From Mytilus galloprovincialis (lineage: Eukaryota > Mollusca > Bivalvia > Mytilida > Mytilidae), in the NCBI RefSeq assembly GCF_965363235.1, contig NC_134845.1, forward strand, positions 13,268,101 through 13,332,100: DNA of 64,000 bases, read 5' to 3'. Both the position numbers and the translations under genes were made by a program. Shown here piece by piece: positions 1 to 64,000 of this stretch; the first letter of the stretch is position 1; every line of letters begins with the position of its first letter. The notes beneath the pieces were generated by a model. That model had not been told where the DNA came from. It worked only from the letters and a program-made list of their open reading frames with translations, and did not search any database.

Positions 1-891
1 AACAAGCGCGTAACAAAAACACTGGACACTTAGTTTATCACATAACTTTAAATATTTACGTTCAACATATTTATTTTTTCTTTCGAACAAAAAAGTGCAG
101 CAAATGCACATTCTGGAAATATAGATAAATATGTGTTCAGAGCAGAGAAATGGAAATGATTAGCGACTATGTCGTGGACACCTTTCAGAAAATAGCGTTA
201 AAACAATATTTCTTTAGATTGTAACATAATAGCTGGACATTTAAAAGAATCAGGTGTTCAGTCTGGACTATCGAATCATTCATATTTTGCAGATAATTTT
301 AAACCTCTGGTTATGCACATTTGGAATACCAAGTTATTTTAAAAAATAAAAAGATTGCAATTACATATTTTTCTTGCCGATTCTTCCATTTCGATTATTA
401 GTCCTTCCAAATTACTACTTCTTACACATAACGAAGATCATTCAAGACTTATCTACCATGATCTTTTTTGATTTTTTTGCGATGAATTTAGTGTGATGTC
501 CGAGTCCGAGTCCGAACAGTTCTGTTAAACGAAAATGCAGGAAAATATGTTGAATTTGTTTAAGTTTCAGGTCAAAAACTCTTATTTATGCTTATTTAAT
601 GTTACAAGTTACACCGTATTTTTTTCCGTTTTCTATATGTCCGTTTCATGCTTTATAGATTAAATTTTAATTTACCTTACTAGTAATGTGGATTTTAATG
701 GCATGCATTCATCATTTTATCATAAAAAAATTCTTATTCTTATTCTTATTCAGAAATATTTTAAACACGGTTGTGTAAAACTTTTTAAAACGCGCATTTT
801 ACAGTTGCCGTCAACTTTGTGCACGCCTAGATTTCCTGTAAGTCAAGCAATAGGATTACTTAAAAAAAAACCACTGTTAATTCTTTTGCAG
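1..891. other. No gene seen (upstream of receptor gene 1)
   Basis: AT-rich sequence without a convincing exon. The ectodomain exons of the gene that ends at 1488 should lie upstream, mostly outside the window. I see no EGF-type cysteine exon here. Confidence 0.4.
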
Positions 892-1488
892 CAAAGTCGA
901 CAACTTCTATCAAGGATGAAACAGCCTCAGAAACGGGTAAGCTATTTTTTTCCAGCCGAAACTGATTAAAGTTAATACGGAAAACAATTTGATTTGAAAA
1001 CACTACCTAGTACACAGCAGCAGAATACATTTACATTGTATGTAACTCTTACTCTTCAAACTACGATGCAATTATCTAGATGTTAAAAACTCGTTTAAAT
1101 TCCAAAACTGCAACTTCATGATACTTAGTAGATATTTTTTTCTGGCTGTTTAATGAGCTTATACTCGTGTTTGACAATTTTTGCTGATTTTTGCAGTATC
1201 GATATCTTTCATCCAGGTTCCTCCAATGCAGTAGTCGCATACATGTCAATTATTGCAACTATTGGTGCCGTTGTTGTTATTGGTATTGCGGCTTGGAGAA
1301 ACAAGGAATTTCTTCTGAGGAAACTTAAAAAACAGAAGATAAGATTCCCCAGGCTACAACGAAGTACAGACGATGAGTCCGGAAAAGAGAAAAGCGAGAA
1401 AACTACTACAAGGAAGAGCGAAAATCTCTACGATGACATAAACGAGAAATACATGATCAAAGATTTCAAGGTCGTTGACAGAAAATAA
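892..1488 (+). CDS. Single-pass receptor, 3' end (linker exon + TM/tail exon)
   Basis: The last two exons of a type I membrane protein whose 5' part is off the window. Exon 892-936 lies between a TTTTGCAG acceptor and a GTAAGC donor and gives a short linker, KSTTSIKDETASET. Exon 1217-1488 starts at CCAG|GTTCC. The junction G+GT makes an in-frame glycine. The second exon encodes a hydrophobic segment (VAYMSIIATIGAVVVIGIAA), then a very basic stretch (RNKEFLLRKLKKQKIRFP), a serine/lysine-rich tail and a tyrosine motif (NLYDDINEKY) before TAA at 1486-1488. Charge distribution puts the tail in the cytoplasm. The YDDI motif matches those in the genes ending at 26754 and 41302, so I place it in the same family. 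The ligand and function are unknown. AATAAA at 1484-1489 overlaps the stop codon. Confidence 0.72.
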
Positions 1489-2246
1489 AGAGCCAGGAAT
1501 ACGTTTTAACTGTTACTGCGTGCTTGATTGACTAACAAACATTAAAGTATACCTTGTTTATATTCCATACGCTGATAGAAAAGATAAGCGTAGCATATAA
1601 TCACACATACCCAATTGATTTCTTTTATTTGATTATACATGCCCTTTTCATACATCAACTTTTGTCCACTTAAATGCCACTGCTTTATCTCTGCAACCTC
1701 AAAAACGGATCAAAATCTGATGTTTCACTTTGTCGCGGAAAACAAATCTAAACATTCAAGCAGAATACAAGATATGACATACATTTATATACTACATGAT
1801 ATGGGGATTGGGGGGTACAAAGTGTGACTATGCAAAAAATAGACAGACATATCTTTGTAACCCATTTAAAAAATACTAATAACTAAACAAACGGCTAAAG
1901 ATACATGTGTAACACAAAAAACTATCATCCTTGTAAACTTCGGTGCTCTGCAACAATTATCAATTCCTGCTCCACGAGTAACGAAGTCGTGGTCCTGTTG
2001 ATTGATTTTATACATTGTGAGGCTTCAAATCATGGCTAAATAATAAATATTTCTCGCCTTACATGCATTTATGACTTATTATTTTGTACATATTAATTAT
2101 GTGACTCTAAAAGGTACAACATGAGAAGAGATATACTTTCAAAGTTTAAATATTCTCTTTGGAAACTCATTTCCAGTGCATTAATGAACGTATATATATT
2201 GCATTATTCTTAATTGGTATTTTACATGAAGAGTGTACTATCTAAT
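1489..2246. other. No gene seen (1489-2246)
   Basis: AT-rich 3' flank of the receptor gene. Short frames only; nothing recognised. Confidence 0.4.
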
Positions 2247-2610
2247 AATTACATTAGAAGTATGTTTCATTATAATATTTTATTCTGATTGGCTAACTGC
2301 ACATCACATGTTATTCTGTAAGCAGTTGCATTGCTCAATACATCTTTTCACTCATGATAACACGTGCTCCAACAATAAAGTGCACAGGTGAATTAAATAA
2401 TAAAATATATAAAATTCGTGTTTTCATGATCATAGCTAAAAAATGTAATTATAAGTATTGAATGCTTCTTTTTGTAACTTTATAGGGTTGTAAAAGCGTT
2501 GACCGTGCGTACATTTTTAGAATGATGCGCTTCCGCGCTTCATACAAAATGTACTTCGGTCAACGCTTTTACACCCCAATAAATTTACAAAAAGAAGCAT
2601 TCAATTCTTA
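2247..2610. repeat. Dispersed repeat family R1, copy 1, with internal palindrome
   Basis: About 360 bp that recur at 45159-45510 with small differences. The 3' 150 bp (about 2458-2605) form an imperfect palindrome: the arm containing GCGTTGACCGTGCG pairs with the arm containing CGGTCAACGC, and TTGAATGCTTCTTTTTG pairs with CAAAAAGAAGCATTCAA. Partial copies of the right arm occur near 35035 and 36475. It is probably a non-autonomous DNA element (MITE-like); I could not define target duplications. Confidence 0.7.
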
Positions 2611-3671
2611 AATGTATGAAAACCTGTTCATATAAAATAAATACATGTTACATGTAGTGCCAAGTACTTCTATATACATGAGTTCAACAAATCAAAGTAC
2701 AACACAACTGACCTTTAACTTATGACGTGGAAATTAAAAATGAAATAACCAATTACGAAAGAACAGATTGTGCAGTGAATCAAGGTTTTCTCTAAGAGAC
2801 AAACCTTGTATAACCACAATCACAAATTAGTATCCATACTTTATGTGAAAAGAACAGCGCACTAGCAATACAATAAAAATAGTAACACTTAAAATATGAT
2901 GAAAGAAATATAATAGATTTCATAACTGCAACAAGTGTGTTACGATATTATCCACCTTACTGCTATAAAATTTTAATTTTTAAAGCGCGAGGCTTGCCGA
3001 CCTTTTCAAATAATAAAATTTTACTGTTGAGAGTGAAAAAATATCGCAATACACGAGTTTAAGTGGTGGAATCAGTTTCTGTAATGATTTGTATCCTTAA
3101 CCTTCCTTTACAAACATTTGCAGAAAGTTGTGTTCTTTATATATGTGACGCCATCAGGCATGGTCTCCGTTTTTGATGACTTCACAATGGGAAATTAAAA
3201 GGAAATTAAGAGAATTCAATTTCATAATTAAATTTTGACCAATCATTTGCCGAGAACAGACATGTCTCTCGCTCAGGAAATGTGAATATAGCACAAAAAT
3301 TAGAGAATACTTTAGCTATTTAACGTCAGAGCGAGATTGTTGGCAATCAAACCACATCCTCTTAGTTCTTATCATTCAGTCTTTGTACTAAACCGAACAG
3401 ATGTTTTATTTAAATTCCAATGTGAGCATGTGAAACAAATGCTTCTGACAACCTATCAATATAATAAAAGACATGGAAATGTGAAGGGGTATATGTCGAT
3501 CAGACAGCAACCCGATGACTTTATTACTATCTAGAGCTCTTCCAAACAACGTACAGTCCTCAGAAATCATTTTAATTAATATGATATGAATACATAGAGA
3601 TGTTGGGTCATTAAATGTATACTCTTCAACTTCACAATTTTTCGGGCTGTTTTTCTAACCTTATTTTTTAT
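2611..3671. other. No gene seen; one hairpin at 2937-3057
   Basis: Non-coding. At 2937-3057, arms GTGTGTTACGATATTATCC and ...AAATATCGCAATACAC form an imperfect stem of roughly 45 bp, with TAAAATTTTA tracts in both arms, so this is a probable short inverted-repeat element. The remainder holds nothing recognisable. Confidence 0.4.
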
Positions 3672-3732
3672 TCGAGCGTCACTGACGAGTCTTTTGTTGA
3701 CAAAACGAGCATCTGGCGTACCTAATCCCATT
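3672..3732 (-). repeat. Fragment of mussel repeat R2 (GCCAGACGCGCGTTTCG family)
   Basis: GCGTCACTGACGAGTC followed by AAACGAGCATCTGGCGTAC is the reverse-complement of the conserved head of the R2 repeat seen intact at 28344 and 42727. It is short and diverged. Confidence 0.6.
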
Positions 3733-3805
3733 TGATATGAAGGGGTTTATTCAGAGCTCAATAATATTTAGAATAAAAATTTATAAAAAAAGAAGATGCG
3801 ATATG

Positions 3806-4231
3806 TTTGATGGAGACAACTACATGCATTTGCAAAATGTGTGACTCGCGTGGTGTTGAAAATGAACGCCACTTCCTGATGGACTGTCTTTTACCGAGAT
3901 TTAAGAAATCAACTTATATTGGATATAGAACACTCTTTTGAAGACCTTTCTAAAGATGAACAATTTAAACTTCTTATCTGCAAATATCCTAGAAAAACTG
4001 CTAAATTTTTGAACAATGCATTTAATAAAAGAAAAAACTTTTTGTATAGGAACAATCAAACATAAATTCTAATTTTGTCCACTGTTATGATTATTATTTT
4101 TTATGTATAAATGTTTAAAGTGACTTATAGGTCCAAAGGGCCGGGTGTTGATACATGTAATTACAACTGCTTATTGAAATATTGTATATTGTCATAAAAC
4201 ACATGTATTAAATAATTTGGTATTGGTATTA
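3806..4231 (+). mobile_element. LINE 3' end (zinc-knuckle C-terminus of a non-LTR retrotransposon)
   Basis: Translating from about 3817 gives a frame with C-x2-C, then ENERHFLMDC (C-x2-C...H-x4-C), typical of the C-terminal zinc finger of non-LTR retrotransposon polyproteins. The frame breaks after about 40 codons (TGA near 3941). A shifted frame continues with a DEQFKLLICKYPRKTAKFL-like segment to about 4060. A 3' UTR and a TTGGTATTGGTATT tail end the copy. It is truncated and dead. The clade was not determined. Confidence 0.65.
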
Positions 4232-4323
4232 CATGCATTCACCAAGATTAAGATGAAGAGGATCTAAATAAATATAGGCAACCGCCTTCAACAAATGAAA
4301 AAAACACGCGTATTGTTGGATAA

Positions 4324-4415
4324 ACAAATCTCCGAAATGGAAATATAAATCTGGTTTTAATCAGACTGAAGTAGTCAAATTTACCTAGATTTATATTTTC
4401 ATTTCGGGGATTTGT
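4324..4415. repeat. Short inverted repeat (92 bp hairpin)
   Basis: ACAAATCTCCGAAATGGAAA at 4324 pairs with the reverse complement of the sequence ending TTTCATTTCGGGGATTTGT at 4415. The arms are about 29 bp with few mismatches around a loop of about 33 bp. It is probably a small MITE. Confidence 0.6.
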
Positions 4416-5372
4416 TTTGGTATGTGCAGTCGGAAAGCTGACCCCGGTTTGACCCCATTTCTTAAAGCAACAATGGACGTCATGTGATTACCATATATGG
4501 GCATTTTTTTAACAAAAAAAAGTGAAGCCCGTTTTTTGGAATTTGTATATTTTTGCATGGATTAAAAATAATTTCCTTTTAAGTGAACATTCTTGAGTAT
4601 ATAAGAAATATATTACTCAACTCAATTATGGATTGAACTCATTTTTTCTCTCAAAATATGTCTTCAAAGTCAAGGTGTTGACGAAAAAAAATGGTCACAG
4701 AAAATTAAAATCGTAATTTTCTTTCATGACTTCTCTGGAAGCTATGCTGAATTTAAATTATGTTATGTAACATAACTTCGACTATGATAAATCAAATTTG
4801 TTCCACTTGATATGCTAAGATACGCAAATGTTCCACTTTGATGTGGATGTGTCGATATTTCTGACGAAGCGGGGCCGTCGGTACTTCACGAGTTACGTCC
4901 CTTTGCTTGACACTATCATGAACAAATTATTGTTATATCAAGCACCATATGCTGTTATTTACATGTGGATATTATTAAAATAATCTTATTAAATATATTT
5001 TGATACTGTAACATGTGCAAAAAATTAGAGAAACACATTTTATCACTTTTCAGAACTCAGTCCCAGTAAAATAGGGATAATAATTTAATATTAATTTAAT
5101 ATTTTAATATTAATTTAATATTCCAAGAGTTAATTCAATATTTATGTTTTGGTAAGTGTTTTGACTGCTGTAACCAAATTATTTTAACACAGAAATACAT
5201 TTCTACTCAATTAATACAAGGGGTAGTCAAAATATTCATGAATAATGGATCAAGACAGGATTAAAATGATAAAAAAACAGGAGTTCCTTTTCGTTACTGA
5301 TACCTGGTCCTACCTTTTTCATTTAAATTTAAAAGAGATCATAATGAAGGTATTCTGAATGTAAAATCTTCA
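4416..5372. other. No gene seen (4416-5372)
   Basis: Non-coding. Includes an AATTTAATATT-rich low-complexity tract around 5080-5125. Nothing else recognised. Confidence 0.4.
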
Positions 5373-5644
5373 TTATTTTGGATAAAAGGAAATTATAGTT
5401 TGCAATCCTTGTATGAACAAACTAAATATAACAATAAATGTTGTCTTTCTTGTAAGAGTTTTCTCGCTTTTGTCTTTTCCGGACTCATCGTCTGTACTTC
5501 GTTGTAGCCTGGGGAATTTAATCTTCTGTTTCTTTAGTTTCTTCAGAAGAAAGTCCTTGTTTCTCCAAGCAGCAATACTAATAATAAAAACGGCACCAAT
5601 AGTTGCAATAATTGACATGTATGCGACTACTGCACTGGAGGAAC
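5373..5644 (-). pseudogene. Inverted, truncated copy of the receptor-1 TM/tail exon
   Basis: On the minus strand an acceptor-like ATATAG|GTTCC opens a frame nearly identical to exon 1217-1488: GSSAVVAYMSII..., the same hydrophobic segment, RNKDFLLKKLKKQKIKFP, and the STDDESGK stretch. Homology stops after TRK. The frame then runs into unrelated residues and terminates at 5373, so the YDDI tyrosine motif is lost. Homology also extends into the upstream intron (to about 5860), showing a genomic rather than retroposed duplication. It could serve as an alternative decoy tail for an unseen minus-strand gene, but a broken copy is more likely. Confidence 0.7.
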
Positions 5645-5859
5645 CTATATTAGGTTAAAAGATATCGATATAAAAAACTCGATTAAAATTTGAAACGTAA
5701 GTGCAAGTTTATTTTAAAAACAGCAAGGCAAGAGAAATTGACTATTGTGATGTTGCAGTTTTAAATCAAAAACGAGTTTTAAGCAATTTATATTAAAATT
5801 AAAATAATTGCATTCTACTTTGAAGAGAGTGTTACATATGTATTATCCTGTTGTCTATG

Positions 5860-6429
5860 TAATATGTTAAAATTAAAGCGACTTTCTTGTTCTAAAGTTA
5901 TCTCAGACTGAAGAATATCGAAATAAATGCCTTGTTACTTTCTAACCTCAGATACGGACCAATTTTGAAAATAATTAATTGACTTTAATCCAGTAAAGCA
6001 TTGATATACCAGTGCATAGTATTTTGATATCACAATATTTTAACCAGGGTTTACTATCCATCAGGTCAATTGTTTTAGACATGTGATAAATAACTTTATT
6101 TTAAAGTTGATTATTTCCGTTCCAATCACATTTTATATGTGTATTCTCGTTTTCACATATAGATCTATTAAACTTGTCACTAGTATCAACATGCGTTTGT
6201 ATGTATTCTATAACTAGCTGCATTATAACATTTGGATTTGTCCATGATTTTGTAAATAAGGTCTCACTTTCATGAATGATCATCAAAATAGTATGCACTT
6301 CCAGAATTACTTTTTTTAATGGTAAGGAGGCACCAATACAATGCATTTATTATAAATGTATGTGTAACATAATATCTAGGGAACATAATAAATACTCTTT
6401 TGAAAACTTAGTAATTAATATTATCAGTG
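5860..6429. other. No gene seen (5860-6429)
   Basis: AT-rich, no exon-like or repeat-like signal recognised. Confidence 0.35.
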
Positions 6430-6585
6430 ATAGATCCAGATATTTTCATAAGTAGGGGTCCACTAACTGCCTAAGAGGGGACCCGCTTCGGTCAAAATTC
6501 AGTGATTCCCTGTATAATCAACCAAATGATTCCCAGAAAAGGTGAGGGGCTGTGCCTCCCCTAAATCCGCCTCTGATTATAGCCA
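6430..6585. repeat. GGATCC-type short inverted-repeat element R3, copy 1
   Basis: Starts GATAGATCCAGATATTTTC and ends CTCCCCTAAATCCGCCTCTG, enclosing GGGGTCC, GGGGACCC and AATCACTG-like blocks. Better conserved relatives lie at 36018-36172 and 43835-43965. Probably a small MITE. Confidence 0.6.
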
Positions 6586-6615
6586 GTGATATTTTTGTGA
6601 AACCATTTGTATATA

Positions 6616-7966
6616 TGTTAGCGGCAATAGGTGAAATTAGGCATTAAGCTTAAATCCTAGGCAATAAGCTAACGCCTAGGCAGTAAGTCTATTGCCTTAA
6701 TGATGTTAGGCATTAGTCTTAAATCCTAGGATTTAAGCTTAAATCCTGAAAAATATGTGCAGGCATTAAGCTTAATGCCTAAAACATAAATGCGAGTAAA
6801 TAAAAGACATTTATTCATTTAAATAACAATATATTTGTAAAATAATAACATTATGAGAACTGGGGCCTGTTTATCGAAACTGTCATAAGATCGATCCTAT
6901 AAGATATTCTTAGGACAGAAATTATGATAAGATTAGGACCGACTTACGACAAGTCTCAGCATGCACATTGAAGCTATCTGAGGATTATCTTAACTAACCG
7001 CGTATTGACGTAAAAAATAGCAAATGAAAAAAATTAATATTGTATCAAACTTAACCAACAACTTTAATTTAAAAACCGACTAATTATTAGAAAATAAATA
7101 TTAGTTTTAAATTATAATAATTTGTACATTGTAAACTATATGAAACAAAACATAAGTTAAAAAAATAACTACGTTTTATATTAGAATTGAACAAACTAAC
7201 TGCGAATAGTTAAAATTTTACATATAATCAGTAAAATCATGCTTTGAGGGAGCTGAAATGGAACACTCCACAAGAGACTGAAAATAAAATCACTAATAAG
7301 ATATGTTATCTATATTAAAATAATAATCTAAAAATATGAAAACTTGATAAAATTTGTGTTCAAATAATTTTGTTATCACAAGTTGTGAAACTGTTAATAA
7401 AGAAAACTTACTTATCCTATAAAAAAAAATTTGAAAACTGGTGTGAGCAAAAAAATCACATTTTAATTTTGTCTACTTTTGAACAGTTTAAATCAGCTCG
7501 ACTACACTGAAGTGAACATTTTTTCAAATAAATATTAAAATTGTTTTATAGAATCTCCCCCTTGTTTAATTGGATTATAACAATCACTTTTTTAAATCTT
7601 TTTAATATTTTGTAATATCACAAAAACATGAAAAAAGTATGTGTAAATTCTGTTTTTTAACTGCTAAAATCATTAAATAAACTAACTAAATTTGAAGATC
7701 TGTCAAATGAATGTATATTTACACATGTTATATTAGAAATAAATTAAGTAACTCCTTTATATCAAGAATAAATCACCAAATATGCATTAATTATAGATTT
7801 CACTTATTGCCTAAAATTATGTTCGGCAATAGGATGAATAATCATCATAAGATTTCAGGTAATAAGCTTAATGCCTTAAAATTTCAGGCAATAACTTAAT
7901 GCCTAGGCGTTAGCTTATTGCCTAGGATTTAAGCTTAATGCCTAATTTCACTTATTGCCGCTAACA
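6616..7966. mobile_element. 1351-bp non-autonomous element with palindromic-box termini
   Basis: The ends are inverted repeats: TGTTAGCGGCAATAGGTGAA at 6616 matches the reverse complement of the right end. The match continues for about 75 bp through AGGCATTAAGCTTAAATCCT and CCTAGGCAATAAGCTAACGC. Both ends are built from interlocking AGGCATTAAGCTTAA / ATCCTAGG boxes, including a perfect 20-bp palindrome at 6761-6780. TATA flanks both ends (6612-6615 and 7967-7970), a candidate target-site duplication, though weak in AT-rich DNA. The interior has no coding potential, so movement would need a transposase in trans. Confidence 0.75.
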
Positions 7967-9093
7967 TATACATGCATCTATGTCGGAATTTAAATAAAAA
8001 CAAAACACTTATAAATATATATATATTCCTTTTGTCGTCGTATATCTTACATAAACATTTTAACAAGCTGACCACACTCTTACTTATAAGTTGGCGCACA
8101 TCAAAGTCGTGCTCCTATGGCAAACAATTTTGTTTGGAAAGAAATAAAGCAAAATTATATGTCCTTTTTATCATTTTAAATAAGAACAACACATTTAATT
8201 ATAAATATTGAAGCATAAATCTTTTCGATACAATTGTTTTGAATTACTTAAAATAAAAAAGATCGTCATTGTTTAATCAGTTGCTATGTTATTTGGCATG
8301 TGTCAATCGGTTCATTGATTTTCGGCATATCAAAGAAAAACCGGCACGTGTCTAAATAATGTTGAATATCTCGTTAATTTATGATTATTTTTCTGTAAAA
8401 TTTGAAATTTATGCATTAAAAATCTCTAACATGATATATAAAAATAATACATATAACAGCACTCTTTCTAGTCCTTAGTGGCATTGTATAGTCAAAGCCC
8501 TAGTGCACTAAGGACTCCTTAGCAGTGTTTAGACGTTCAGAAAAAAAACAAGATTATATCTTAAACTTGTAAATCCAATTTCAAGTTTTAACAGTTCCTC
8601 AATTTAAAATAATACATGATATATTTGCGTGATCTTATATTTGTTTAATTAAAGTAATGCCTTCAAATACATAAATTGTTTATTTTTATTCAATTTTCAA
8701 CAAAACATTTTAGCTTAGTTTAAATGAAATTCAGAACAGAGAATTCAAACACTGTTGAAGAGAATATACATATTCGTGTTAATTCGCCTCAGTTTAATTT
8801 GTTATATTAAGTTTGACATTTAACATTTTTATCCGCAATCCACATTTACCGACAATCTTGTATATTGTATTTTCTCAATGGAATAACATAACGTGCATGT
8901 GACCGTTTTTCATCGTGTGCTGACTTAATTTTGTGGACTGTTGTTCGTTTCTTGGACTTTGATTTTATTTTGTTCATGGTTTTAATTATGTTTATTTGAT
9001 TCATGGTTTGAGATATCGATTGTCCCTTTGGTATTATTTTACTTTATGCATCTGGTGCAGGAAAATTGGCACCGTTAATGTTATTAAAGACAT
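7967..9093. other. No gene seen (7967-9093)
   Basis: Non-coding. A small hairpin (AGTCCTTAGTGGCA ... TGCACTAAGGACT) lies near 8471-8517. Nothing else recognised. Confidence 0.35.
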
Positions 9094-9330
9094 TAAAAGA
9101 GGGACGAAAGATACCAAAGGGACAGTCAAACTCATAAATATAAAACAAACTGACAACGCCATGGCTAAAAATGAAAAAGACAAACAGAAAAACAACAGCA
9201 CACATGACACAACATAGAAAACTAAAGAATAAACAACACGAACCCCACCAAAAACTAGGGGTGATCTCAGGTGCTCCGGAAGGGTAAGCAGATCCTGCTC
9301 CACATGTGGCACCCGTCGTGTTGCTTATGT
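9094..9330 (-). repeat. 3' terminal repeat of the Penelope-like element
   Basis: Reads on the minus strand from CACATGTGGAGCAGGATC through TGAGATCACCCCTAGTTTTT to CCCTTTGGTATCTTTCGTCC. Related copies occur at 10838-11033 (same orientation, on the other side of the RT gene), 12066-12250, 17895-18062 and 52510-52755. It directly follows the RT stop codon, so it is the 3' UTR/end of the element. Confidence 0.7.
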
Positions 9331-9395
9331 GATTACAAATCTGGTAAATAGTCTAATTCGGTAGGTCACATTCATGAAAGGGAAGGGGATTGTAG

Positions 9396-10670
9396 TTACG
9401 ACGTAAGGAACATATCCGATATCATTTGTGAAACGGTTATTCCATAACGGTCAACCAACTCGTGATGGCGTCCGTAAAATTTACGAAGGGATGATTTCAA
9501 CTTCACCATTTGGAACTCTTGGTTTAATAGCTTCCTTGTGAGCAGTAACCCTCTATCAAGAAAATCATGATAGGAAATGCAAGCACGGGAATATCGTATC
9601 AATTGGGAGATATATACCCCGTATGCAGGTGCTGCTGGAATGTTGCTACTTAGAAATGGAAAGTTCACAATTGGAAAGCTGAAATCATCTCTTTTGTCGT
9701 AAAGTTTAGTTTTCAATCGACCCTCATTATCAATTTCTAGATGTAAGTCAAGATATGAAGCCGACTTAACTGTATCTGTAGTATCCTTTATCTCCAATTC
9801 GATGGGATAGATGCGTTCCACATAGTCACCAAATTTTGAATTGTTTAGTGAAAGAACGTCATCTATATAGCGGAAAGTAGAGTTAAAGGATATTGCTAAC
9901 TTCTTATCTTTCTTCCTAAGAAGTTCCTGCATGAAGTCAGCTTCATAATAATAAAGAAACAAGTCGGCAAGTAGAGGGGCACAGTTTGTTCCCATTGGGA
10001 TGCCGACACTCTGTTGAAAAACACGTCCTCCGAACGTTACAAATATGTTGTCAATCAAGAAATCAAGCATCTTGATAATATCGGTTTCAGAGAATTTTTT
10101 GTTTGAATCAGAGTGATTCTTTACAAAGTATGATTTATCCCTCCCTAAGACAAGATACTTGTATCTACGTTGGCCATTCTTTTTTATGAAGCAAAGTAAT
10201 ACCAACTCTTTCAATTTGTCTTTTAGCTTGGAATGTGGAATACTTGTATAAAGAGTAGAAAAGTCAAATGTTTTAATACTGTTACAAGATGAAAGAGAGT
10301 TAGATTGTATATACTCTAAAAGATCTTTGGAATTTTTAAGTATCCACATCTGATTCACGCCACCTCTAGAATAGGCAGTTTCACAATAACTTTGAAGCCC
10401 GTCTTTGATTGCTGATAAAATAGATGTTAATAATTTAGAAAGAGGTTTCGTGGAGCACTTGGAAGACCCAGCAATATACCGTTGTTTGTAAGGACACTTA
10501 TGTAGTTTAGGTATCCAATACAGTGATGGAAGATCCAGTTCTTCATCTTTGGTTGAAATACCAAAGGAACAAAGAACAGACCTATGATTATCTAGGATTT
10601 CCTCTTTGGTAAGTGTCGTGAGGGTATATGTTGAGTTTCCAAGTGAATTGCAGTAATGAAAATCGGCCAA
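9396..10670 (-). CDS. Reverse transcriptase of a Penelope-like retroelement
   Basis: A 424-residue open frame with RT fingers/palm in order. First comes the fingers motif YWIPKLHKCPYKQRYIAG. Motif A is FDFSTLYTSIPH (catalytic Asp). Motif B is GIPMGTNCAPLLADLF. Motif C is FRYIDDVLSL (YIDD catalytic pair). Then YLDLHL and KLYDKRDDFSF follow, and a conserved C-terminus SNIPAAPAYGVYISQLIRYSR. These fit the Penelope-like/PLE-related RTs abundant in bivalves. No GIY-YIG endonuclease follows before the stop at 9396, so either this branch lacks it or it was lost. The start at 10670 is only the first Met; a 5' truncation is likely. No internal stops, so it is a young copy. Mobile, not a host gene. Confidence 0.85.
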   Translation of the reverse strand: MADFHYCNSLGNSTYTLTTLTKEEILDNHRSVLCSFGISTKDEELDLPSLYWIPKLHKCPYKQRYIAGSSKCSTKPLSKLLTSILSAIKDGLQSYCETAYSRGGVNQMWILKNSKDLLEYIQSNSLSSCNSIKTFDFSTLYTSIPHSKLKDKLKELVLLCFIKKNGQRRYKYLVLGRDKSYFVKNHSDSNKKFSETDIIKMLDFLIDNIFVTFGGRVFQQSVGIPMGTNCAPLLADLFLYYYEADFMQELLRKKDKKLAISFNSTFRYIDDVLSLNNSKFGDYVERIYPIELEIKDTTDTVKSASYLDLHLEIDNEGRLKTKLYDKRDDFSFPIVNFPFLSSNIPAAPAYGVYISQLIRYSRACISYHDFLDRGLLLTRKLLNQEFQMVKLKSSLRKFYGRHHELVDRYGITVSQMISDMFLTS

Positions 10671-10837
10671 AAAATCGCCTCAAAGTAAAGTGAAGAAGAT
10701 TAATGCAATAAGACAAATATCCGCGAAAATAACTTAGTTTACTCACGGTGATATAGAACCAAATCGTTTTCATGATACATTTAGCTATACTGATCTACAA
10801 TTTTTAAACCTTTAACTACTTGAATAGTGACGAAATA

Positions 10838-11033
10838 TATCAAAAGGACATCACACTCATAATTGAAAACTAACTGACAAAGCCGGGCAAAAAACGAACA
10901 CGACAAGCAACAGTATACAAAACACAACATATAAAACTACAGATTGAGTAACACAAACCCCCTAAAATATTTGGGGTGAACTCAGGGGCTCCAAAAGGGT
11001 AGACAGATCGTGCTCCACATATGACACCCGTCT
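10838..11033 (-). repeat. Second, diverged terminal repeat upstream of the RT gene
   Basis: ACACAAACCCCCTAAAATAT, GGGGTGAACTCAGGGGCTCC and GCTCCACATATGACACCCGT match the block at 9220-9325 in the same orientation. With 9094-9330 it flanks the RT gene as direct repeats, like the pseudo-LTRs of Penelope elements. It is more diverged, so it could instead be the tail of an older neighbouring copy. Confidence 0.6.
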
Positions 11034-11034
11034 A

Positions 11035-11390
11035 AGTTTAGACATATTTATCTATAGTGGATTGGGAAACACTTACTTGCAACTTATATTAATCCCTTTC
11101 CACTTTGCGGGTGCGAGTGCTGCCTTGTAGCGGCATTAGCCTGCTCTTTTGTGAAATCTACAAGGGTGTCTTTAACGTGCAAGAGATATGGCGCTCTTAA
11201 CACGGGTCAGCCATTTATCATCCCCTTCCGATGGACTATCATCGTTTTCCTCAAGACCATACTCACAAATGGTGTCAAGGAAGAGCCGAAAATTCATTCC
11301 CTGAAATTTACTCCCAGGAACGGGAATCGAACCAGGAACCTTTGTGTTAGTAGTCCAATGCACTTACCACTACACCACGGTTATCTTTCA
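11035..11390 (-). mobile_element. tRNA-derived SINE
   Basis: On the minus strand the head reads CCGTGGTGTAGTGGTAAGTG (box A) and then GGTTCGATTCC at 11323-11333 (canonical box B), with tRNA-like spacing. A non-tRNA body follows (CACGTTAAAGACACCCTTG, GGCAGCACTCGCACCCGCAA), then a tail ending near GGATTGGGAAACACTTAC. The body and tail recur without the head at 30204-30367, which supports a SINE rather than a functional tRNA gene. It abuts the Penelope terminal repeat at 11033. Confidence 0.75.
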
Positions 11391-11504
11391 CCCGTTTTGT
11401 GGTTCATAATTCCTAACTCGGTGCCAAGCCTTATTCGGAAGGTGACAGTCATGGCAGAGATGACGGAGTTTTGGTTACGTTGATTGGAACTGGCGAAACA
11501 GATA

Positions 11505-12720
11505 TCTCATAATTGTCAACCAACTCGTAGTGGCGTCCATAAGTTTTTCAAAGGGATGATTTCAACTTTGCATTTGAACTCTGGTTTAAAACCATGTTTA
11601 AACCACCATTTTTCTTCAAATGTCCTGTACCAAGTCAGGCATATGGCAGTTGGTATCGAATAGTATGTTCCTTTGTATGTTGGCGTTTGTTTGTGGTAGC
11701 AGTTAAGTGTTTCTGTTATATCGTTGTGTTCCTCTTATATTTGATGCGTTTTTCTCGGTTTTGGTTTGTGACCTGGATTTATTTCAGTTACTTGTAAATC
11801 AATTGATGACTATTGAATAACGGTATACTATAGATGCCTTTATTTAATATCTTAATTGTGAGCAGTTGCGTACTATCACGACAATCGTGAAAATATATGC
11901 AAGCTCCGGAATATTATATCAACTTGGAGATATATACTCCACAAGACGATGCCATGAAATCGCGTTACAATTAGGCAATTAGTGTTTAAATTGAGTTTTA
12001 TTTAAATTCGAGGGTAGTACTTCGACTGAGCATGCAAAGACAAATTAAGGCAATACAAAACCCTACATTTATACCTGAGATCACCCCTAGTTTTTGGTTG
12101 GGTTCGTGTTGTTTATTCTTTAGTTTTCTATGTTGTGTCATGTGTACTTTTGTTTTTCTGTTTTTCTTTTTCATTTTTAGCTATGGCGTTGTCAGTTTGT
12201 TTTAGATTTATGAGTTTGACTGTCCCTTTGGTATCTTTCGCCCCTCTTTTATACGCCATATCATACATATTTCCGACTTGTGACTGTTTCAGAGGAGTTG
12301 AGGCTCAGTGAAATCGGTCGCCTCTTTTAGTGGTTTAGATATGCAGGCGTTGCTATAATATTGCTACATGTACATAGAAATGAAAAGTTTATAATTTGGT
12401 AGTAAGGAGTATTTTTATGGGTTGATTTATGCTCATCTATTTTGTCGTAAAACTTGTTCTCAACCAGCCCTCATCATCGATTTCAAGATACGTGATAGAG
12501 TTAATTATATCTGTTGAGTCTTTTATTTTCAATTTCAATGGAAGATACTAGTCCAACATTGACACAAATTTGGCACTATTCAGTGAGATGACATCATCTT
12601 TATAGTGGAAAGTGAAGTTTCAAGATAATGGTAGTTTCTTTTCAGTCGTCATCAGAAGCTCTTGCATGAAGTCATCCTCGTATGAAAAAAGAACTAGTCA
12701 TTCAAACGATGCAGGAAGTC
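11505..12720 (-). mobile_element. Broken second Penelope-like RT copy with nested insertions
   Basis: Minus-strand pieces match the intact RT DNA at 9440-9960: TTGTCAACCAACTCGTAGTG (11514), GCAAGCTCCGGAATATTATA (11898), and from about 12345 to 12700 the blocks around the YLDLHL, YIDD and ADFMQELL codons. Frames are shifted and stopped throughout. The copy is split by two foreign pieces. One is about 11592-11850, a dispersed sequence containing GTTTGTGGTAGCAGTTAAGTG. The other is a plus-oriented Penelope tail at 12066-12250. It is a pseudogene. Confidence 0.7.
12066..12250 (+). repeat. Solo Penelope-like 3' tail, copy 3
   Basis: CCTGAGATCACCCCTAGTTT ... GGCGTTGTCAGTTTGTTTTA ... GTCCCTTTGGTATCTTTC is the 3' end of the element in the orientation opposite to the broken RT copy around it. 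No RT coding sequence is attached. Confidence 0.7.
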
Positions 12721-15351
12721 GAGTTAAGACAAGAATCGTTGCGTATTTATGGATATTTTTTCTTCAAAATTATTCTTATTTGATGAATTAATGCATTATT
12801 ACAATGAACAACGCAATTTAAGTAATAAAAAAGTCAAGTTTTATAATGTGTTTACTAGTTTTTTCAATTTTCATCAATTTATTTTTTATTCATCTTTGTC
12901 TAAATTTTCAATTTATTTTTTAAGGTTCACATTAAATAAAAAAGATCTTTTCACTACATCAATATTTATTATGAAGCTACAAATCAAACAACTAGAAAAG
13001 TCGTAATATGTTTATTTCAGTCTGGTAGTTACAATGCTGATCGCAATCTCTTAGTTTCGCCCCCTTTATTTCAAGCAAAAGTATAATTCGCGCACATATT
13101 TTTTTACTTAAAATTTTTCAGATTCTTAAGAATTTGTTTATTAAATCTTATATTGACCACATACAATGTTTAAATAGGAAGAAATGCTTAAAAGCTGTTT
13201 TTTCGCAGAAAGCGGTATTTTTGGCAACTGTATGAGTTGTTATGATTTACTGTTTGATTAGAAGTAATCATAATTTAAGGGAATTTATGTTGTCAAAAAC
13301 TTCTTTGATAGTCATTACAGGCTTTTACTAAGTTTTAAGTGATAATCAGTTACATCAGAAAGAAAAATTTTGGTTTTCACACATTTCGTTAACTTTTACT
13401 CGAATATCAGGAAACATGTGCTGTCTATCAAAAACACGCTTTAAATATTAAAAAAATGCATTTGATTAATGACTGTTAATCTCTCTGCTAAAAGTTTAAA
13501 CTGTTTGCATATGTGAATTTAGTAGATAAAAGTCATATTATGCAATCAAGCTGAAATCTTAGAAAATATGCACTTATTCGTCCTTCACCTTTGATCTTGA
13601 TTTGACGGAAATTGCACCGTACGATGTTTTTACGACCGGACAAAACATATAGTACAGATGTTTAGCTTTCGAATGGTATAGAATTTAGCCGTGTGTTAGG
13701 AAGGTGCATTAAAAATTTAATTTTATGGTTAAAGTCACTCGCCTAATATACCTTTACGTATAATTTATTATCAATACATGATTATTTAGGCATCTCCGAC
13801 ATGTAATTTATTGTGGGCATGGGCAAATTAAGTACAGTTTATATTATGTCTGGGACTGGTGTAATACCTCTGCTGGAGGAATTGACCCAGGGAAGGATTA
13901 CGGTTGTTGTAACCCCCTTTTGACGATGAATGCATTTAAATTGGGATATATGGTGTGAAACCCCAGCCCATCCCCTCTTTACATAATGCTGGATACGACC
14001 ATATTAAGCCATAGTGGGTAGCACCAGTCCATGGATATTTTTTGTGTAATTAGAAATGCTGGGACAACGTTAGGAGCTTTTCATTGTCGCTAGCAATATA
14101 TTTCACTCATGTAAATCTAGTATCCCTATCCGTATTCGACTATCGTGTTGCCCTTTTATGGTCTCTACAATTCTTCTACTTCAAAATAAGTTTTGGATTT
14201 TATTTTTTAAAGAGCTGTATTAACAAAGTGCAACCTACAAGCTCTCAAAGCTATTATCCGCTATTATCAGTGCCTCGCTATGGATAAGTATTTATTTCAG
14301 AGGGTTGGCCTTTTACTTGGTTATACTTTCTAAATATACAGTAAGATATTATTATTTGATGTGAGGGTGTTTCGTTTGCATAACTTAATTCCTTGACATA
14401 TAGGCATAAAACAAAATAAAATTAGCGGAATTCAAATATTAACTCCTCTCAATGCTTCATACATTTTGTTAGTCATCATATATTTAAAATAAAGGTGATG
14501 ACCTCAGTTACTGGTCTAAACACAAAATTCATTGGGAGCTGTAAAAGTGAATTATCAAAACCTCTAAATGAAAACTTATTTTCTATTTCTTCCTTATATG
14601 TTTTAAAATGTTTCTCATTTGAGTATAAACAACTACTTTTCTCAATAATTCATATAAGTAAAAAAGAAAACTCTTTAATAATCTCATGCAGTGGAGATGA
14701 AAAGGGTCATGAAATATCGTGCTCTAAACACAACTTTATATAGCGTCATTGCTGTGCAAAATACATACGGAAAACTTAAAATTTTTACTTGTATTTATCA
14801 ACTCAGAAGGACACATTAAAACATACATGTACGTCATTAAGCACAAACACGACAAATCCGTATTTAAAGTATACCAATTGACAAAATAACATTCTTTTTC
14901 TAACTTATTAATCTTATCCTCCAGCAATATCCATCGATCACGATACACTAATGTGTTGAATGGTATTTTTAAAGAAATTATGGTTAAAAAATCAACAAAA
15001 TCATACTTTTTCTATATTTTCAAATATGGAGAAATAAAGTACATTTACAAAACGTTTAACTATTCTTTACTATCTTGCACACCAATGATTTAATTTCAAA
15101 TGTGGTAGGATATATTGAAGTGTGCCAAAATGGATTTTTATGACTTGTTTTTCCTTTAATGATTTACATAACGTTAGTGTCTCATTTTGTATTGAAAAAC
15201 ATATTACTTAGTCATCTTACTTATATTTCGCAGTATCATACTTCAAAAATAGTCTTTTTGACGGCATTTATTTAACTAACTAGTTCCGCCTATTGATGAT
15301 GAAATTAATGTTCGTTATCCAGAGCAGTGCTTTTTTTTGGTTCTTTTTCAG
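12721..15351. other. No gene seen (12721-15351)
   Basis: AT-rich. Short frames (for example 12749-13006) have no recognisable motif and a composition typical of AT-rich noise. No repeat partner was noticed within the window. Confidence 0.35.
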
Positions 15352-15381
15352 CAAAGTCGGTTGTAAAAAAGACAGATTCAG
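15352..15381 (+). pseudogene. Orphan linker-like exon resembling exon 892-936
   Basis: A strong acceptor TTCTTTTTCAG precedes CAAAGTCGGTTGTAAAAAAG. The opening CAAAGTCG and its phase (two bases completing a codon) match the linker exon at 892. The donor is ambiguous (TCAG|GTGGTG or GGTG|GTTAAG). It lies upstream of, not downstream of, an EGF exon, so it does not fit the order of gene 2. It is probably a remnant of another family copy. Confidence 0.35.
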
Positions 15382-15688
15382 GTGGTGTTAAGTTAACAAT
15401 TATTGTTTAAGATGAATTAAAAACAAAGATCAAACAGTTAAAAAGTCATTCGAAAACGCTAGACTAAAACTATGACGGAAAATAAGATGAGAGAAACATT
15501 CAAATGTAATGCATGAGAAGTGATTGATTGTCGTTTGTTATAAAAAAAAATGATTTTCTCTATGAAAATATCACTGTTTTTTTCTTCTTTACGTTTGATG
15601 TCCACACTATTCATACATGCTATCTTCTACTTGCTTTTTCGGTAAAATTATGAAATTATGCTAATTGTGTTATTTTCATTTATTTCAG

Positions 15689-17446
15689 AATGTCCTTTTG
15701 GGGAACCGTTTCTCAATAGTACATTTTGTAAATTTTGTGAAAGAACCAAGTATGGGTACAGATGTGAAGGCAAATGCTGTAAGGAAAATGAAAGGTATGT
15801 CTGTGTTTCATATGTATGTAGGACTCTAAAATGCGATGGGAACGCTAGAGTGTTATGGTCACGCTAAAGTGCGATGAAGTATGCTAAAGTGCGATGGAGT
15901 ACGCTAAAGTGCGATGGAGTAGGCTAAAGTGCGATGCATCCACACGCTAAAGTGAGATGGTCCGCGAAAGTATAGATGACGTTAACATTCGTTCATACAA
16001 ACTAAAAATGAACAAGATTAAGTTAAAAATATCTGTTTCACAAGTTTTATACCAAATGTCCATGACTTAATTATTAGCTTACCTGGCCCGAAGGTAACTA
16101 AGATGGCCGCCACGGCTAAAAATAAAACATAGGGGTAAAATGCAGGTTTGGGGTTATAACTCAAAAACTAAAGCATTTAGAGCAAATATGACAGGTGTGA
16201 AATTGTTAATCAGGTTAAGATCTATCTGCCCTGAAATTTACAGACCAATCGGACAACCCTTTGTTGGGTTGCTGCCCCTGAATTGGTAATTTTAAGGACA
16301 TTTTGCTGTTTTTGGTTATTATCTTGAATATCATTATAGATAGAGATAAACTGTTAACAGCAATAATGTTCAGCAAGGTAAGACCTGAAAAGAGGTCAAA
16401 ATGGTCAATTGACGCCCTAAGGAGTTATTGCCCTTTATATGGTCATTTTTTAACAATTTTCACAAAATTTGTAAAATTTTACTAACATTTTCCACTGTAA
16501 CTACTGTGTCAAGTTCATTATAGATAGTGATAATTGTAAGCAGCAAGAATGTTCAGTAAAGTAAGATCTACAAACACATCACCATCACCAAACCACAATT
16601 TTGTCTTGAATCCATCTGTGTCCTTTGTTTAATATTCACATAGACCAAGGTGAGCGACACAGGCTCTTTAGAGCCTCTAGTTTTAAATATAACTGTGCTT
16701 TGTCAACTGCAGAAAATGTGTTTTTATTTGGGGTGATGGAAGACGGACATAACTATGTATCTTGTATTCGACCATTTTTGCTATATAAATACAAAATAGT
16801 AATCCCATGATAAGTATTCTGTATCTGGCTTCTCATGGAAGCGAACGAATACATTTGAATCATTGTGTATTTAGTGTGGTGTTCGGAAAAAATACTGTCT
16901 ATTTTGATAAAAACGGTAAAATCAGTAAAATGAAGGTAATTTTTCAAGCGTATAAAAATTTTAATGTTGATTCAAAGATGAGTTTGTACAGTGTTGTCAA
17001 ATATAGCAGGTATTTGTACTTGCTACGAAAAAGTGATATATTTTTTCTATCGTTTAAATTAAAGCTTATACAAATAAATGCTACTTATACTGTAAGGAGA
17101 GGTGTTCACATTATACTGTGTGAACGGCAAGCTACACCAATTATGCAATACGCCCGAATTTAAAAAAAAATATTTACAGGAAATATGTTATGTTGTGACA
17201 CCTAAATAACCTTTTTAGCAATCATTACGTGGTCAGTTTTCTAAATTTATAAAGAATCGCATCCATGACCTGTAATGTGTTAACTTGAGCTCTCAAACCT
17301 TACCATACTGTTTAAAAGCACTTCAGCGTAGCTACCCATGGTACTATAGCAAACAAACAACCATCGTTCTTTAGAGTGAGACACCATCGTACTTTAGCGT
17401 AGACCATCGCACTTTAGCGTGACCATCGCACTTTAGAGTACCATCG

Positions 17447-17521
<75 letters not shown>

Positions 17522-20500
17522 TATTTTATTATAAGTCTAAAAAGGAACAAAATCACAAAAAATAAAAAAAAAACAATTAAACGAAACAATGTTAAATATT
17601 TCGGGTAACAGATATCTTTCATCAGTATGATCATGACGTATATTAGACCATGTCAGTCTATTCTGATTATAAAACTATCACAATCTTGAACTTTATACAA
17701 TAAAACAGTTTAAGCGAACATTAGCGACGCTGGTACAATTTAAAAATTTTCAAATACGACGCAAATACTGCAAAGATCACTTAACGGTAGAGCATTTGCT
17801 ACAGAGACTGTATTTTAATATCCCAATTAGTAGTTTGATAAATAATTGAACTTGACTGCGTACTTAAACATATCCCTGCCAACCTTGTAATTTAAACCCC
17901 CTAGTTTTTTGGTGGGGTTCGTGTTGTTTATTCTTTAGTTTTCTATGTTGTGCCACGTGTGCTGTTGTTTGTTTGTCTTTTTCATTTTTAACCATGGCGT
18001 TGTCAGTTTGTTTTAGATTTATGAGTTTGACTGTCCCTTTGGTATCTTTCGTCCCTCTTTTAAACTAGTATAATTCAGAAATTTGCTGAAATGTGTAAGA
18101 GTACAATACGGAAGCCAGAGTTACTGGAAACAAATAATGACAGGAAAATGAGTGATGGTAAGGAAAATTAGTGACTCGTTCTTAGTTTTTTCATAAATGC
18201 TCTTGGGGAAACTGTCCTGAGCGTTCTTATCCAAAACCTTTCACCAGCAAGTCTTTTGGCCCTTATCTGACCATCGGTGTGATTTATGATGGTGATTGTA
18301 ATGTTTTTGAGATCAACTTAAAACTAAAATGGGATGCTCTCTTGAAAGTCATCTTTTTATAATTGAACACTTACACATATGGGTCGTGTTGCATTCCCAT
18401 AAAATGTTTATTGTGTTATTGCCTCACCTACTTTCTCAAAAATGTGTGTTACCTTCAGGAAGATTATACCCCTTTTGTGTTTGATTAAATGATATGTTTT
18501 TGACACTCATAAATTGAAAGTCATAGAGACCAAGAGTCATTTTATTTGAGATCCTTGGTCTATTAGCAAGAAATTAAGACGTCGAGTGGTCAAATTCAAA
18601 ATAATGTTCTGAATTTTAAACTGTGATTGTGATCTTAGACACTTCCCCAGACACTTGAAAGTTATATATAATTAAGATTTGTTAACATGTCGCAAAACGC
18701 CAACTAGCAAAACGCATTTATGTCCCCTTAAAAATAAAATTAGTACACTTTGTACAAAAACAATTGATAAAATTGTTAAGAATAAGTAATCTTTTTCAGA
18801 TGACTCAAAATAAAAGAGACTTCTATATTTTATTATTTTTCAAATATTCTATAGAAAAATCTTAGTTTCAAAAGAAGGTCCTTCCCAAATTGTCCTATGA
18901 TTGGGAAAGTATACAGAATTATAAGCTTATCTGGACCACACTGAACTCCAAGAAAAAATCAAAACGGAAAGTCCCTTATCAAAGGTCAAAATCAAAAGCT
19001 CAAACTAATAAAACGAAAGGATAACAACTGACATATTCCTGACACGGTACAGTCATTTCTTATGTAGAAAATGGTGGATTGGATCTTGTTTTATAGCTAG
19101 CGAAACCGTTCACTTGTATGACAGTCGTATCAAATCCCATTATATTGACAATAATGCGTGCACAAAACAAACAGACATAATAGGTAAAAATGTCACAGAT
19201 ACAGCAGTAAACATTGTTTAATAATCTTAAGCAGTAAAACAACTAAGAAAATTATAAACCATGCCAGTATAATTGCACTGACTACCAAGCTGATACAATA
19301 CATGACTCCTAGGCCATAAGGTCCGATATCGCTTATTACTGTCAATTTTATTTAAAATGCAAAATATACAATGAATACGTCAGATGCACATTTGGGCTTT
19401 TTTTTTTAATTCAAAACATGCATTACGATTTCAGCAGATAAAATGTCAAACAATACTAACGTAGTCCAATAGTAAAGAAGAGGGAAAACGGCATAAAAAA
19501 TAAGTACACGATTAAAACAATCAATTCTTGCTAAAAAAAACCCATATCATAGATACCAGGATAAACATTTTACATCTACGCCAGACGCGCGTTTCGTCTA
19601 AAAAAATACAGCCAAGGTTATCTATTCCTGAGGTAAAAAAAGCCTTAGTTCTTTTCAAAAATTCAATTTTTTTTAACAGTTAATTTATAATTATGAACAT
19701 ATCAATAATAACTCAAGTACAATACAAGGTAAAATATTTTGCTCCATAACAACCCTTTATTTTTTCATACAAGATTTAATAGCTCATAATTGGTCATTTA
19801 CCAAAATTATTGCAGATATATTAATTTTCTTTCTCTTCATTTAAGACCAAAATAATACCAATGCAAATATAAGTAAAAAGTCCGAGTCAGCCTTTTCCCG
19901 CCATCTTTTTAATATCAAATATCTCGAAAAGGAGTTCCATGACCTATCAATATTTTTTGCTTATTTTGATTCTTAATCAATGCTTTTTTTGACTTATAGT
20001 ATCAATTTTAAATTCTTTATTGTTTTGAATTTCACAAACCCTCACCTACATTTGTAAGTACATCCTTAAACTGACCGATTAACACTAACTAAAGTTTCTG
20101 TAATAATTGACGAAACCTATACTTCTGTATTGCTGCGGTTTTCTGGTCTCTCAACAAAAGAAAAATTAAGCATGTACGCTACAGAAAATATGACCTCTAA
20201 GAACAAGAAACGTTTTTAATTAGAACAAAATATTTCTATTGATAAAACCTTTTTTTAGAACAAAATGTGCATTATATAACAAATATACAACATAATTTCT
20301 GAATGGTACAGCATTCTACAAGTTGCTGTTCCTTATAAAATATGCACACAAATAAAAAGACATATATGAGGAGCAGATATTTAAACTTATTTCAATGAAC
20401 GGTAGCTAGCTTTCAAATATTATGACAAAACAGTTACATGAAAAAACTGAATAGTTATAAGTCATACCAATCCCGAAGGTTATGTTTGTCTAAGGGAGAT

Positions 20501-23500
20501 TAGTTTTAGTATAACCATTCATTTGTGAAAAAAAAGCATACCACTTTAATGTAAATCATGTCAACATCAAAAACTGATGAAAAAAAAATAGATCCCGTTT
20601 TGATAAAACAGTAAATGCCGAAGGCCAAAAGACGCTTTGTTATCTGTATAATGAAAACTTTTCAAAAAATCAGAATGGTACAGTTGAGAATGGAAATGAC
20701 GAATGTGTCAAAGAGACAACAGCCCGATCGCAGGCCCCCAATGTGTCATCAACATAACGAGGAAATCTCACATGCGGAGGCGGAATAGCCATTGTTATAA
20801 TTGTTACCTTCTTGTTTATATAAGTGTTTTTGAAATTTATCATGTTTTGTTTATTTTGCTTATATCTTTTATCTAGATGTGATATCTTGCAAGGATGTGC
20901 TGGACCTATATCCACAGTATCAGGTATGACGACAAAAACAAAGATATGTTTAATAATTGCATTAATTATTACTCAGGATTATATTACATCAACATGTTTA
21001 GAATTCTTTGAAACGGTTTAACTTTGCATAATTGTTTTTGCTTGTGTTAGGTAGCAATAAACAGTTAGGAAAAAATACTAAAATTTGCCCTTATGAATTT
21101 TACCATCCCCTTTTCATTGCTTTCTTGTAATATCAAGCTTACTGTTTGTGTCATATATGGGCATATGTATGTAATCAGAATCTTCCATCGATTTTATATC
21201 CAGTATATAAAATGGTAAAATATAATTTCTTTTTGGTGTATCCATGGCAACAATATGCATTTATTTGTTATACAATATTGCAAAAAGGGGGGGAAAGATG
21301 TCACATATTTCCCCAAAATTTGGCTAAAAGTAGAATTTCAATCGCTGGAAGTAATACCTTTTCTAAAACTGTGTACATATATCATTCAGCAAATCCAATG
21401 AAAATCATATGTCTTTCATCTCATTTTTTTGTAAAATTGCGTCAAAAACTTCGTGTAGAAAAAGAGTGTTTGTAAACAGTACATTAATTTCTGGACCGAT
21501 GGCCGGTCTAGCTATGAAAATACGGATTGTCAAACAGAAAACAGCCCATAAACCATGTACAAAATAATCTTGATGCTCTTATAAACCATCTTTGAAGGTT
21601 AAATTAGCACTCATCTGTCTAAAAATGAATTTTATTACACAATAACTTTCCTATTTGAAAAATCCACAGGAGCCAAAATGCGAAACTAAACTCCTAACTG
21701 TGTATTGCTACCTTATGTTAATACCTTCATTACTCCGGCATTTTAAAACTATGAAAAATGAAAGCAACGATATAGGACAAAAGTGCTGAAAGTGGTATTA
21801 AACATAATTAATTCAGTCGACAGTTCATCACAGAGTAATCTGTACTGATCAAGTATGTGTTTCAACATGTACAAGTTTGCATTGTATTAGTCTTATGAAG
21901 ACGAAACATGGGTATAAAATTATAACCCTGATACTATTTACTGATTGGTATTAAAAGGTGAAATACTATCAACGAATAAACTGGTTTTACGTCAATGTAT
22001 ATCAAAAGTCTGGATATTTAAGTTTTGTTACGTGTAAAAGTTTGGGTTGATACATGTAGTAGCATGTAACACCTTCTATTGATTTTGTTAACTTGATTTG
22101 GACTAGGAGCGATCTTGACGAAATTTTATTAACTTCGAACTTGAGATTCGATGGATGTTTTTTAAAATGTTTCATTTGTCGCATGGAACACAATGGATGT
22201 TTAAACTTTACCCATGGCACAGGCAACGCGATTGATGTTTTAACGTCTTACTTGTCACACAAGATGGATGTTTTAACGTCTTATTTGTCACACGCGATTA
22301 ATGTTTTAACGTCTTACTTGTCACACAAGATGGATGTTTTGACGTCTTATTTGTCACACGCGATGGGTGTTTTAACGTTTCATTTGTTGCATGAAACACA
22401 AGGGTTGCTTAAACGTTTCATTTGTCGCATGGAATACAATGGATGTTTAAACGTTTAACTTTTCATAGGCATCCATTTGTCGCATGGAATACAATGGATG
22501 TTTTAAACGTTTAACTTTTCATAGGCTTTCATTTGTCGCATGGAATACAATGGATGTTTAAACGTTTAACTTTTCATAGGCTTTCATTTGTCGCATGGAA
22601 TACAATGGATGTTTAAACGTTTAACTTTTCATAGGCATCCATTGTGTTCCATGCAAGGGTGTTTTTTTATCGTTTAGCATGTCACAGGCAACGCGATTGA
22701 TGTTTTAACGTCTTTCTCGTCACATGCAATGTATGTTTTAACGTCTTACTTGTCACAAGCGATGGATGTTTAACGTTTCATTTGATGCATGGAACAAAAT
22801 GGATGTTTAAACGTTTTACTAGTCAAAGGCACACTAGGGGTGTTATAGCGTAAAGCATGTCACAGGCAATGCGTTGGATGTTTTAACGTCTTACTTCTTA
22901 AACGCAATAGATATTTTAACATTTTATTTGTCGCATGGAACACAATGGATGTTTAAACGTTTCATGTGTCGCATGGAACACAATGGATGCTTAAACGTTT
23001 AACTTTTCAAAGGCAATGCAAGGGGTGTTTTAACGTTTAGCATGTCACTGTCGACGCGATGGATGTTTTAACGTCTTTCTTGTCACACGCTATAGATGTT
23101 TGATCGCCTTTCTTGTCACACTCGATGGATTTTTTACCGTTTTACTTGTTACTGTTGGTGACCTTCTGCTGTTGTCTGCTCTATGGTTGGGTTATTGTCT
23201 CTTTGGCACATTCCCCATTTCCATTCTCAATTTTATTGACACACGCGATGGATGTTTTAACGTTTCATTTGTTGCATGGAACACAATGGATGTTTAAACG
23301 TTTTACTAGTCAAAGGAAACAAGAGGGGTGTTTTAGCATTAAGCATGTCACAGGCAACCGATGAATATTTTAACGTCTTACTTGTCACACGCAATGGATA
23401 TTTAAACTTTTCATTTGTCGCATATGACACAGGGGATGTTTAAACGTTAAACTTTTACTTGTAATAGGCAACACGAAGGGTGTTTAAACGTTCTAAAAAG

Positions 23501-26500
23501 TAAAATCACAAAAAATACTGAACTTAGAGGAAGATCAATTGGGAAAGTCCATAATCACATGGCAAAATCAAATAACAAAACGCAATTGTCAAAGGCAACA
23601 CGAGGGATGTTTAAGTTTTAAAACATTTTCCCTGACCTTCATAGGTTACAGAACTTTGATGCATTACAAGTAAGTATTTTTTTCTTCAAATGTTTTAATA
23701 TCTTAACATGTTTGACACCAGTAAAATATTCATCTCATTCCAGAACCTAAAACTGTCAACGACAAATTGACATCAGCTACCGAAAATGCAGAAACAACTG
23801 GACAAGATGGTAAAAATGTCTTACTACTTAGTAGCTTGTCTCAAATTTTACTCTGCTGCTTTATTGTTAATGCAAATAGTAAAGAAATCATTGTTTATCA
23901 AATGAACATATCTTAGTGAGAGTTATTTAATAACCCTTCACATAGTCATAACAATAAACTGAATTTGGATATATGTAATAACAATGGGACTGGTTTTTGT
24001 TTGTTTTGTTTTTTGTATAACGGATTAAACCGACTGTTATTTATTACAGTAAGGCATTACTAGTTAAATTTTTAAATGTGAAGTTTGTTTTTGGACTTTT
24101 AAGTTTCAATTTCTCTTTGTTTTCTTTTTTTGCCTTTCTTTTATGTAATGCTGATGTTGCATATTCTGCTTGATGTCTTGACTTGTGTAAGTTGTCATTT
24201 GATTTTTTTCTTTACTATATATAGTACAAGACTAGTTTTCTTGCAAACAAATTTCGCAGGCAATAGTAGAAATACAATACATGAGATCATTCTATCAGAA
24301 ATATTTTAATATATTTCTGGTATCAGAAGAATACCTAACCCCAATTGTAGTGATTGAAATAAAAGGGTTTTTACTCCCTGAGCTATTTATACAAATTCGT
24401 TGTACTCCTAATCCAATTGAAAATTATGAAACATCACAATAATTATCATGATCGAAAAGGACAAGAAGACGTGTGATCCAATTGAACGTCTGAATAGCTT
24501 GCAAAGTAATGTTACCTCTTAACCTGAAGAAAACTTTTTTTGTAGAAAAATGCGTTCCTCAAACCTCGAATAAGCAAAACCCCCTCAACTCAATCACATG
24601 TTTCGTGTTGATATATATCCAATTAAACTATCACTGTTAGTTCCTATACAAAGTGCTTCTGACTAAGTTTTGGTTATTCCGCATTGTTCCACTGCACGTA
24701 ACATGATAATGGTCGATACAATAATATAGCAAATGCACTGGAATAAAGCAGTTAGTAACAGATAAAGGCAACAGTAGTATACCGCTGTTCAAAACTCGTA
24801 GAAATGTATAGTAAATTTACCTACCAGTAAATGTTGTTCTAAGATTTACTATTTAAAATGAAAGACTTCTTGACAAATGATATAATGCTCCTTCCGTTAT
24901 TCAATCATTTCCTCTGATGTCAAAATACAAATTGAAAAACAAATCAAACCTGCTTTGAAATTCTAAGGCGATGCTAATAAGTAACTGTATGAATATGAAT
25001 AAGGAACATGAGAAAAATGGTAAAAATTAAAGCATGGTAGCAGTAGTAAAAACGTCAATATCGGAATAGTTAATTGCCAACAAATATAACTGATATCAAA
25101 CACATAAATATCACCATGCTGTGATGAAAGGATGATGATTAATAATATATAATTTCAGATTTCGATTCCACTACATCGGATAATACCGACGAAAAAGGTA
25201 TGTTAATGCAAATTTTAAGATTGAACATAACTGATTATCTATCTCTAAAAACAATCGATCGAAGAAAAAGTATGATATTAAAAAAATGGTATATGAAGTA
25301 TATACATATAAACATGATAAAACAATACCAGTTTTACAGCAGCAGACGCATGTTTTCACCAATTACTGTATCTTCAGTGATGCTTGAATCCACAGTTATG
25401 GTTACAATCTTAAAATATTAACTGCTGTTGCAGGGTTAATAATTACAAACAGTATATACTGTAAAGCCAAACACGGACAAGAAAAAAAACCCAAATACTT
25501 GAGGAAGATACTTGTTTCTATTTTTTTCAAAATACTTTCTTGAATTTGGAACAGCAAATTTCAATAAAAACAATATCTATATTATCCTGCCAGTACGTAA
25601 TCATGGTAAGTCCTGTTCTTCTGTACTGAGGATTCAGTCAGAGCCAACAACCTAACAGTAGTAAAAACATTAAAAAGGACCAATTATTTTGCAACAGATA
25701 ACCAATTCGACAAGCAATGTCTCTACAGTTATGACAGAAGTCACAAAATTTTGTTCTGATCTTTAACATTATTTACAGAAGATTTACAGATAATGACAGC
25801 ATCGCTGATATAAAATGTTAGCTCCTGAGTGTTGACGTCTAGGCTTTTGTACCTTGAATAACAAAACCCCAACCGGAAGTGGTTTAAAAAAAGGTCATCT
25901 AAAAGAACATATAAATTGGCACGAAATACAATTATTTGTATAAACAATAGGCACTTCAATAAACACAGACAGATGACCGAATCAGATAAATCACTATCAA
26001 GATAAATCGCCTTATTTGAGTATGCAAAAGCTCTTTGCTCAGTGTTATCGTAGGGACAAAAATGGTTTCTTTCACCCATTTATCAAGATTACATTATTTT
26101 CAACTAAACATCTTTAATATTTATATTGATTAGAATACCTATGTTTCAACTGTAACACGGGCCACTGTAAACTAAATTATTGTCGTAACAATAAGAAACA
26201 CATTTTGATTTGATAAATTATATATTGTTTCAGTAAGTCAGAATGTGTTCGATGTTATTGTTCCAAAAACAATTATTATAACTGGAAGCATCATGACATT
26301 GATAGTCATTTGTGTGATAATGAAAGTACTTAGAATTGGAAACAAAAATGTTGTCACAATAGTGAATGAAGATCGACATCACTATGAGGAAATTGATGAA
26401 TCTTTCATCTTGCAAAACGATAACAATTTTCCAATAAATCATAGTGCCGGTTCTGATGGTACCCGTGATGAAATTTCTCAATACACAATGGATTTTCCGA

Positions 26501-26754
26501 ATCCCAACACTTCATTTGTCACTATAGCTGTTGGGGGAAATAACGAGAACAATGAGTATGAAAACTTTCAAAGAACTGACACAAATAGAACAGATGGTGC
26601 CTCCCTAAACATGTATGAGCGCAAGGACAAAACAATCCAAATGATGGCTATTCCACGTGTCAAACAGAACAAAACGGCTACGAAACGGAGACTGAATATG
26701 CTGCCATTGTTGGAGAATATAAAATTTGCTTTTACAAGATTGAACATTAAATGA
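15689..26754 (+). CDS. EGF-like single-pass receptor with tyrosine tail (gene 2)
   Basis: Five exons join without a frame break: 15689-15794, 20877-20923, 23744-23809, 25159-25197 and 26234-26754. Exons 1 and 2 give one 8-cysteine module, C-x11-C-x2-C-x8-C-x3-CC-x5-C-x5-C, resembling the atypical EGF repeats of MEGF10/Draper/SCARF proteins. Exons 3 and 4 are a Thr/Ser/Asp-rich stalk. Exon 5 has a TM segment (TIIITGSIMTLIVICVIMKV) and a tail of about 145 residues with HHYEEIDESF, EYENF and MYERK. YEEI is the classic Src-family SH2 docking consensus. Acceptors are TTTCAG or CTAG, and donors GTATGT or GTAAAA. The N-terminal ectodomain and signal peptide were not found, so the model is probably 5' incomplete. 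The second intron carries a minisatellite and the first a foldback-like element. Ligand unknown; a cell-surface recognition role is inference. Confidence 0.72.
15831..17448. mobile_element. Foldback-like element with about 20-bp tandem-repeat arms
   Basis: The left arm (15831-15962) repeats GCTAAAGTGCGATGG(AGTAC). The right arm (about 17325-17448) repeats the inverse, CCATCGCACTTTAGCGT. The arms face each other across about 1.4 kb, the architecture of foldback transposons with minisatellite termini. The interior holds a full copy of a common bivalve repeat (16075-16682) and about 600 bp of unrecognised sequence. It starts 36 bp after the 15794/15795 splice donor of gene 2 and ends at an (AT)n tract. 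I could not define a target duplication. Confidence 0.6.
16075..16682 (+). repeat. Bivalve repeat R4, copy 1
   Basis: Starts TTAGCTTACCTGGCCCGAAG and ends AGGTGAGCGACACAGGCTCT. Internal blocks AAAGCATTTAGAGCAAA, GGTTGCTGCCCCTGAATTGG and GGTTATTATCTTGAATA are shared with 36868-38795. It is a dispersed family common in bivalves as I recall it; the element class is uncertain. Confidence 0.65.
17451..17517. repeat. (AT)n microsatellite
   Basis: About 33 uninterrupted AT units directly after the right arm of the foldback-like element. Frames through it give meaningless Tyr-Ile repeats. Confidence 0.95.
17895..18062 (+). repeat. Solo Penelope-like 3' tail, copy 4
   Basis: From CCCCCTAGTTTTTTGGTGGG through ACCATGGCGTTGTCAGTTTG to GGTATCTTTCGTCCCTCTTT. 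It is close to the 9094-9330 tail but has no RT sequence upstream, so it is either a severely 5'-truncated insertion or a short non-autonomous derivative. Confidence 0.7.
18063..18939. other. Intron 1 of gene 2, no feature seen
   Basis: AT-rich intronic sequence between the Penelope tail and the next repeat. Nothing recognised. Confidence 0.35.
18940..19160. repeat. Dispersed repeat R5, copy 1
   Basis: Contains AAAACGGAAAGTCCCTTATC, AAAATCAAAAGCTCAAA and GTAGAAAATGGTGGATT. The same blocks occur at 43390-43500 plus 43785-43835, and inverted or partial at 23495-23600 and 47210-47310. Confidence 0.6.
19548..19680 (+). repeat. Mussel repeat R2, internally deleted copy
   Basis: ATACCAGGATAAACATTTTA and ACGCCAGACGCGCGTTTCGT are followed directly by the distal GCCTTAGTTCTTTTC block. 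The CATCAGTGACGC middle part present at 28344 is missing. Confidence 0.65.
19681..20876. other. Intron 1 of gene 2, distal part
   Basis: Mostly featureless. Bases 20675-20785 carry GAGAATGGAAATGACGAATG ... GTCAAAGAGACAACAGCCCG, an inverted fragment of the dispersed family seen at 31616 and 34054. Confidence 0.4.
20924..22149. other. Intron 2 of gene 2, proximal part
   Basis: No exon-like sequence with a conserved phase or cysteine pattern. A 109-codon frame at 21146-21475 has no recognisable motif. Confidence 0.35.
22150..23625. repeat. Complex minisatellite (33-57 bp units)
   Basis: Two interleaved unit types: about 33 bp (GATGGATGTTTTAACGTCTT + ACTTGTCACACGC) and 38-57 bp (TTTCATTTGTCGCATGGAA + CACAATGGATGTTTAAACG, some with AACTTTTCATAGGC). 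Units are homogeneous at 22240-22620 and more diverged after 22640. A dispersed-repeat fragment (GTTGGTGACCTTCTGCTGTT ... GGCACATTCCCCATTTCC, 23150-23240) has inserted into the array. A piece of R5 lies at 23495-23600. Whole array lies in intron 2 of gene 2. Confidence 0.85.
23810..25158. other. Intron 3 of gene 2
   Basis: No repeat or exon recognised. A small palindrome (ATCAGAAATATTTTAATATA... TTTCTGGTATCAGAA) sits near 24288-24328. Confidence 0.4.
25198..26233. other. Intron 4 of gene 2
   Basis: Plain AT-rich intron, no inserted element recognised. Confidence 0.4.
26234..26754 (+). CDS. Terminal TM/cytoplasmic exon of gene 2
   Basis: Opens after TGTTTCAG with TA completing the codon begun by the final G of exon 25159-25197 (Val). 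It is open for 173 codons to TGA at 26752-26754. The N-terminal 35 residues are hydrophobic with a flanking lysine; the remainder is polar, Asn/Asp/Glu-rich. Tyrosine motifs are YEEI near the membrane, then EYENF and MYERK. No kinase, death or TIR domain is visible. Confidence 0.75.
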
Positions 26755-27289
26755 TAGAAGGTGTATATTCGTTATCAGACGAACAAATTTTTAATACATT
26801 TCAACTTGCGCATGTTACGGAAATACTGATAGTGTAACCTGATCATTTAAATGTAGAAACACTTGCATGCAGTTCCATCAAAACTCAACATTATTTTATA
26901 TGTATAATCTTTTTATATATTTTACAATACTGTTGAAAATATTGACACTAACGAATGTTTTTTTTTAAGCCAAAATATTTGTATATTACCATCTTTTATT
27001 AGTATCGTTGTGCAAATCTACTTACATGTACATAATGTTTGCCCTATCTGCGCATCTATTCAAGACGATCAAGCACATATTAAATTTGCAGGTCAGTCCT
27101 TTTTATAGACTTATATAAGTATATATATATTTAAGTACATTGTACGTCTAAACTAAGAGACAACTTTACAACAGATCCATTAATTTGATCAGCAGTGAAG
27201 GTAACACATGGCTGAACATACTTTTTATTCATAATTACACGAACAATGTTAAATCTGCCAATTTGCAGAAGCAAATCTTTGGCAAAACT
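26755..27289. other. 3' flank of gene 2
   Basis: Probable 3' UTR and flank. ATTAAA occurs near 27079. No further gene or repeat seen. Confidence 0.35.
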
Positions 27290-27462
27290 TTTTGGAATTT
27301 CGGATTCTCAATGCTCTTCAACTTTGTACTTTTATGGCTTTATAAATATTTTGATATGAGCGTCACTGATGAGTATTATGTAGACGAAACGTGCGTCTGG
27401 CGTACTAAATTATAATCCTGGTACATTTGATATATATTTACACCACTGTGTCGATGCCACAC
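27290..27462 (-). repeat. Mussel repeat R2, minus-strand copy
   Basis: Reads inverted relative to 28344: TTCTCAATGCTCTTCAACTT, GAGCGTCACTGATGAGTATT, CGTGCGTCTGGCGTACTAAA, ending TATAATCCTGGTAC. It is followed by ACACCACTGTGTCGATGCCA, a block also typical of this family. It forms an inverted pair with 28344-28690 about 1 kb away. Confidence 0.7.
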
Positions 27463-27819
27463 TAGACGGGTCAATCATTTGTTGAGACCAATTCAGTCTA
27501 TACCAAGTTTATTAAGTATTGAATATGTTTATTAAGTCGAGACCATAGTTGAGTACAGTTACAAAATGTAAGTTCAGTTAAGTACTGTCGCAATTATGTC
27601 GAGTCTCATTAAGTAACATATGTGCTATACCTTACTGCCTTACTGGTCGAACTCAAAATATGGTCTCGTCAGACTCTGAAGTGTGTAGTTATAGAAGTAG
27701 TTAATAATAATGCTTATCTTTTTTCTCCTTCAAACAATTAAGTTTTATTACACAGGAATACTAGTATCTCAAATTTATCAGATGCAGTAACACCTACCGG
27801 AGATGTTTTATACATAAAG

Positions 27820-28285
27820 AAAAAAGAAGATATGGTATACTTGCTAATGAGACAACTCTCCACAAGAGCCTAAATGACACAGAAATTAACAACTATAGGT
27901 CACCGTACTGCCTGCAACAATGAGCAAAGCCAATACCGTATAGTCAGCTATCAAAGACCCGAAAATGTCCAAGAAAAACAATTCAAACGAGAAAACTAAA
28001 GGTCGAATTTATGTACAAAATGAACGAAAAACAATTATGTAACACATCAACAAACAGCAACCACTGAATTACAGGCTCCTGACTTGGACAGGCACATAAA
28101 TACAGAATGTGGCGGGGCTAAACATGTTAGAGGGATTACAACCCTCCCGTAAAATAGGACAGTGGTGTATCATTACAACATAAGAACGAACTATAAAAAA
28201 CGCTTGAAAAAGGCTAAACTCATCAAATGGATACACATAGAAATACTACACTGAGTGGACGTGGCCGGGTACTTGTATATCTCAA
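27820..28285 (-). repeat. Dispersed repeat R6, copy 1
   Basis: AAGAAGATATGGTATACTTG, GAGACAACTCTCCACAAGAG, CAGGCTCCTGACTTGGACAG and GAGTGGACGTGGCCGGGTAC. It is the inverse of 41805-42255, with a third partial copy at 63474-63668. No coding capacity remains. Confidence 0.75.
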
Positions 28286-28343
28286 CAACAACAAAAAAGA
28301 CAGACTTGAAAGTAATCGCAGTTAGATCAAAAAAAGTTATCAA

Positions 28344-28690
28344 AGGTACCAGGATTATAATTCAGTACGCCAGACGCGCGTTTCGTCTACAAAAATCTCA
28401 TCAGTGACGCTTATATCGAAATATGTATAATGCCAAACAAGTACAAAGTTGAAGAGCATTGAGGATCGAAAATTCCAAAAAAGTTGTGCCAAATACGGCT
28501 AAGGTAATTTATGCCTGGAATAAGAAAATCCTTAGTCCTTCGAAAAATTCAAAATTTTGTAAACAGGAAATTTATAAAAATGACCACATTATTGATATTC
28601 ATGTCAACACCGAAATGTTGACTACTGGGCTGGTAATACCCTCGGGGACGAGACGTCCACCAACAAAGCCTCTAACAACTAATAGAAAAA
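28344..28690 (+). repeat. Mussel repeat R2, longest copy
   Basis: Starts GGTACCAGGATTATAATTCA, then ACGCCAGACGCGCGTTTCGT, CATCAGTGACGCTTATATCG, GAAGAGCATTGAGGATCG, ATGCCTGGAATAAGAAAATC and CTACTGGGCTGGTAATACCC to GACGAGACGTCCACCAACA. The short frame at 28459-28710 is inside this repeat and is not a gene. Confidence 0.75.
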
Positions 28691-30203
28691 TGGAAAAAGC
28701 ATGCATCTAAGATTAAATTATCAATCAGTACATGTATTCGTTCGAAATATATTTCATGTCTATTTTTCTGTCATCCAATTAATATATCATCGCTGTCTTT
28801 GTATGATAGTATGAATTGCACACTGTATCAAATAATGCTAAATTCAGAGTTAGAGTGTGATAGTGCAAACTGTATTTTGATGTAAATTATTACAAAACAG
28901 TATTGAGTGTATGTAGACAAAACTTGCGAACATTTCGGATGAAAACTCAAGGAAACATTTTATATTTCATATAATGTAATCATTTCATTTTTTGGAAACA
29001 AGATAATCATGCATATAATCAAACATACAGTCCTAGCTTATTACAACATCAAATTATCATGAAATATTTGTTCAGGTAATGAAATGATCACTATAAACGG
29101 CCATGTATTCAAGTAATCAAAACCCCCATGATTAGGCTCATTATTATGGGCAGGCAGTAAGCCGGTCCATTATATGATATGGGTTTGAGATTTCGGATCT
29201 ACATTATTATTTTGTGCGGTATATGAAAATAAAAGATTTTATGTAGTTGAAATAAATATATTTCTTTAAATATTTTTCATATAAGAAGATGATGTCAAAC
29301 ATTTATAACAAGACATGTTCATTGTTTTATTATGTACATAACTTGTGACCTGTATTCGGGGACTTCCCAAACCAGGTTATTTTTTTAAATGTAAACAAGG
29401 TACAATGTTCTTACAGCAAATCGTCGTCGGAACATGGTAAATGATTTATAGTTTGCGTTATTTTCTCATTCTATATTCTATTTTGATTATAGTATTTCAG
29501 TTTTCATCATTTTAAAAAATAATCATAATAAAGATATATTTACTTAACGTAAATGATCTATGGAGTTTTTAATTGGTAACATGTTTCAGTAACTGAAAGT
29601 GATTTTCAAACCTCTTAAATATCCACTTGGTGCTTGTTAATACTTTGCAATTTAACTACAACCAAACAGATTTGTCAGTTGTTACGAAAAAAATAATTTG
29701 CTATACTGTCTGAGGCTCTCTGATTTTGAGTTGTAATATGAAGCAGTTCTTTAATCTGTCGTATACCCAATGAAGTTATGAAGGGATATGAAGTAAATGT
29801 ACATGAGACAATATTAATATAAATACATGGTTAAACCAAATATTGAAAATTTTTATTGTTGTCCTTCATCTTTAAGTCACGAGGCATTCAACAATGATTT
29901 ATATTTCACATACTTGGTAGTAAGTTCAAGTTTATCCTTTGCATTGGTTTGAGCAGAATTCATGGTTAAATATCATACAAAGCTACATTCCTATTTTTAT
30001 GACTGTTTGTTGATACTTTTAAATTTAACAAAGAGCGAATAGAAATGAAAACTTTATGTCTAGGATTTCCCTACCCTTTTACTGAGAGGAATAGTTCGAT
30101 ATTTGTTTGCTTTACTATTTTTATATCTTTTGTCAAACGAAGTTGGAGAAGAAATTTAATATTTCATCTGTCCATCATAATTATAGTTAATGTCCATTTT
30201 TCT
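28691..30203. other. No gene seen (28691-30203)
   Basis: AT-rich intergenic sequence without recognisable repeat or exon. Confidence 0.35.
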
Positions 30204-30367
30204 AGTTTAAACATATTTATTTATAGTCAATTGGGAAACAAGTAATTGAAATTTAATATATATCCGTTTCCACTTTACGGGTGCGAATGCTGCTTTTTAG
30301 TGGAATAAGCCTTCTCTTTTTCGAAATCTACAAGGGTGTCTTTTACGTGCAAGATATATGACTCTTA
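30204..30367 (-). repeat. Headless SINE fragment
   Basis: AGTTTAAACATATTTATTTA, TTGGGAAACAAGTAATTG, CCACTTTACGGGTGCGAATG and ACAAGGGTGTCTTTTACGTG match the body and tail of the SINE at 11035-11390. The tRNA-like head is absent (5' truncation). Confidence 0.7.
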
Positions 30368-31196
30368 ATAGATATTATGGTATGCTGTTTGCATGTAATG
30401 TTGGTAATTTTTTTTCTAACATGCATATTGGTTATTATCATATCAAAGCATAATTTAATACATGCAAAATTCATTGACAAACGCAATATTGTGTCAACGA
30501 AGCGTACAGTATAAAAAGGTGTAATGACAACGAAGCGTACACAACATGAAAATAAAGACATTTTAAAACGTGTATTTTTCTGTTTCTAGACACAACATAA
30601 AGAAACGATCTTAATACGTCTGTTAATTTTAACAATGAAATTTTCAAAAATGCATGATTTAAAAGCTATGAGGTACGAGAAACATTAATTTTTGAGTATC
30701 TAAAAATAACAAGCATGTTTATCATTGATATCGTCGTGCGTTTTTTAATGTTTGTATATAAAAATGTCACATATTTGAAAAATCTTTTAGTAACTAATGA
30801 GTATTATGGCAAAGAATATATTGGAGCAAAATATCCGAAGAATAGATATTGGATTTTCTTTAAAAGTATTATTTTTTTACTGTCTGAACTCAGTGTTACA
30901 CGGTGTGTTCAATTCGAACGCTTCAACGTCCGGTTTCATCTGTATCGGGGTTATATAGGGTGATACCACTTAGATAAAAATGGCGGAATTTCCTTATGAC
31001 CCCTTCTGTAGCCATTTTTTGTACGAAATTTTCAAACTTCAATTGTATCAAAACTACAGATATAATGAATAATTGAGATAGGCCATGATTTTGTACATAT
31101 ATCGAGGGGAAACTTGATGCAAAGCATTATTATTTACTGATTCATTGGATTTATTAGAAAAAGAGTACTTTGTGGCTAATAAACCAAGATTTTTAT
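30368..31196. other. No gene seen (30368-31196)
   Basis: A short duplicated phrase, CAACGAAGCGTACA, occurs at 30498 and 30529. Otherwise nothing recognised. Confidence 0.35.
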
Positions 31197-31535
31197 AGAA
31201 AATCCACAGCCTTTATTACAGAGATTTTTGTTATAAAATTTGAATCATTGATAACTCACTTGCTTTTCTATGATGTGCTAGTGTTTATTTTTTACAAAAT
31301 GTTCTAACCAACCTGTAAATTCCAAAATACCTCGTGCTGAGTCACTATATTCGAGCGCACCCTAAAAGGTATACTTGATTTGGTCCATAGTTTTATTTGT
31401 TATAACCAATAACTACAATAATAAAATTGTTTTGAGGAAATCAATGCTAGCACTTCATGCAATAATCCTATATCTATCCGTCATCAAATTGCCAAATATT
31501 AGAGTACAAGAATAAAAGGCTGTGGATTTCCTTTA
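31197..31535. repeat. Inverted-repeat element, about 340 bp
   Basis: GAAAATCCACAGCCTTTATT at the left is mirrored by AATAAAAGGCTGTGGATTTC at the right. The interior is non-coding. MITE-like. Arms are about 22 bp and I did not find a convincing target duplication. Confidence 0.55.
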
Positions 31536-31615
31536 AAATTTCCATATGTTTAGCATTGAATCAACACAAGGGTAATCATCCTTATTAATAAGTGTTTACT
31601 AAGGAAAATCTTAAC

Positions 31616-32105
31616 TTAAGTAGCTTTATGTCAGTTAACTTCTAGTAGTCTGTTGTTATTTATGTATTATTGTCATTTTGTTTATTTTCTTTGGTTACAT
31701 CTTCTGACATCAGACTCGGACTTCTCTTGAACTGAATGTTAATGTGCGTATTGTTATGCGTTTACTTTTCTACATTAGCTAGAGGTATAGGGGGAGGGTT
31801 GAGATCTCACAAACATGTTTAACCCCGCCGCATTTTTGCGCCTGTCCCAAGTCAGGAGCCTCTGGCCTTTGTTAGTCTTGTATTATTTTAATTTTAGTTT
31901 CTTGTGTACAATTTGGAAATTAGTATGGCGTTCATTATCACTGAACTAGTATATATTTGTTTAGGGGCCAGTTGAAGGACGCCTCCGGGTGCGGGAATTT
32001 CTCGCTACATTGAAGACCTGTTGGTGACCTTCTGCTGTTGTTTTTTTTCTATGGTCGGGTTGTTGTCTCTTTGGCACATTCCCCATTTCCATTCTCAATT
32101 TTATT
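31616..32105 (+). repeat. Dispersed repeat R7, copy 1 (about 490 bp)
   Basis: TCAGTTAACTTCTAGTAGTC ... CCTGTCCCAAGTCAGGAGCC ... GAAGGACGCCTCCGGGTGCG ... CTTTGGCACATTCCCCATTT. It is nearly identical to 34054-34530 and shares its 3' end with the fragment at 23150-23240. No open frame. Confidence 0.8.
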
Positions 32106-33469
32106 ATGCATACGGACCCTGGTCCTTGGCAGTTCGGCAATAGTATTGCATGAAATGCTATTAATCGAAATCAAAAGTGAAAGATTGAAAAAGTAAAATC
32201 AGCCGCTGGACGTTAAATAATGACCAGCCATTAAACGATGATACAATACAATCAATGTGTTTCTATCAATCATTTAATGATAATAAAAAACGTTTGACTT
32301 GATTGAAATACATTTAATTTATTTTAATTACATGTTTTTTCATCAATTAAACATTCTTATAAACAAGAAAATAGATTGATTGGTCGAGAAAAACTGACAA
32401 ACGTCATGGCATAACGAAAAAAAAAGACGCCAAAAAGACAAACAGACCAACAATATACTGCATAGATACAAAAGACTTAGTAACACGTACTCTAACACAT
32501 TTTGGAATTTCGTCTTTAAATCTGTTACCTTCGCCAGAGACATATATCTTAGACTCTGCCTTGGCTAAGTGAATTATTGAAACAAGAAGTATTATGTTAA
32601 CTTTTATTGTATGTAAAAGTGTATATAATGAAGTCTTTAAATATGTTGGCTCAATTTCACACCCATATCAACCCGAGACACGGATATAATCCCAGACCTT
32701 CACGAAGTATTATTTTGATGAGAATAATTTACCTTTGCAACTAGTACTGTGATTGCAATCGACATCACCACGGATTGGCGATACAGAACGGCTACCATTG
32801 ATTCTTTAAAATAGAAAATTGACTTGTTGTTTCTTATTATAATATATCATATCATAATGGTTAAAATTATGCTTTTGTTGTTTTAAAACACCGTTGCCTT
32901 TTTGTAGGGATGAATACAAATTCGATGGTTACATTATTGGAGCTAACTTTACTGTTTTCTTTCTTACAGTTTATTTTGATCATGCGCAAGCTCAAATCTG
33001 CTTACAATACTTATGGCGTTGCTTCAAGACAAACTGCAGCTGCTTAGAATTATCGGTCGTTTTAATTTTTTTAATCCGGTTAAGTACTTTAAGCTTTTCG
33101 AAAATTTATGTTAAATCGCATATATTTGGTGTAAATATGAAAATAATTCGAATGTTTTAAAGACTAGGGACGATGTGAAATGATTCTGACCTAGCTGTCT
33201 CTTATTGATGTATGCCTACCAATTTCCTATGAGAAACTTTTGAACTGTCTCTTATTGAAGACCTTACATCTGTAAATAAATGAAGACTTTAAGTTGTCTA
33301 TGAATGGCTGTATTTTTTTTTGTATTTGGGTTGCTGTTTCATTGGCAATATATTTTTTACTAACATTTCCAAATTCAATAGATGTTATAGGGGTTCTTAA
33401 TCAAAACAGATTTATGTTTCTGATAACAAAGTGCAATTTAAACCCGATGAGTAAGTTTTTGGCATGACA
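32106..33469. other. No gene seen (32106-33469)
   Basis: AT-rich. The phrase CTGTCTCTTATTGA is repeated at 33199 and 33246. No exon matching the receptor family. Confidence 0.35.
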
Positions 33470-33960
33470 CGGGCTAAGTATTTTTCATATCGTCGCTGGG
33501 CTTCTAAAAATTTGTAAGTTAAACATTTTTCAATAATAAATATCTCACAAACAGGCTTTGAAAATTTTGAATGCATGCTTCCAAAATGTCATATGTGAAC
33601 TTGAACATTTTTGTAAATAGCAGTGAAATAAAAAATTTGGCATTTCTGGATTTTCCAAGAACTTAAATTATTTTCACAGAAATAAAGAAATGTACAATTA
33701 TTTTTTTCACAAAGCCATCCTACAACGATTTTCAAGTTTTCATACAACATTTTGGAAGCAAACTTTACAAACAACTGACATTGGCAATTTTGTAATATGT
33801 CTTATTTCACAAATTTTGATTGGTCTAACTGTATGCTATTTTGTAATACCAAAGATTTCCTCCTGTCCAGACCATTGGTGTAAAAAAGTATTTTTAGCCA
33901 AAAAAAGTAATATACGACATTTTAGAAGCCCAGCGACGATATATGTTATGATGGTATGAT
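33470..33960. repeat. Imperfect long inverted repeat (about 490 bp)
   Basis: ATCGTCGCTGGGCTTCTAAAA near 33490 mirrors TTTTAGAAGCCCAGCGACGA near 33922. Inner blocks also pair: GCTTCCAAAATGTCATATGT near 33576 with the inverse of ACAACATTTTGGAAGC near 33745. It is probably a decayed MITE or a duplicated inverted fragment. Short frames through it (33589-33774, 33690-33959) are artefacts. Confidence 0.6.
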
Positions 33961-34053
33961 ACTAAACCCCTAACGGGAAGGATTGTGCCTGATATTCATA
34001 CTGTATGATGAAGACATAATCTTTCAATCAGTTTAATTAAAGTCTGGAGCTGT

Positions 34054-34530
34054 CATATCAGTTAAGTGCTAGTAGTCTGTTGTTATTTATGTATCATTGT
34101 CATTTTGTTCATTTCCTTTGGTTACATCTTCTGACATCAGACTCGGACTTCTCTTGAACTAAATTTTAATGTGCGTATTGTTATGCGTTTACTTTTCTAC
34201 ATCGGCTAGAGGTATAGGGGGAGGTTTGAGATCTCATAAGCATGTTTAACCCGCCGCATCTTTGCGCCTGTCCCAAGTCAGGAGCCTCTGGCCTTTGTTA
34301 GTCTTGTATTATTTTTAACTTTAGTTTCTTGTGTACAATTTGGAAATTAGTATGGCGTTCATGATCACTGAACTAGTGTATATATTTGTTTAGGGGCCAG
34401 CTGAAGGACGCCTCCGGGTGCGGAACTTTCTCACTGCATTGAGGACCTGTTGGTGACCTTCTGTTGTTGTCTGTTCTATGGTCGGGTTGTTGTCTCTTTG
34501 ACACATTACCCATTTTCATTCTCAATTTTA
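34054..34530 (+). repeat. Dispersed repeat R7, copy 2
   Basis: Same sequence as 31616-32105 with scattered substitutions, same orientation, ending TTACCCATTTTCATTCTCAA. Confidence 0.8.
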
Positions 34531-34563
34531 TCTAACATTTAAATGTGATTCACTCCTTTGTAG

Positions 34564-34631
34564 ATGTAACAATGTATATGGCTGTATTAATATAACAACT
34601 AGTACTCAACACACGGATGCTATCGTTTTTT
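34564..34631 (+). pseudogene. Spare second-half EGF exon, paralogous to 36657-36718
   Basis: TTTGTAG precedes ATGTAACAATGTATATGGCT, almost identical to the gene-3 exon at 36657. The exon is 68 bp (1+66+1), so phase is kept, and it reads CNNVYGCINITTSTQHTDAI before a GTAAGC donor. It lies upstream of the EGF first-half exon at 35214, so it belongs to a lost or different copy. Splicing it to the TM exon at 40719 would create TAG at the junction. Confidence 0.55.
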
Positions 34632-35213
34632 GTAAGCACTTGTTGCTGCAAAACTTCATTTTGGAATAAAAGTAATTTTGTTTGGCAACATTTGAATTGA
34701 AATACTTCGCCCTTGTAATTTTTTGTTTTAAGATTATCTTACAATATTGAATTGTTTTAATGTTGTTCTCAGATATCATTGAAGGAATGAATTGGCCAAT
34801 TCACTCATACAAATCTAGTACATATGCATTTGTCCCGTAAATTAAATGAATCAAACATTAAATAAAATTGGGAAAGGAAAGTCAGTTTAAGTATGTCATG
34901 TTTATATCTTCAAAAAAAATAATGAAAACCATTTATCGGAAATAATATGAGACTTCCTATCATAAACTCGTCTAACATAAAAATGCATTTTCAAATATAC
35001 TCTTTATAAAACGTTGTCGACCGTGTAAAGAAGGACTTTGGTCAACCTTTTTATGTATCCCATTAAAATTACAAAAAGAAGCATCATGTCTTAAAGCTCA
35101 AAGGGAACAATTTAAAAATGGTACATTATCCATGATGTTCAACAAGGGAATATACTCAACTAGTTTAACAAATTTTGTGAATTCTGCTTGATATTGTAAC
35201 ATTTTTGTTGAAG

Positions 35214-38200
35214 CATGTCCAGAAGGTTATACACCTGAGAACAATCGTTGTCGACCGTGTAAAGAAGGATTTTACGGCGAGAGGTGTGCATTTGACTGTG
35301 ATTGTAAAGCCAATGAAAGGTAAGTTACTTATAGATATACATACATGTACAATTATGTACATTGTACATGTATGCATACATGAAATATGTGTTACTATGT
35401 TATGATAATTGGAGTTAAATTAATTTTGTATTTGTAATCGAAATATATATTAATGAGGGAAAAAACATGCAATGAAAATATATGTAACAACACAAATTCG
35501 TTTGCCGTATCCCGATTTTTGTCACGTTTACCATTTAAGCGTATTTGGGTTAATCGCTCAATTTTTTCAAATAAACGGTTTTATAAGCAAATCCCATACA
35601 AGTGGGAGGCTTAGCTATCTAAATAACCAGGTTTAAGCCATCGTGTTCTATAGGAAATGCAGGTGCCAAGTAAGAAATATGACATTTATTTTCCATTCAT
35701 TCCCTTGGTTGATTCACCCGATAATTTGGTTTTGTATGGTTATACGGACCGGACTTCCTTAGTTAAATTTACCTTTGATTTCGTTTTTTTTTTGGTCATT
35801 AAACAACGTTATTGTCATAATGTTATTGTCATAACGAGGAAATAATAAACGTCCGACCTTTTAAGTATGAGAATAATACATAATTATAAGTGTCTATATG
35901 AACATAGTTTTCCCCTCTCTCATTAAAGGTTTTTCACCTTATATATATGATTTGGCATAAACACGGAAGTGATTGATCCAAGTGTTTCAAGTACATGTAG
36001 TAAAGTTTGATTCCATTATCATAGGCGGATCCAGGGAGTGGGGGGCCCGCCCCCCCCTTTGGTGGAAAAAATTTGGTTGATTATATAGGGAATCACTGAC
36101 GCGAGCTGTAGCCCCCCTTTTTTGGTCAGTCAGAGGGCCCCCCTTACAAAAAGTTTTGGATCCGCCACTGATTATATCGACAGTTTAATTACGCCATTAC
36201 TAGTTGTTTGATCGCTATAAAATATACATGTACATGTACCAAAAGGTTGTAAATGTGGTTATACTGACATGTTCCAAGAATGACACGACGCGTTCATCTC
36301 GTGGAGAAAAATAAATGCTTACCTTTCCGTATCACTAAAGATCACTAAAAGTTTAAGTAGGGCCTGTGTGGCGAAGTTTTCAAATTTCCGTGTTCGACAG
36401 ATCCTTACGAAATGCTTTTATTTAGTTTACGAATAATCTACTTTATACGGAAACGCTTCATCCAGAAAATAATTCGGTCAACCTTTTTGTATACCCCATT
36501 AAATTACAAAAGGAAGCATCAAGTCTTAAATATTTTCATAATGCTACTTCAAATGGCTACTTATATATACATGTGATACGTACGCTGTCTTTTTTTCTTG
36601 TGTATAACTTTTTCAGTTTTTTAAATAAAGTTTGAATGAAATATGTTTTCTTTTAGATGTGACAATGTATATGGCTGTATTAACTCTACAACACAGGAAA
36701 CTGACGATATCACAACAAGTAAGTGAAGAGTGTCTGTCAGGAAGATTTACAAAGTGATTGCATAACTAGGAAAATATAAACAGGTTCAATACTACAATAT
36801 AAATGTAGTAAACGGTAATTTCTACACTCTTGACATATTTAAAAAACAAAACCCATCCTGAGCTGTTTTAGCTCATCTGGCTGAAAGGGACAAGTGAGCT
36901 TTTCACATCACTTGATGTCCGTCGTCCGTCGTTAACTTTTACAAAAATCTTCTTCTCTGAAACTTCTGAGCCAAATTTAACCAAACTTGGCCACAATTAT
37001 CACTAGTGTATCTAGTTTTAAAAAATGTGTCCGATGATCCCGCCTGCCAACCAGATGGCCGACATGGATAAAAATAGAAAAGAAATTTTGAAGTTTTTGG
37101 TTGTTATCATGAATACTATAATAGGTAGAAATAAACTGTAAACAGCAATTATATTCATCAAAGTAAGATATACAAATAAGACAACAGGACCAATATGGGC
37201 AATTGAATCCATAAGGAGTTATTACCGTTTAAAGTAAAGTTTAACAATTTTTCGCAACTTTTTGTAATCTTTTCCAAAGGCCTCTCATGAAACAAATGAG
37301 ACAAATTTAACCAAACTTGGCCACACTCATCATTAGGGTATCGAGTTTAAAAAAAGTGTCCAAAAAACCCAGACAACCAACATGACAGGCATGGCTTAAA
37401 TAGAAGCTAAGGGGAAAATGCAGTTGTGTCTTATATATCTGAAACTAAAGCAAAAGTGTAACGCGCGTACGGTTGCATTATTTCATGCATCTATTGTAAA
37501 TATAAATATCAGCCTCTAGTTTCGTTAACTGCGAGAATCAATTTCAATTCGAATTGTCGAAAAGTTTTCAAACGTTCCAGTTTAAAATATAAAACTATCT
37601 TTTATTCGGGGAGACTGGTATCAGATTCATCAGTTAAAACAATCATTATATTTTAGCTCAACTTTCCAAAGGAAATATAGCTTTTGTCATCACTTGGCTT
37701 CCGTCGTCGTCCGTCCGGTGTAAACTATTTTAAACATCTTCTCCTTTGAAACAACTAGACCTATTTCAACTAAACTGAAGTCCAATGATCATAGAATAAA
37801 GTTTTATTTTCTCTTTTGATAACAAAAAATATGCCGCATTGGCTAAAAATAATACAGAGGGGTGACATGCAATTTTTGGTTTATACCTCATAGACAAAAG
37901 CATTTAGAGCAAAACCGAAATTGGTTTAAAAAAGTCCATTATGTCAAGTTCTATCAGCCCTGAAATTTTCAGATGAATCTAACAACTCATTGGTGGGTTG
38001 TTGCCACTTTGCCAATTGGTAATTTCAGGACATTTTGCAGTTTTCGGTTATTATCTTGAATAATATTATAGTTAAAGATAAACAGCAAACAGCAAAAATG
38101 ATCAGCAAAGTAAGATCTATAAATAATTTTGAATCAAAATTATCAATTGATCACATTAATTAATAATTGCCCTAAGCTTATTAATGACAAATTACACAAT

Positions 38201-41200
38201 TTGTTTATCATGTTTTTCCTAACTTAACAAAATCTTCTCCTCTGAAACGAATGAACCAAATTAAACCAAATTTAAGCTAATTGAATCTTGGGTTATCTAG
38301 AAATAAAGTGTGTGTTTACTGTTTCTTAAAACAAAAACATGGTCGCAATTGCTAAAAATAACGCATACAGTGAAATGCAGTTTTAGTCATCTTTCAAAAA
38401 ATATAATTTAGCATTTAGAGCAAAAAGACAGAAGTTAAGTATTCAATGGGTCAAGGTATACCTACCAATTTCAATCAAATAAAGTCGCCTCACAGGCCTC
38501 CAGATTTTTTGGAAATTAGTGTTCACCCCATGCAAGAACCTGTTTGACCACAACGTAATAATTTCAAGTTTATTACAATTTACACAGTGTGTATATGTTA
38601 AGTATATTCAAAGGAAGATATGTTGCCATAGTTTAGGACTTTAATCATTTTAGGTTGAAAAATACATGCAAAACTAAAATGTTTATGAGGTGTCCAATAT
38701 TTTGACTTTAGTGGAACCTAAATAAGCAAAAATAAAAGAATTAAGCAAAAATAAATGAAAGATTTAAGCAAATAATTACAGGTGAGCGATGAACGCATCG
38801 GAAAAGAAAATTTGTATTTTGTATTTTAAGCTTTAAAATATATAGTTTTTATTACATTTACATGCACACACATAGACATACACATATATCACACACCTCT
38901 TTGTTTTTTTTATTTCCACGACAGTAAGTCGCACTCGATTTGTTTTTACTAATCGATTTAATAAATGCATTAATGTGTTCTTCAAAATGTTTTGATTGTT
39001 TTTTCATCCGATTAAGATAGGATTTTTTTTCATTGTGTACCTCCTTTTTTTATCCTTTTCAGTTACTTTAACGAATTTAACGTAATTCATACATGTACGG
39101 TTATTGAGTAAAAAGTGTAAAAATAACTCCTGAAAGTCATAGTTTGCCTCACTTTTCTTAGGGTACATAATGGTTTTGTTGGGGTTTTTTTTCAAACCGA
39201 AGTGAATGGGGTCTTTTGCATTGTGTTCCTCATTTTCATCTCTGTAATAGAAATATAATTAAATGTTTTAACCGTGTCCACTTTCTTACTGTGTCCATAC
39301 TATTTGTTACCTTATTGTAACGCGATTTCGCGGACATCTTTTGGTTTTACTAATCTAAATACATTGTACTGAACAGTAAATCGAAAAGCGCCATAATCTA
39401 TTCGTTACAAATCAAATGCCTTACACAAATGTGTATGCTTTACATTTATTGTTAGGTTTATTGCGTATCTTGTGAAGATTTTCAAGGGAAACGAATCAGA
39501 CGGACAAAAGGAAAAGCCAGACTCCAGTAATAAAAATACACGGTCCAGTAAAGATGTATTTTAAATCAAAAATCTTTTTTTTTTACTAATTCTTATGAAT
39601 ATGTATCGTTTTTGAAAGCAATACTATAATAAGTATAGCTGATTATCTGATTTATATGTAAAGATAAATTAGCCTAAGAATAAAAAAAATATAAAATTTT
39701 AGTTAATTTTTCTAGAAATGTGACATCTTTTTTATCTTTATTCATGACTTTATATGTGACGCCACCCATCGCCCATTTCGTCTAATTAGAAATATCAAAT
39801 AATCTTTCATCCGATCGTCAGACTAGAGGTTCTAAATATTGCTTGTCGCTTACCTGTCAATACATGTATTTTGTTGTATTAACAACATTAAAGAAAAGAG
39901 TTTAATCCACGTCTAATACATTTTTGTAGCTTCGTTTTGTTATCTTGAATTGGTGTCAATCAAGAGTAATCGCTTTCAAACTTAACTACGAATTTCTGCT
40001 TTAGTGTTCTTTCTTAATGATAATGTCTTGCTGGTAATTTTTTTCTGCCTACATTTTCTCTTTATCCACTATAGTTGTTGCCAAACATATATAAAGGGTA
40101 TTATTATTCGCCATGTAAGGGCAAAAACGTCAATTCCTATGTGGAGAAAGCTGACATTTCTGTAATGCAAAACATGACAAAAAATCACCATCACAAGCAA
40201 TATCTCCTATAAGACGTATATCGACTATCGACTATTTTTGCAATGACGGTTTAATTAATTGTAGATCCAGTCTTGCTGCCTATTTCTGCTAATAACAATT
40301 TTTTCCTTAACCGCCAAATCAAACACTTAGTAAATATCGTCGTTAAAGGACAATGCATTTATTAAAATTGGAGTTGACTTTCTGAAGTGTCTACTAATCA
40401 ATCATCGCTTTAGTGTATAAAACATAATAAAAATGAAAATAATAAGCAGTCACCTGAAAGTTTTGGTGTTGATAAACAGTAGGAACATCTTCATATGGGG
40501 AGCTTGACAATACTGTATTGAATTTGAAACTGAAGTTTCGTTTGATTTTTTTTTTAAGTACTTCGTATGGTAGCTTTCTGATTTACTTCATCAACAGAAA
40601 TAACACTTTAATGTTTTCTTAAATCTTTTAAATGTGTGCCCCGAAACTCATCTGGATTGACATTCATCAGGAAACAAAAACAATCAGTGCTTTTATGTTA
40701 AGTTTTTTTTTCTTTCAGAGTTTAAAAACAAGGAAAGTATTATTTATATCGGCTGTGTGGGTCTTTTGACAATTGTTGTAATAATTTTGTTAACATATAT
40801 CTGTTGCATAAAGACAAGAAAAAAGACAGCATTAGAAAACGCTGAACCAAAGCATGGCCATGCGATTACTTCTGCAGAAAAACACGTGTTACACTGGATG
40901 AGTGGTAAGAATATCATCGGTGAAACTTTGTATGACGAAATTGATGATAATTTCCTATGCGATATTAAAGCAAATGAAGAAAACAAAATGATTGCTGACG
41001 AAAATGATGACAGCACTCAATCAACTAACGATATCAACGACGGGTATATGAATATTTACCAACCAATTATATCAACAGAGGTAGATGTTCATCAATATAG
41101 CTCAACAAAGAACGAAGATGACAATTCAATAACCTCTGATGAAAATCAGAGGGACTCAGGATACCTCCATCCATATCAATCACTCAAATCAAATATTCCA

Positions 41201-41302
41201 GAAGTTAAACATGAGTATACCGGACTAGAAACAAATGGATACCGGTATACTAGGAGTCAACACGACGAGGAGATCATAGTTACAGAATTGGGTGCACAAT
41301 AA
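35214..41302 (+). CDS. EGF-like single-pass receptor with multi-tyrosine tail (gene 3)
   Basis: Three visible exons, perfectly phased: 35214-35319, 36657-36718 and 40719-41302. Exons 1 and 2 encode one module with C-x10-C-x2-C-x8-C-x3-C-x1-C-x5-C-x5-C, including GFYGERCAFDCDCKANERC, matching MEGF/Draper/SCARF atypical EGF repeats. Exon 1 is 106 bp, exactly as in gene 2. The third exon gives a TM segment (IGCVGLLTIVVIILLTYICC), basic stop-transfer residues (KTRKK) and a tail of about 150 residues. Tail motifs are LYDEIDDNF, GYMNIYQPI, PYQSL and EYTGL, several Y-x-x-[IL] (ITAM/ITIM-like), and YMNI fits a Grb2-type Y-x-N. Upstream ectodomain exons and the signal peptide were not found. The 4-kb last intron holds R4 repeats. 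Ligand unknown. Confidence 0.75.
35320..36017. other. Intron 1 of gene 3, proximal
   Basis: A TACATGTAC-rich inverted motif lies near 35340-35375. Otherwise featureless. Confidence 0.35.
36018..36172. repeat. GGATCC-type inverted-repeat element R3, copy 2
   Basis: ATAGGCGGATCCAGGGAGTG at the left is mirrored by AGTTTTGGATCCGCCACTG at the right, with C- and G-rich inner blocks and AATCACTGACGCGAGC in the middle. It is the best-preserved of three copies (6430, 43835). Confidence 0.75.
36868..38795 (+). repeat. Bivalve repeat R4, two head-to-tail copies in intron 2 of gene 3
   Basis: Heads at 36868 (TTAGCTCATCTGGCTGAAAG) and 37655 (TTTTAGCTCAACTTTCCAAA), each followed by CATCACTTG and CCGTCGTCCGTC. 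Within each, modules of about 150-350 bp repeat (AAACCAAATTTAACC/AAACTTGGCCACA; AAAGCATTTAGAGCAAA). The tail is GGTGAGCGATGAACGCATCG near 38782. Related to 16075-16682. The small frames here are not genes. Confidence 0.7.
38796..40718. other. Distal intron 2 of gene 3, no feature seen
   Basis: Non-coding and without recognised repeats apart from the end of R4. A polypyrimidine tract precedes the 40719 acceptor. Confidence 0.4.
40719..41302 (+). CDS. Terminal TM/cytoplasmic exon of gene 3
   Basis: Acceptor TTTCTTTCAG|AG. The AG completes a lysine codon with the A ending exon 36657-36718. It is open for about 194 codons to TAA at 41300-41302. The tail is acidic and Asn/Ser-rich apart from the basic juxtamembrane stretch. 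AATAAA overlaps the stop (41298-41303), the same arrangement as in gene 1. Confidence 0.78.
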
Positions 41303-41804
41303 AGACCTGAGTTGACCTTGTTGATATGGCATATATATTTTCTTTTTCAATACAACGATATTTTCTAACTAATATTATTAATTCGTAAAATTTATCTAAT
41401 TTAATTCGTTCAGGGATTGTCACATGTTAAGCTATATTTGTGAAGGTAGAACGAAAACGGCGGATAGTAAAAAGCATATTGCATGGTTATACTTAGAATA
41501 TATCTAAAAACCGATATCAGTAAATTAAAAGCTAACTAAATATTACTAGTATGTTATATACATATACATATTCATGGATCTACAATCTGTCGATACCTGT
41601 AACTTGGCATTGCACAAGATCATGTTTTTCTCTGGCTGTTGATGACGTCTTTACACTAAATCCATTGGATGTTGGATGTGTACGGATTGATAGTTTAGTC
41701 TTAGATGTATGATTTTTTTATCAGTTGTTAGTGGCTTCGAACTAGCTGTCAGATAACTGCGAGTACTCTCAGATCTGTTCATTGTGTCTTTTTGTGTCGG
41801 GATG
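41303..41804. other. 3' flank of gene 3
   Basis: AT-rich; nothing recognised before the R6 repeat. Confidence 0.35.
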
Positions 41805-42255
41805 TAAAAGTACCCGGCCACGCCAACTTGTATTTTTTTTCCATCTGATGAGTTAAGCCTTTTTCAACTGATTTTTATAGTTCGTTCTTATGTTGTACTG
41901 TTATACCACTGTCCCAGGTTCGGGGGAGGGTTGGGATCCCGCTAACATGTTAAACCCCGTCACATTATTTATGAATGTGCCTGTCCCAAGTCAGGAGCCT
42001 GTAATTCAGTAGTTGTCGTTTGTTTATGTGTTACATATTTGTTTTTCGTTAATTTTTTTATATAAATAAGGCCGTTAGTTTTCTCGTTTGAATTGTTTTA
42101 CATTGTCTTATCGGGGCCTTTTATAGCTGACTATGCGGTATGGGCTTTGCTCATTGTTGAAGGCCGTACCTATAGTTGTTAATGTCTGTGTCATTTTGGT
42201 CTCTTATGGACAGTTGTCTCATTGGCAATCATACCACATCTTCTTTTTTATATAC
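41805..42255 (+). repeat. Dispersed repeat R6, copy 2
   Basis: GTACCCGGCCACGCCAACTT ... CTGTCCCAAGTCAGGAGCC ... GGACAGTTGTCTCATTGGCA. It is the inverse of 27820-28285. Confidence 0.75.
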
Positions 42256-42726
42256 TTTGTTACGTCAGAGCCAACCATCACACTCCAGTATAACCACCGC
42301 GGTTATCGTGGTTCAGAGTTCCTTTTTAAAATGTTTAATTGCCACGGGTAATATGACAGGTTTCACCAGTGGAGCAGGAACTGCTTATCATTTCAGAACA
42401 TCTGAGATAACGTCCACCTTTTTATTTGGTTATAGTTGCTCGGTCTTTTGGTTTCTGTGTAGTGTTTGAAAATGTTGTAAAATAATTCTTCGTTTTTCTT
42501 TTTGTTGATATAAACAATCGCAACATGCACATGAACACAAAGAAAACAAAGACAATATTATTCTTCATGTATATTTATCAGTTATTTATTCTGTATGTAA
42601 TGCAAACTATTAACGGTACAAAAACAGACGATCTAAGTTTCTAAATTAGATGAAAAAAGATTGTGAAAGTGGTGTCTACTAAATAACATTTCACATACTT
42701 TTTGTGACCGATTACATTATGATTGT
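42256..42726. other. No gene seen (42256-42726)
   Basis: Overlapping short frames at 42133-42469 start inside R6 and run on without motifs. Confidence 0.35.
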
Positions 42727-42990
42727 TATCAAAGGTACCAGGATTATAATTAAGTACGCCAGACGCGCGTTTCGGCTACACAAGACTCATCAGTGACGCT
42801 CATATCAAAATATTTATAAAGCCAAAAAAGCTCATAGTTGAAGAGCATTGAAGATCCAAAATTCCAACACGTTTTGCCAATTACGGCTAAGGTAATCTAT
42901 GCCTGGGATAGGAAAATCCTTAGTTTTTCGAGAAAAAAAATTGTAAACCGGATATTTATAAAAATGACCACATTATTGAAACAGTTAAAT
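42727..42990 (+). repeat. Mussel repeat R2, copy 5
   Basis: GGTACCAGGATTATAATTAA, ACGCCAGACGCGCGTTTCGG, CTCATCAGTGACGCTCATAT, TGCCTGGGATAGGAAAATCC and ATAAAAATGACCACATTATT, parallel to 28344-28600. Confidence 0.75.
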
Positions 42991-43389
42991 CAAAAGCTAA
43001 AAATCAATAAAGTTAGGAAATTGTCATGCATTATATTCATTGATATTTGGTCATCTGATGATACATGTTCAGTGCGGTTTATCAGGACAAAACGTATTTT
43101 AAGAATTGTAAAGGAAGGAAACATTTGCTGCATCATTGCTATCATTTACATGAAGTTTCAAAATCACATTTTAAAAAATACCCCCTTTAAATTGTACTGC
43201 TTAGTCAAATCATTGAAGTACTATATTGACAATATATTATTTTCCTGATCAAATAGAAATTTATTGGTTATAGGATCGTTATCCGGTTTAAATCAATGGA
43301 ACAAGTTTCCGTTAGTACTTTACGTTCGAGTACAGATTTTAACACTTGACACATAACTGACATTGACGAGACAACAAAGCACTGTAATC
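42991..43389. other. No gene seen (42991-43389)
   Basis: A frame at 42838-43248 begins in R2 and continues without recognisable motif. Confidence 0.35.
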
Positions 43390-43835
43390 ACAAAAATACT
43401 GAACTCTGAGAATCATTCAAAACGGAAATTCACTTATCAAATCGCAAAATCAAAAGCCCAAAACACGCCATACGAATTGATAATAACTGTCATATTGGTC
43501 CGTGTAACACTTATCAATTCAAAGTTTTAAAAATTTTGAAATTTTAGATTTTTGGAGTTTTGATCAAAGTTTTAAAATAACAAAATTTCAAATTGTGTAA
43601 AAGTTTTGAAATTTTGAAATTTTAACCAAATTATTAAAATATTAAAATTCTAAATATCGTTTATAAATTTGATAGTTTAGGAATTTGATCAAACTTTTAA
43701 AATACTAAACCTAACGTGCAATTTTGATTATTTCACTTTTTGAAAGTTTGATTTTTTAAATTTTTGATTAAAATATCCATATTCCTGACTTAGTACAGGC
43801 ATTTTATCATGTAGAAAATGGTGGATTAAACCTGG
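43390..43835. repeat. Dispersed repeat R5, copy 2, split by a low-complexity tract
   Basis: R5 blocks at 43390-43500 (AAAACGGAAATTCACTTATC, AATCAAAAGCCCAAAACACG) and 43785-43835 (GTAGAAAATGGTGGATTAAA) are contiguous in the copy at 18940. Here about 260 bp of AAATTTTGAAATTTTGATCA-like repeats (43516-43770) lie between them. Confidence 0.6.
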
Positions 43836-43965
43836 ACCATATTTTGTGGGGGAAAATTGCTTGATTATATAGGTAATCACTGAAGCATGATTGGAGCGAG
43901 GCCTCTCTATAGAAGTCAGTGAACCCTCCTCTTTAACAAAATTTCTAGATACACCACTAGTTTGT
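43836..43965. repeat. GGATCC-type element R3, copy 3 (degenerate)
   Basis: GCTTGATTATATAGGTAATC, GAAGTCAGTGAACCCTCCTC and AGATACACCACTAG match the inner and right parts of 36018-36172. Confidence 0.55.
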
Positions 43966-45158
43966 GTTCACCAGGTCCATAAACATAAATATGGTGTATG
44001 TCTGTAGTGGCTTTTTTTTGTCAATATTGTAGGCAATTACTCAGGAGATTTGATACATGAGTTTTATGGAGCTCCTTACATAGAAAAATAAATCTACAAG
44101 GTTCGGTCAAAATTATTCAATCTAGGTAGAATCTGTCAACATATATTTATCTTGTGGCACAATAATTAAACAAGTGAAATAAATCAGCAATTGTCGTTTG
44201 TTTATAAGTTGTATGTTGTTTATCATTGATTTTTGTTTGTACTTTCGTTGTTGTTTACTAGCAATACAGCTATTATAATAATAGTCTAGATAAACCAACG
44301 GACAATCGTTTCATTGACACATGTTTTAAAGACCGAAAGTTTTATTCTTTTGGTTTTTATATAGCATGTTTCTCTGTTGTCATAAAAATTCATAATATCT
44401 AATAAAATTAATAGATTTAACTAACAAAGTCCTTATATTTCAATAAGCTTACTTTATTTGTTAATGGAAAATTGTTTTAATGTTAATTAGGCTTAAATTA
44501 AAAATTGTTTGCTTTCCCCTCTCTGTGATTAAAGTAAGATAACTCTGGTCAATTTTCCTAATATTCAATCATTATGGGAAGATGATATAGTTCTGTTTTC
44601 ATTTTTAGTCTTTTTCAGAAAAGTTCTAATTGTTTTGGGTAGGTCTCAATTACAATTTTACACTCTAGCATTGGGCATCAGTTAGAAGCTTCTGGAATAA
44701 AATGGTGGCTATGGTGTACTGTTTTGTGTTTGTGCGTATGTGTGTTTGTGTTAGGCGTTATTATACTTCTTTCATGTATTTGTCCTAAGGGATCGAGTAA
44801 AGCAGATAAGTTACATCAGCTTTCTGCTTCATTTGAGTTCTGGCATAATGGTATACACCATATCGATCTTAGAAACAAATGACTTTAAGAGTAGAAGGAC
44901 GAATGCTGTTGGGCATTTTTTTATGCATACCAGAACTTGAAACAGTGTATTCTTGACAGCACAAATAACGTTTTTCACTGGCATATTGTACCTCAAATTA
45001 AAATTAGGGAAAAAGTGTTTTTTTTTTAATTAATTTCCAGGATATGGCTTTAATAGAAACCAATTTCATGAATACTTGGAAGATGCTTTTTATGTGACAT
45101 AGTCACTTGTTTCAGAATATTTCCCCCTATTTACCTTAATGGTATATTTAGATATAAT
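43966..45158. other. No gene seen (43966-45158)
   Basis: AT-rich intergenic DNA; a GTGTGTTTGTGTT-like run near 44728. Nothing else. Confidence 0.35.
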
Positions 45159-45510
45159 AATTACATTACATGTATGTTTCATTATAATACTATATTCTGA
45201 TTGGCTAACTGCACATCACGTGTTATTCCTTAAGCAATTGCATTACTCAATAAAACTTACCATTCATGATAACACGTGGTCCCACAATAAAGTGCACAGG
45301 TAAATTAAATAAAAATAATATAAAACTCGTGTTTTCATGATCATAGCTAAAGAATGTAATTATAAGTATCGAATGCTTAATTTTGTAACTTGTAAAAGCG
45401 TTGACCGTGCGCACATTTTTAGAATGAAGCGCTTCCGCACTTTATACAAAATGTACTTTGGTCAACGCTTTTACACCCCAATGAAGTTACAAAAAGAAGC
45501 ATTCAATTCA
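45159..45510. repeat. Dispersed repeat R1, copy 2
   Basis: Aligned over its whole length with 2247-2610, including ATTCTGATTGGCTAACTGCA, TCATGATCATAGCTAAA and the terminal palindrome around GCGTTGACCGTGCG. Confidence 0.75.
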
Positions 45511-45763
45511 TAAATTAAGGAAATTTTTATTCTGAAACGAGTGCCTGTGATCTGCGATTTAGAGTAGTTTGTCTCATCGCTCTACGAAAGTTAGTGATGA
45601 TGAAGGCAGATTTGACCTTGCTTATGTTTGACGTATAAACCCGGTATGAATGCTTTCAGATAACAAAAACATATTTATAAGATAACAAAATAATTCTTTA
45701 TATTGGTATATATTAATTTTAAACATTTCAAAACAAATAAAAGAAATTATAGATATACATAAA
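45511..45763. other. Spacer without features
   Basis: Short stretch between R1 and the MITE. The minus frame 45622-45825 crosses into the MITE and is not a gene. Confidence 0.35.
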
Positions 45764-46204
45764 TCACCGGTGTCAACGTGATGATCGTAACTACAATTAC
45801 GATCATCCCAATATGGCGGACACAAATTTTGGGAAATTTTAGAAGGCTGTTTTCTCCACTTTAACAGCTTATTTTCAGATTTTTATTATGTCAAGAAACA
45901 TCTTTATAAGCATTGCCATGGAATGTGTTTTTCCTAAATGATCGAAAAACAACCAGATGAACGAAAATTTAGATTAAAAAAACACGATGATGATCGTAAC
46001 TTCGTCTATGGATGATCGTAACTTGGACTTGTTTTTATAATAAGATGATCATAACTCAAAATTTACGATATGTTTTTTCTTTAATTGAACATCGTGTTTA
46101 GCAGTCATGATGTATTGCAATTACTGCAAAATTTCCCAAAATTTGTGACCGCCATATTGAGATGGTCGTAATTGCAGTTACGATCATCACGTTGACACCG
46201 GTGA
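45764..46204. mobile_element. 441-bp MITE with terminal inverted repeats of about 80 bp
   Basis: Left TCACCGGTGTCAACGTGATG... and the reverse complement of the right end match for about 80 bp, through GATGATCGTAACT, CCAATATGGCGG and CAAATTTTGGGAAATTTT. TAAA directly flanks both sides (45760-45763 and 46205-46208), a candidate target-site duplication. The interior holds further GATGATCGTAACTT copies. Non-coding. Confidence 0.8.
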
Positions 46205-46208
46205 TAAA

Positions 46209-47000
46209 TGTCTTTGACAAACTAATGAAAAATGCAAGTATCTAGTACATTACAGATTTTGTAACGATTTTAAATTCAATAATAAAAACTACATTGTATA
46301 CGATAAAATTATAACCCTGTTCAAGATAGACATATTGACTTTATGAAATTGAACATAGACTCATAGTTCAAAGGAATATAACTCTTGTATACAAATGACA
46401 CATCAATCGAATTATTTGGCTGCGAATTTGTGCGCCACCTTCAAGGAAGATTCTAAATTATCAATATAACCACAAGTTGTTAATCTATAGATACTGACGA
46501 CTAATGAATGCTAACCACAGTAAAGAATATTTGTTTGAATTTTTTTAACACTTACTCAGAAAAATGCTCGAACTACTTGACTTTCAAAGCTCATAATTAA
46601 CGTGTTTACACACTGATATAATATGGTTGTTAAACATTACAAACCTGTTATCGTATAAGACACTATACACCTGGTGTGCTTGCATTAACGTATCCAAAAA
46701 TATATTTATTTCAAGCCTAAATATTTCGACATGTTGTTTACGTTTTATAAATTTTAGAATTCTAATTGTTTCACAAATTCCGGTTAAGATTTGACTAAAT
46801 ACCAATATCCTGATATCGTCAGGTAAATATTATTAAACATGGTGTTATATCATGACACAACAACGTACCAAAGTATGCGCGCAGTCTAAGAGAGCGAACA
46901 GAATATATTTATACCTGGCTTAAGAAATACTCTACTATCGACCACCGTACTTTTATCAAGATATCCCACATCTGAGTAATGAAAACATGAATAAACAAGT
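46209..47000. other. No gene seen (46209-47000)
   Basis: AT-rich; the minus frame 46584-46805 shows no motif. Confidence 0.35.
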
Positions 47001-47715
47001 ATGTGTCCAAAGTACACGGATGCCCCACTCGCACTATCATTTTCCATGTTCAATGGACCACGAAATTGTATAAAAAATATAATTAGACATTAAAATTAGA
47101 AAGATAATATCATAGGGAACATGTGTACTAAGTTTCAAGTTGATTGGACTTCAACTTCATCAAAAACTACCTTGACCAAAAACTTTAACCTGAAACATGC
47201 ACTTTCATTTTTGATGCGTTTTGTTATTTGATTTTGCCATGTGATTATGGACTTTCCCAATTGATCTTCCTCTAAGTTCAGTATTTTTGTGATTTTACTT
47301 TTTTCTATGTTCAGTGGACCGTGAAATTGGGGTCAAAAGTTTAATTTGGCTTAAAAATTAGAAAGATTATATCATAAGGAACATGTGTACTAAGTTTCAA
47401 GTTGATTGGACTTCAACTTCATCAAAAACTACCTTGACCAAAAACTTTAACCTGAAACATGCACTTTCATTTTCTATGTTCAGTGGACCGTGAAATTTGG
47501 GTCAAAAGTTTAATTTGGCTTTAAAATTAGAAAGATCATATCATAAGGAACATGTGTACTAAGTTTCAAGTTTTTTGGACTTCAACTTCATCAAAAACTA
47601 CCTTGACCAAAAACTTTAACCTGAAGCGGGACAGACGGACGAACGAACGGACGGACGAACGGACGCACAGACCAGAAAACATAATGCCCTCTACTATCGT
47701 AGGTGGGGCATAAAC
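47001..47715. repeat. Dispersed repeat R8 with three tandem 165-bp units and short inverted ends
   Basis: Units share AACATGTGTACTAAGTTTCA, GGACTTCAACTTCATCAAAA and CTACCTTGACCAAAAACTTT, near 47118, 47378 and 47548. The ends TGCCCCAC (47021-47028) and GTGGGGCA (47703-47710) are inverted. A GGACGGACGAACG run precedes the right end. A fragment of R5 (47210-47310) separates units 1 and 2. Confidence 0.75.
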
Positions 47716-48285
47716 ATTTATTATTTGTAATACATTACATTTGTAGAAAATTTTAGATAGTGCTATTATTTTCGTAGTATTACAACCATTTTAATTCAAA
47801 GAATTCTTAATGCTAAGTCATGTTAGGCGAACATAACTTAAAGAGTGACATCTCTTCATATCATAATATAAACAAAAGTTAAAGAAGTAGTCTGCCATGA
47901 AATAGAGAAACAGGTTGAATCGTAAAAATAATGTGTAACTTATTGTGTGTTTTAAATTGACTTCGACACAGTAACAAACACATCATACAATTATATATAA
48001 ATATTCTATAATAGATGACAGCCATAGGGTTGAAAAACTGTTGATTATATAATATGGACTCTCTTTGTTGTATGAGATTGTTGCTTGTGAGGTCACTATA
48101 GATGGTTGATTACATTAATTAATAAACGAAATAGCATTATATGATGGAGTTTACAATATGTTTATTATTATTAAGCTCGTGCAATTAAGAATGCTACTTT
48201 CCTTTTACCCAGTGTAATGGCTGAGTATAAGCCATCAGTATAAAATTAATCGACATTGAATCTAAAATACTATTTTATCTTTACA
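47716..48285. other. 3' flank of the STAND-ankyrin gene
   Basis: Contains the candidate polyadenylation signal at 48161-48166; nothing else recognised. Confidence 0.4.
48161..48166 (-). promoter_or_regulatory. Candidate polyadenylation signal
   Basis: AATAAA on the minus strand about 120 bases after the stop codon of the STAND-ankyrin gene. Such hexamers are frequent by chance in AT-rich DNA. Confidence 0.35.
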
Positions 48286-51188
48286 TTAATTGTACTTTAC
48301 ACTGTTATGCTTTAACAAGTTTATCACCTCATTGTCCTTTTTCTGAAGAGCAAGTCTAATAGGCGTCATGTTGAACGTGTCACTCACGTTTACTGATGCA
48401 CCATTTTGAAGCAATAATTCGGTAACGTCTTTATGAACTACCGATAAAGACTTGAAAAGAGGGGTTTGTCCTAATTTTTCCACCATATTTACAGATGCCT
48501 TACTTTCAAGTAACTCTTTCGTAAGACAAGCGTTTCCAGCCTGAGCAGTCACATGCAGAGGTGTTATACCATCTTTATCAGATTGATTTACGTTTGCACC
48601 TTCTGCTATTAAAATTTTAACCACTTCTATGTTACTATCTTTGCATGCTAAATACAAAGGCGTCCATCCATCTTTATCCGTTTCGTTTACCTTTGCACCA
48701 CATGATAATAGAATTTTAATGATATCTATTTTGTTATCGCGACATGCAATGTACAGAGGAGTTAAATTCTCTTTTTCCATTTTATTTATATCAGCTCCAT
48801 GCTTTAACAGTATGGGAATCAATTTAAAATGCCCTTGTTCACAACTAATATGGAGAGGGGTTCTCTCATATTTTTCTGTTTCATCAACTGAGACACCATG
48901 CTCACATAATTCTTCCACAATCTTGTCATACCCACCAAAGCAAGCTAGATGAAGGGGAGTTATTGATTCTTTGTCTTTAGCACAGGCATCTGCTCCGTTT
49001 AACAGCAGGAGGGAAACTGCTTTATGTAGACCGCGTGTACATGCCAGATGTAGTGGAGTCTTTTCATATATGTTTGTGCAGTTAACATTTGCCTTATATT
49101 CTAACAACATCTTGATGATATTAAGATGACCATTACCACAAGCACAATGAAGTGGTGTATTCCCGTATTTAGTAATTAGAGAAGCTTCTGCATTTTGTTC
49201 CAATAACATTTTAACAACAAGCTCACGGCCTTTTCTACAAGCCCAATGAAGTGGGGTAGAGTCTTGTGAGTCACGTAGATTTATGTCAACGTTGTTCGAA
49301 AGTAGCAGTTGAGTTATCTCAATGCAACCTACTTCACAACTGCAATGTATTGGACGCTTACCGTCGTCGTTTTCTATCAAAGTTTCAGCATTATTTTTTA
49401 AAAGCAGCTGAGCAACCATGATCTGCTTCTTCTCACAAGCTAGATATATCGCAGTTCTTCCTTTAAAGTCGGAAAGATCCACATCACAATCATATTGAAT
49501 TAAAAGTTCAACAATCTTAACGTGTCCTTTCAATGTGGCTAAATGTAATGGAGTGTGTTTAGCGTTGTCTCTTACATTAACCTTTGCATTCCTATGCAAT
49601 AACATTTTAGCTATGCTTATATTTCCTTTACTACAAACAATATGAAATGCCGTTTTTAGATCTTTTTTTCGTTGTCTTATTGTAGCTCTCTTTAACAAAA
49701 GAACAGCTACTGTATCAGTATGATCACCAGCGCAGGCTAAATCTAAAGGTGTATTTTCATTTTTATCCGTTTTGTCAATAAATGCTCCTTTCTCAAGTAA
49801 TAACTCTGCTGTATGACTATGTCCCTTGAGACAAGCCAAATGCAACGGAATTTGACAAGATTTATTTTCTTTGTTAACCAATGAATGGTCAAAGTGTAAG
49901 AAATATGTAAGGTAGTCGTCATAACCTTCTACGGATACAGCATGCGCAATTGTTGAACCATCATCAGAGTTCTTTAAGTCATTCCGTTTTAACATTGTTT
50001 TAATATACGAAATAAACGCTTCTCTGAATTGCGGAAAGGCATTATGCGTATCCGTTATTACATCCCAGAACAACCCTTGTTTGATATCAATTAAAATTCG
50101 GTCAAAGTATGCTTTTTCTAAAACAGGTGGAATCATAATTGTCATTGTTGGATGATGTCCTTTCAGAGACAGAAACTTAACCCTATCCTTTAAAAACGAC
50201 GTTTTACCATATTTCAGTAAACTTCGTAGGATATGTTGACTCAAGATATGTGCAATTACATTGAAAAATGTTACGTTCATAAAGGAATATCCATCTTCCG
50301 TTTCCATGCAATAAGATCCAACTAAGGCATTTAGACAAAATAGTATTGATTGTTTTGATGGCGTTTGGGAACATCCAATTTCATTTGCCAAAAAATGGAT
50401 AACTTCATTATATTTTTTATCTCGACTCTGATAACTATTATCCAGGATAAGTTCTTTTTTTAAATTATTATTAAAAATCGCCAATAGTGCTAATGAAAAG
50501 TAATTCCAATCTTTTGTTTTATTGCATTTTTCGATGTCTGCGGCCACATACATATATGGTGTTGTAAAATATTCTACGACATTTTCTGTTGTCTCGGATG
50601 TATAATCTGAGCACAGTGTAGGAAAAAAGCTATATTTCATTATTACTTCACTGCCTAATTGGTCCATTAAATCTGTACTTAGATATGATTTCCCAATTGT
50701 CCGTCGATTGTTTTCAGTTAGCTTCAAGTCTTTTCCGAGAAGGTTGTGATGCACAAAAGCCCTCTTCACTGTTACACTATCAACCGAATTATATATATAA
50801 GACCTACAAGTTGCTAATATCTTAAAATCCTTAATTCTATCTAGAAGCTTAAGAACCAAATTAACTTGCTTACTCCACCACATAGTATCATACTCATGTA
50901 CACTATACTTTCCAAATATATCGTCAATTATAAATATCTGTTTCTTATCTTTAGATGCATATCTGATAATGTCATCTGGATTTGTAACAGTAAATAGTTC
51001 GAATTCTTTGGTTTCCTCTAGAGTTAACGCGATGTGAAATGCTAGGGACGACTTTCCACATCCTTGTGGTCCAGACACCAGGATACACTGATCTTTCTTC
51101 ATACTCTCTAATATTATTTTGGATGCCTCTGTTTCAACAAATCGATACAGACGTTCTTTCCACTGCTTCTTTTCATAATTCTGTAGTT
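48286..51188 (-). CDS. STAND NTPase-ankyrin exon of a membrane receptor (last exon, gene 4)
   Basis: One long exon, from the acceptor TATGTTTTAG|AACTACAG at 51188 to TAA at 48286-48288. The frame is open upstream of the first Met (51102), with a W-K-E-R...F-V-E-T segment typical just before STAND P-loops, so that Met is not the start. Counting from it: Walker A GPQGCGKS (11-18), Walker B QIFIIDDIFG (55-64) and sensor-like KILATCR (94-100). The DDIFG pattern resembles the nSTAND3-type NTPases widespread in molluscs (recalled, not searched). A helical region follows to about residue 395. Then come about 16 ankyrin repeats (TPLHLAC-type, 33 residues each) to the C-terminus, with a degenerate one before them. 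Likely role: nucleotide-dependent signalling switch with an ankyrin interaction surface. Intact, no frameshift. Confidence 0.9.
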
Positions 51189-51735
51189 CTAAAACATATA
51201 ATGATATTCACTTTAAAAAGTAATTATATCACGGTTTTTTTCAAAATAATTTTTGACACCAAAATATCCTATAAGCTGTTTTGCTTTTGGAATAAAATAT
51301 TATTGTCATAAAACTTTTTTCAGGAAAGGAATAGGTATGTCACAAATTTTCGTAAAATTTTCATGTACTTTGATCTCGTTGTTTTTATTACTAAAATAGA
51401 AAAGTGTTCATTTATATTTCATTTATTTTTAAAGTTTGTTTAAGAAATGTAAATGTAACATTTATCTAAAAAGCACTATATCTCGATTAAAAATGTTCAT
51501 ATTTCATACATTTTTCTTAAAAATTAGTTGTTGTTAATGATTTTTCTGTTATAATGATGTAAAGGTCATACTGTAAATGACTACGTGTTGATGTAGGCAT
51601 CAAGTTACATCGTTGGTAGTGCAAATTTGTTTTGTAGAATTATAATGTTTTAGAATTTGACACTTCATTAAGAGTGAAACTTAGTATGATATTCAGAACA
51701 GTTTCATGTGGACACTTTTTCATTTTAACTAAAAA
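51189..51735. other. Intron of gene 4 (proximal)
   Basis: AT-rich; the plus frame 51039-51311 is a shadow crossing the exon boundary. Confidence 0.4.
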
Positions 51736-52755
51736 TGCACTTTAAGAATCACTCTGATTCAAACAAAAATATCTGTGAAACTGACATTTTCAAGATACTT
51801 GAATTCTTGATTGACAACATATAAATGACGTTTGAAGGAAATGTTTTTCAACAGAATGCCTGCTTTCCAATGGAAACACATAGTGCCTCTCTTCTTGCCG
51901 ACTCGTTTCTTTATCATTATGAGGCTGACTTCATAGAGGAAATTCTTAGGAAGAAAGATAAGAAATTAGCAATATCCTTTAACTTTACTTTCCGCTGATA
52001 ATTTATAGATGATGTTCTCTTACTGAATTATTCAAAATTTGTTGCTTATGTTGAACGCATCTCTCTCGTCAAACTACAGATAAAGGATACAACAGATACT
52101 GTTAAGTCGGTCTTATATCTTGACTTACATCTAGAAATTGACAATGATGTTCAGTTGAAAATAAAACGTTTCGAACAGCGGAATACTACTGTTGCCTTTA
52201 TTTGTTAAAAGAGATGATTTAAGCTTCCAAATTGTGAATACTCAATTTCTAAGTAGCAACATTCCAGCAACTCCTGCATACTTAGTATATATCTTCCAAT
52301 TGATACGATATTCCCGTGCCTGTATTTCCTATAATGATTTCCTTGACACAAGGAAGCCATCAAACCAAGAATTCCAAATGGTGAAGTTAAAATCATCCCT
52401 TCGTAATTTACGCCATCACGAGTTGGTTGATCGTTCAGGAATAACCGTTTCACAGATGTTATCCAATATATTTTTTACGTCGTAATTGCAATCCCCCGTT
52501 TATTTTCGTGAATGTTGCCTACCGAATAAGACTATTTCCCGGGTGTGTAAACACATGAGTAACACGACGGGTTCCAAGATTGGAGCAGCACCTGAGATCA
52601 CCCCCAGTTTTTGATGGGATTCTAGTTGCTTAGTCTTTAGTTTTTATGTTGTGTCTTGTGAATTAATATTTGTCTGTTTGGTTTTTTTCTATTTTTTGCC
52701 ATGGCGTTGTCAGTTTATTTTCGATTAACGAGTCCCTTTGGTATCTTTTGACCCT
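51736..52755 (+). mobile_element. Penelope-like RT remnant with 3' tail, in an intron of gene 4
   Basis: From AAGAATCACTCTGATTCAAA, the DNA parallels the intact element from its middle to its 3' end: the motif B region, YIDD region (Y replaced by a stop: CGCTGATAATTTATAGATGA), YLDLHLEID, and C-terminus SNIPATPAYLVYIFQLIRYS. At least two frameshifts; stop near 52485. Then the 3' tail CCTGAGATCACCCCCAGTTT to GTATCTTTTGACCCTCTTTT. Dead and 5'-truncated, opposite in orientation to the host gene. Confidence 0.75.
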
Positions 52756-53554
52756 CTTTTAAGTCACCAGAAAACGTTTTTGAATGTCTGAAAGGTTTCA
52801 AAATTGTAATTAAAAGTTCCCATAAAATTACTTATCTATGTAATGACCTAAGAATTTATACTGACAGAAATACGTAATGCCTACACATTTTATTCCAAGT
52901 TGATGACTTATAGCGTTTTGATGGCCATTGTCTTAAAAAACGTAAATTAAATTACCTGAAGCTCCTATAGACATAAACAAAAATACACAAGTTATACTGA
53001 AAGTCATACTGAAGAAGATCACACAAGAACATTTTGTAAAATCAAAACTTTAGTTTTCAGTATGGGCAAATAATACTACATTTGTAATGCGCCTCAATTA
53101 TAGGTACTCATATTTAACGTGTTTACACAAAGCTACATGCAGCCATATTAGGTACAATGTATGTTGCTTTAAATAGTAAAGGACTATTTATTTTATACTA
53201 ATTCTACGGAGTTATAAACTTTTCACAAAGTACTGAATTTCTAGAGAATTAAGCTCTTGTTTAAAAATACAGATGTTTCACCTCGGGAAACGTAATGACA
53301 AAGTTTTTTATGTTGCTTTTTATATAACTGAGCATTACCATTTATTTCGTACTGATTGAGTGTGAATTCTATGGAATTATTAAGGTTTTAAATTACCGAA
53401 TTTCTTGAAGAGGTTTTGTGTAAAAGTAGGAATGTTTCTCTTCGTTAACCTGTATTATAGACGACAACAGCTGCCAAGTGATTGTAGTATATTTTTTCAG
53501 ACAAACTCGTACAATGTGAGATTAGCAAAGTCTATTTTGTAAAGTATGTCTTAC
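52756..53554. other. Intron of gene 4 (52756-53554)
   Basis: No recognisable element. Confidence 0.4.
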
Positions 53555-53650
53555 CTTTGATGTTTTCTGGTATTGGATTATCTAGCCTATTCTTCAATTC
53601 TATGTTTTCACGCATAATATCTTCAAATTTTATATGTCCATTTACGCTGC
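53555..53650 (-). CDS. Gene 4 linker exon (coiled, charged)
   Basis: Acceptor TCCATTTTAG|GCAGC and donor AAAG|GTAAGA on the minus strand. It is 96 bp, encoding SVNGHIKFEDIMRENIELKN and RLDNPIPENIK, rich in Glu/Lys/Asn and probably a juxtamembrane helix. The final G plus AA of the next exon makes Glu, keeping the frame into the NTPase exon. The opening GC completes a codon with the G ending exon 55272-55313. Confidence 0.72.
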
Positions 53651-55271
53651 CTAAAATGGAAAAGGTAATGTGAAACTTCAAATTAATGCATCGTATTTAT
53701 AAAGTGGAGGGTACTCCATTTAACCTTTACAAAGTATTTTTTGAGTAATTAGAAACCAAAAGAAACATTGCCTATTTATTCAAAGAAAAATATATGCTCT
53801 ATCTCATTAAAGCTATTAGGTTAAATAAAATTAATCAAATACAGGGGTTCTTTTTTTATACAATAAATCAAAACTACAACACGAGTCTGTCAAAGTGAAA
53901 TAAAACCTGATTTTCTTGCAGATGTCGAACCCTGAGCAGCTGAGTAGGTATTGATACATCAGTGTAGCATAAAACAGCTCTGAATTTGGATTGTGATGAT
54001 TTCAATTTATAATCAAATATAATTAATAGTTCTCATATTTTTTTCTTTTATTTGTCACAAACTAATATAGATCTTCAACTTTTCTAGCTGTCACAAACTT
54101 TATCTGCACAATGTAATGTATTGAATATATCCTTTAATAAAAAGAAATTGTTTTTTTCTAATAAAAAAGATAATTCCATTTAAGGAATGACAGAAAAAAT
54201 ATATTGTCTGTCTATGAAGAAATAACATAAAAAATTGGTGCACACTCGATAACGCGCGTAGCGGTTTATTTAGCAGTGTGCACCACATTTTACATGTTAT
54301 TACGAATGGACAGAAAAAATATTACAGTCATTTCTTATAATTAAATTCTAAATTCCATTTTGAACCGTAGAAAACCATGATAACACATTGATTAAAACGT
54401 CACGGTCACATGACTAAATTATGTCTATGGGCTGATAACAAAATAACATCAGCCAATCAGAAGACGCGTTACATCCAAAATTAAATTCTCTCTGGATCCA
54501 AAAACAGGATCAAGTAAAAATTACACATTAGCATACAAAAAAGATAAAATACCACGTAACATCTGTAACATCTACCTTCAAAACATACTTGACATAAAAT
54601 AATAGTTATAAAGAAATTTCTGTAAACTCCTGAATAACCAGTTAAACAGATATAAATTAATCATTAATATACTATCTATACAAGAAGTAATTCATTTCTG
54701 TTCAAAAGGCAATAACTCAATCAATAATAAGTATAACTTTTTCATTTCTTATAGGGTTCAATATTTAAAAAAAGGGGAAAAGCTTAAAATTGTGAAAATT
54801 GTACTTGTACGTCATTATTCAAATGAAACAGCATATCAAAATGCGTCAAAGCGTGTTCATGTTAATGAACGGACACTGTCGTGACGCCTCCCCACCGCCT
54901 ACACGACCGCCGTGAATCTCCAAATCAATAACTGACTTTTTTTTCGAAAATCCAGTTAAAAACGGATTTTTTTTAATGAAGTACTTGAGTCCTTCACGAC
55001 GGTAAAAATTAAAGATGAAGATTTAAATTTTTCATAATAAAACTTATTGTTGGCAGAGATATATTCGTTTAAACCATAACAATGATCTATAAAGAAAATT
55101 TCCAAAAGCTTTTGACACAGGATGTGATTTCAACATACAATTTAAAGTTTAAAAATATTGGTTGAAGACGTTTGTTCCTCTGCAATTGACTAGTATTATA
55201 ATTTGTTTTTACTCTAAGAATTTTAGAATTATAGTAAATCATATATTCCTATTTCTTGCTAACAAACTTAC
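53651..55271. other. Intron of gene 4 with one inverted-repeat element
   Basis: At about 54206-54318, arms built of TAACATAAAAAATTGGTGCA and its approximate inverse (TGCACCACATTTTACATGTT) enclose CGATAACGCGCGTAGCGGTT; the CACAC / GTGTG ends of the arms match exactly. A probable MITE. The rest is plain intron. Confidence 0.5.
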
Positions 55272-55313
55272 CATTCGGTGACCTGTCCAGAATGAGCACA
55301 CTCATCATAAAAG
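55272..55313 (-). CDS. Gene 4 exon: end of TM segment
   Basis: 42 bp between TTATTTGCAG and GTAAGTTT on the minus strand. CT completes Ala with the preceding exon, then FMMSVLILDRSPN follows, the cytoplasmic half of a hydrophobic helix and its polar exit. Length and phases (2+39+1) fit both neighbours exactly. Confidence 0.65.
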
Positions 55314-55540
55314 CTGCAAATAAGACATATCAAAAAGCTAGTACTTGTAAATCATGTTATCAAAGTTAAGTGTTTTTCAAATGTATCTTATAAGACGACG
55401 TCAGCAAAGTCACTGGCTAGTTAATTAAATAATTTTAGCATCCTTTCAAAATTCGCATTGATAATTTATAATATACTGTTTGTATCTTATTATTTAGGAG
55501 TTGGTAGTTGAATATAAATCAGTACTATTCAAGAAATAAA

Positions 55541-55652
55541 ACAAACAGTTCACATAACATTACAAACAGTTCACATAACATTACAAACAGTTCACATAAC
55601 ATTACAAACAGTTCACATAACATTACAAACAGTTCACATAACATTACACACA
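55541..55652. repeat. 21-bp tandem repeat, about 5 copies
   Basis: ACAAACAGTTCACATAACAT plus T, five nearly perfect copies, then CACACAGTT. It sits about 230 bp upstream (in transcription order) of exon 55272-55313. Because 21 is a multiple of 3 it creates an artificial open frame. Confidence 0.95.
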
Positions 55653-57051
55653 GTTATAGACATATGATTCAGAAAGAATATCAAATGAAATGTTCAAGGG
55701 TAACATGCATAACACTGTTAAATAATTTCATTACTGCATACTCAGTTTGAACTGTATACAGTACTGCTGATTTTTTTTTTACGAAAGTTGACTTTTAGCC
55801 CATGTTTTATCCGCTTTATAAAACTGTTAGATAAGCTAGAATACTATAAGAAAACCAAACATATATTTATACAAATTTCCTTTGTTGGATACTTTAGTAA
55901 GACGAACAACTTACATTTGTTGCTAAGGTTTTCACAAAATAACCAATTGACTTGAACGCTCGACAAAAGAGAAAAACATTTTTTTTTGTTATATCAATCT
56001 CTTATGCTAGTTTTAAACACGTGTTCAAATTGAAAGTAGCTTATTTAAATTGTGCAAAAAACACTGCGATCGCAATTCCTTTTGAATTGTTCAAGCACTT
56101 CAAAATGTTTAGCTGGTGTAATATACCGCCTATTAACATAGTTATAACGGATACATGTCATACCAGTTATGATTTAAGTCATAATTATGAGGAATTAAAA
56201 GAAAGGCTTTTAAAAATAGAGGGTTTAATGAGACTATATTGCTCACCTAGAACTATGTACATATTCAACGGGGACAATTATTCATCATCTTAGATGAAAG
56301 TGTAATGTATGACATTTTTCAGTGTTTCTGTTTTTGTACAGCTGACAACATTTTTTTCTTCTTTTTTACCTATCTATTAAAGTTTTTGCTATTCGATAAA
56401 AATCTTCCTTTAAGGGCAATTACTCATATAAGTCATAATTATAAGACGATACGACTTATTTGTAGATATCGATTTGTCTTAAAAAAGATCTTTACCTATT
56501 ACAGTTTTCATCGAATTTGTAAAATGGGTAAACATCATTTAAGGAGAAAAAAACATTTCCGCTATTTGACAAATTTGTGGACATTTTCATCATGATCATT
56601 TGATCGGTGTGCAGTTTTATTTATCTTCTATATTTCTGGCCAAAAATTCAAAAGGTAAAAATTTGCTACATGTATATGGCGATTTTGAGAGTAACTATAT
56701 TGCAGGTTCACAATGATTGAATAAAAACGATACTTTAGGCAAATGAAAACCCAAATATCGTAAAAATGCACATCTTTTATATGTGTAAAAACATCCAGCA
56801 TAATGTGACTAGCTTAAAACTACATGCGGTGTTATCCGAACAGATGATGTATTCCACATATTTGAGTAAACAGTAGAAACATCATGTTTGTTAATGTACA
56901 GCTGTAACTAAAATAGTATACTGTTGAGCTTGAACAGTATTGTCAGTTATCACATAATTTTTTCTATGATTCATAAGATTTAATTATTCACAGAATGAAC
57001 ATTAAAAGCAGAAATAAAAATATTAAGAAAATATAAAGAAACATACAAAGT
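55653..57051. other. Intron of gene 4, no gene seen
   Basis: Two plus frames (55952-56293, 113 codons; 56305-56595) show no family motif. The block AAGGGCAATTACTCATATAA ... ACTTATTTGTAGATATCGAT at 56412-56476 resembles the inner part of R4. Confidence 0.4.
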
Positions 57052-57096
57052 TACGGAGCCCTGTTGGTCTCACACATATTACAAAGTGTCTTTAAA

Positions 57097-58770
57097 AGTC
57101 CTGCGCTGAAGATGTGGAAAGTCTAGCGTTGGATATGTAAAGTCTAGCGCAAGAGATGTAAAGTATAGCGCTGTAGATGTAAAGTCTAGCGCTAGAGATC
57201 TAAAGTCTAGCACTAGAGATGTAAAGTCAAGCGCTGGAGATGTAAAGTCTAGCGCTGAAGATGTAAAGTCTAGTGCTGAAGATGTTAAATCAAACGCTGG
57301 AGATGTAAAGTCTGGCGCTGAAGATGTAAAGTCAAGCGCTGGAGATGTTAAATCAAGCGCCGGAGATGTACAGTCTAGCGCTGGAGGTGTAAATTCAAGC
57401 ACTGGAGATGGCGCTGGAGATGTAAAATCAAGCGCTGGAGATGTAAAATCAAGCGCTGGAGATGTAAAGTCCAGTGCTGAAGATGTAAAGTTTAGCGCTG
57501 AAGATATAAGGTGTAGCACTGAAGATGTAAAGTCAAGCGCTGAAGGGGCAAAGTCCTGCGCTGGAGATGTAAAGTCGAATGTTGAAGATGTAAAGTCTAG
57601 CGCTGGGGATGTAAAGTCGAGCGCTGAAGATGTTAAGTCTGGCGCTGAAGATATAAAGACAAGCGCTGGAGATGTAAAGTCAAGCGCTGGAGATGTAAAG
57701 TCTAACGCTGGATATGTAAAGTCCAGCGCTGGAGATCTAAAGTCAAGCACTGGAGATGTAAAATCAAGCGCTGGAGATGTAAAGCCTAGCGCTGGAGATG
57801 AAAAGTCTAACGCTGAAAATTTAAAGTTTAGCAGTGGAGATGTAAAGTCAAGCGCTGGAAATGTAAAGTCTAGCGCTGAAGATGTAAAATCAAGCGCTGA
57901 AGATGTAAAGTCTGGCGCTGATGATTTAAAGTCAAGCGCTGAAGATGTTAAATCAAGCGCCGATGATGTCAAGTCTAGCGCTGGAGATGTAAAGTCAAGC
58001 GCTGGAGATGGCGATGGAGATGTAAAATCAAGCGCTGGAGGTGTAAAGTCCTGCGCTGGAGATGTAAAGTCAAGTGTTGAAGATGTAAAGTCTAGCTCTT
58101 GGGATGTAAAGTCAAGCGCCGGAGATGTAAAGTCTAGCGCTTGAGATGTAAAGTCAAGCGCTTGAGATGGCGCTGGAGATGTATAATCAAACGCTGTACA
58201 TGTAAAGTCCAGCGCTGAAGATGTTAAGTATAGCGCTAAAGATATAAAGCGTAGCACTGAAGATGTAAATTCTAGCGCTGAAGATGTATAGTCCTGCGCT
58301 GGAGATGTAAAGTCAAGTGTTGAAGATGTAAAGTCTAGTGCTGGGAATGTAAAGTCAAGCGCTGAAGATGTAAGTCTAGCGCTGGAGATGTAAAGTCCAG
58401 CGCTGGAGACCTAAGGTCAAGCACTGGAGATGTAAAGTCAAGCGCTGGAGATGTAAAGTCAAGCGATGGAGATGTAAAGTCTAGCGCTAGAAATGTAAAG
58501 TCCAGCGCTGGAGATCTAAAGTCAAGCGTTGGCGATGTTAAGTCAACCACTGGAGATGAAAAGTCTAGCGCTGAAGATGTAAAGTCAAGCGCTGGAGATG
58601 TAAAGTCAAGCGCTGGAGAAGTAAAGTCAAGCGCTGGAGATGTAAAGTCAAGCGCTGGAGATGTAAAGTCTAGCGCTGAAGATATAAAGTTTAGCACTGA
58701 ATATGTTAAGTCAAGCGCTGGAGATGTAAAGTCCTGCGCTGGAAGTGTAAAGTCAAGTGTTGAAGATTTA
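57097..58770. repeat. Left 21-bp array of the foldback-like element
   Basis: Units of AGCGCTGGAGATGTAAAGTC plus T/A, about 80 copies with point changes, a few short indels and occasional GGCGCTGGAGATG joints. The two long minus-strand frames through it (57079-58257, 58335-58799; ALDFTSP heptads) stay open because the period is divisible by three. Not treated as genes. Confidence 0.92.
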
Positions 58771-58785
58771 AAAACCAGGACTGCA

Positions 58786-58859
58786 GGGTACCGTTTCACT
58801 GAAGGTCGTAAGAGTTACAGCCAGTCGTTACTCTTCCGACCTTCAGTGAAATAGTACCC
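58786..58859. repeat. Hairpin at the inner edge of the left array
   Basis: GGGTACCGTTTCACTGAAGG continuing to TAAGAGTTAC pairs with GTTACTCTTCCGACC... AGTACCC: a 33-bp stem with about 4 mismatches and a loop of about 8 bases (AGCCAGTC). Confidence 0.8.
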
Positions 58860-59490
58860 AGTGCTTCAAAGTTATCAAGATGCATATTTCCTACAAAAAT
58901 TTATTTTTAAAACTCATCTTTGAATTCACTTCAGCTATTATTATACTGTGACCTATATATAAATTTATCCAAGTTTGATAAACCAGAAGCTCTAGAGTCT
59001 TTAATCGTTCACCTGATTTTTAAATGAACTTACTGGTATTTTCTACATAAAACTATATTACGGATTACAAATGTATCGAGGTTTGTGATTGGATAATAAC
59101 ACAGAGATGTCAGTATATATTCGAGAAACTGCCGGGGTATATACGACGTTTTTATCCCCAATTGGAACCTCAAAAACGTCATCATAACACCGGTTACTAT
59201 GTGACGTAGTCAAAAGCTATGGGACTGTCAGAGGCTCACAAAGGGAAAATAATAACGTGCTTCAGTCAATAATACATTTTTAATACAAAATCACGCAATT
59301 TACAATTTTAATACTTAAATTTAATGTTAAAAGTGTTATTATAAATTATTACATACACGATAAAATTATTTTCACAGCAAATTAGAAAATCCTTCACGTA
59401 TGCCGAACATTTTCATCATACATGTGTTGTCAACAAATACTTGCACTGGAAAATAATATTAAGTCAGGGGTAATCCGTAATATATGTGTA
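58860..59490. other. Element interior, inverted ACGGATTAC motifs
   Basis: ATATTACGGATTAC (59050) and GTAATCCGTAATAT (59470) are inverted, so 59050-59483 may be a nested inverted-repeat insertion. No coding potential. Confidence 0.45.
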
Positions 59491-59621
59491 ATTCAGGTCT
59501 CAGACAGGGTATATACTGTGACATTCCCGGCTAAGGTCTTATATCCCCTTCGCCTTCGGCTCAGGGGATATAAACTCTAAGCCGGGAATGTCACAGTATA
59601 TACCCTGTCTGAGACCTGAAT
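59491..59621. repeat. Near-perfect 131-bp palindrome
   Basis: ATTCAGGTCTCAGACAGGGT at the left and the inverse ACCCTGTCTGAGACCTGAAT at the right, with GACATTCCCGGCT and GGTCTTATATCCCC in the arms and a central CTTCGCCTTCGGCTC. It would form a long cruciform. Confidence 0.85.
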
Positions 59622-59999
59622 AACATATAATGTTTGGCTGCGGAAGCTATCATTAATTTTTTTTAAATTGGCACCACAATCATAAAATTTTCTTTGTAAT
59701 GAGTCAGTACAGATTGCAAAGTTTGAACAAAATAAATTGTGTGTTTTGGCAAATTTGTTTGACGGTTTTGTTTAACTTGAATCTCAGGGGTGCATCATAG
59801 CCTGTGACGCTAATCCTGTAACCCTATCCTGTGCCACAAACAGAAACAAACTGGCGTTTCTACGCAAAAAAACGATATTTTTTGGTTATTTTAGAAGGCA
59901 CTTATAAATTTTGTGTTGGAAAACTAGGTAGGGGGTGCTTATAGTGGCAGGGGTGCTTAATACGAGAAATACGGTACATGTGTTCGAGAAAACGAGAGT

Positions 60000-61985
60000 C
60001 GACGACTGTATTTTCAAGGTTTAAACTCTAGGCCTTGTAGTTTCAGAGGACAAGAATTTAGTTTTATTTCTACCAATCAGAAGAAAGAATTTCCCATGGC
60101 GACCATTTTTGAAATCAAATCGACATAAAATGAGGAAGCGTTGTATAGGACCTCCCATACACCATTCCCACCAAGCTACAGTTTAATCGGAATTGTAGTT
60201 TCAAAGGAAAACATTTTTTGATTTTGACCATTCAGAAACAGGTACTGCCCATGGTCACGGTAATTGTGGCTATGTTTGAGGTTGAATCAACACGAAATCT
60301 TTGTACAGGACTTTCATACATCATTTCTACCATTTTAGTTACAGTTACTAAATATACTTTGACAGGAAATGATTTTAAATTTCGAAAAAAAAATTGCCCA
60401 TGACATTATTGGCTGTCATGTTTGATTGCAGAAAAATGTGAAATCATAGTTCATGCCTACCAAGTTACAATTCAATATGCCTTGTAGTTTCAAAGGGGAA
60501 ACAAGGTTTATTCGACAAATCAGAAACAAATATTGCCGGTTGTGGCCATGATTGAAAATCAATCGGCACAAACGAGGAATCTGTTTAAAGGACCCTCCAT
60601 ATACATTCCTACAAAATTTAGTTTCAATTGAACAAGCAATTTTGAAGTAGAAGATTAAAAATGTGAATTTTTTACAGACGGAGGATAGACTGACAACAAA
60701 TGACGGATGCCAAGTGATGGCAAAAACACAATGTTAAACTAATTTCCGCCAAGGTGGCCGTCAAAACATTGTGGAGGACCATCATAGGTTCATTCATGTA
60801 TAATGTTGATTCAAGTGTAGCCGTTTCTGAGGGAAAAAACTGTTAAGATTTTTTTGGAATAGTGTCCAATGTTAAAATGTGTACCGCTCCGACGACCGTT
60901 TTGGAATTTTCGGATTGACACAAAAATCTTACAAATTGGTGAAGGACCATCATAGGATCATTCATACATAATACCAGTTCGATCTTTGTTATGGTAATTG
61001 GTATCTGAGAGGAAGCTGTTTACATAATTCTCGTAATGGTCCAATGCTAAATTATGTTCCCGCCATAACAGACATTCTGGATGTTGGATAGATGCCAAAA
61101 ACATATTTTCCATGAAGAACCAATATCTCATCATTCATGCATAATATCAATTCATTGCTAAAAAAGGCATCGGAAAAAAACTTGTTTATTATATGTATTT
61201 CCAATAGGATTCTATGTTAAGCTATGTCTCGTGGTGGCGGCCATCTTAGAAATTGGCCGAGGTCAACGAACACAAGTTGGGTTTCAATTGACCCAGTGGT
61301 TTCAGAGGAGAAGATTTTTTATATTGTTTTCTTTAAATTTTCTATTATTAGTAACGTGGCGGCCATGTTTGAAAGATGTTGGGGTCATCAACCAAAATTC
61401 TTAAAGGTAAGTGTATCATTAACCCCAATTTTGGTAGCAATTAATCCATTAAATGATTTTATAGATTTTTTTATTGATTTTTATTTTGATTGTACCCCTT
61501 TATTTTTTTTATAGCCATGTCGGCCATCTTGGATGACAGACTGGAACATCGGATACAATTTTTAAAGTAGACACCCTAAGAATGATAATGGCCAAGTTTG
61601 GTTCTAATTGGACCAGTGGTTTCAGTGGAAAAGATCTTTATTTATTTTTTTATTTTTTGGGGTCAACTTTTCTATTCTTAGTTATGGTGGCGGCCATGTT
61701 TGAAAGCAGTTTGGGTCATCAACCAAAATTTTAAAGGTAATCATAAGTGCATCATTTACCCCAATTTTAGGAGCAATTGGTCCATTAAAATATTTTATAG
61801 AATTTGTTTTATTGATTTAAACCCTATGTTCTATTGATAGCCACGGCGGCCATGTTGGATGACAGGTCGGAACATCAGATACAATTTTGAAAGTGGACAC
61901 CTTAAGGATGATTATGGCCAAGTTTGTTTCTAACTAGTCGAGTGGTTTCAGAGGAGAAGATCTTTGAATTTTTTATATATTTTAT
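60000..61985. repeat. Diverged tandem modules in the element interior
   Basis: Modules of about 160 bp with GTAGTTTCARAGGA and CCATTCAGAAA/CCATGGYSAC phrases (60037-60560), about 170-bp modules with GGACCATCATAGGWTCATTC (60776-61150), and about 320-bp modules with GGTTTCAGAGGAGAAGATYTT and GTGGCGGCCATGTTTGAAAG at 61300, 61618 and 61945. Frames inside are incidental. Confidence 0.7.
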
Positions 61986-61989
61986 ATAC

Positions 61990-62415
61990 TTTACATCCCC
62001 AGCGCTTGATTTTACATCTCCAGCGCACGACTTTACATCTTCAGCGCCGGACTTTACATCTCCATCGCTTTGTTTAACTTCTTCAGTGCTAGACTTAATA
62101 TCTCCAGCGCTTGATTTCACATCTTCAGCGCTTGACTTTACATCTCCAACATTAGACTTTGCATATTTCCAGCGCTAGATTTTACACATTTCCAGCGCTA
62201 GACTTTACATCTTGTGCGCTTGACTTTACATCTCCAGCGCTAGCCTTTAGATCTTCAGCGCTGGACTTTACATCTCCATCGCTGGACTTTACATCTCCAG
62301 CGCTAGACATTACATCTTCAGCGCTGGACTTTACATCTCCAGCGCTAGACATCACATCTCTAGCGCTAGACTTTACATCTCCAGCGCTAGACTTTACACA
62401 TCGTCAGCGCAGGAC
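61990..62415. repeat. Right 21-bp array of the foldback-like element
   Basis: About 20 units of CCAGCGCTAGACTTTACATC plus T, the inverse of the left array, ending at GCGCAGGACTTTAAAAGACA, the mirror of the left terminus. Confidence 0.92.
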
Positions 62416-62467
62416 TTTAAAAGACACTTTATAATCTGTGTGAGACCAACAGGGGTCCGTTCAAAGT

Positions 62468-63473
62468 CCTTCAAAACCTCTATTTTTATTTTTACCCTGC
62501 TGTTCTGGGTTATTTTAAAAGGTGATATTCACTTAAATCGTGTCAGATTTTTTTTGCGACATGAAAAACACATTATTTTTAAAAGTACATTTCGACTGAA
62601 GTGTCGAATTTCACATATAAGTGCTCTTAATTGGCAATGTGGAACAACAATTTTATTTTGGCATGTCAATTTCGATTTGTACGAGTGCACCCCATGGGTT
62701 TTAAGAAAATCATGTTTTCTTTGCCGATCGTTTACATCACGTGGGGATCAAACTTTCTTGATATTGACTTAATATATGCAAATACAAGCAAATACAAACA
62801 TGACAGTTGCATATTGGACTATAAACAACATCGTAAATTTGCCTCCACATGTAGTGAAGCAGAACCGGCAGTGATAAATTGTAAACTATACAAGATGCAG
62901 TTGAACATAAACAATTAGAAATTAATTAATCTATCCAACTTAACACAATAAACAATGAATCTATACCAAATCATCAATTTCTCAAAGTGCTTTGAAGTTT
63001 AACAATAGTTGTCTTTCTTGGAATAGTGAGAAAAAGCGGTTAATTTAAAATGAAAATAGCTTTTGATAGTTAATAGGCTACACATAAGAAAATTGATATG
63101 TTGTTTGGAAGATTCCATATTCTCTGTTATGCTAAATGGTTTACTACAAATAGCCTATTCACAGCAGATATATGCTCTAGCATCCAGCATATTTCCAATA
63201 CTTATAAAGTGAGAAAAACATTTTATTAGGGTATAAATGACATTAATAGAAGGCTTTAACAATTATGGTTGAACATATGTGAATTTTTACTCAAAATGTG
63301 TCACATTACCAAATATTAAGCATATTGGAAACATAGTGTAAATCACTTTGTCTTCATATTGCATGATTCTAAGGTGGACCCATACTTAATATATGGAACT
63401 AAATAAGGGTTGTGATTCTTAGGGTTTACGAACATAAACTGTACGGATGTATAGATATGGTATAAAGATATAA
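62468..63473. other. Intron of gene 4, no feature seen
   Basis: AT-rich, no repeat recognised. Frames 62440-62772 and 62631-62918 have no motif. Confidence 0.4.
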
Positions 63474-63668
63474 GAAAAAGTGGTATGAGTACCAATAAGG
63501 CAACTCGCTATCCAAGTCACAATATAAAAGTACACCATTATAGGTCAAAGTACCGTCTTCAACACGGAACATTGGCTAACATGGAACACCAAGCTATAAA
63601 GGGCCCCAAAAATACTACTGTAAAAAAATCAAACGGGAAAACCACTGGTCTTATCTATAAAATAAAAT
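63474..63668 (-). repeat. Dispersed repeat R6, partial diverged copy
   Basis: AAAAGTGGTATGAGTACCAA, AAGTACACCATTATAGGTCA and CCACTGGTCTTATCTATAAA parallel the start of 27820-28100 with many changes. The small plus frame here is not a gene. Confidence 0.55.
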
Positions 63669-63809
63669 AAATGAATGGTATGTATTTATAGTTTGTTTAA
63701 ATTTGAAAACATTGTACATGTTTCTTCCAAAACTAAGTAACATTGTGGTTCCGTCTTGTCGTTTATTATGTTTTAAGAATAAACATAACTGCATAATATA
63801 TATATTTAC

Positions 63810-63881
63810 CTATTGCGGACGAAATCGCAGCCACAACTAGTACAGAAAAGATCGTTTTATGTTCAATTGACGAACTGTGTG
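63810..63881 (-). CDS. Gene 4 exon: start of TM segment
   Basis: 72 bp between TCTTTTCAG and GTAAATAT on the minus strand. It encodes HSSSIEHKTIFSVLVVAAIS then SAI. Joined to exon 55272-55313 it gives an uninterrupted hydrophobic run of about 24 residues, preceded by a polar His/Ser/Lys stretch. The exon opens with two bases completing a codon, the same phase as the TM exons of genes 1-3. The ectodomain and signal peptide must lie beyond base 64000. Confidence 0.65.
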
Positions 63882-64000
63882 CTGAAAAGAGAATAATGTG
63901 CGTGTTATAATTCACTTAGTCTTCAACACTTTTACTTAGCTTGCTACTATGTTCGCAATCATTTATTCCTTTGATTTCATTAAATATAATGTGTTTTCTT
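63882..64000. other. Start of the next gene-4 intron
   Basis: Sequence beyond the TM exon acceptor; polypyrimidine on the minus strand. Upstream exons are outside the window. Confidence 0.4.

Follow-up and report, generated by a model that had tools for sequence, protein, structure and literature searches.

A nine-exon gene on the minus strand of Mytilus galloprovincialis contig NC_134845.1 looks, from its sequence, like one for a type I single-pass membrane receptor, in which a cysteine-rich ectodomain, presumably at the cell surface, is joined through one transmembrane (TM) helix to a STAND NTPase and an ankyrin array. The usual picture of STAND switches is of sensors in the cytosol. A sequence-only reading of the window (the whole 64,000-nucleotide stretch analysed) had proposed a membrane-anchored STAND NTPase whose ectodomain lay off the window, and the order ectodomain, TM helix, STAND NTPase, ankyrins is now backed by the nine-exon model, by deposited proteins, and by 13 loci on the chromosome that are co-linear with it. 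That reading had also implied that a membrane-bound STAND is a novelty: the architecture is supported, while the novelty is smaller than implied, because membrane STAND proteins have already been reported in other invertebrates.

Gene model

The four exons first joined within the window (exons 6 to 9, Table 1) have correct junction phases: their three junctions are GT-AG, the exon at 63810 begins at an AG acceptor, and the joined reading frame stays open until the stop. Five more exons (1-5) were found past base 64000, where the ectodomain had been sought, making the 63810 exon the sixth of nine. All introns of the complete gene are GT-AG, and its 1256-residue product has zero internal stops and runs from a signal peptide through a 16-cysteine ectodomain, one TM helix, a linker, an nSTAND3 NTPase, and a helical region to 16 ankyrin repeats. 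The continuous hydrophobic helix proposed across exons 6 and 7 appears as the Kyte-Doolittle peak at product residues 233-251 (mean 2.59 over 19 residues). The join of the four exons is not a chance one, as LOC143085123 (P0002) aligns with it at 76% identity over 100% of join residues 1-480; four deposited Mytilus proteins (P0002, P0004, P0005, and P0008) have the same domain order, and the whole architecture is common to proteins deposited for M. edulis and M. californianus. Exon by exon, exon 8 matches the P0005 linker at 94% identity, exon 9 is 73-75% identical over its full length to three deposited Mytilus proteins, and the match of exon 7 to P0008 is weak but co-linear. None of the 11 database matches is identical to the product of this gene. 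LOC143085123 and LOC143085125, deposited as uncharacterised M. galloprovincialis proteins, are separate paralogues that share its domain order and lie in tandem with it, about 90 and 190 kb off on the same contig and strand, at 75-76% identity to this gene over join residues 1-480.

Table 1. Exons and protein features of the gene, in window positions (exons 1 to 5 in extended window coordinates).
Feature	Position	Strand	Basis
Exon 1	73521-73571	-	GT-AG, in phase
Exon 2	71551-71728	-	GT-AG, in phase
Exon 3	70207-70509	-	GT-AG, in phase
Exon 4	68834-68900	-	GT-AG, in phase
Exon 5	64105-64163	-	GT-AG, in phase
Exon 6: stalk and first half of TM helix	63810..63881	-	AG/GT borders, phase 1 at both ends
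Exon 7: second half of TM helix	55272..55313	-	AG/GT borders, in phase
Exon 8: charged cytoplasmic linker	53555..53650	-	AG/GT borders, in phase
Exon 9: NTPase, helical region, ankyrins, and stop	48286..51188	-	73-75% identical to three deposited Mytilus proteins
nSTAND3 NTPase domain (PF20720)	50680..51141	-	Pfam E 2.6e-26, 92.6 bits vs cut-off 27.2
Walker A	51046-51072	-	Residues fixed or almost so across 18 aligned sequences
Walker B	50920-50937	-	Residues fixed or almost so across 18 aligned sequences
Helical region between NTPase and ankyrins	49855..50679	-	AlphaFold2 model; Dark/RPP1 alignments
16 ankyrin repeats	48289..49854	-	Pfam ankyrin families, Ank_2 E 9.6e-116; 33-residue register

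NTPase and ankyrin array

The P-loop/Walker B NTPase recognised in the first reading can be assigned by homology to the nSTAND3 clade, as PF20720 scores above its curated cut-off and the Walker motifs are intact. All Walker A and B letters are present in this gene, and across the 18 aligned sequences the P-loop G, G, K, and S and the first Walker B D are invariant, with the second D conserved in at least 90%. Conservation in at least 90% of these sequences is also seen at W9, T19, and A21, which lie N-terminal of the Met at 51102, itself ten residues ahead of the P-loop. Wherever it is defined, dN/dS is below 1. The product scores below the Pfam cut-offs for NACHT (17 bits vs 26.7) and NB-ARC (13.7 bits vs 23.5). 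An AlphaFold2 model of the NTPase and helical region has a mean pLDDT of 88.2; structure alignments of Dark and RPP1 to the NTPase model extend beyond the nucleotide-binding fold, and part of the modelled helical region appears to align with helical and winged-helix portions found in other STAND proteins.

A motif scan marks 15 ankyrin repeats at a spacing of 33 residues, with a single 66-residue gap; the gap has room for a sixteenth repeat, so the original estimate of about 16 was right. There is no LRR family among the best 25 of 28 Pfam families, and ankyrin families take up the C-terminal half. We considered and rejected a diversifying ankyrin binding face: over seven sequences and 15 repeats, entropy is highest at repeat positions 23, 15, 16, and 24, then 12, 33, and 31, and the positions that we take to be contact positions (1, 3, 11, 12, 31, and 33) are somewhat variable, not the most variable (mean entropy 0.68 vs 0.51 across all 33).

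A shared ectodomain

One ectodomain is common to several inner signalling modules in a large mussel family. Its exon occurs at least 150 times in the genome (a lower bound, with 150 of 207 candidates scored), and its 16 cysteines, all of them present in this gene, are invariant in 14 aligned members. The tails behind it in 40 database proteins are nSTAND3 (16), Roc GTPase (9), NB-ARC (2), DZIP3-type HEPN (2), kinesin (2), and others (9); every one of these 40 matches, from a search that depends on shared 5-residue words, is labelled Mytilus. Among the exons tested the ectodomain is the most constrained (dN/dS 0.20-0.29). Pfam gives no family above cut-off for residues 1-323 of the product or for the ectodomains of three paralogues (P0002, P0005, and P0008), and a PDB sequence search with the ectodomain gave no credible match, the best being a dienelactone hydrolase at E 0.99. 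The AlphaFold2 model of the ectodomain, with a mean pLDDT of 46 and no usable fold, is therefore unfit for a fold search; the cysteine spacing led us to consider that the fold may be TNF-receptor-like. Among the mainly open-access papers listed in our literature searches, none describes the mussel ectodomain in its title or the start of its abstract. A broader proposal, which we put forward tentatively and rate slightly short of even, is that Mytilus has a plug-and-play system in which this 16-cysteine module would be connected via a TM helix to nSTAND3-ankyrin, NB-ARC, Ig-Roc, and DZIP3-type HEPN parts, with one type of outside signal leading to many immune outputs and outside-in use of STAND proteins as the rule.

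An ectodomain exon lies upstream on the same strand at 13 of the 14 nSTAND3 loci on this gene's chromosome (C8) vs 0 of 40 elsewhere, where absence means that none of the 150 scored ectodomain exons lies on that strand in the 50 kb upstream; in a rotation control for this pairing (2000 rotations) the mean was 0.11 and the maximum 3. The counts of nSTAND3 loci (22 of 682 candidates scored) and of genome matches based on P0002 (37 of 1751 scored) are lower bounds. Ectodomain and NTPase have diverged together over the 13 loci, their distances being correlated (r 0.72). In an NTPase tree of 21 rows, all 13 membrane loci fall on one side of a branch (100/99). In a tree of 34 rows, which adds 13 loci without a detected ectodomain and includes 21 of the 41 loci at which no upstream exon was detected, L043, L044, and L049 fall among the membrane loci, and just 8% of bootstrap trees keep one clean split; the one-origin claim, of one gain and no loss, is for these reasons unsupported. 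Both trees omit L008 (short) and L021 and L023 (the same loci as L004 and L006). The position of L043, L044, and L049 in the wider tree also weighs against a receptor driven from outside.

A possible mode of action

Other STAND proteins exchange nucleotide and oligomerise in the cytosol. We give somewhat better than even weight to an outside-in receptor, probably used in defence, in which ectodomain clustering drives the NTPase. First, the ectodomain would bind a ligand or an adjacent receptor extracellularly, gathering copies. Second, the clustered NTPase modules would swap nucleotide and oligomerise beneath the membrane, and the ankyrin array would then draw in a downstream partner. The immune role, the coupling to the NTPase, the ligand, and the direction of signalling are all points that we infer. 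Defence is the likeliest use because the expansion is large and tandem-duplicated and because the ectodomain is also found on NB-ARC, DZIP3-type HEPN, and Roc GTPase modules, which are linked to immunity and cell death; neither the ectodomain nor the ankyrins look like a fast-evolving pathogen sensor, given the low dN/dS of the former and the ankyrin variability off the contact face. The outside-in reading also draws on a sea cucumber receptor (Ig-TM-NACHT) described as acting in phagocytosis (PMC13133943).

The direction could be reversed, with the ankyrins sensing a cytosolic ligand, the job of C-terminal repeats in other STAND proteins, and the membrane part occupying the effector slot, where it would be clustered or perturbed by NTPase oligomerisation. 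This is unlikely, although the ankyrins are less constrained than the ectodomain exon, and the order of N-terminal part, NTPase, and C-terminal repeats is that of bacterial Avs5, whose repeats are proposed, in the text available, as the sensor of phage ligands (PMC12931631), a point against the outside-in model. The same ectodomain precedes unrelated tails, Roc GTPase and HEPN among them, a pattern that suggests a common input role for it, and the ankyrin variability is not concentrated on the assumed contact face. More doubtful still is a membrane scaffold or adhesion protein in which ectodomain and ankyrins tether partners and the NTPase is structural or minor: Kidins220/ARMS, a membrane ankyrin protein, is reported to have a scaffold role, but the Walker A and B residues are conserved across the 18 aligned sequences and the same ectodomain is found ahead of several types of NTPase. 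It is highly improbable that the NTPase-ankyrin exon instead has a promoter of its own and yields a cytosolic protein, the upstream exons being another receptor's, for although deposited P0003 begins after the helix, P0010 begins just ahead of the NTPase, and L043 and L049 have no ectodomain match in the upstream 10 kb, a start at Met 51102, named at the outset as a refuting result, would drop the conserved W9, T19, and A21, the upstream exons are in frame with conserved phases, linker, and helix, and ectodomain and NTPase divergence are correlated.

If the outside-in reading is true, a conserved, tandem-expanded set of membrane STAND proteins would offer a tractable animal case of an outside signal driving a STAND NTPase directly, and would account for some of the many uncharacterised receptors that mussels have. 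Because the genome has related nSTAND3 genes both with and without a detected ectodomain, what the receptor part adds can be tested.

Comparison with known systems

Earlier reports describe membrane-anchored STAND proteins from sea cucumber and oyster, and predictions extend them to sea anemones and sponges. The Crassostrea virginica receptors (PMC8195603) are likewise a bivalve expansion, with a constant cysteine-rich ectodomain, one TM helix, and variable tails that include STAND NTPases and ankyrins; unlike the mussel gene they have DED and TRADD-N between helix and tail, and the ectodomains are compared by description only. At the sensitivity of Pfam, DED and TRADD-N are absent from the matches to residues 1-323 at E up to 10, and neither is among the matches listed for P0002, P0005, and P0008. 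The sea cucumber AjNLRC4 is described as a membrane receptor with an extracellular domain, a TM segment, and an intracellular STAND-type NTPase, the arrangement proposed here, but it has an Ig ectodomain and NACHT (PMC13133943), whereas the mussel gene has a cysteine-rich ectodomain, nSTAND3, and ankyrins, and its residues 1-323 match none of the Ig families in Pfam. Sea anemone and sponge NLRs likewise combine a STAND-type NTPase with predicted TM helices (three to five N-terminal helices in sea anemones vs one in the mussel product), and no comparable ectodomain is described in the portions of text examined (PMC5094078, PMC12909245). Bacterial Avs5 has nSTAND3 (PF20720) followed by C-terminal repeats, as here, but according to the text available it carries an N-terminal Sir2 effector and TPR and Sel1-like repeats, the word 'ankyrin' being absent from the main text (PMC12931631). 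By these Pfam matches the mussel product is not an NLR (NACHT or NB-ARC with LRRs), since NACHT and NB-ARC fall below cut-off and C-terminal ankyrins take the place of LRRs. In KAP NTPases (Kidins220/ARMS), several helices are placed within the NTPase and the ankyrins are N-terminal to it, whereas the mussel product has one helix N-terminal of the NTPase and its ankyrins C-terminal.

Architecture of the gene

The sequence-only reading had joined four minus-strand exons (exons 6-9 in the table) and placed the ectodomain off the window, to be sought beyond base 64000. The coordinates, the consensus splice borders and a frame open until the stop codon were all confirmed, and Pfam bears out the NTPase of the joined product as nSTAND3 (PF20720, E 2.6e-26) and its array as ankyrin repeats (Ank_2, E 9.6e-116). 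On contig C8 the window spans 13268101-13332100. Past its end, 40 kb from C8:13332001 were searched by tblastn with close homologues and then for splice borders, which yielded five more coding pieces, the upstream part of this gene. All eight introns are GT-AG with consistent phases, and the 1256-aa product has no internal stop. Its only two hydrophobic peaks of at least 1.4 are residues 7-25, a predicted signal peptide, and 233-251, a predicted transmembrane helix, as judged by hydrophobicity and the order of parts; between them lie 16 cysteines and one N-glycosylation motif.

Exons of the nSTAND3-ankyrin gene, in extended window coordinates
Exon	Position	Strand	Basis
1	73521-73571	minus	tblastn, splice borders
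2	71551-71728	minus	tblastn, splice borders
3	70207-70509	minus	tblastn, splice borders
4	68834-68900	minus	tblastn, splice borders
5	64105-64163	minus	tblastn, splice borders
6	63810-63881	minus	sequence-only reading, splice borders
7	55272-55313	minus	sequence-only reading, splice borders
8	53555-53650	minus	sequence-only reading, splice borders
9	48286-51188	minus	sequence-only reading, splice borders

Intron 6 holds two opposite-orientation arrays of the same 21-bp minisatellite, 57095-58772 (~81 copies, with long open frames on both strands) and 61988-62398 (~19 copies), and just downstream of the gene a 169-bp unit is repeated in nearly two tandem copies (47301-47625, 96% matches). Elsewhere in the window, two plus-strand open frames (26209-26754 and 40661-41302), each combining a hydrophobic helix with a tail that bears YEEI/YDEI-like tyrosine motifs, are possibly paralogous single-pass receptors; Pfam gave them only weak below-cut-off matches (SCIMP, Mid2). 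A reverse-transcriptase-like frame on the minus strand (9396-10679; RVT_1 E 2.6e-6, its 27.7 bits falling short of the 29.6 cut-off) looks Penelope-like.

Pairing of ectodomain and NTPase

The pairing recurs across loci. The 54 distinct nSTAND3 loci pooled from the matches listed in two genome searches were compared with 150 ectodomain exons. Of the 14 loci on C8, 13 have a same-strand ectodomain exon less than 50 kb upstream; of the 40 on other contigs, none has. No C8 locus had one upstream on the opposite strand, and three had one downstream, as expected with neighbouring genes. When the C8 ectodomain exons were rotated 2000 times, a mean of 0.11 loci and a maximum of 3 were paired, against the 13 observed. 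Pairs of loci that differ more in the ectodomain also tend to differ more in the NTPase: the Mantel correlation of the pairwise distances is r 0.72 (p 1e-4) for all 13 loci, and r 0.61 (p 0.008) for the eight at 47-54 Mb alone. In a 21-row tree a single branch separates the membrane loci from the rest. With wider sampling (34 rows) three loci with no detected ectodomain are placed among them, which precludes an exact count of how often the receptor part was gained or lost.

Tandem copies and constraint

Three close tandem copies, this gene included, lie on the minus strand of C8 at 13.32, 13.41 and 13.51 Mb, with two more distant minus-strand copies at 13.01 and 13.10 Mb. The last exon of the paralogue P0002 (LOC143085123, Mytilus galloprovincialis) is C8:13505036-13507939 (100% identical), and the last-exon protein of P0005 (LOC143085125) is a letter-for-letter reading of C8:13406700-13409800; none of 11 matches in a protein database search was identical to this gene. 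Nei-Gojobori dN/dS (own script) for this gene-P0002, this gene-P0005 and P0002-P0005 was 0.20, 0.22 and 0.29 in the ectodomain exon, 0.34, 0.25 and 0.49 in the NTPase, 0.53, 0.54 and 0.43 in the middle region, and 0.33, 0.35 and 0.48 in the ankyrins. Every defined ratio is below 1, as would be expected for maintained genes, and the strong ectodomain constraint points to a conserved ligand more than to a pathogen surface that keeps changing. The ratio is undefined in the C-terminal ankyrin half of P0002-P0005, which has no synonymous differences over 270 codons. Because the ectodomain exons of the same two loci (L029, C8:13505000-13508000, and L030, C8:13406700-13409800) differ at dS 0.58, recent sequence exchange or gene conversion is a possible cause of this lack of synonymous change.

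One ectodomain, many tails

Sixteen cysteines, all present in this gene, are invariant in an alignment of 14 ectodomain members. The main ectodomain exon has at least 150 genome matches (150 of 207 candidates scored), at least 55 of them on C8, and stop codons interrupt some of the 150. Two protein searches gave 19 and 27 matches. Once P0003 and P0006 are set aside, whose similarity is confined to the helix and linker region, these amount to 40 distinct proteins, several with only a partial ectodomain, every one labelled Mytilus (five species). By Pfam labels their tails are nSTAND3 (16 of 40), Roc (9), Ig without a Roc label (6), NB-ARC (2), DZIP3-type HEPN (2), kinesin (2) and fn3 (1), with no clear label in two (P0020, P0022). 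Some deposited models, above all the kinesin fusions, may be wrong joins, though the two M. californianus proteins that have the ectodomain annotated ahead of a kinesin motor (P0021, P0038) come from different contigs; they represent either a real fusion or a wrong join made repeatedly. Of seven NB-ARC loci found in this genome, the two nearest the database protein P0046 have a same-strand ectodomain exon ~19 and ~62 kb upstream, one with an internal stop, and four HEPN matches at three C11 sites each have one 12-14 kb upstream.

Taken together, the parts of the protein point to an outside-in receptor: contact at the ectodomain would cluster NTPase modules beneath the membrane, and the ankyrins would recruit a partner. 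The main rival reverses the order, with the ankyrins as sensor and the membrane part as the acting end; it draws on bacterial nSTAND3 proteins, whose C-terminal repeats have been proposed to do the sensing (PMC12931631). That one ectodomain precedes such unrelated tails favours the outside-in order.

Comparison with known systems

Our literature search (titles and abstracts, mostly open access) found no nSTAND3-ankyrin membrane form, no account of this mussel ectodomain and none of its occurrence with NB-ARC, Roc and HEPN tails. The principle of a membrane-anchored STAND protein is already known. One sea cucumber protein, with Ig outside the cell, a transmembrane part and NACHT inside, is described as a membrane receptor that acts in Vibrio phagocytosis (PMC13133943), and NLRs with predicted helices are described in sea anemones (PMC5094078) and sponges (PMC12909245). 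In C. virginica, about 50 proteins join a cysteine-rich ectodomain, a transmembrane segment, DED and TRADD-N to variable tails, STAND NTPases and ankyrins among them (PMC8195603). Among other bivalves, the pearl oyster is described as having more than 200 NACHT genes (PMC9646362).
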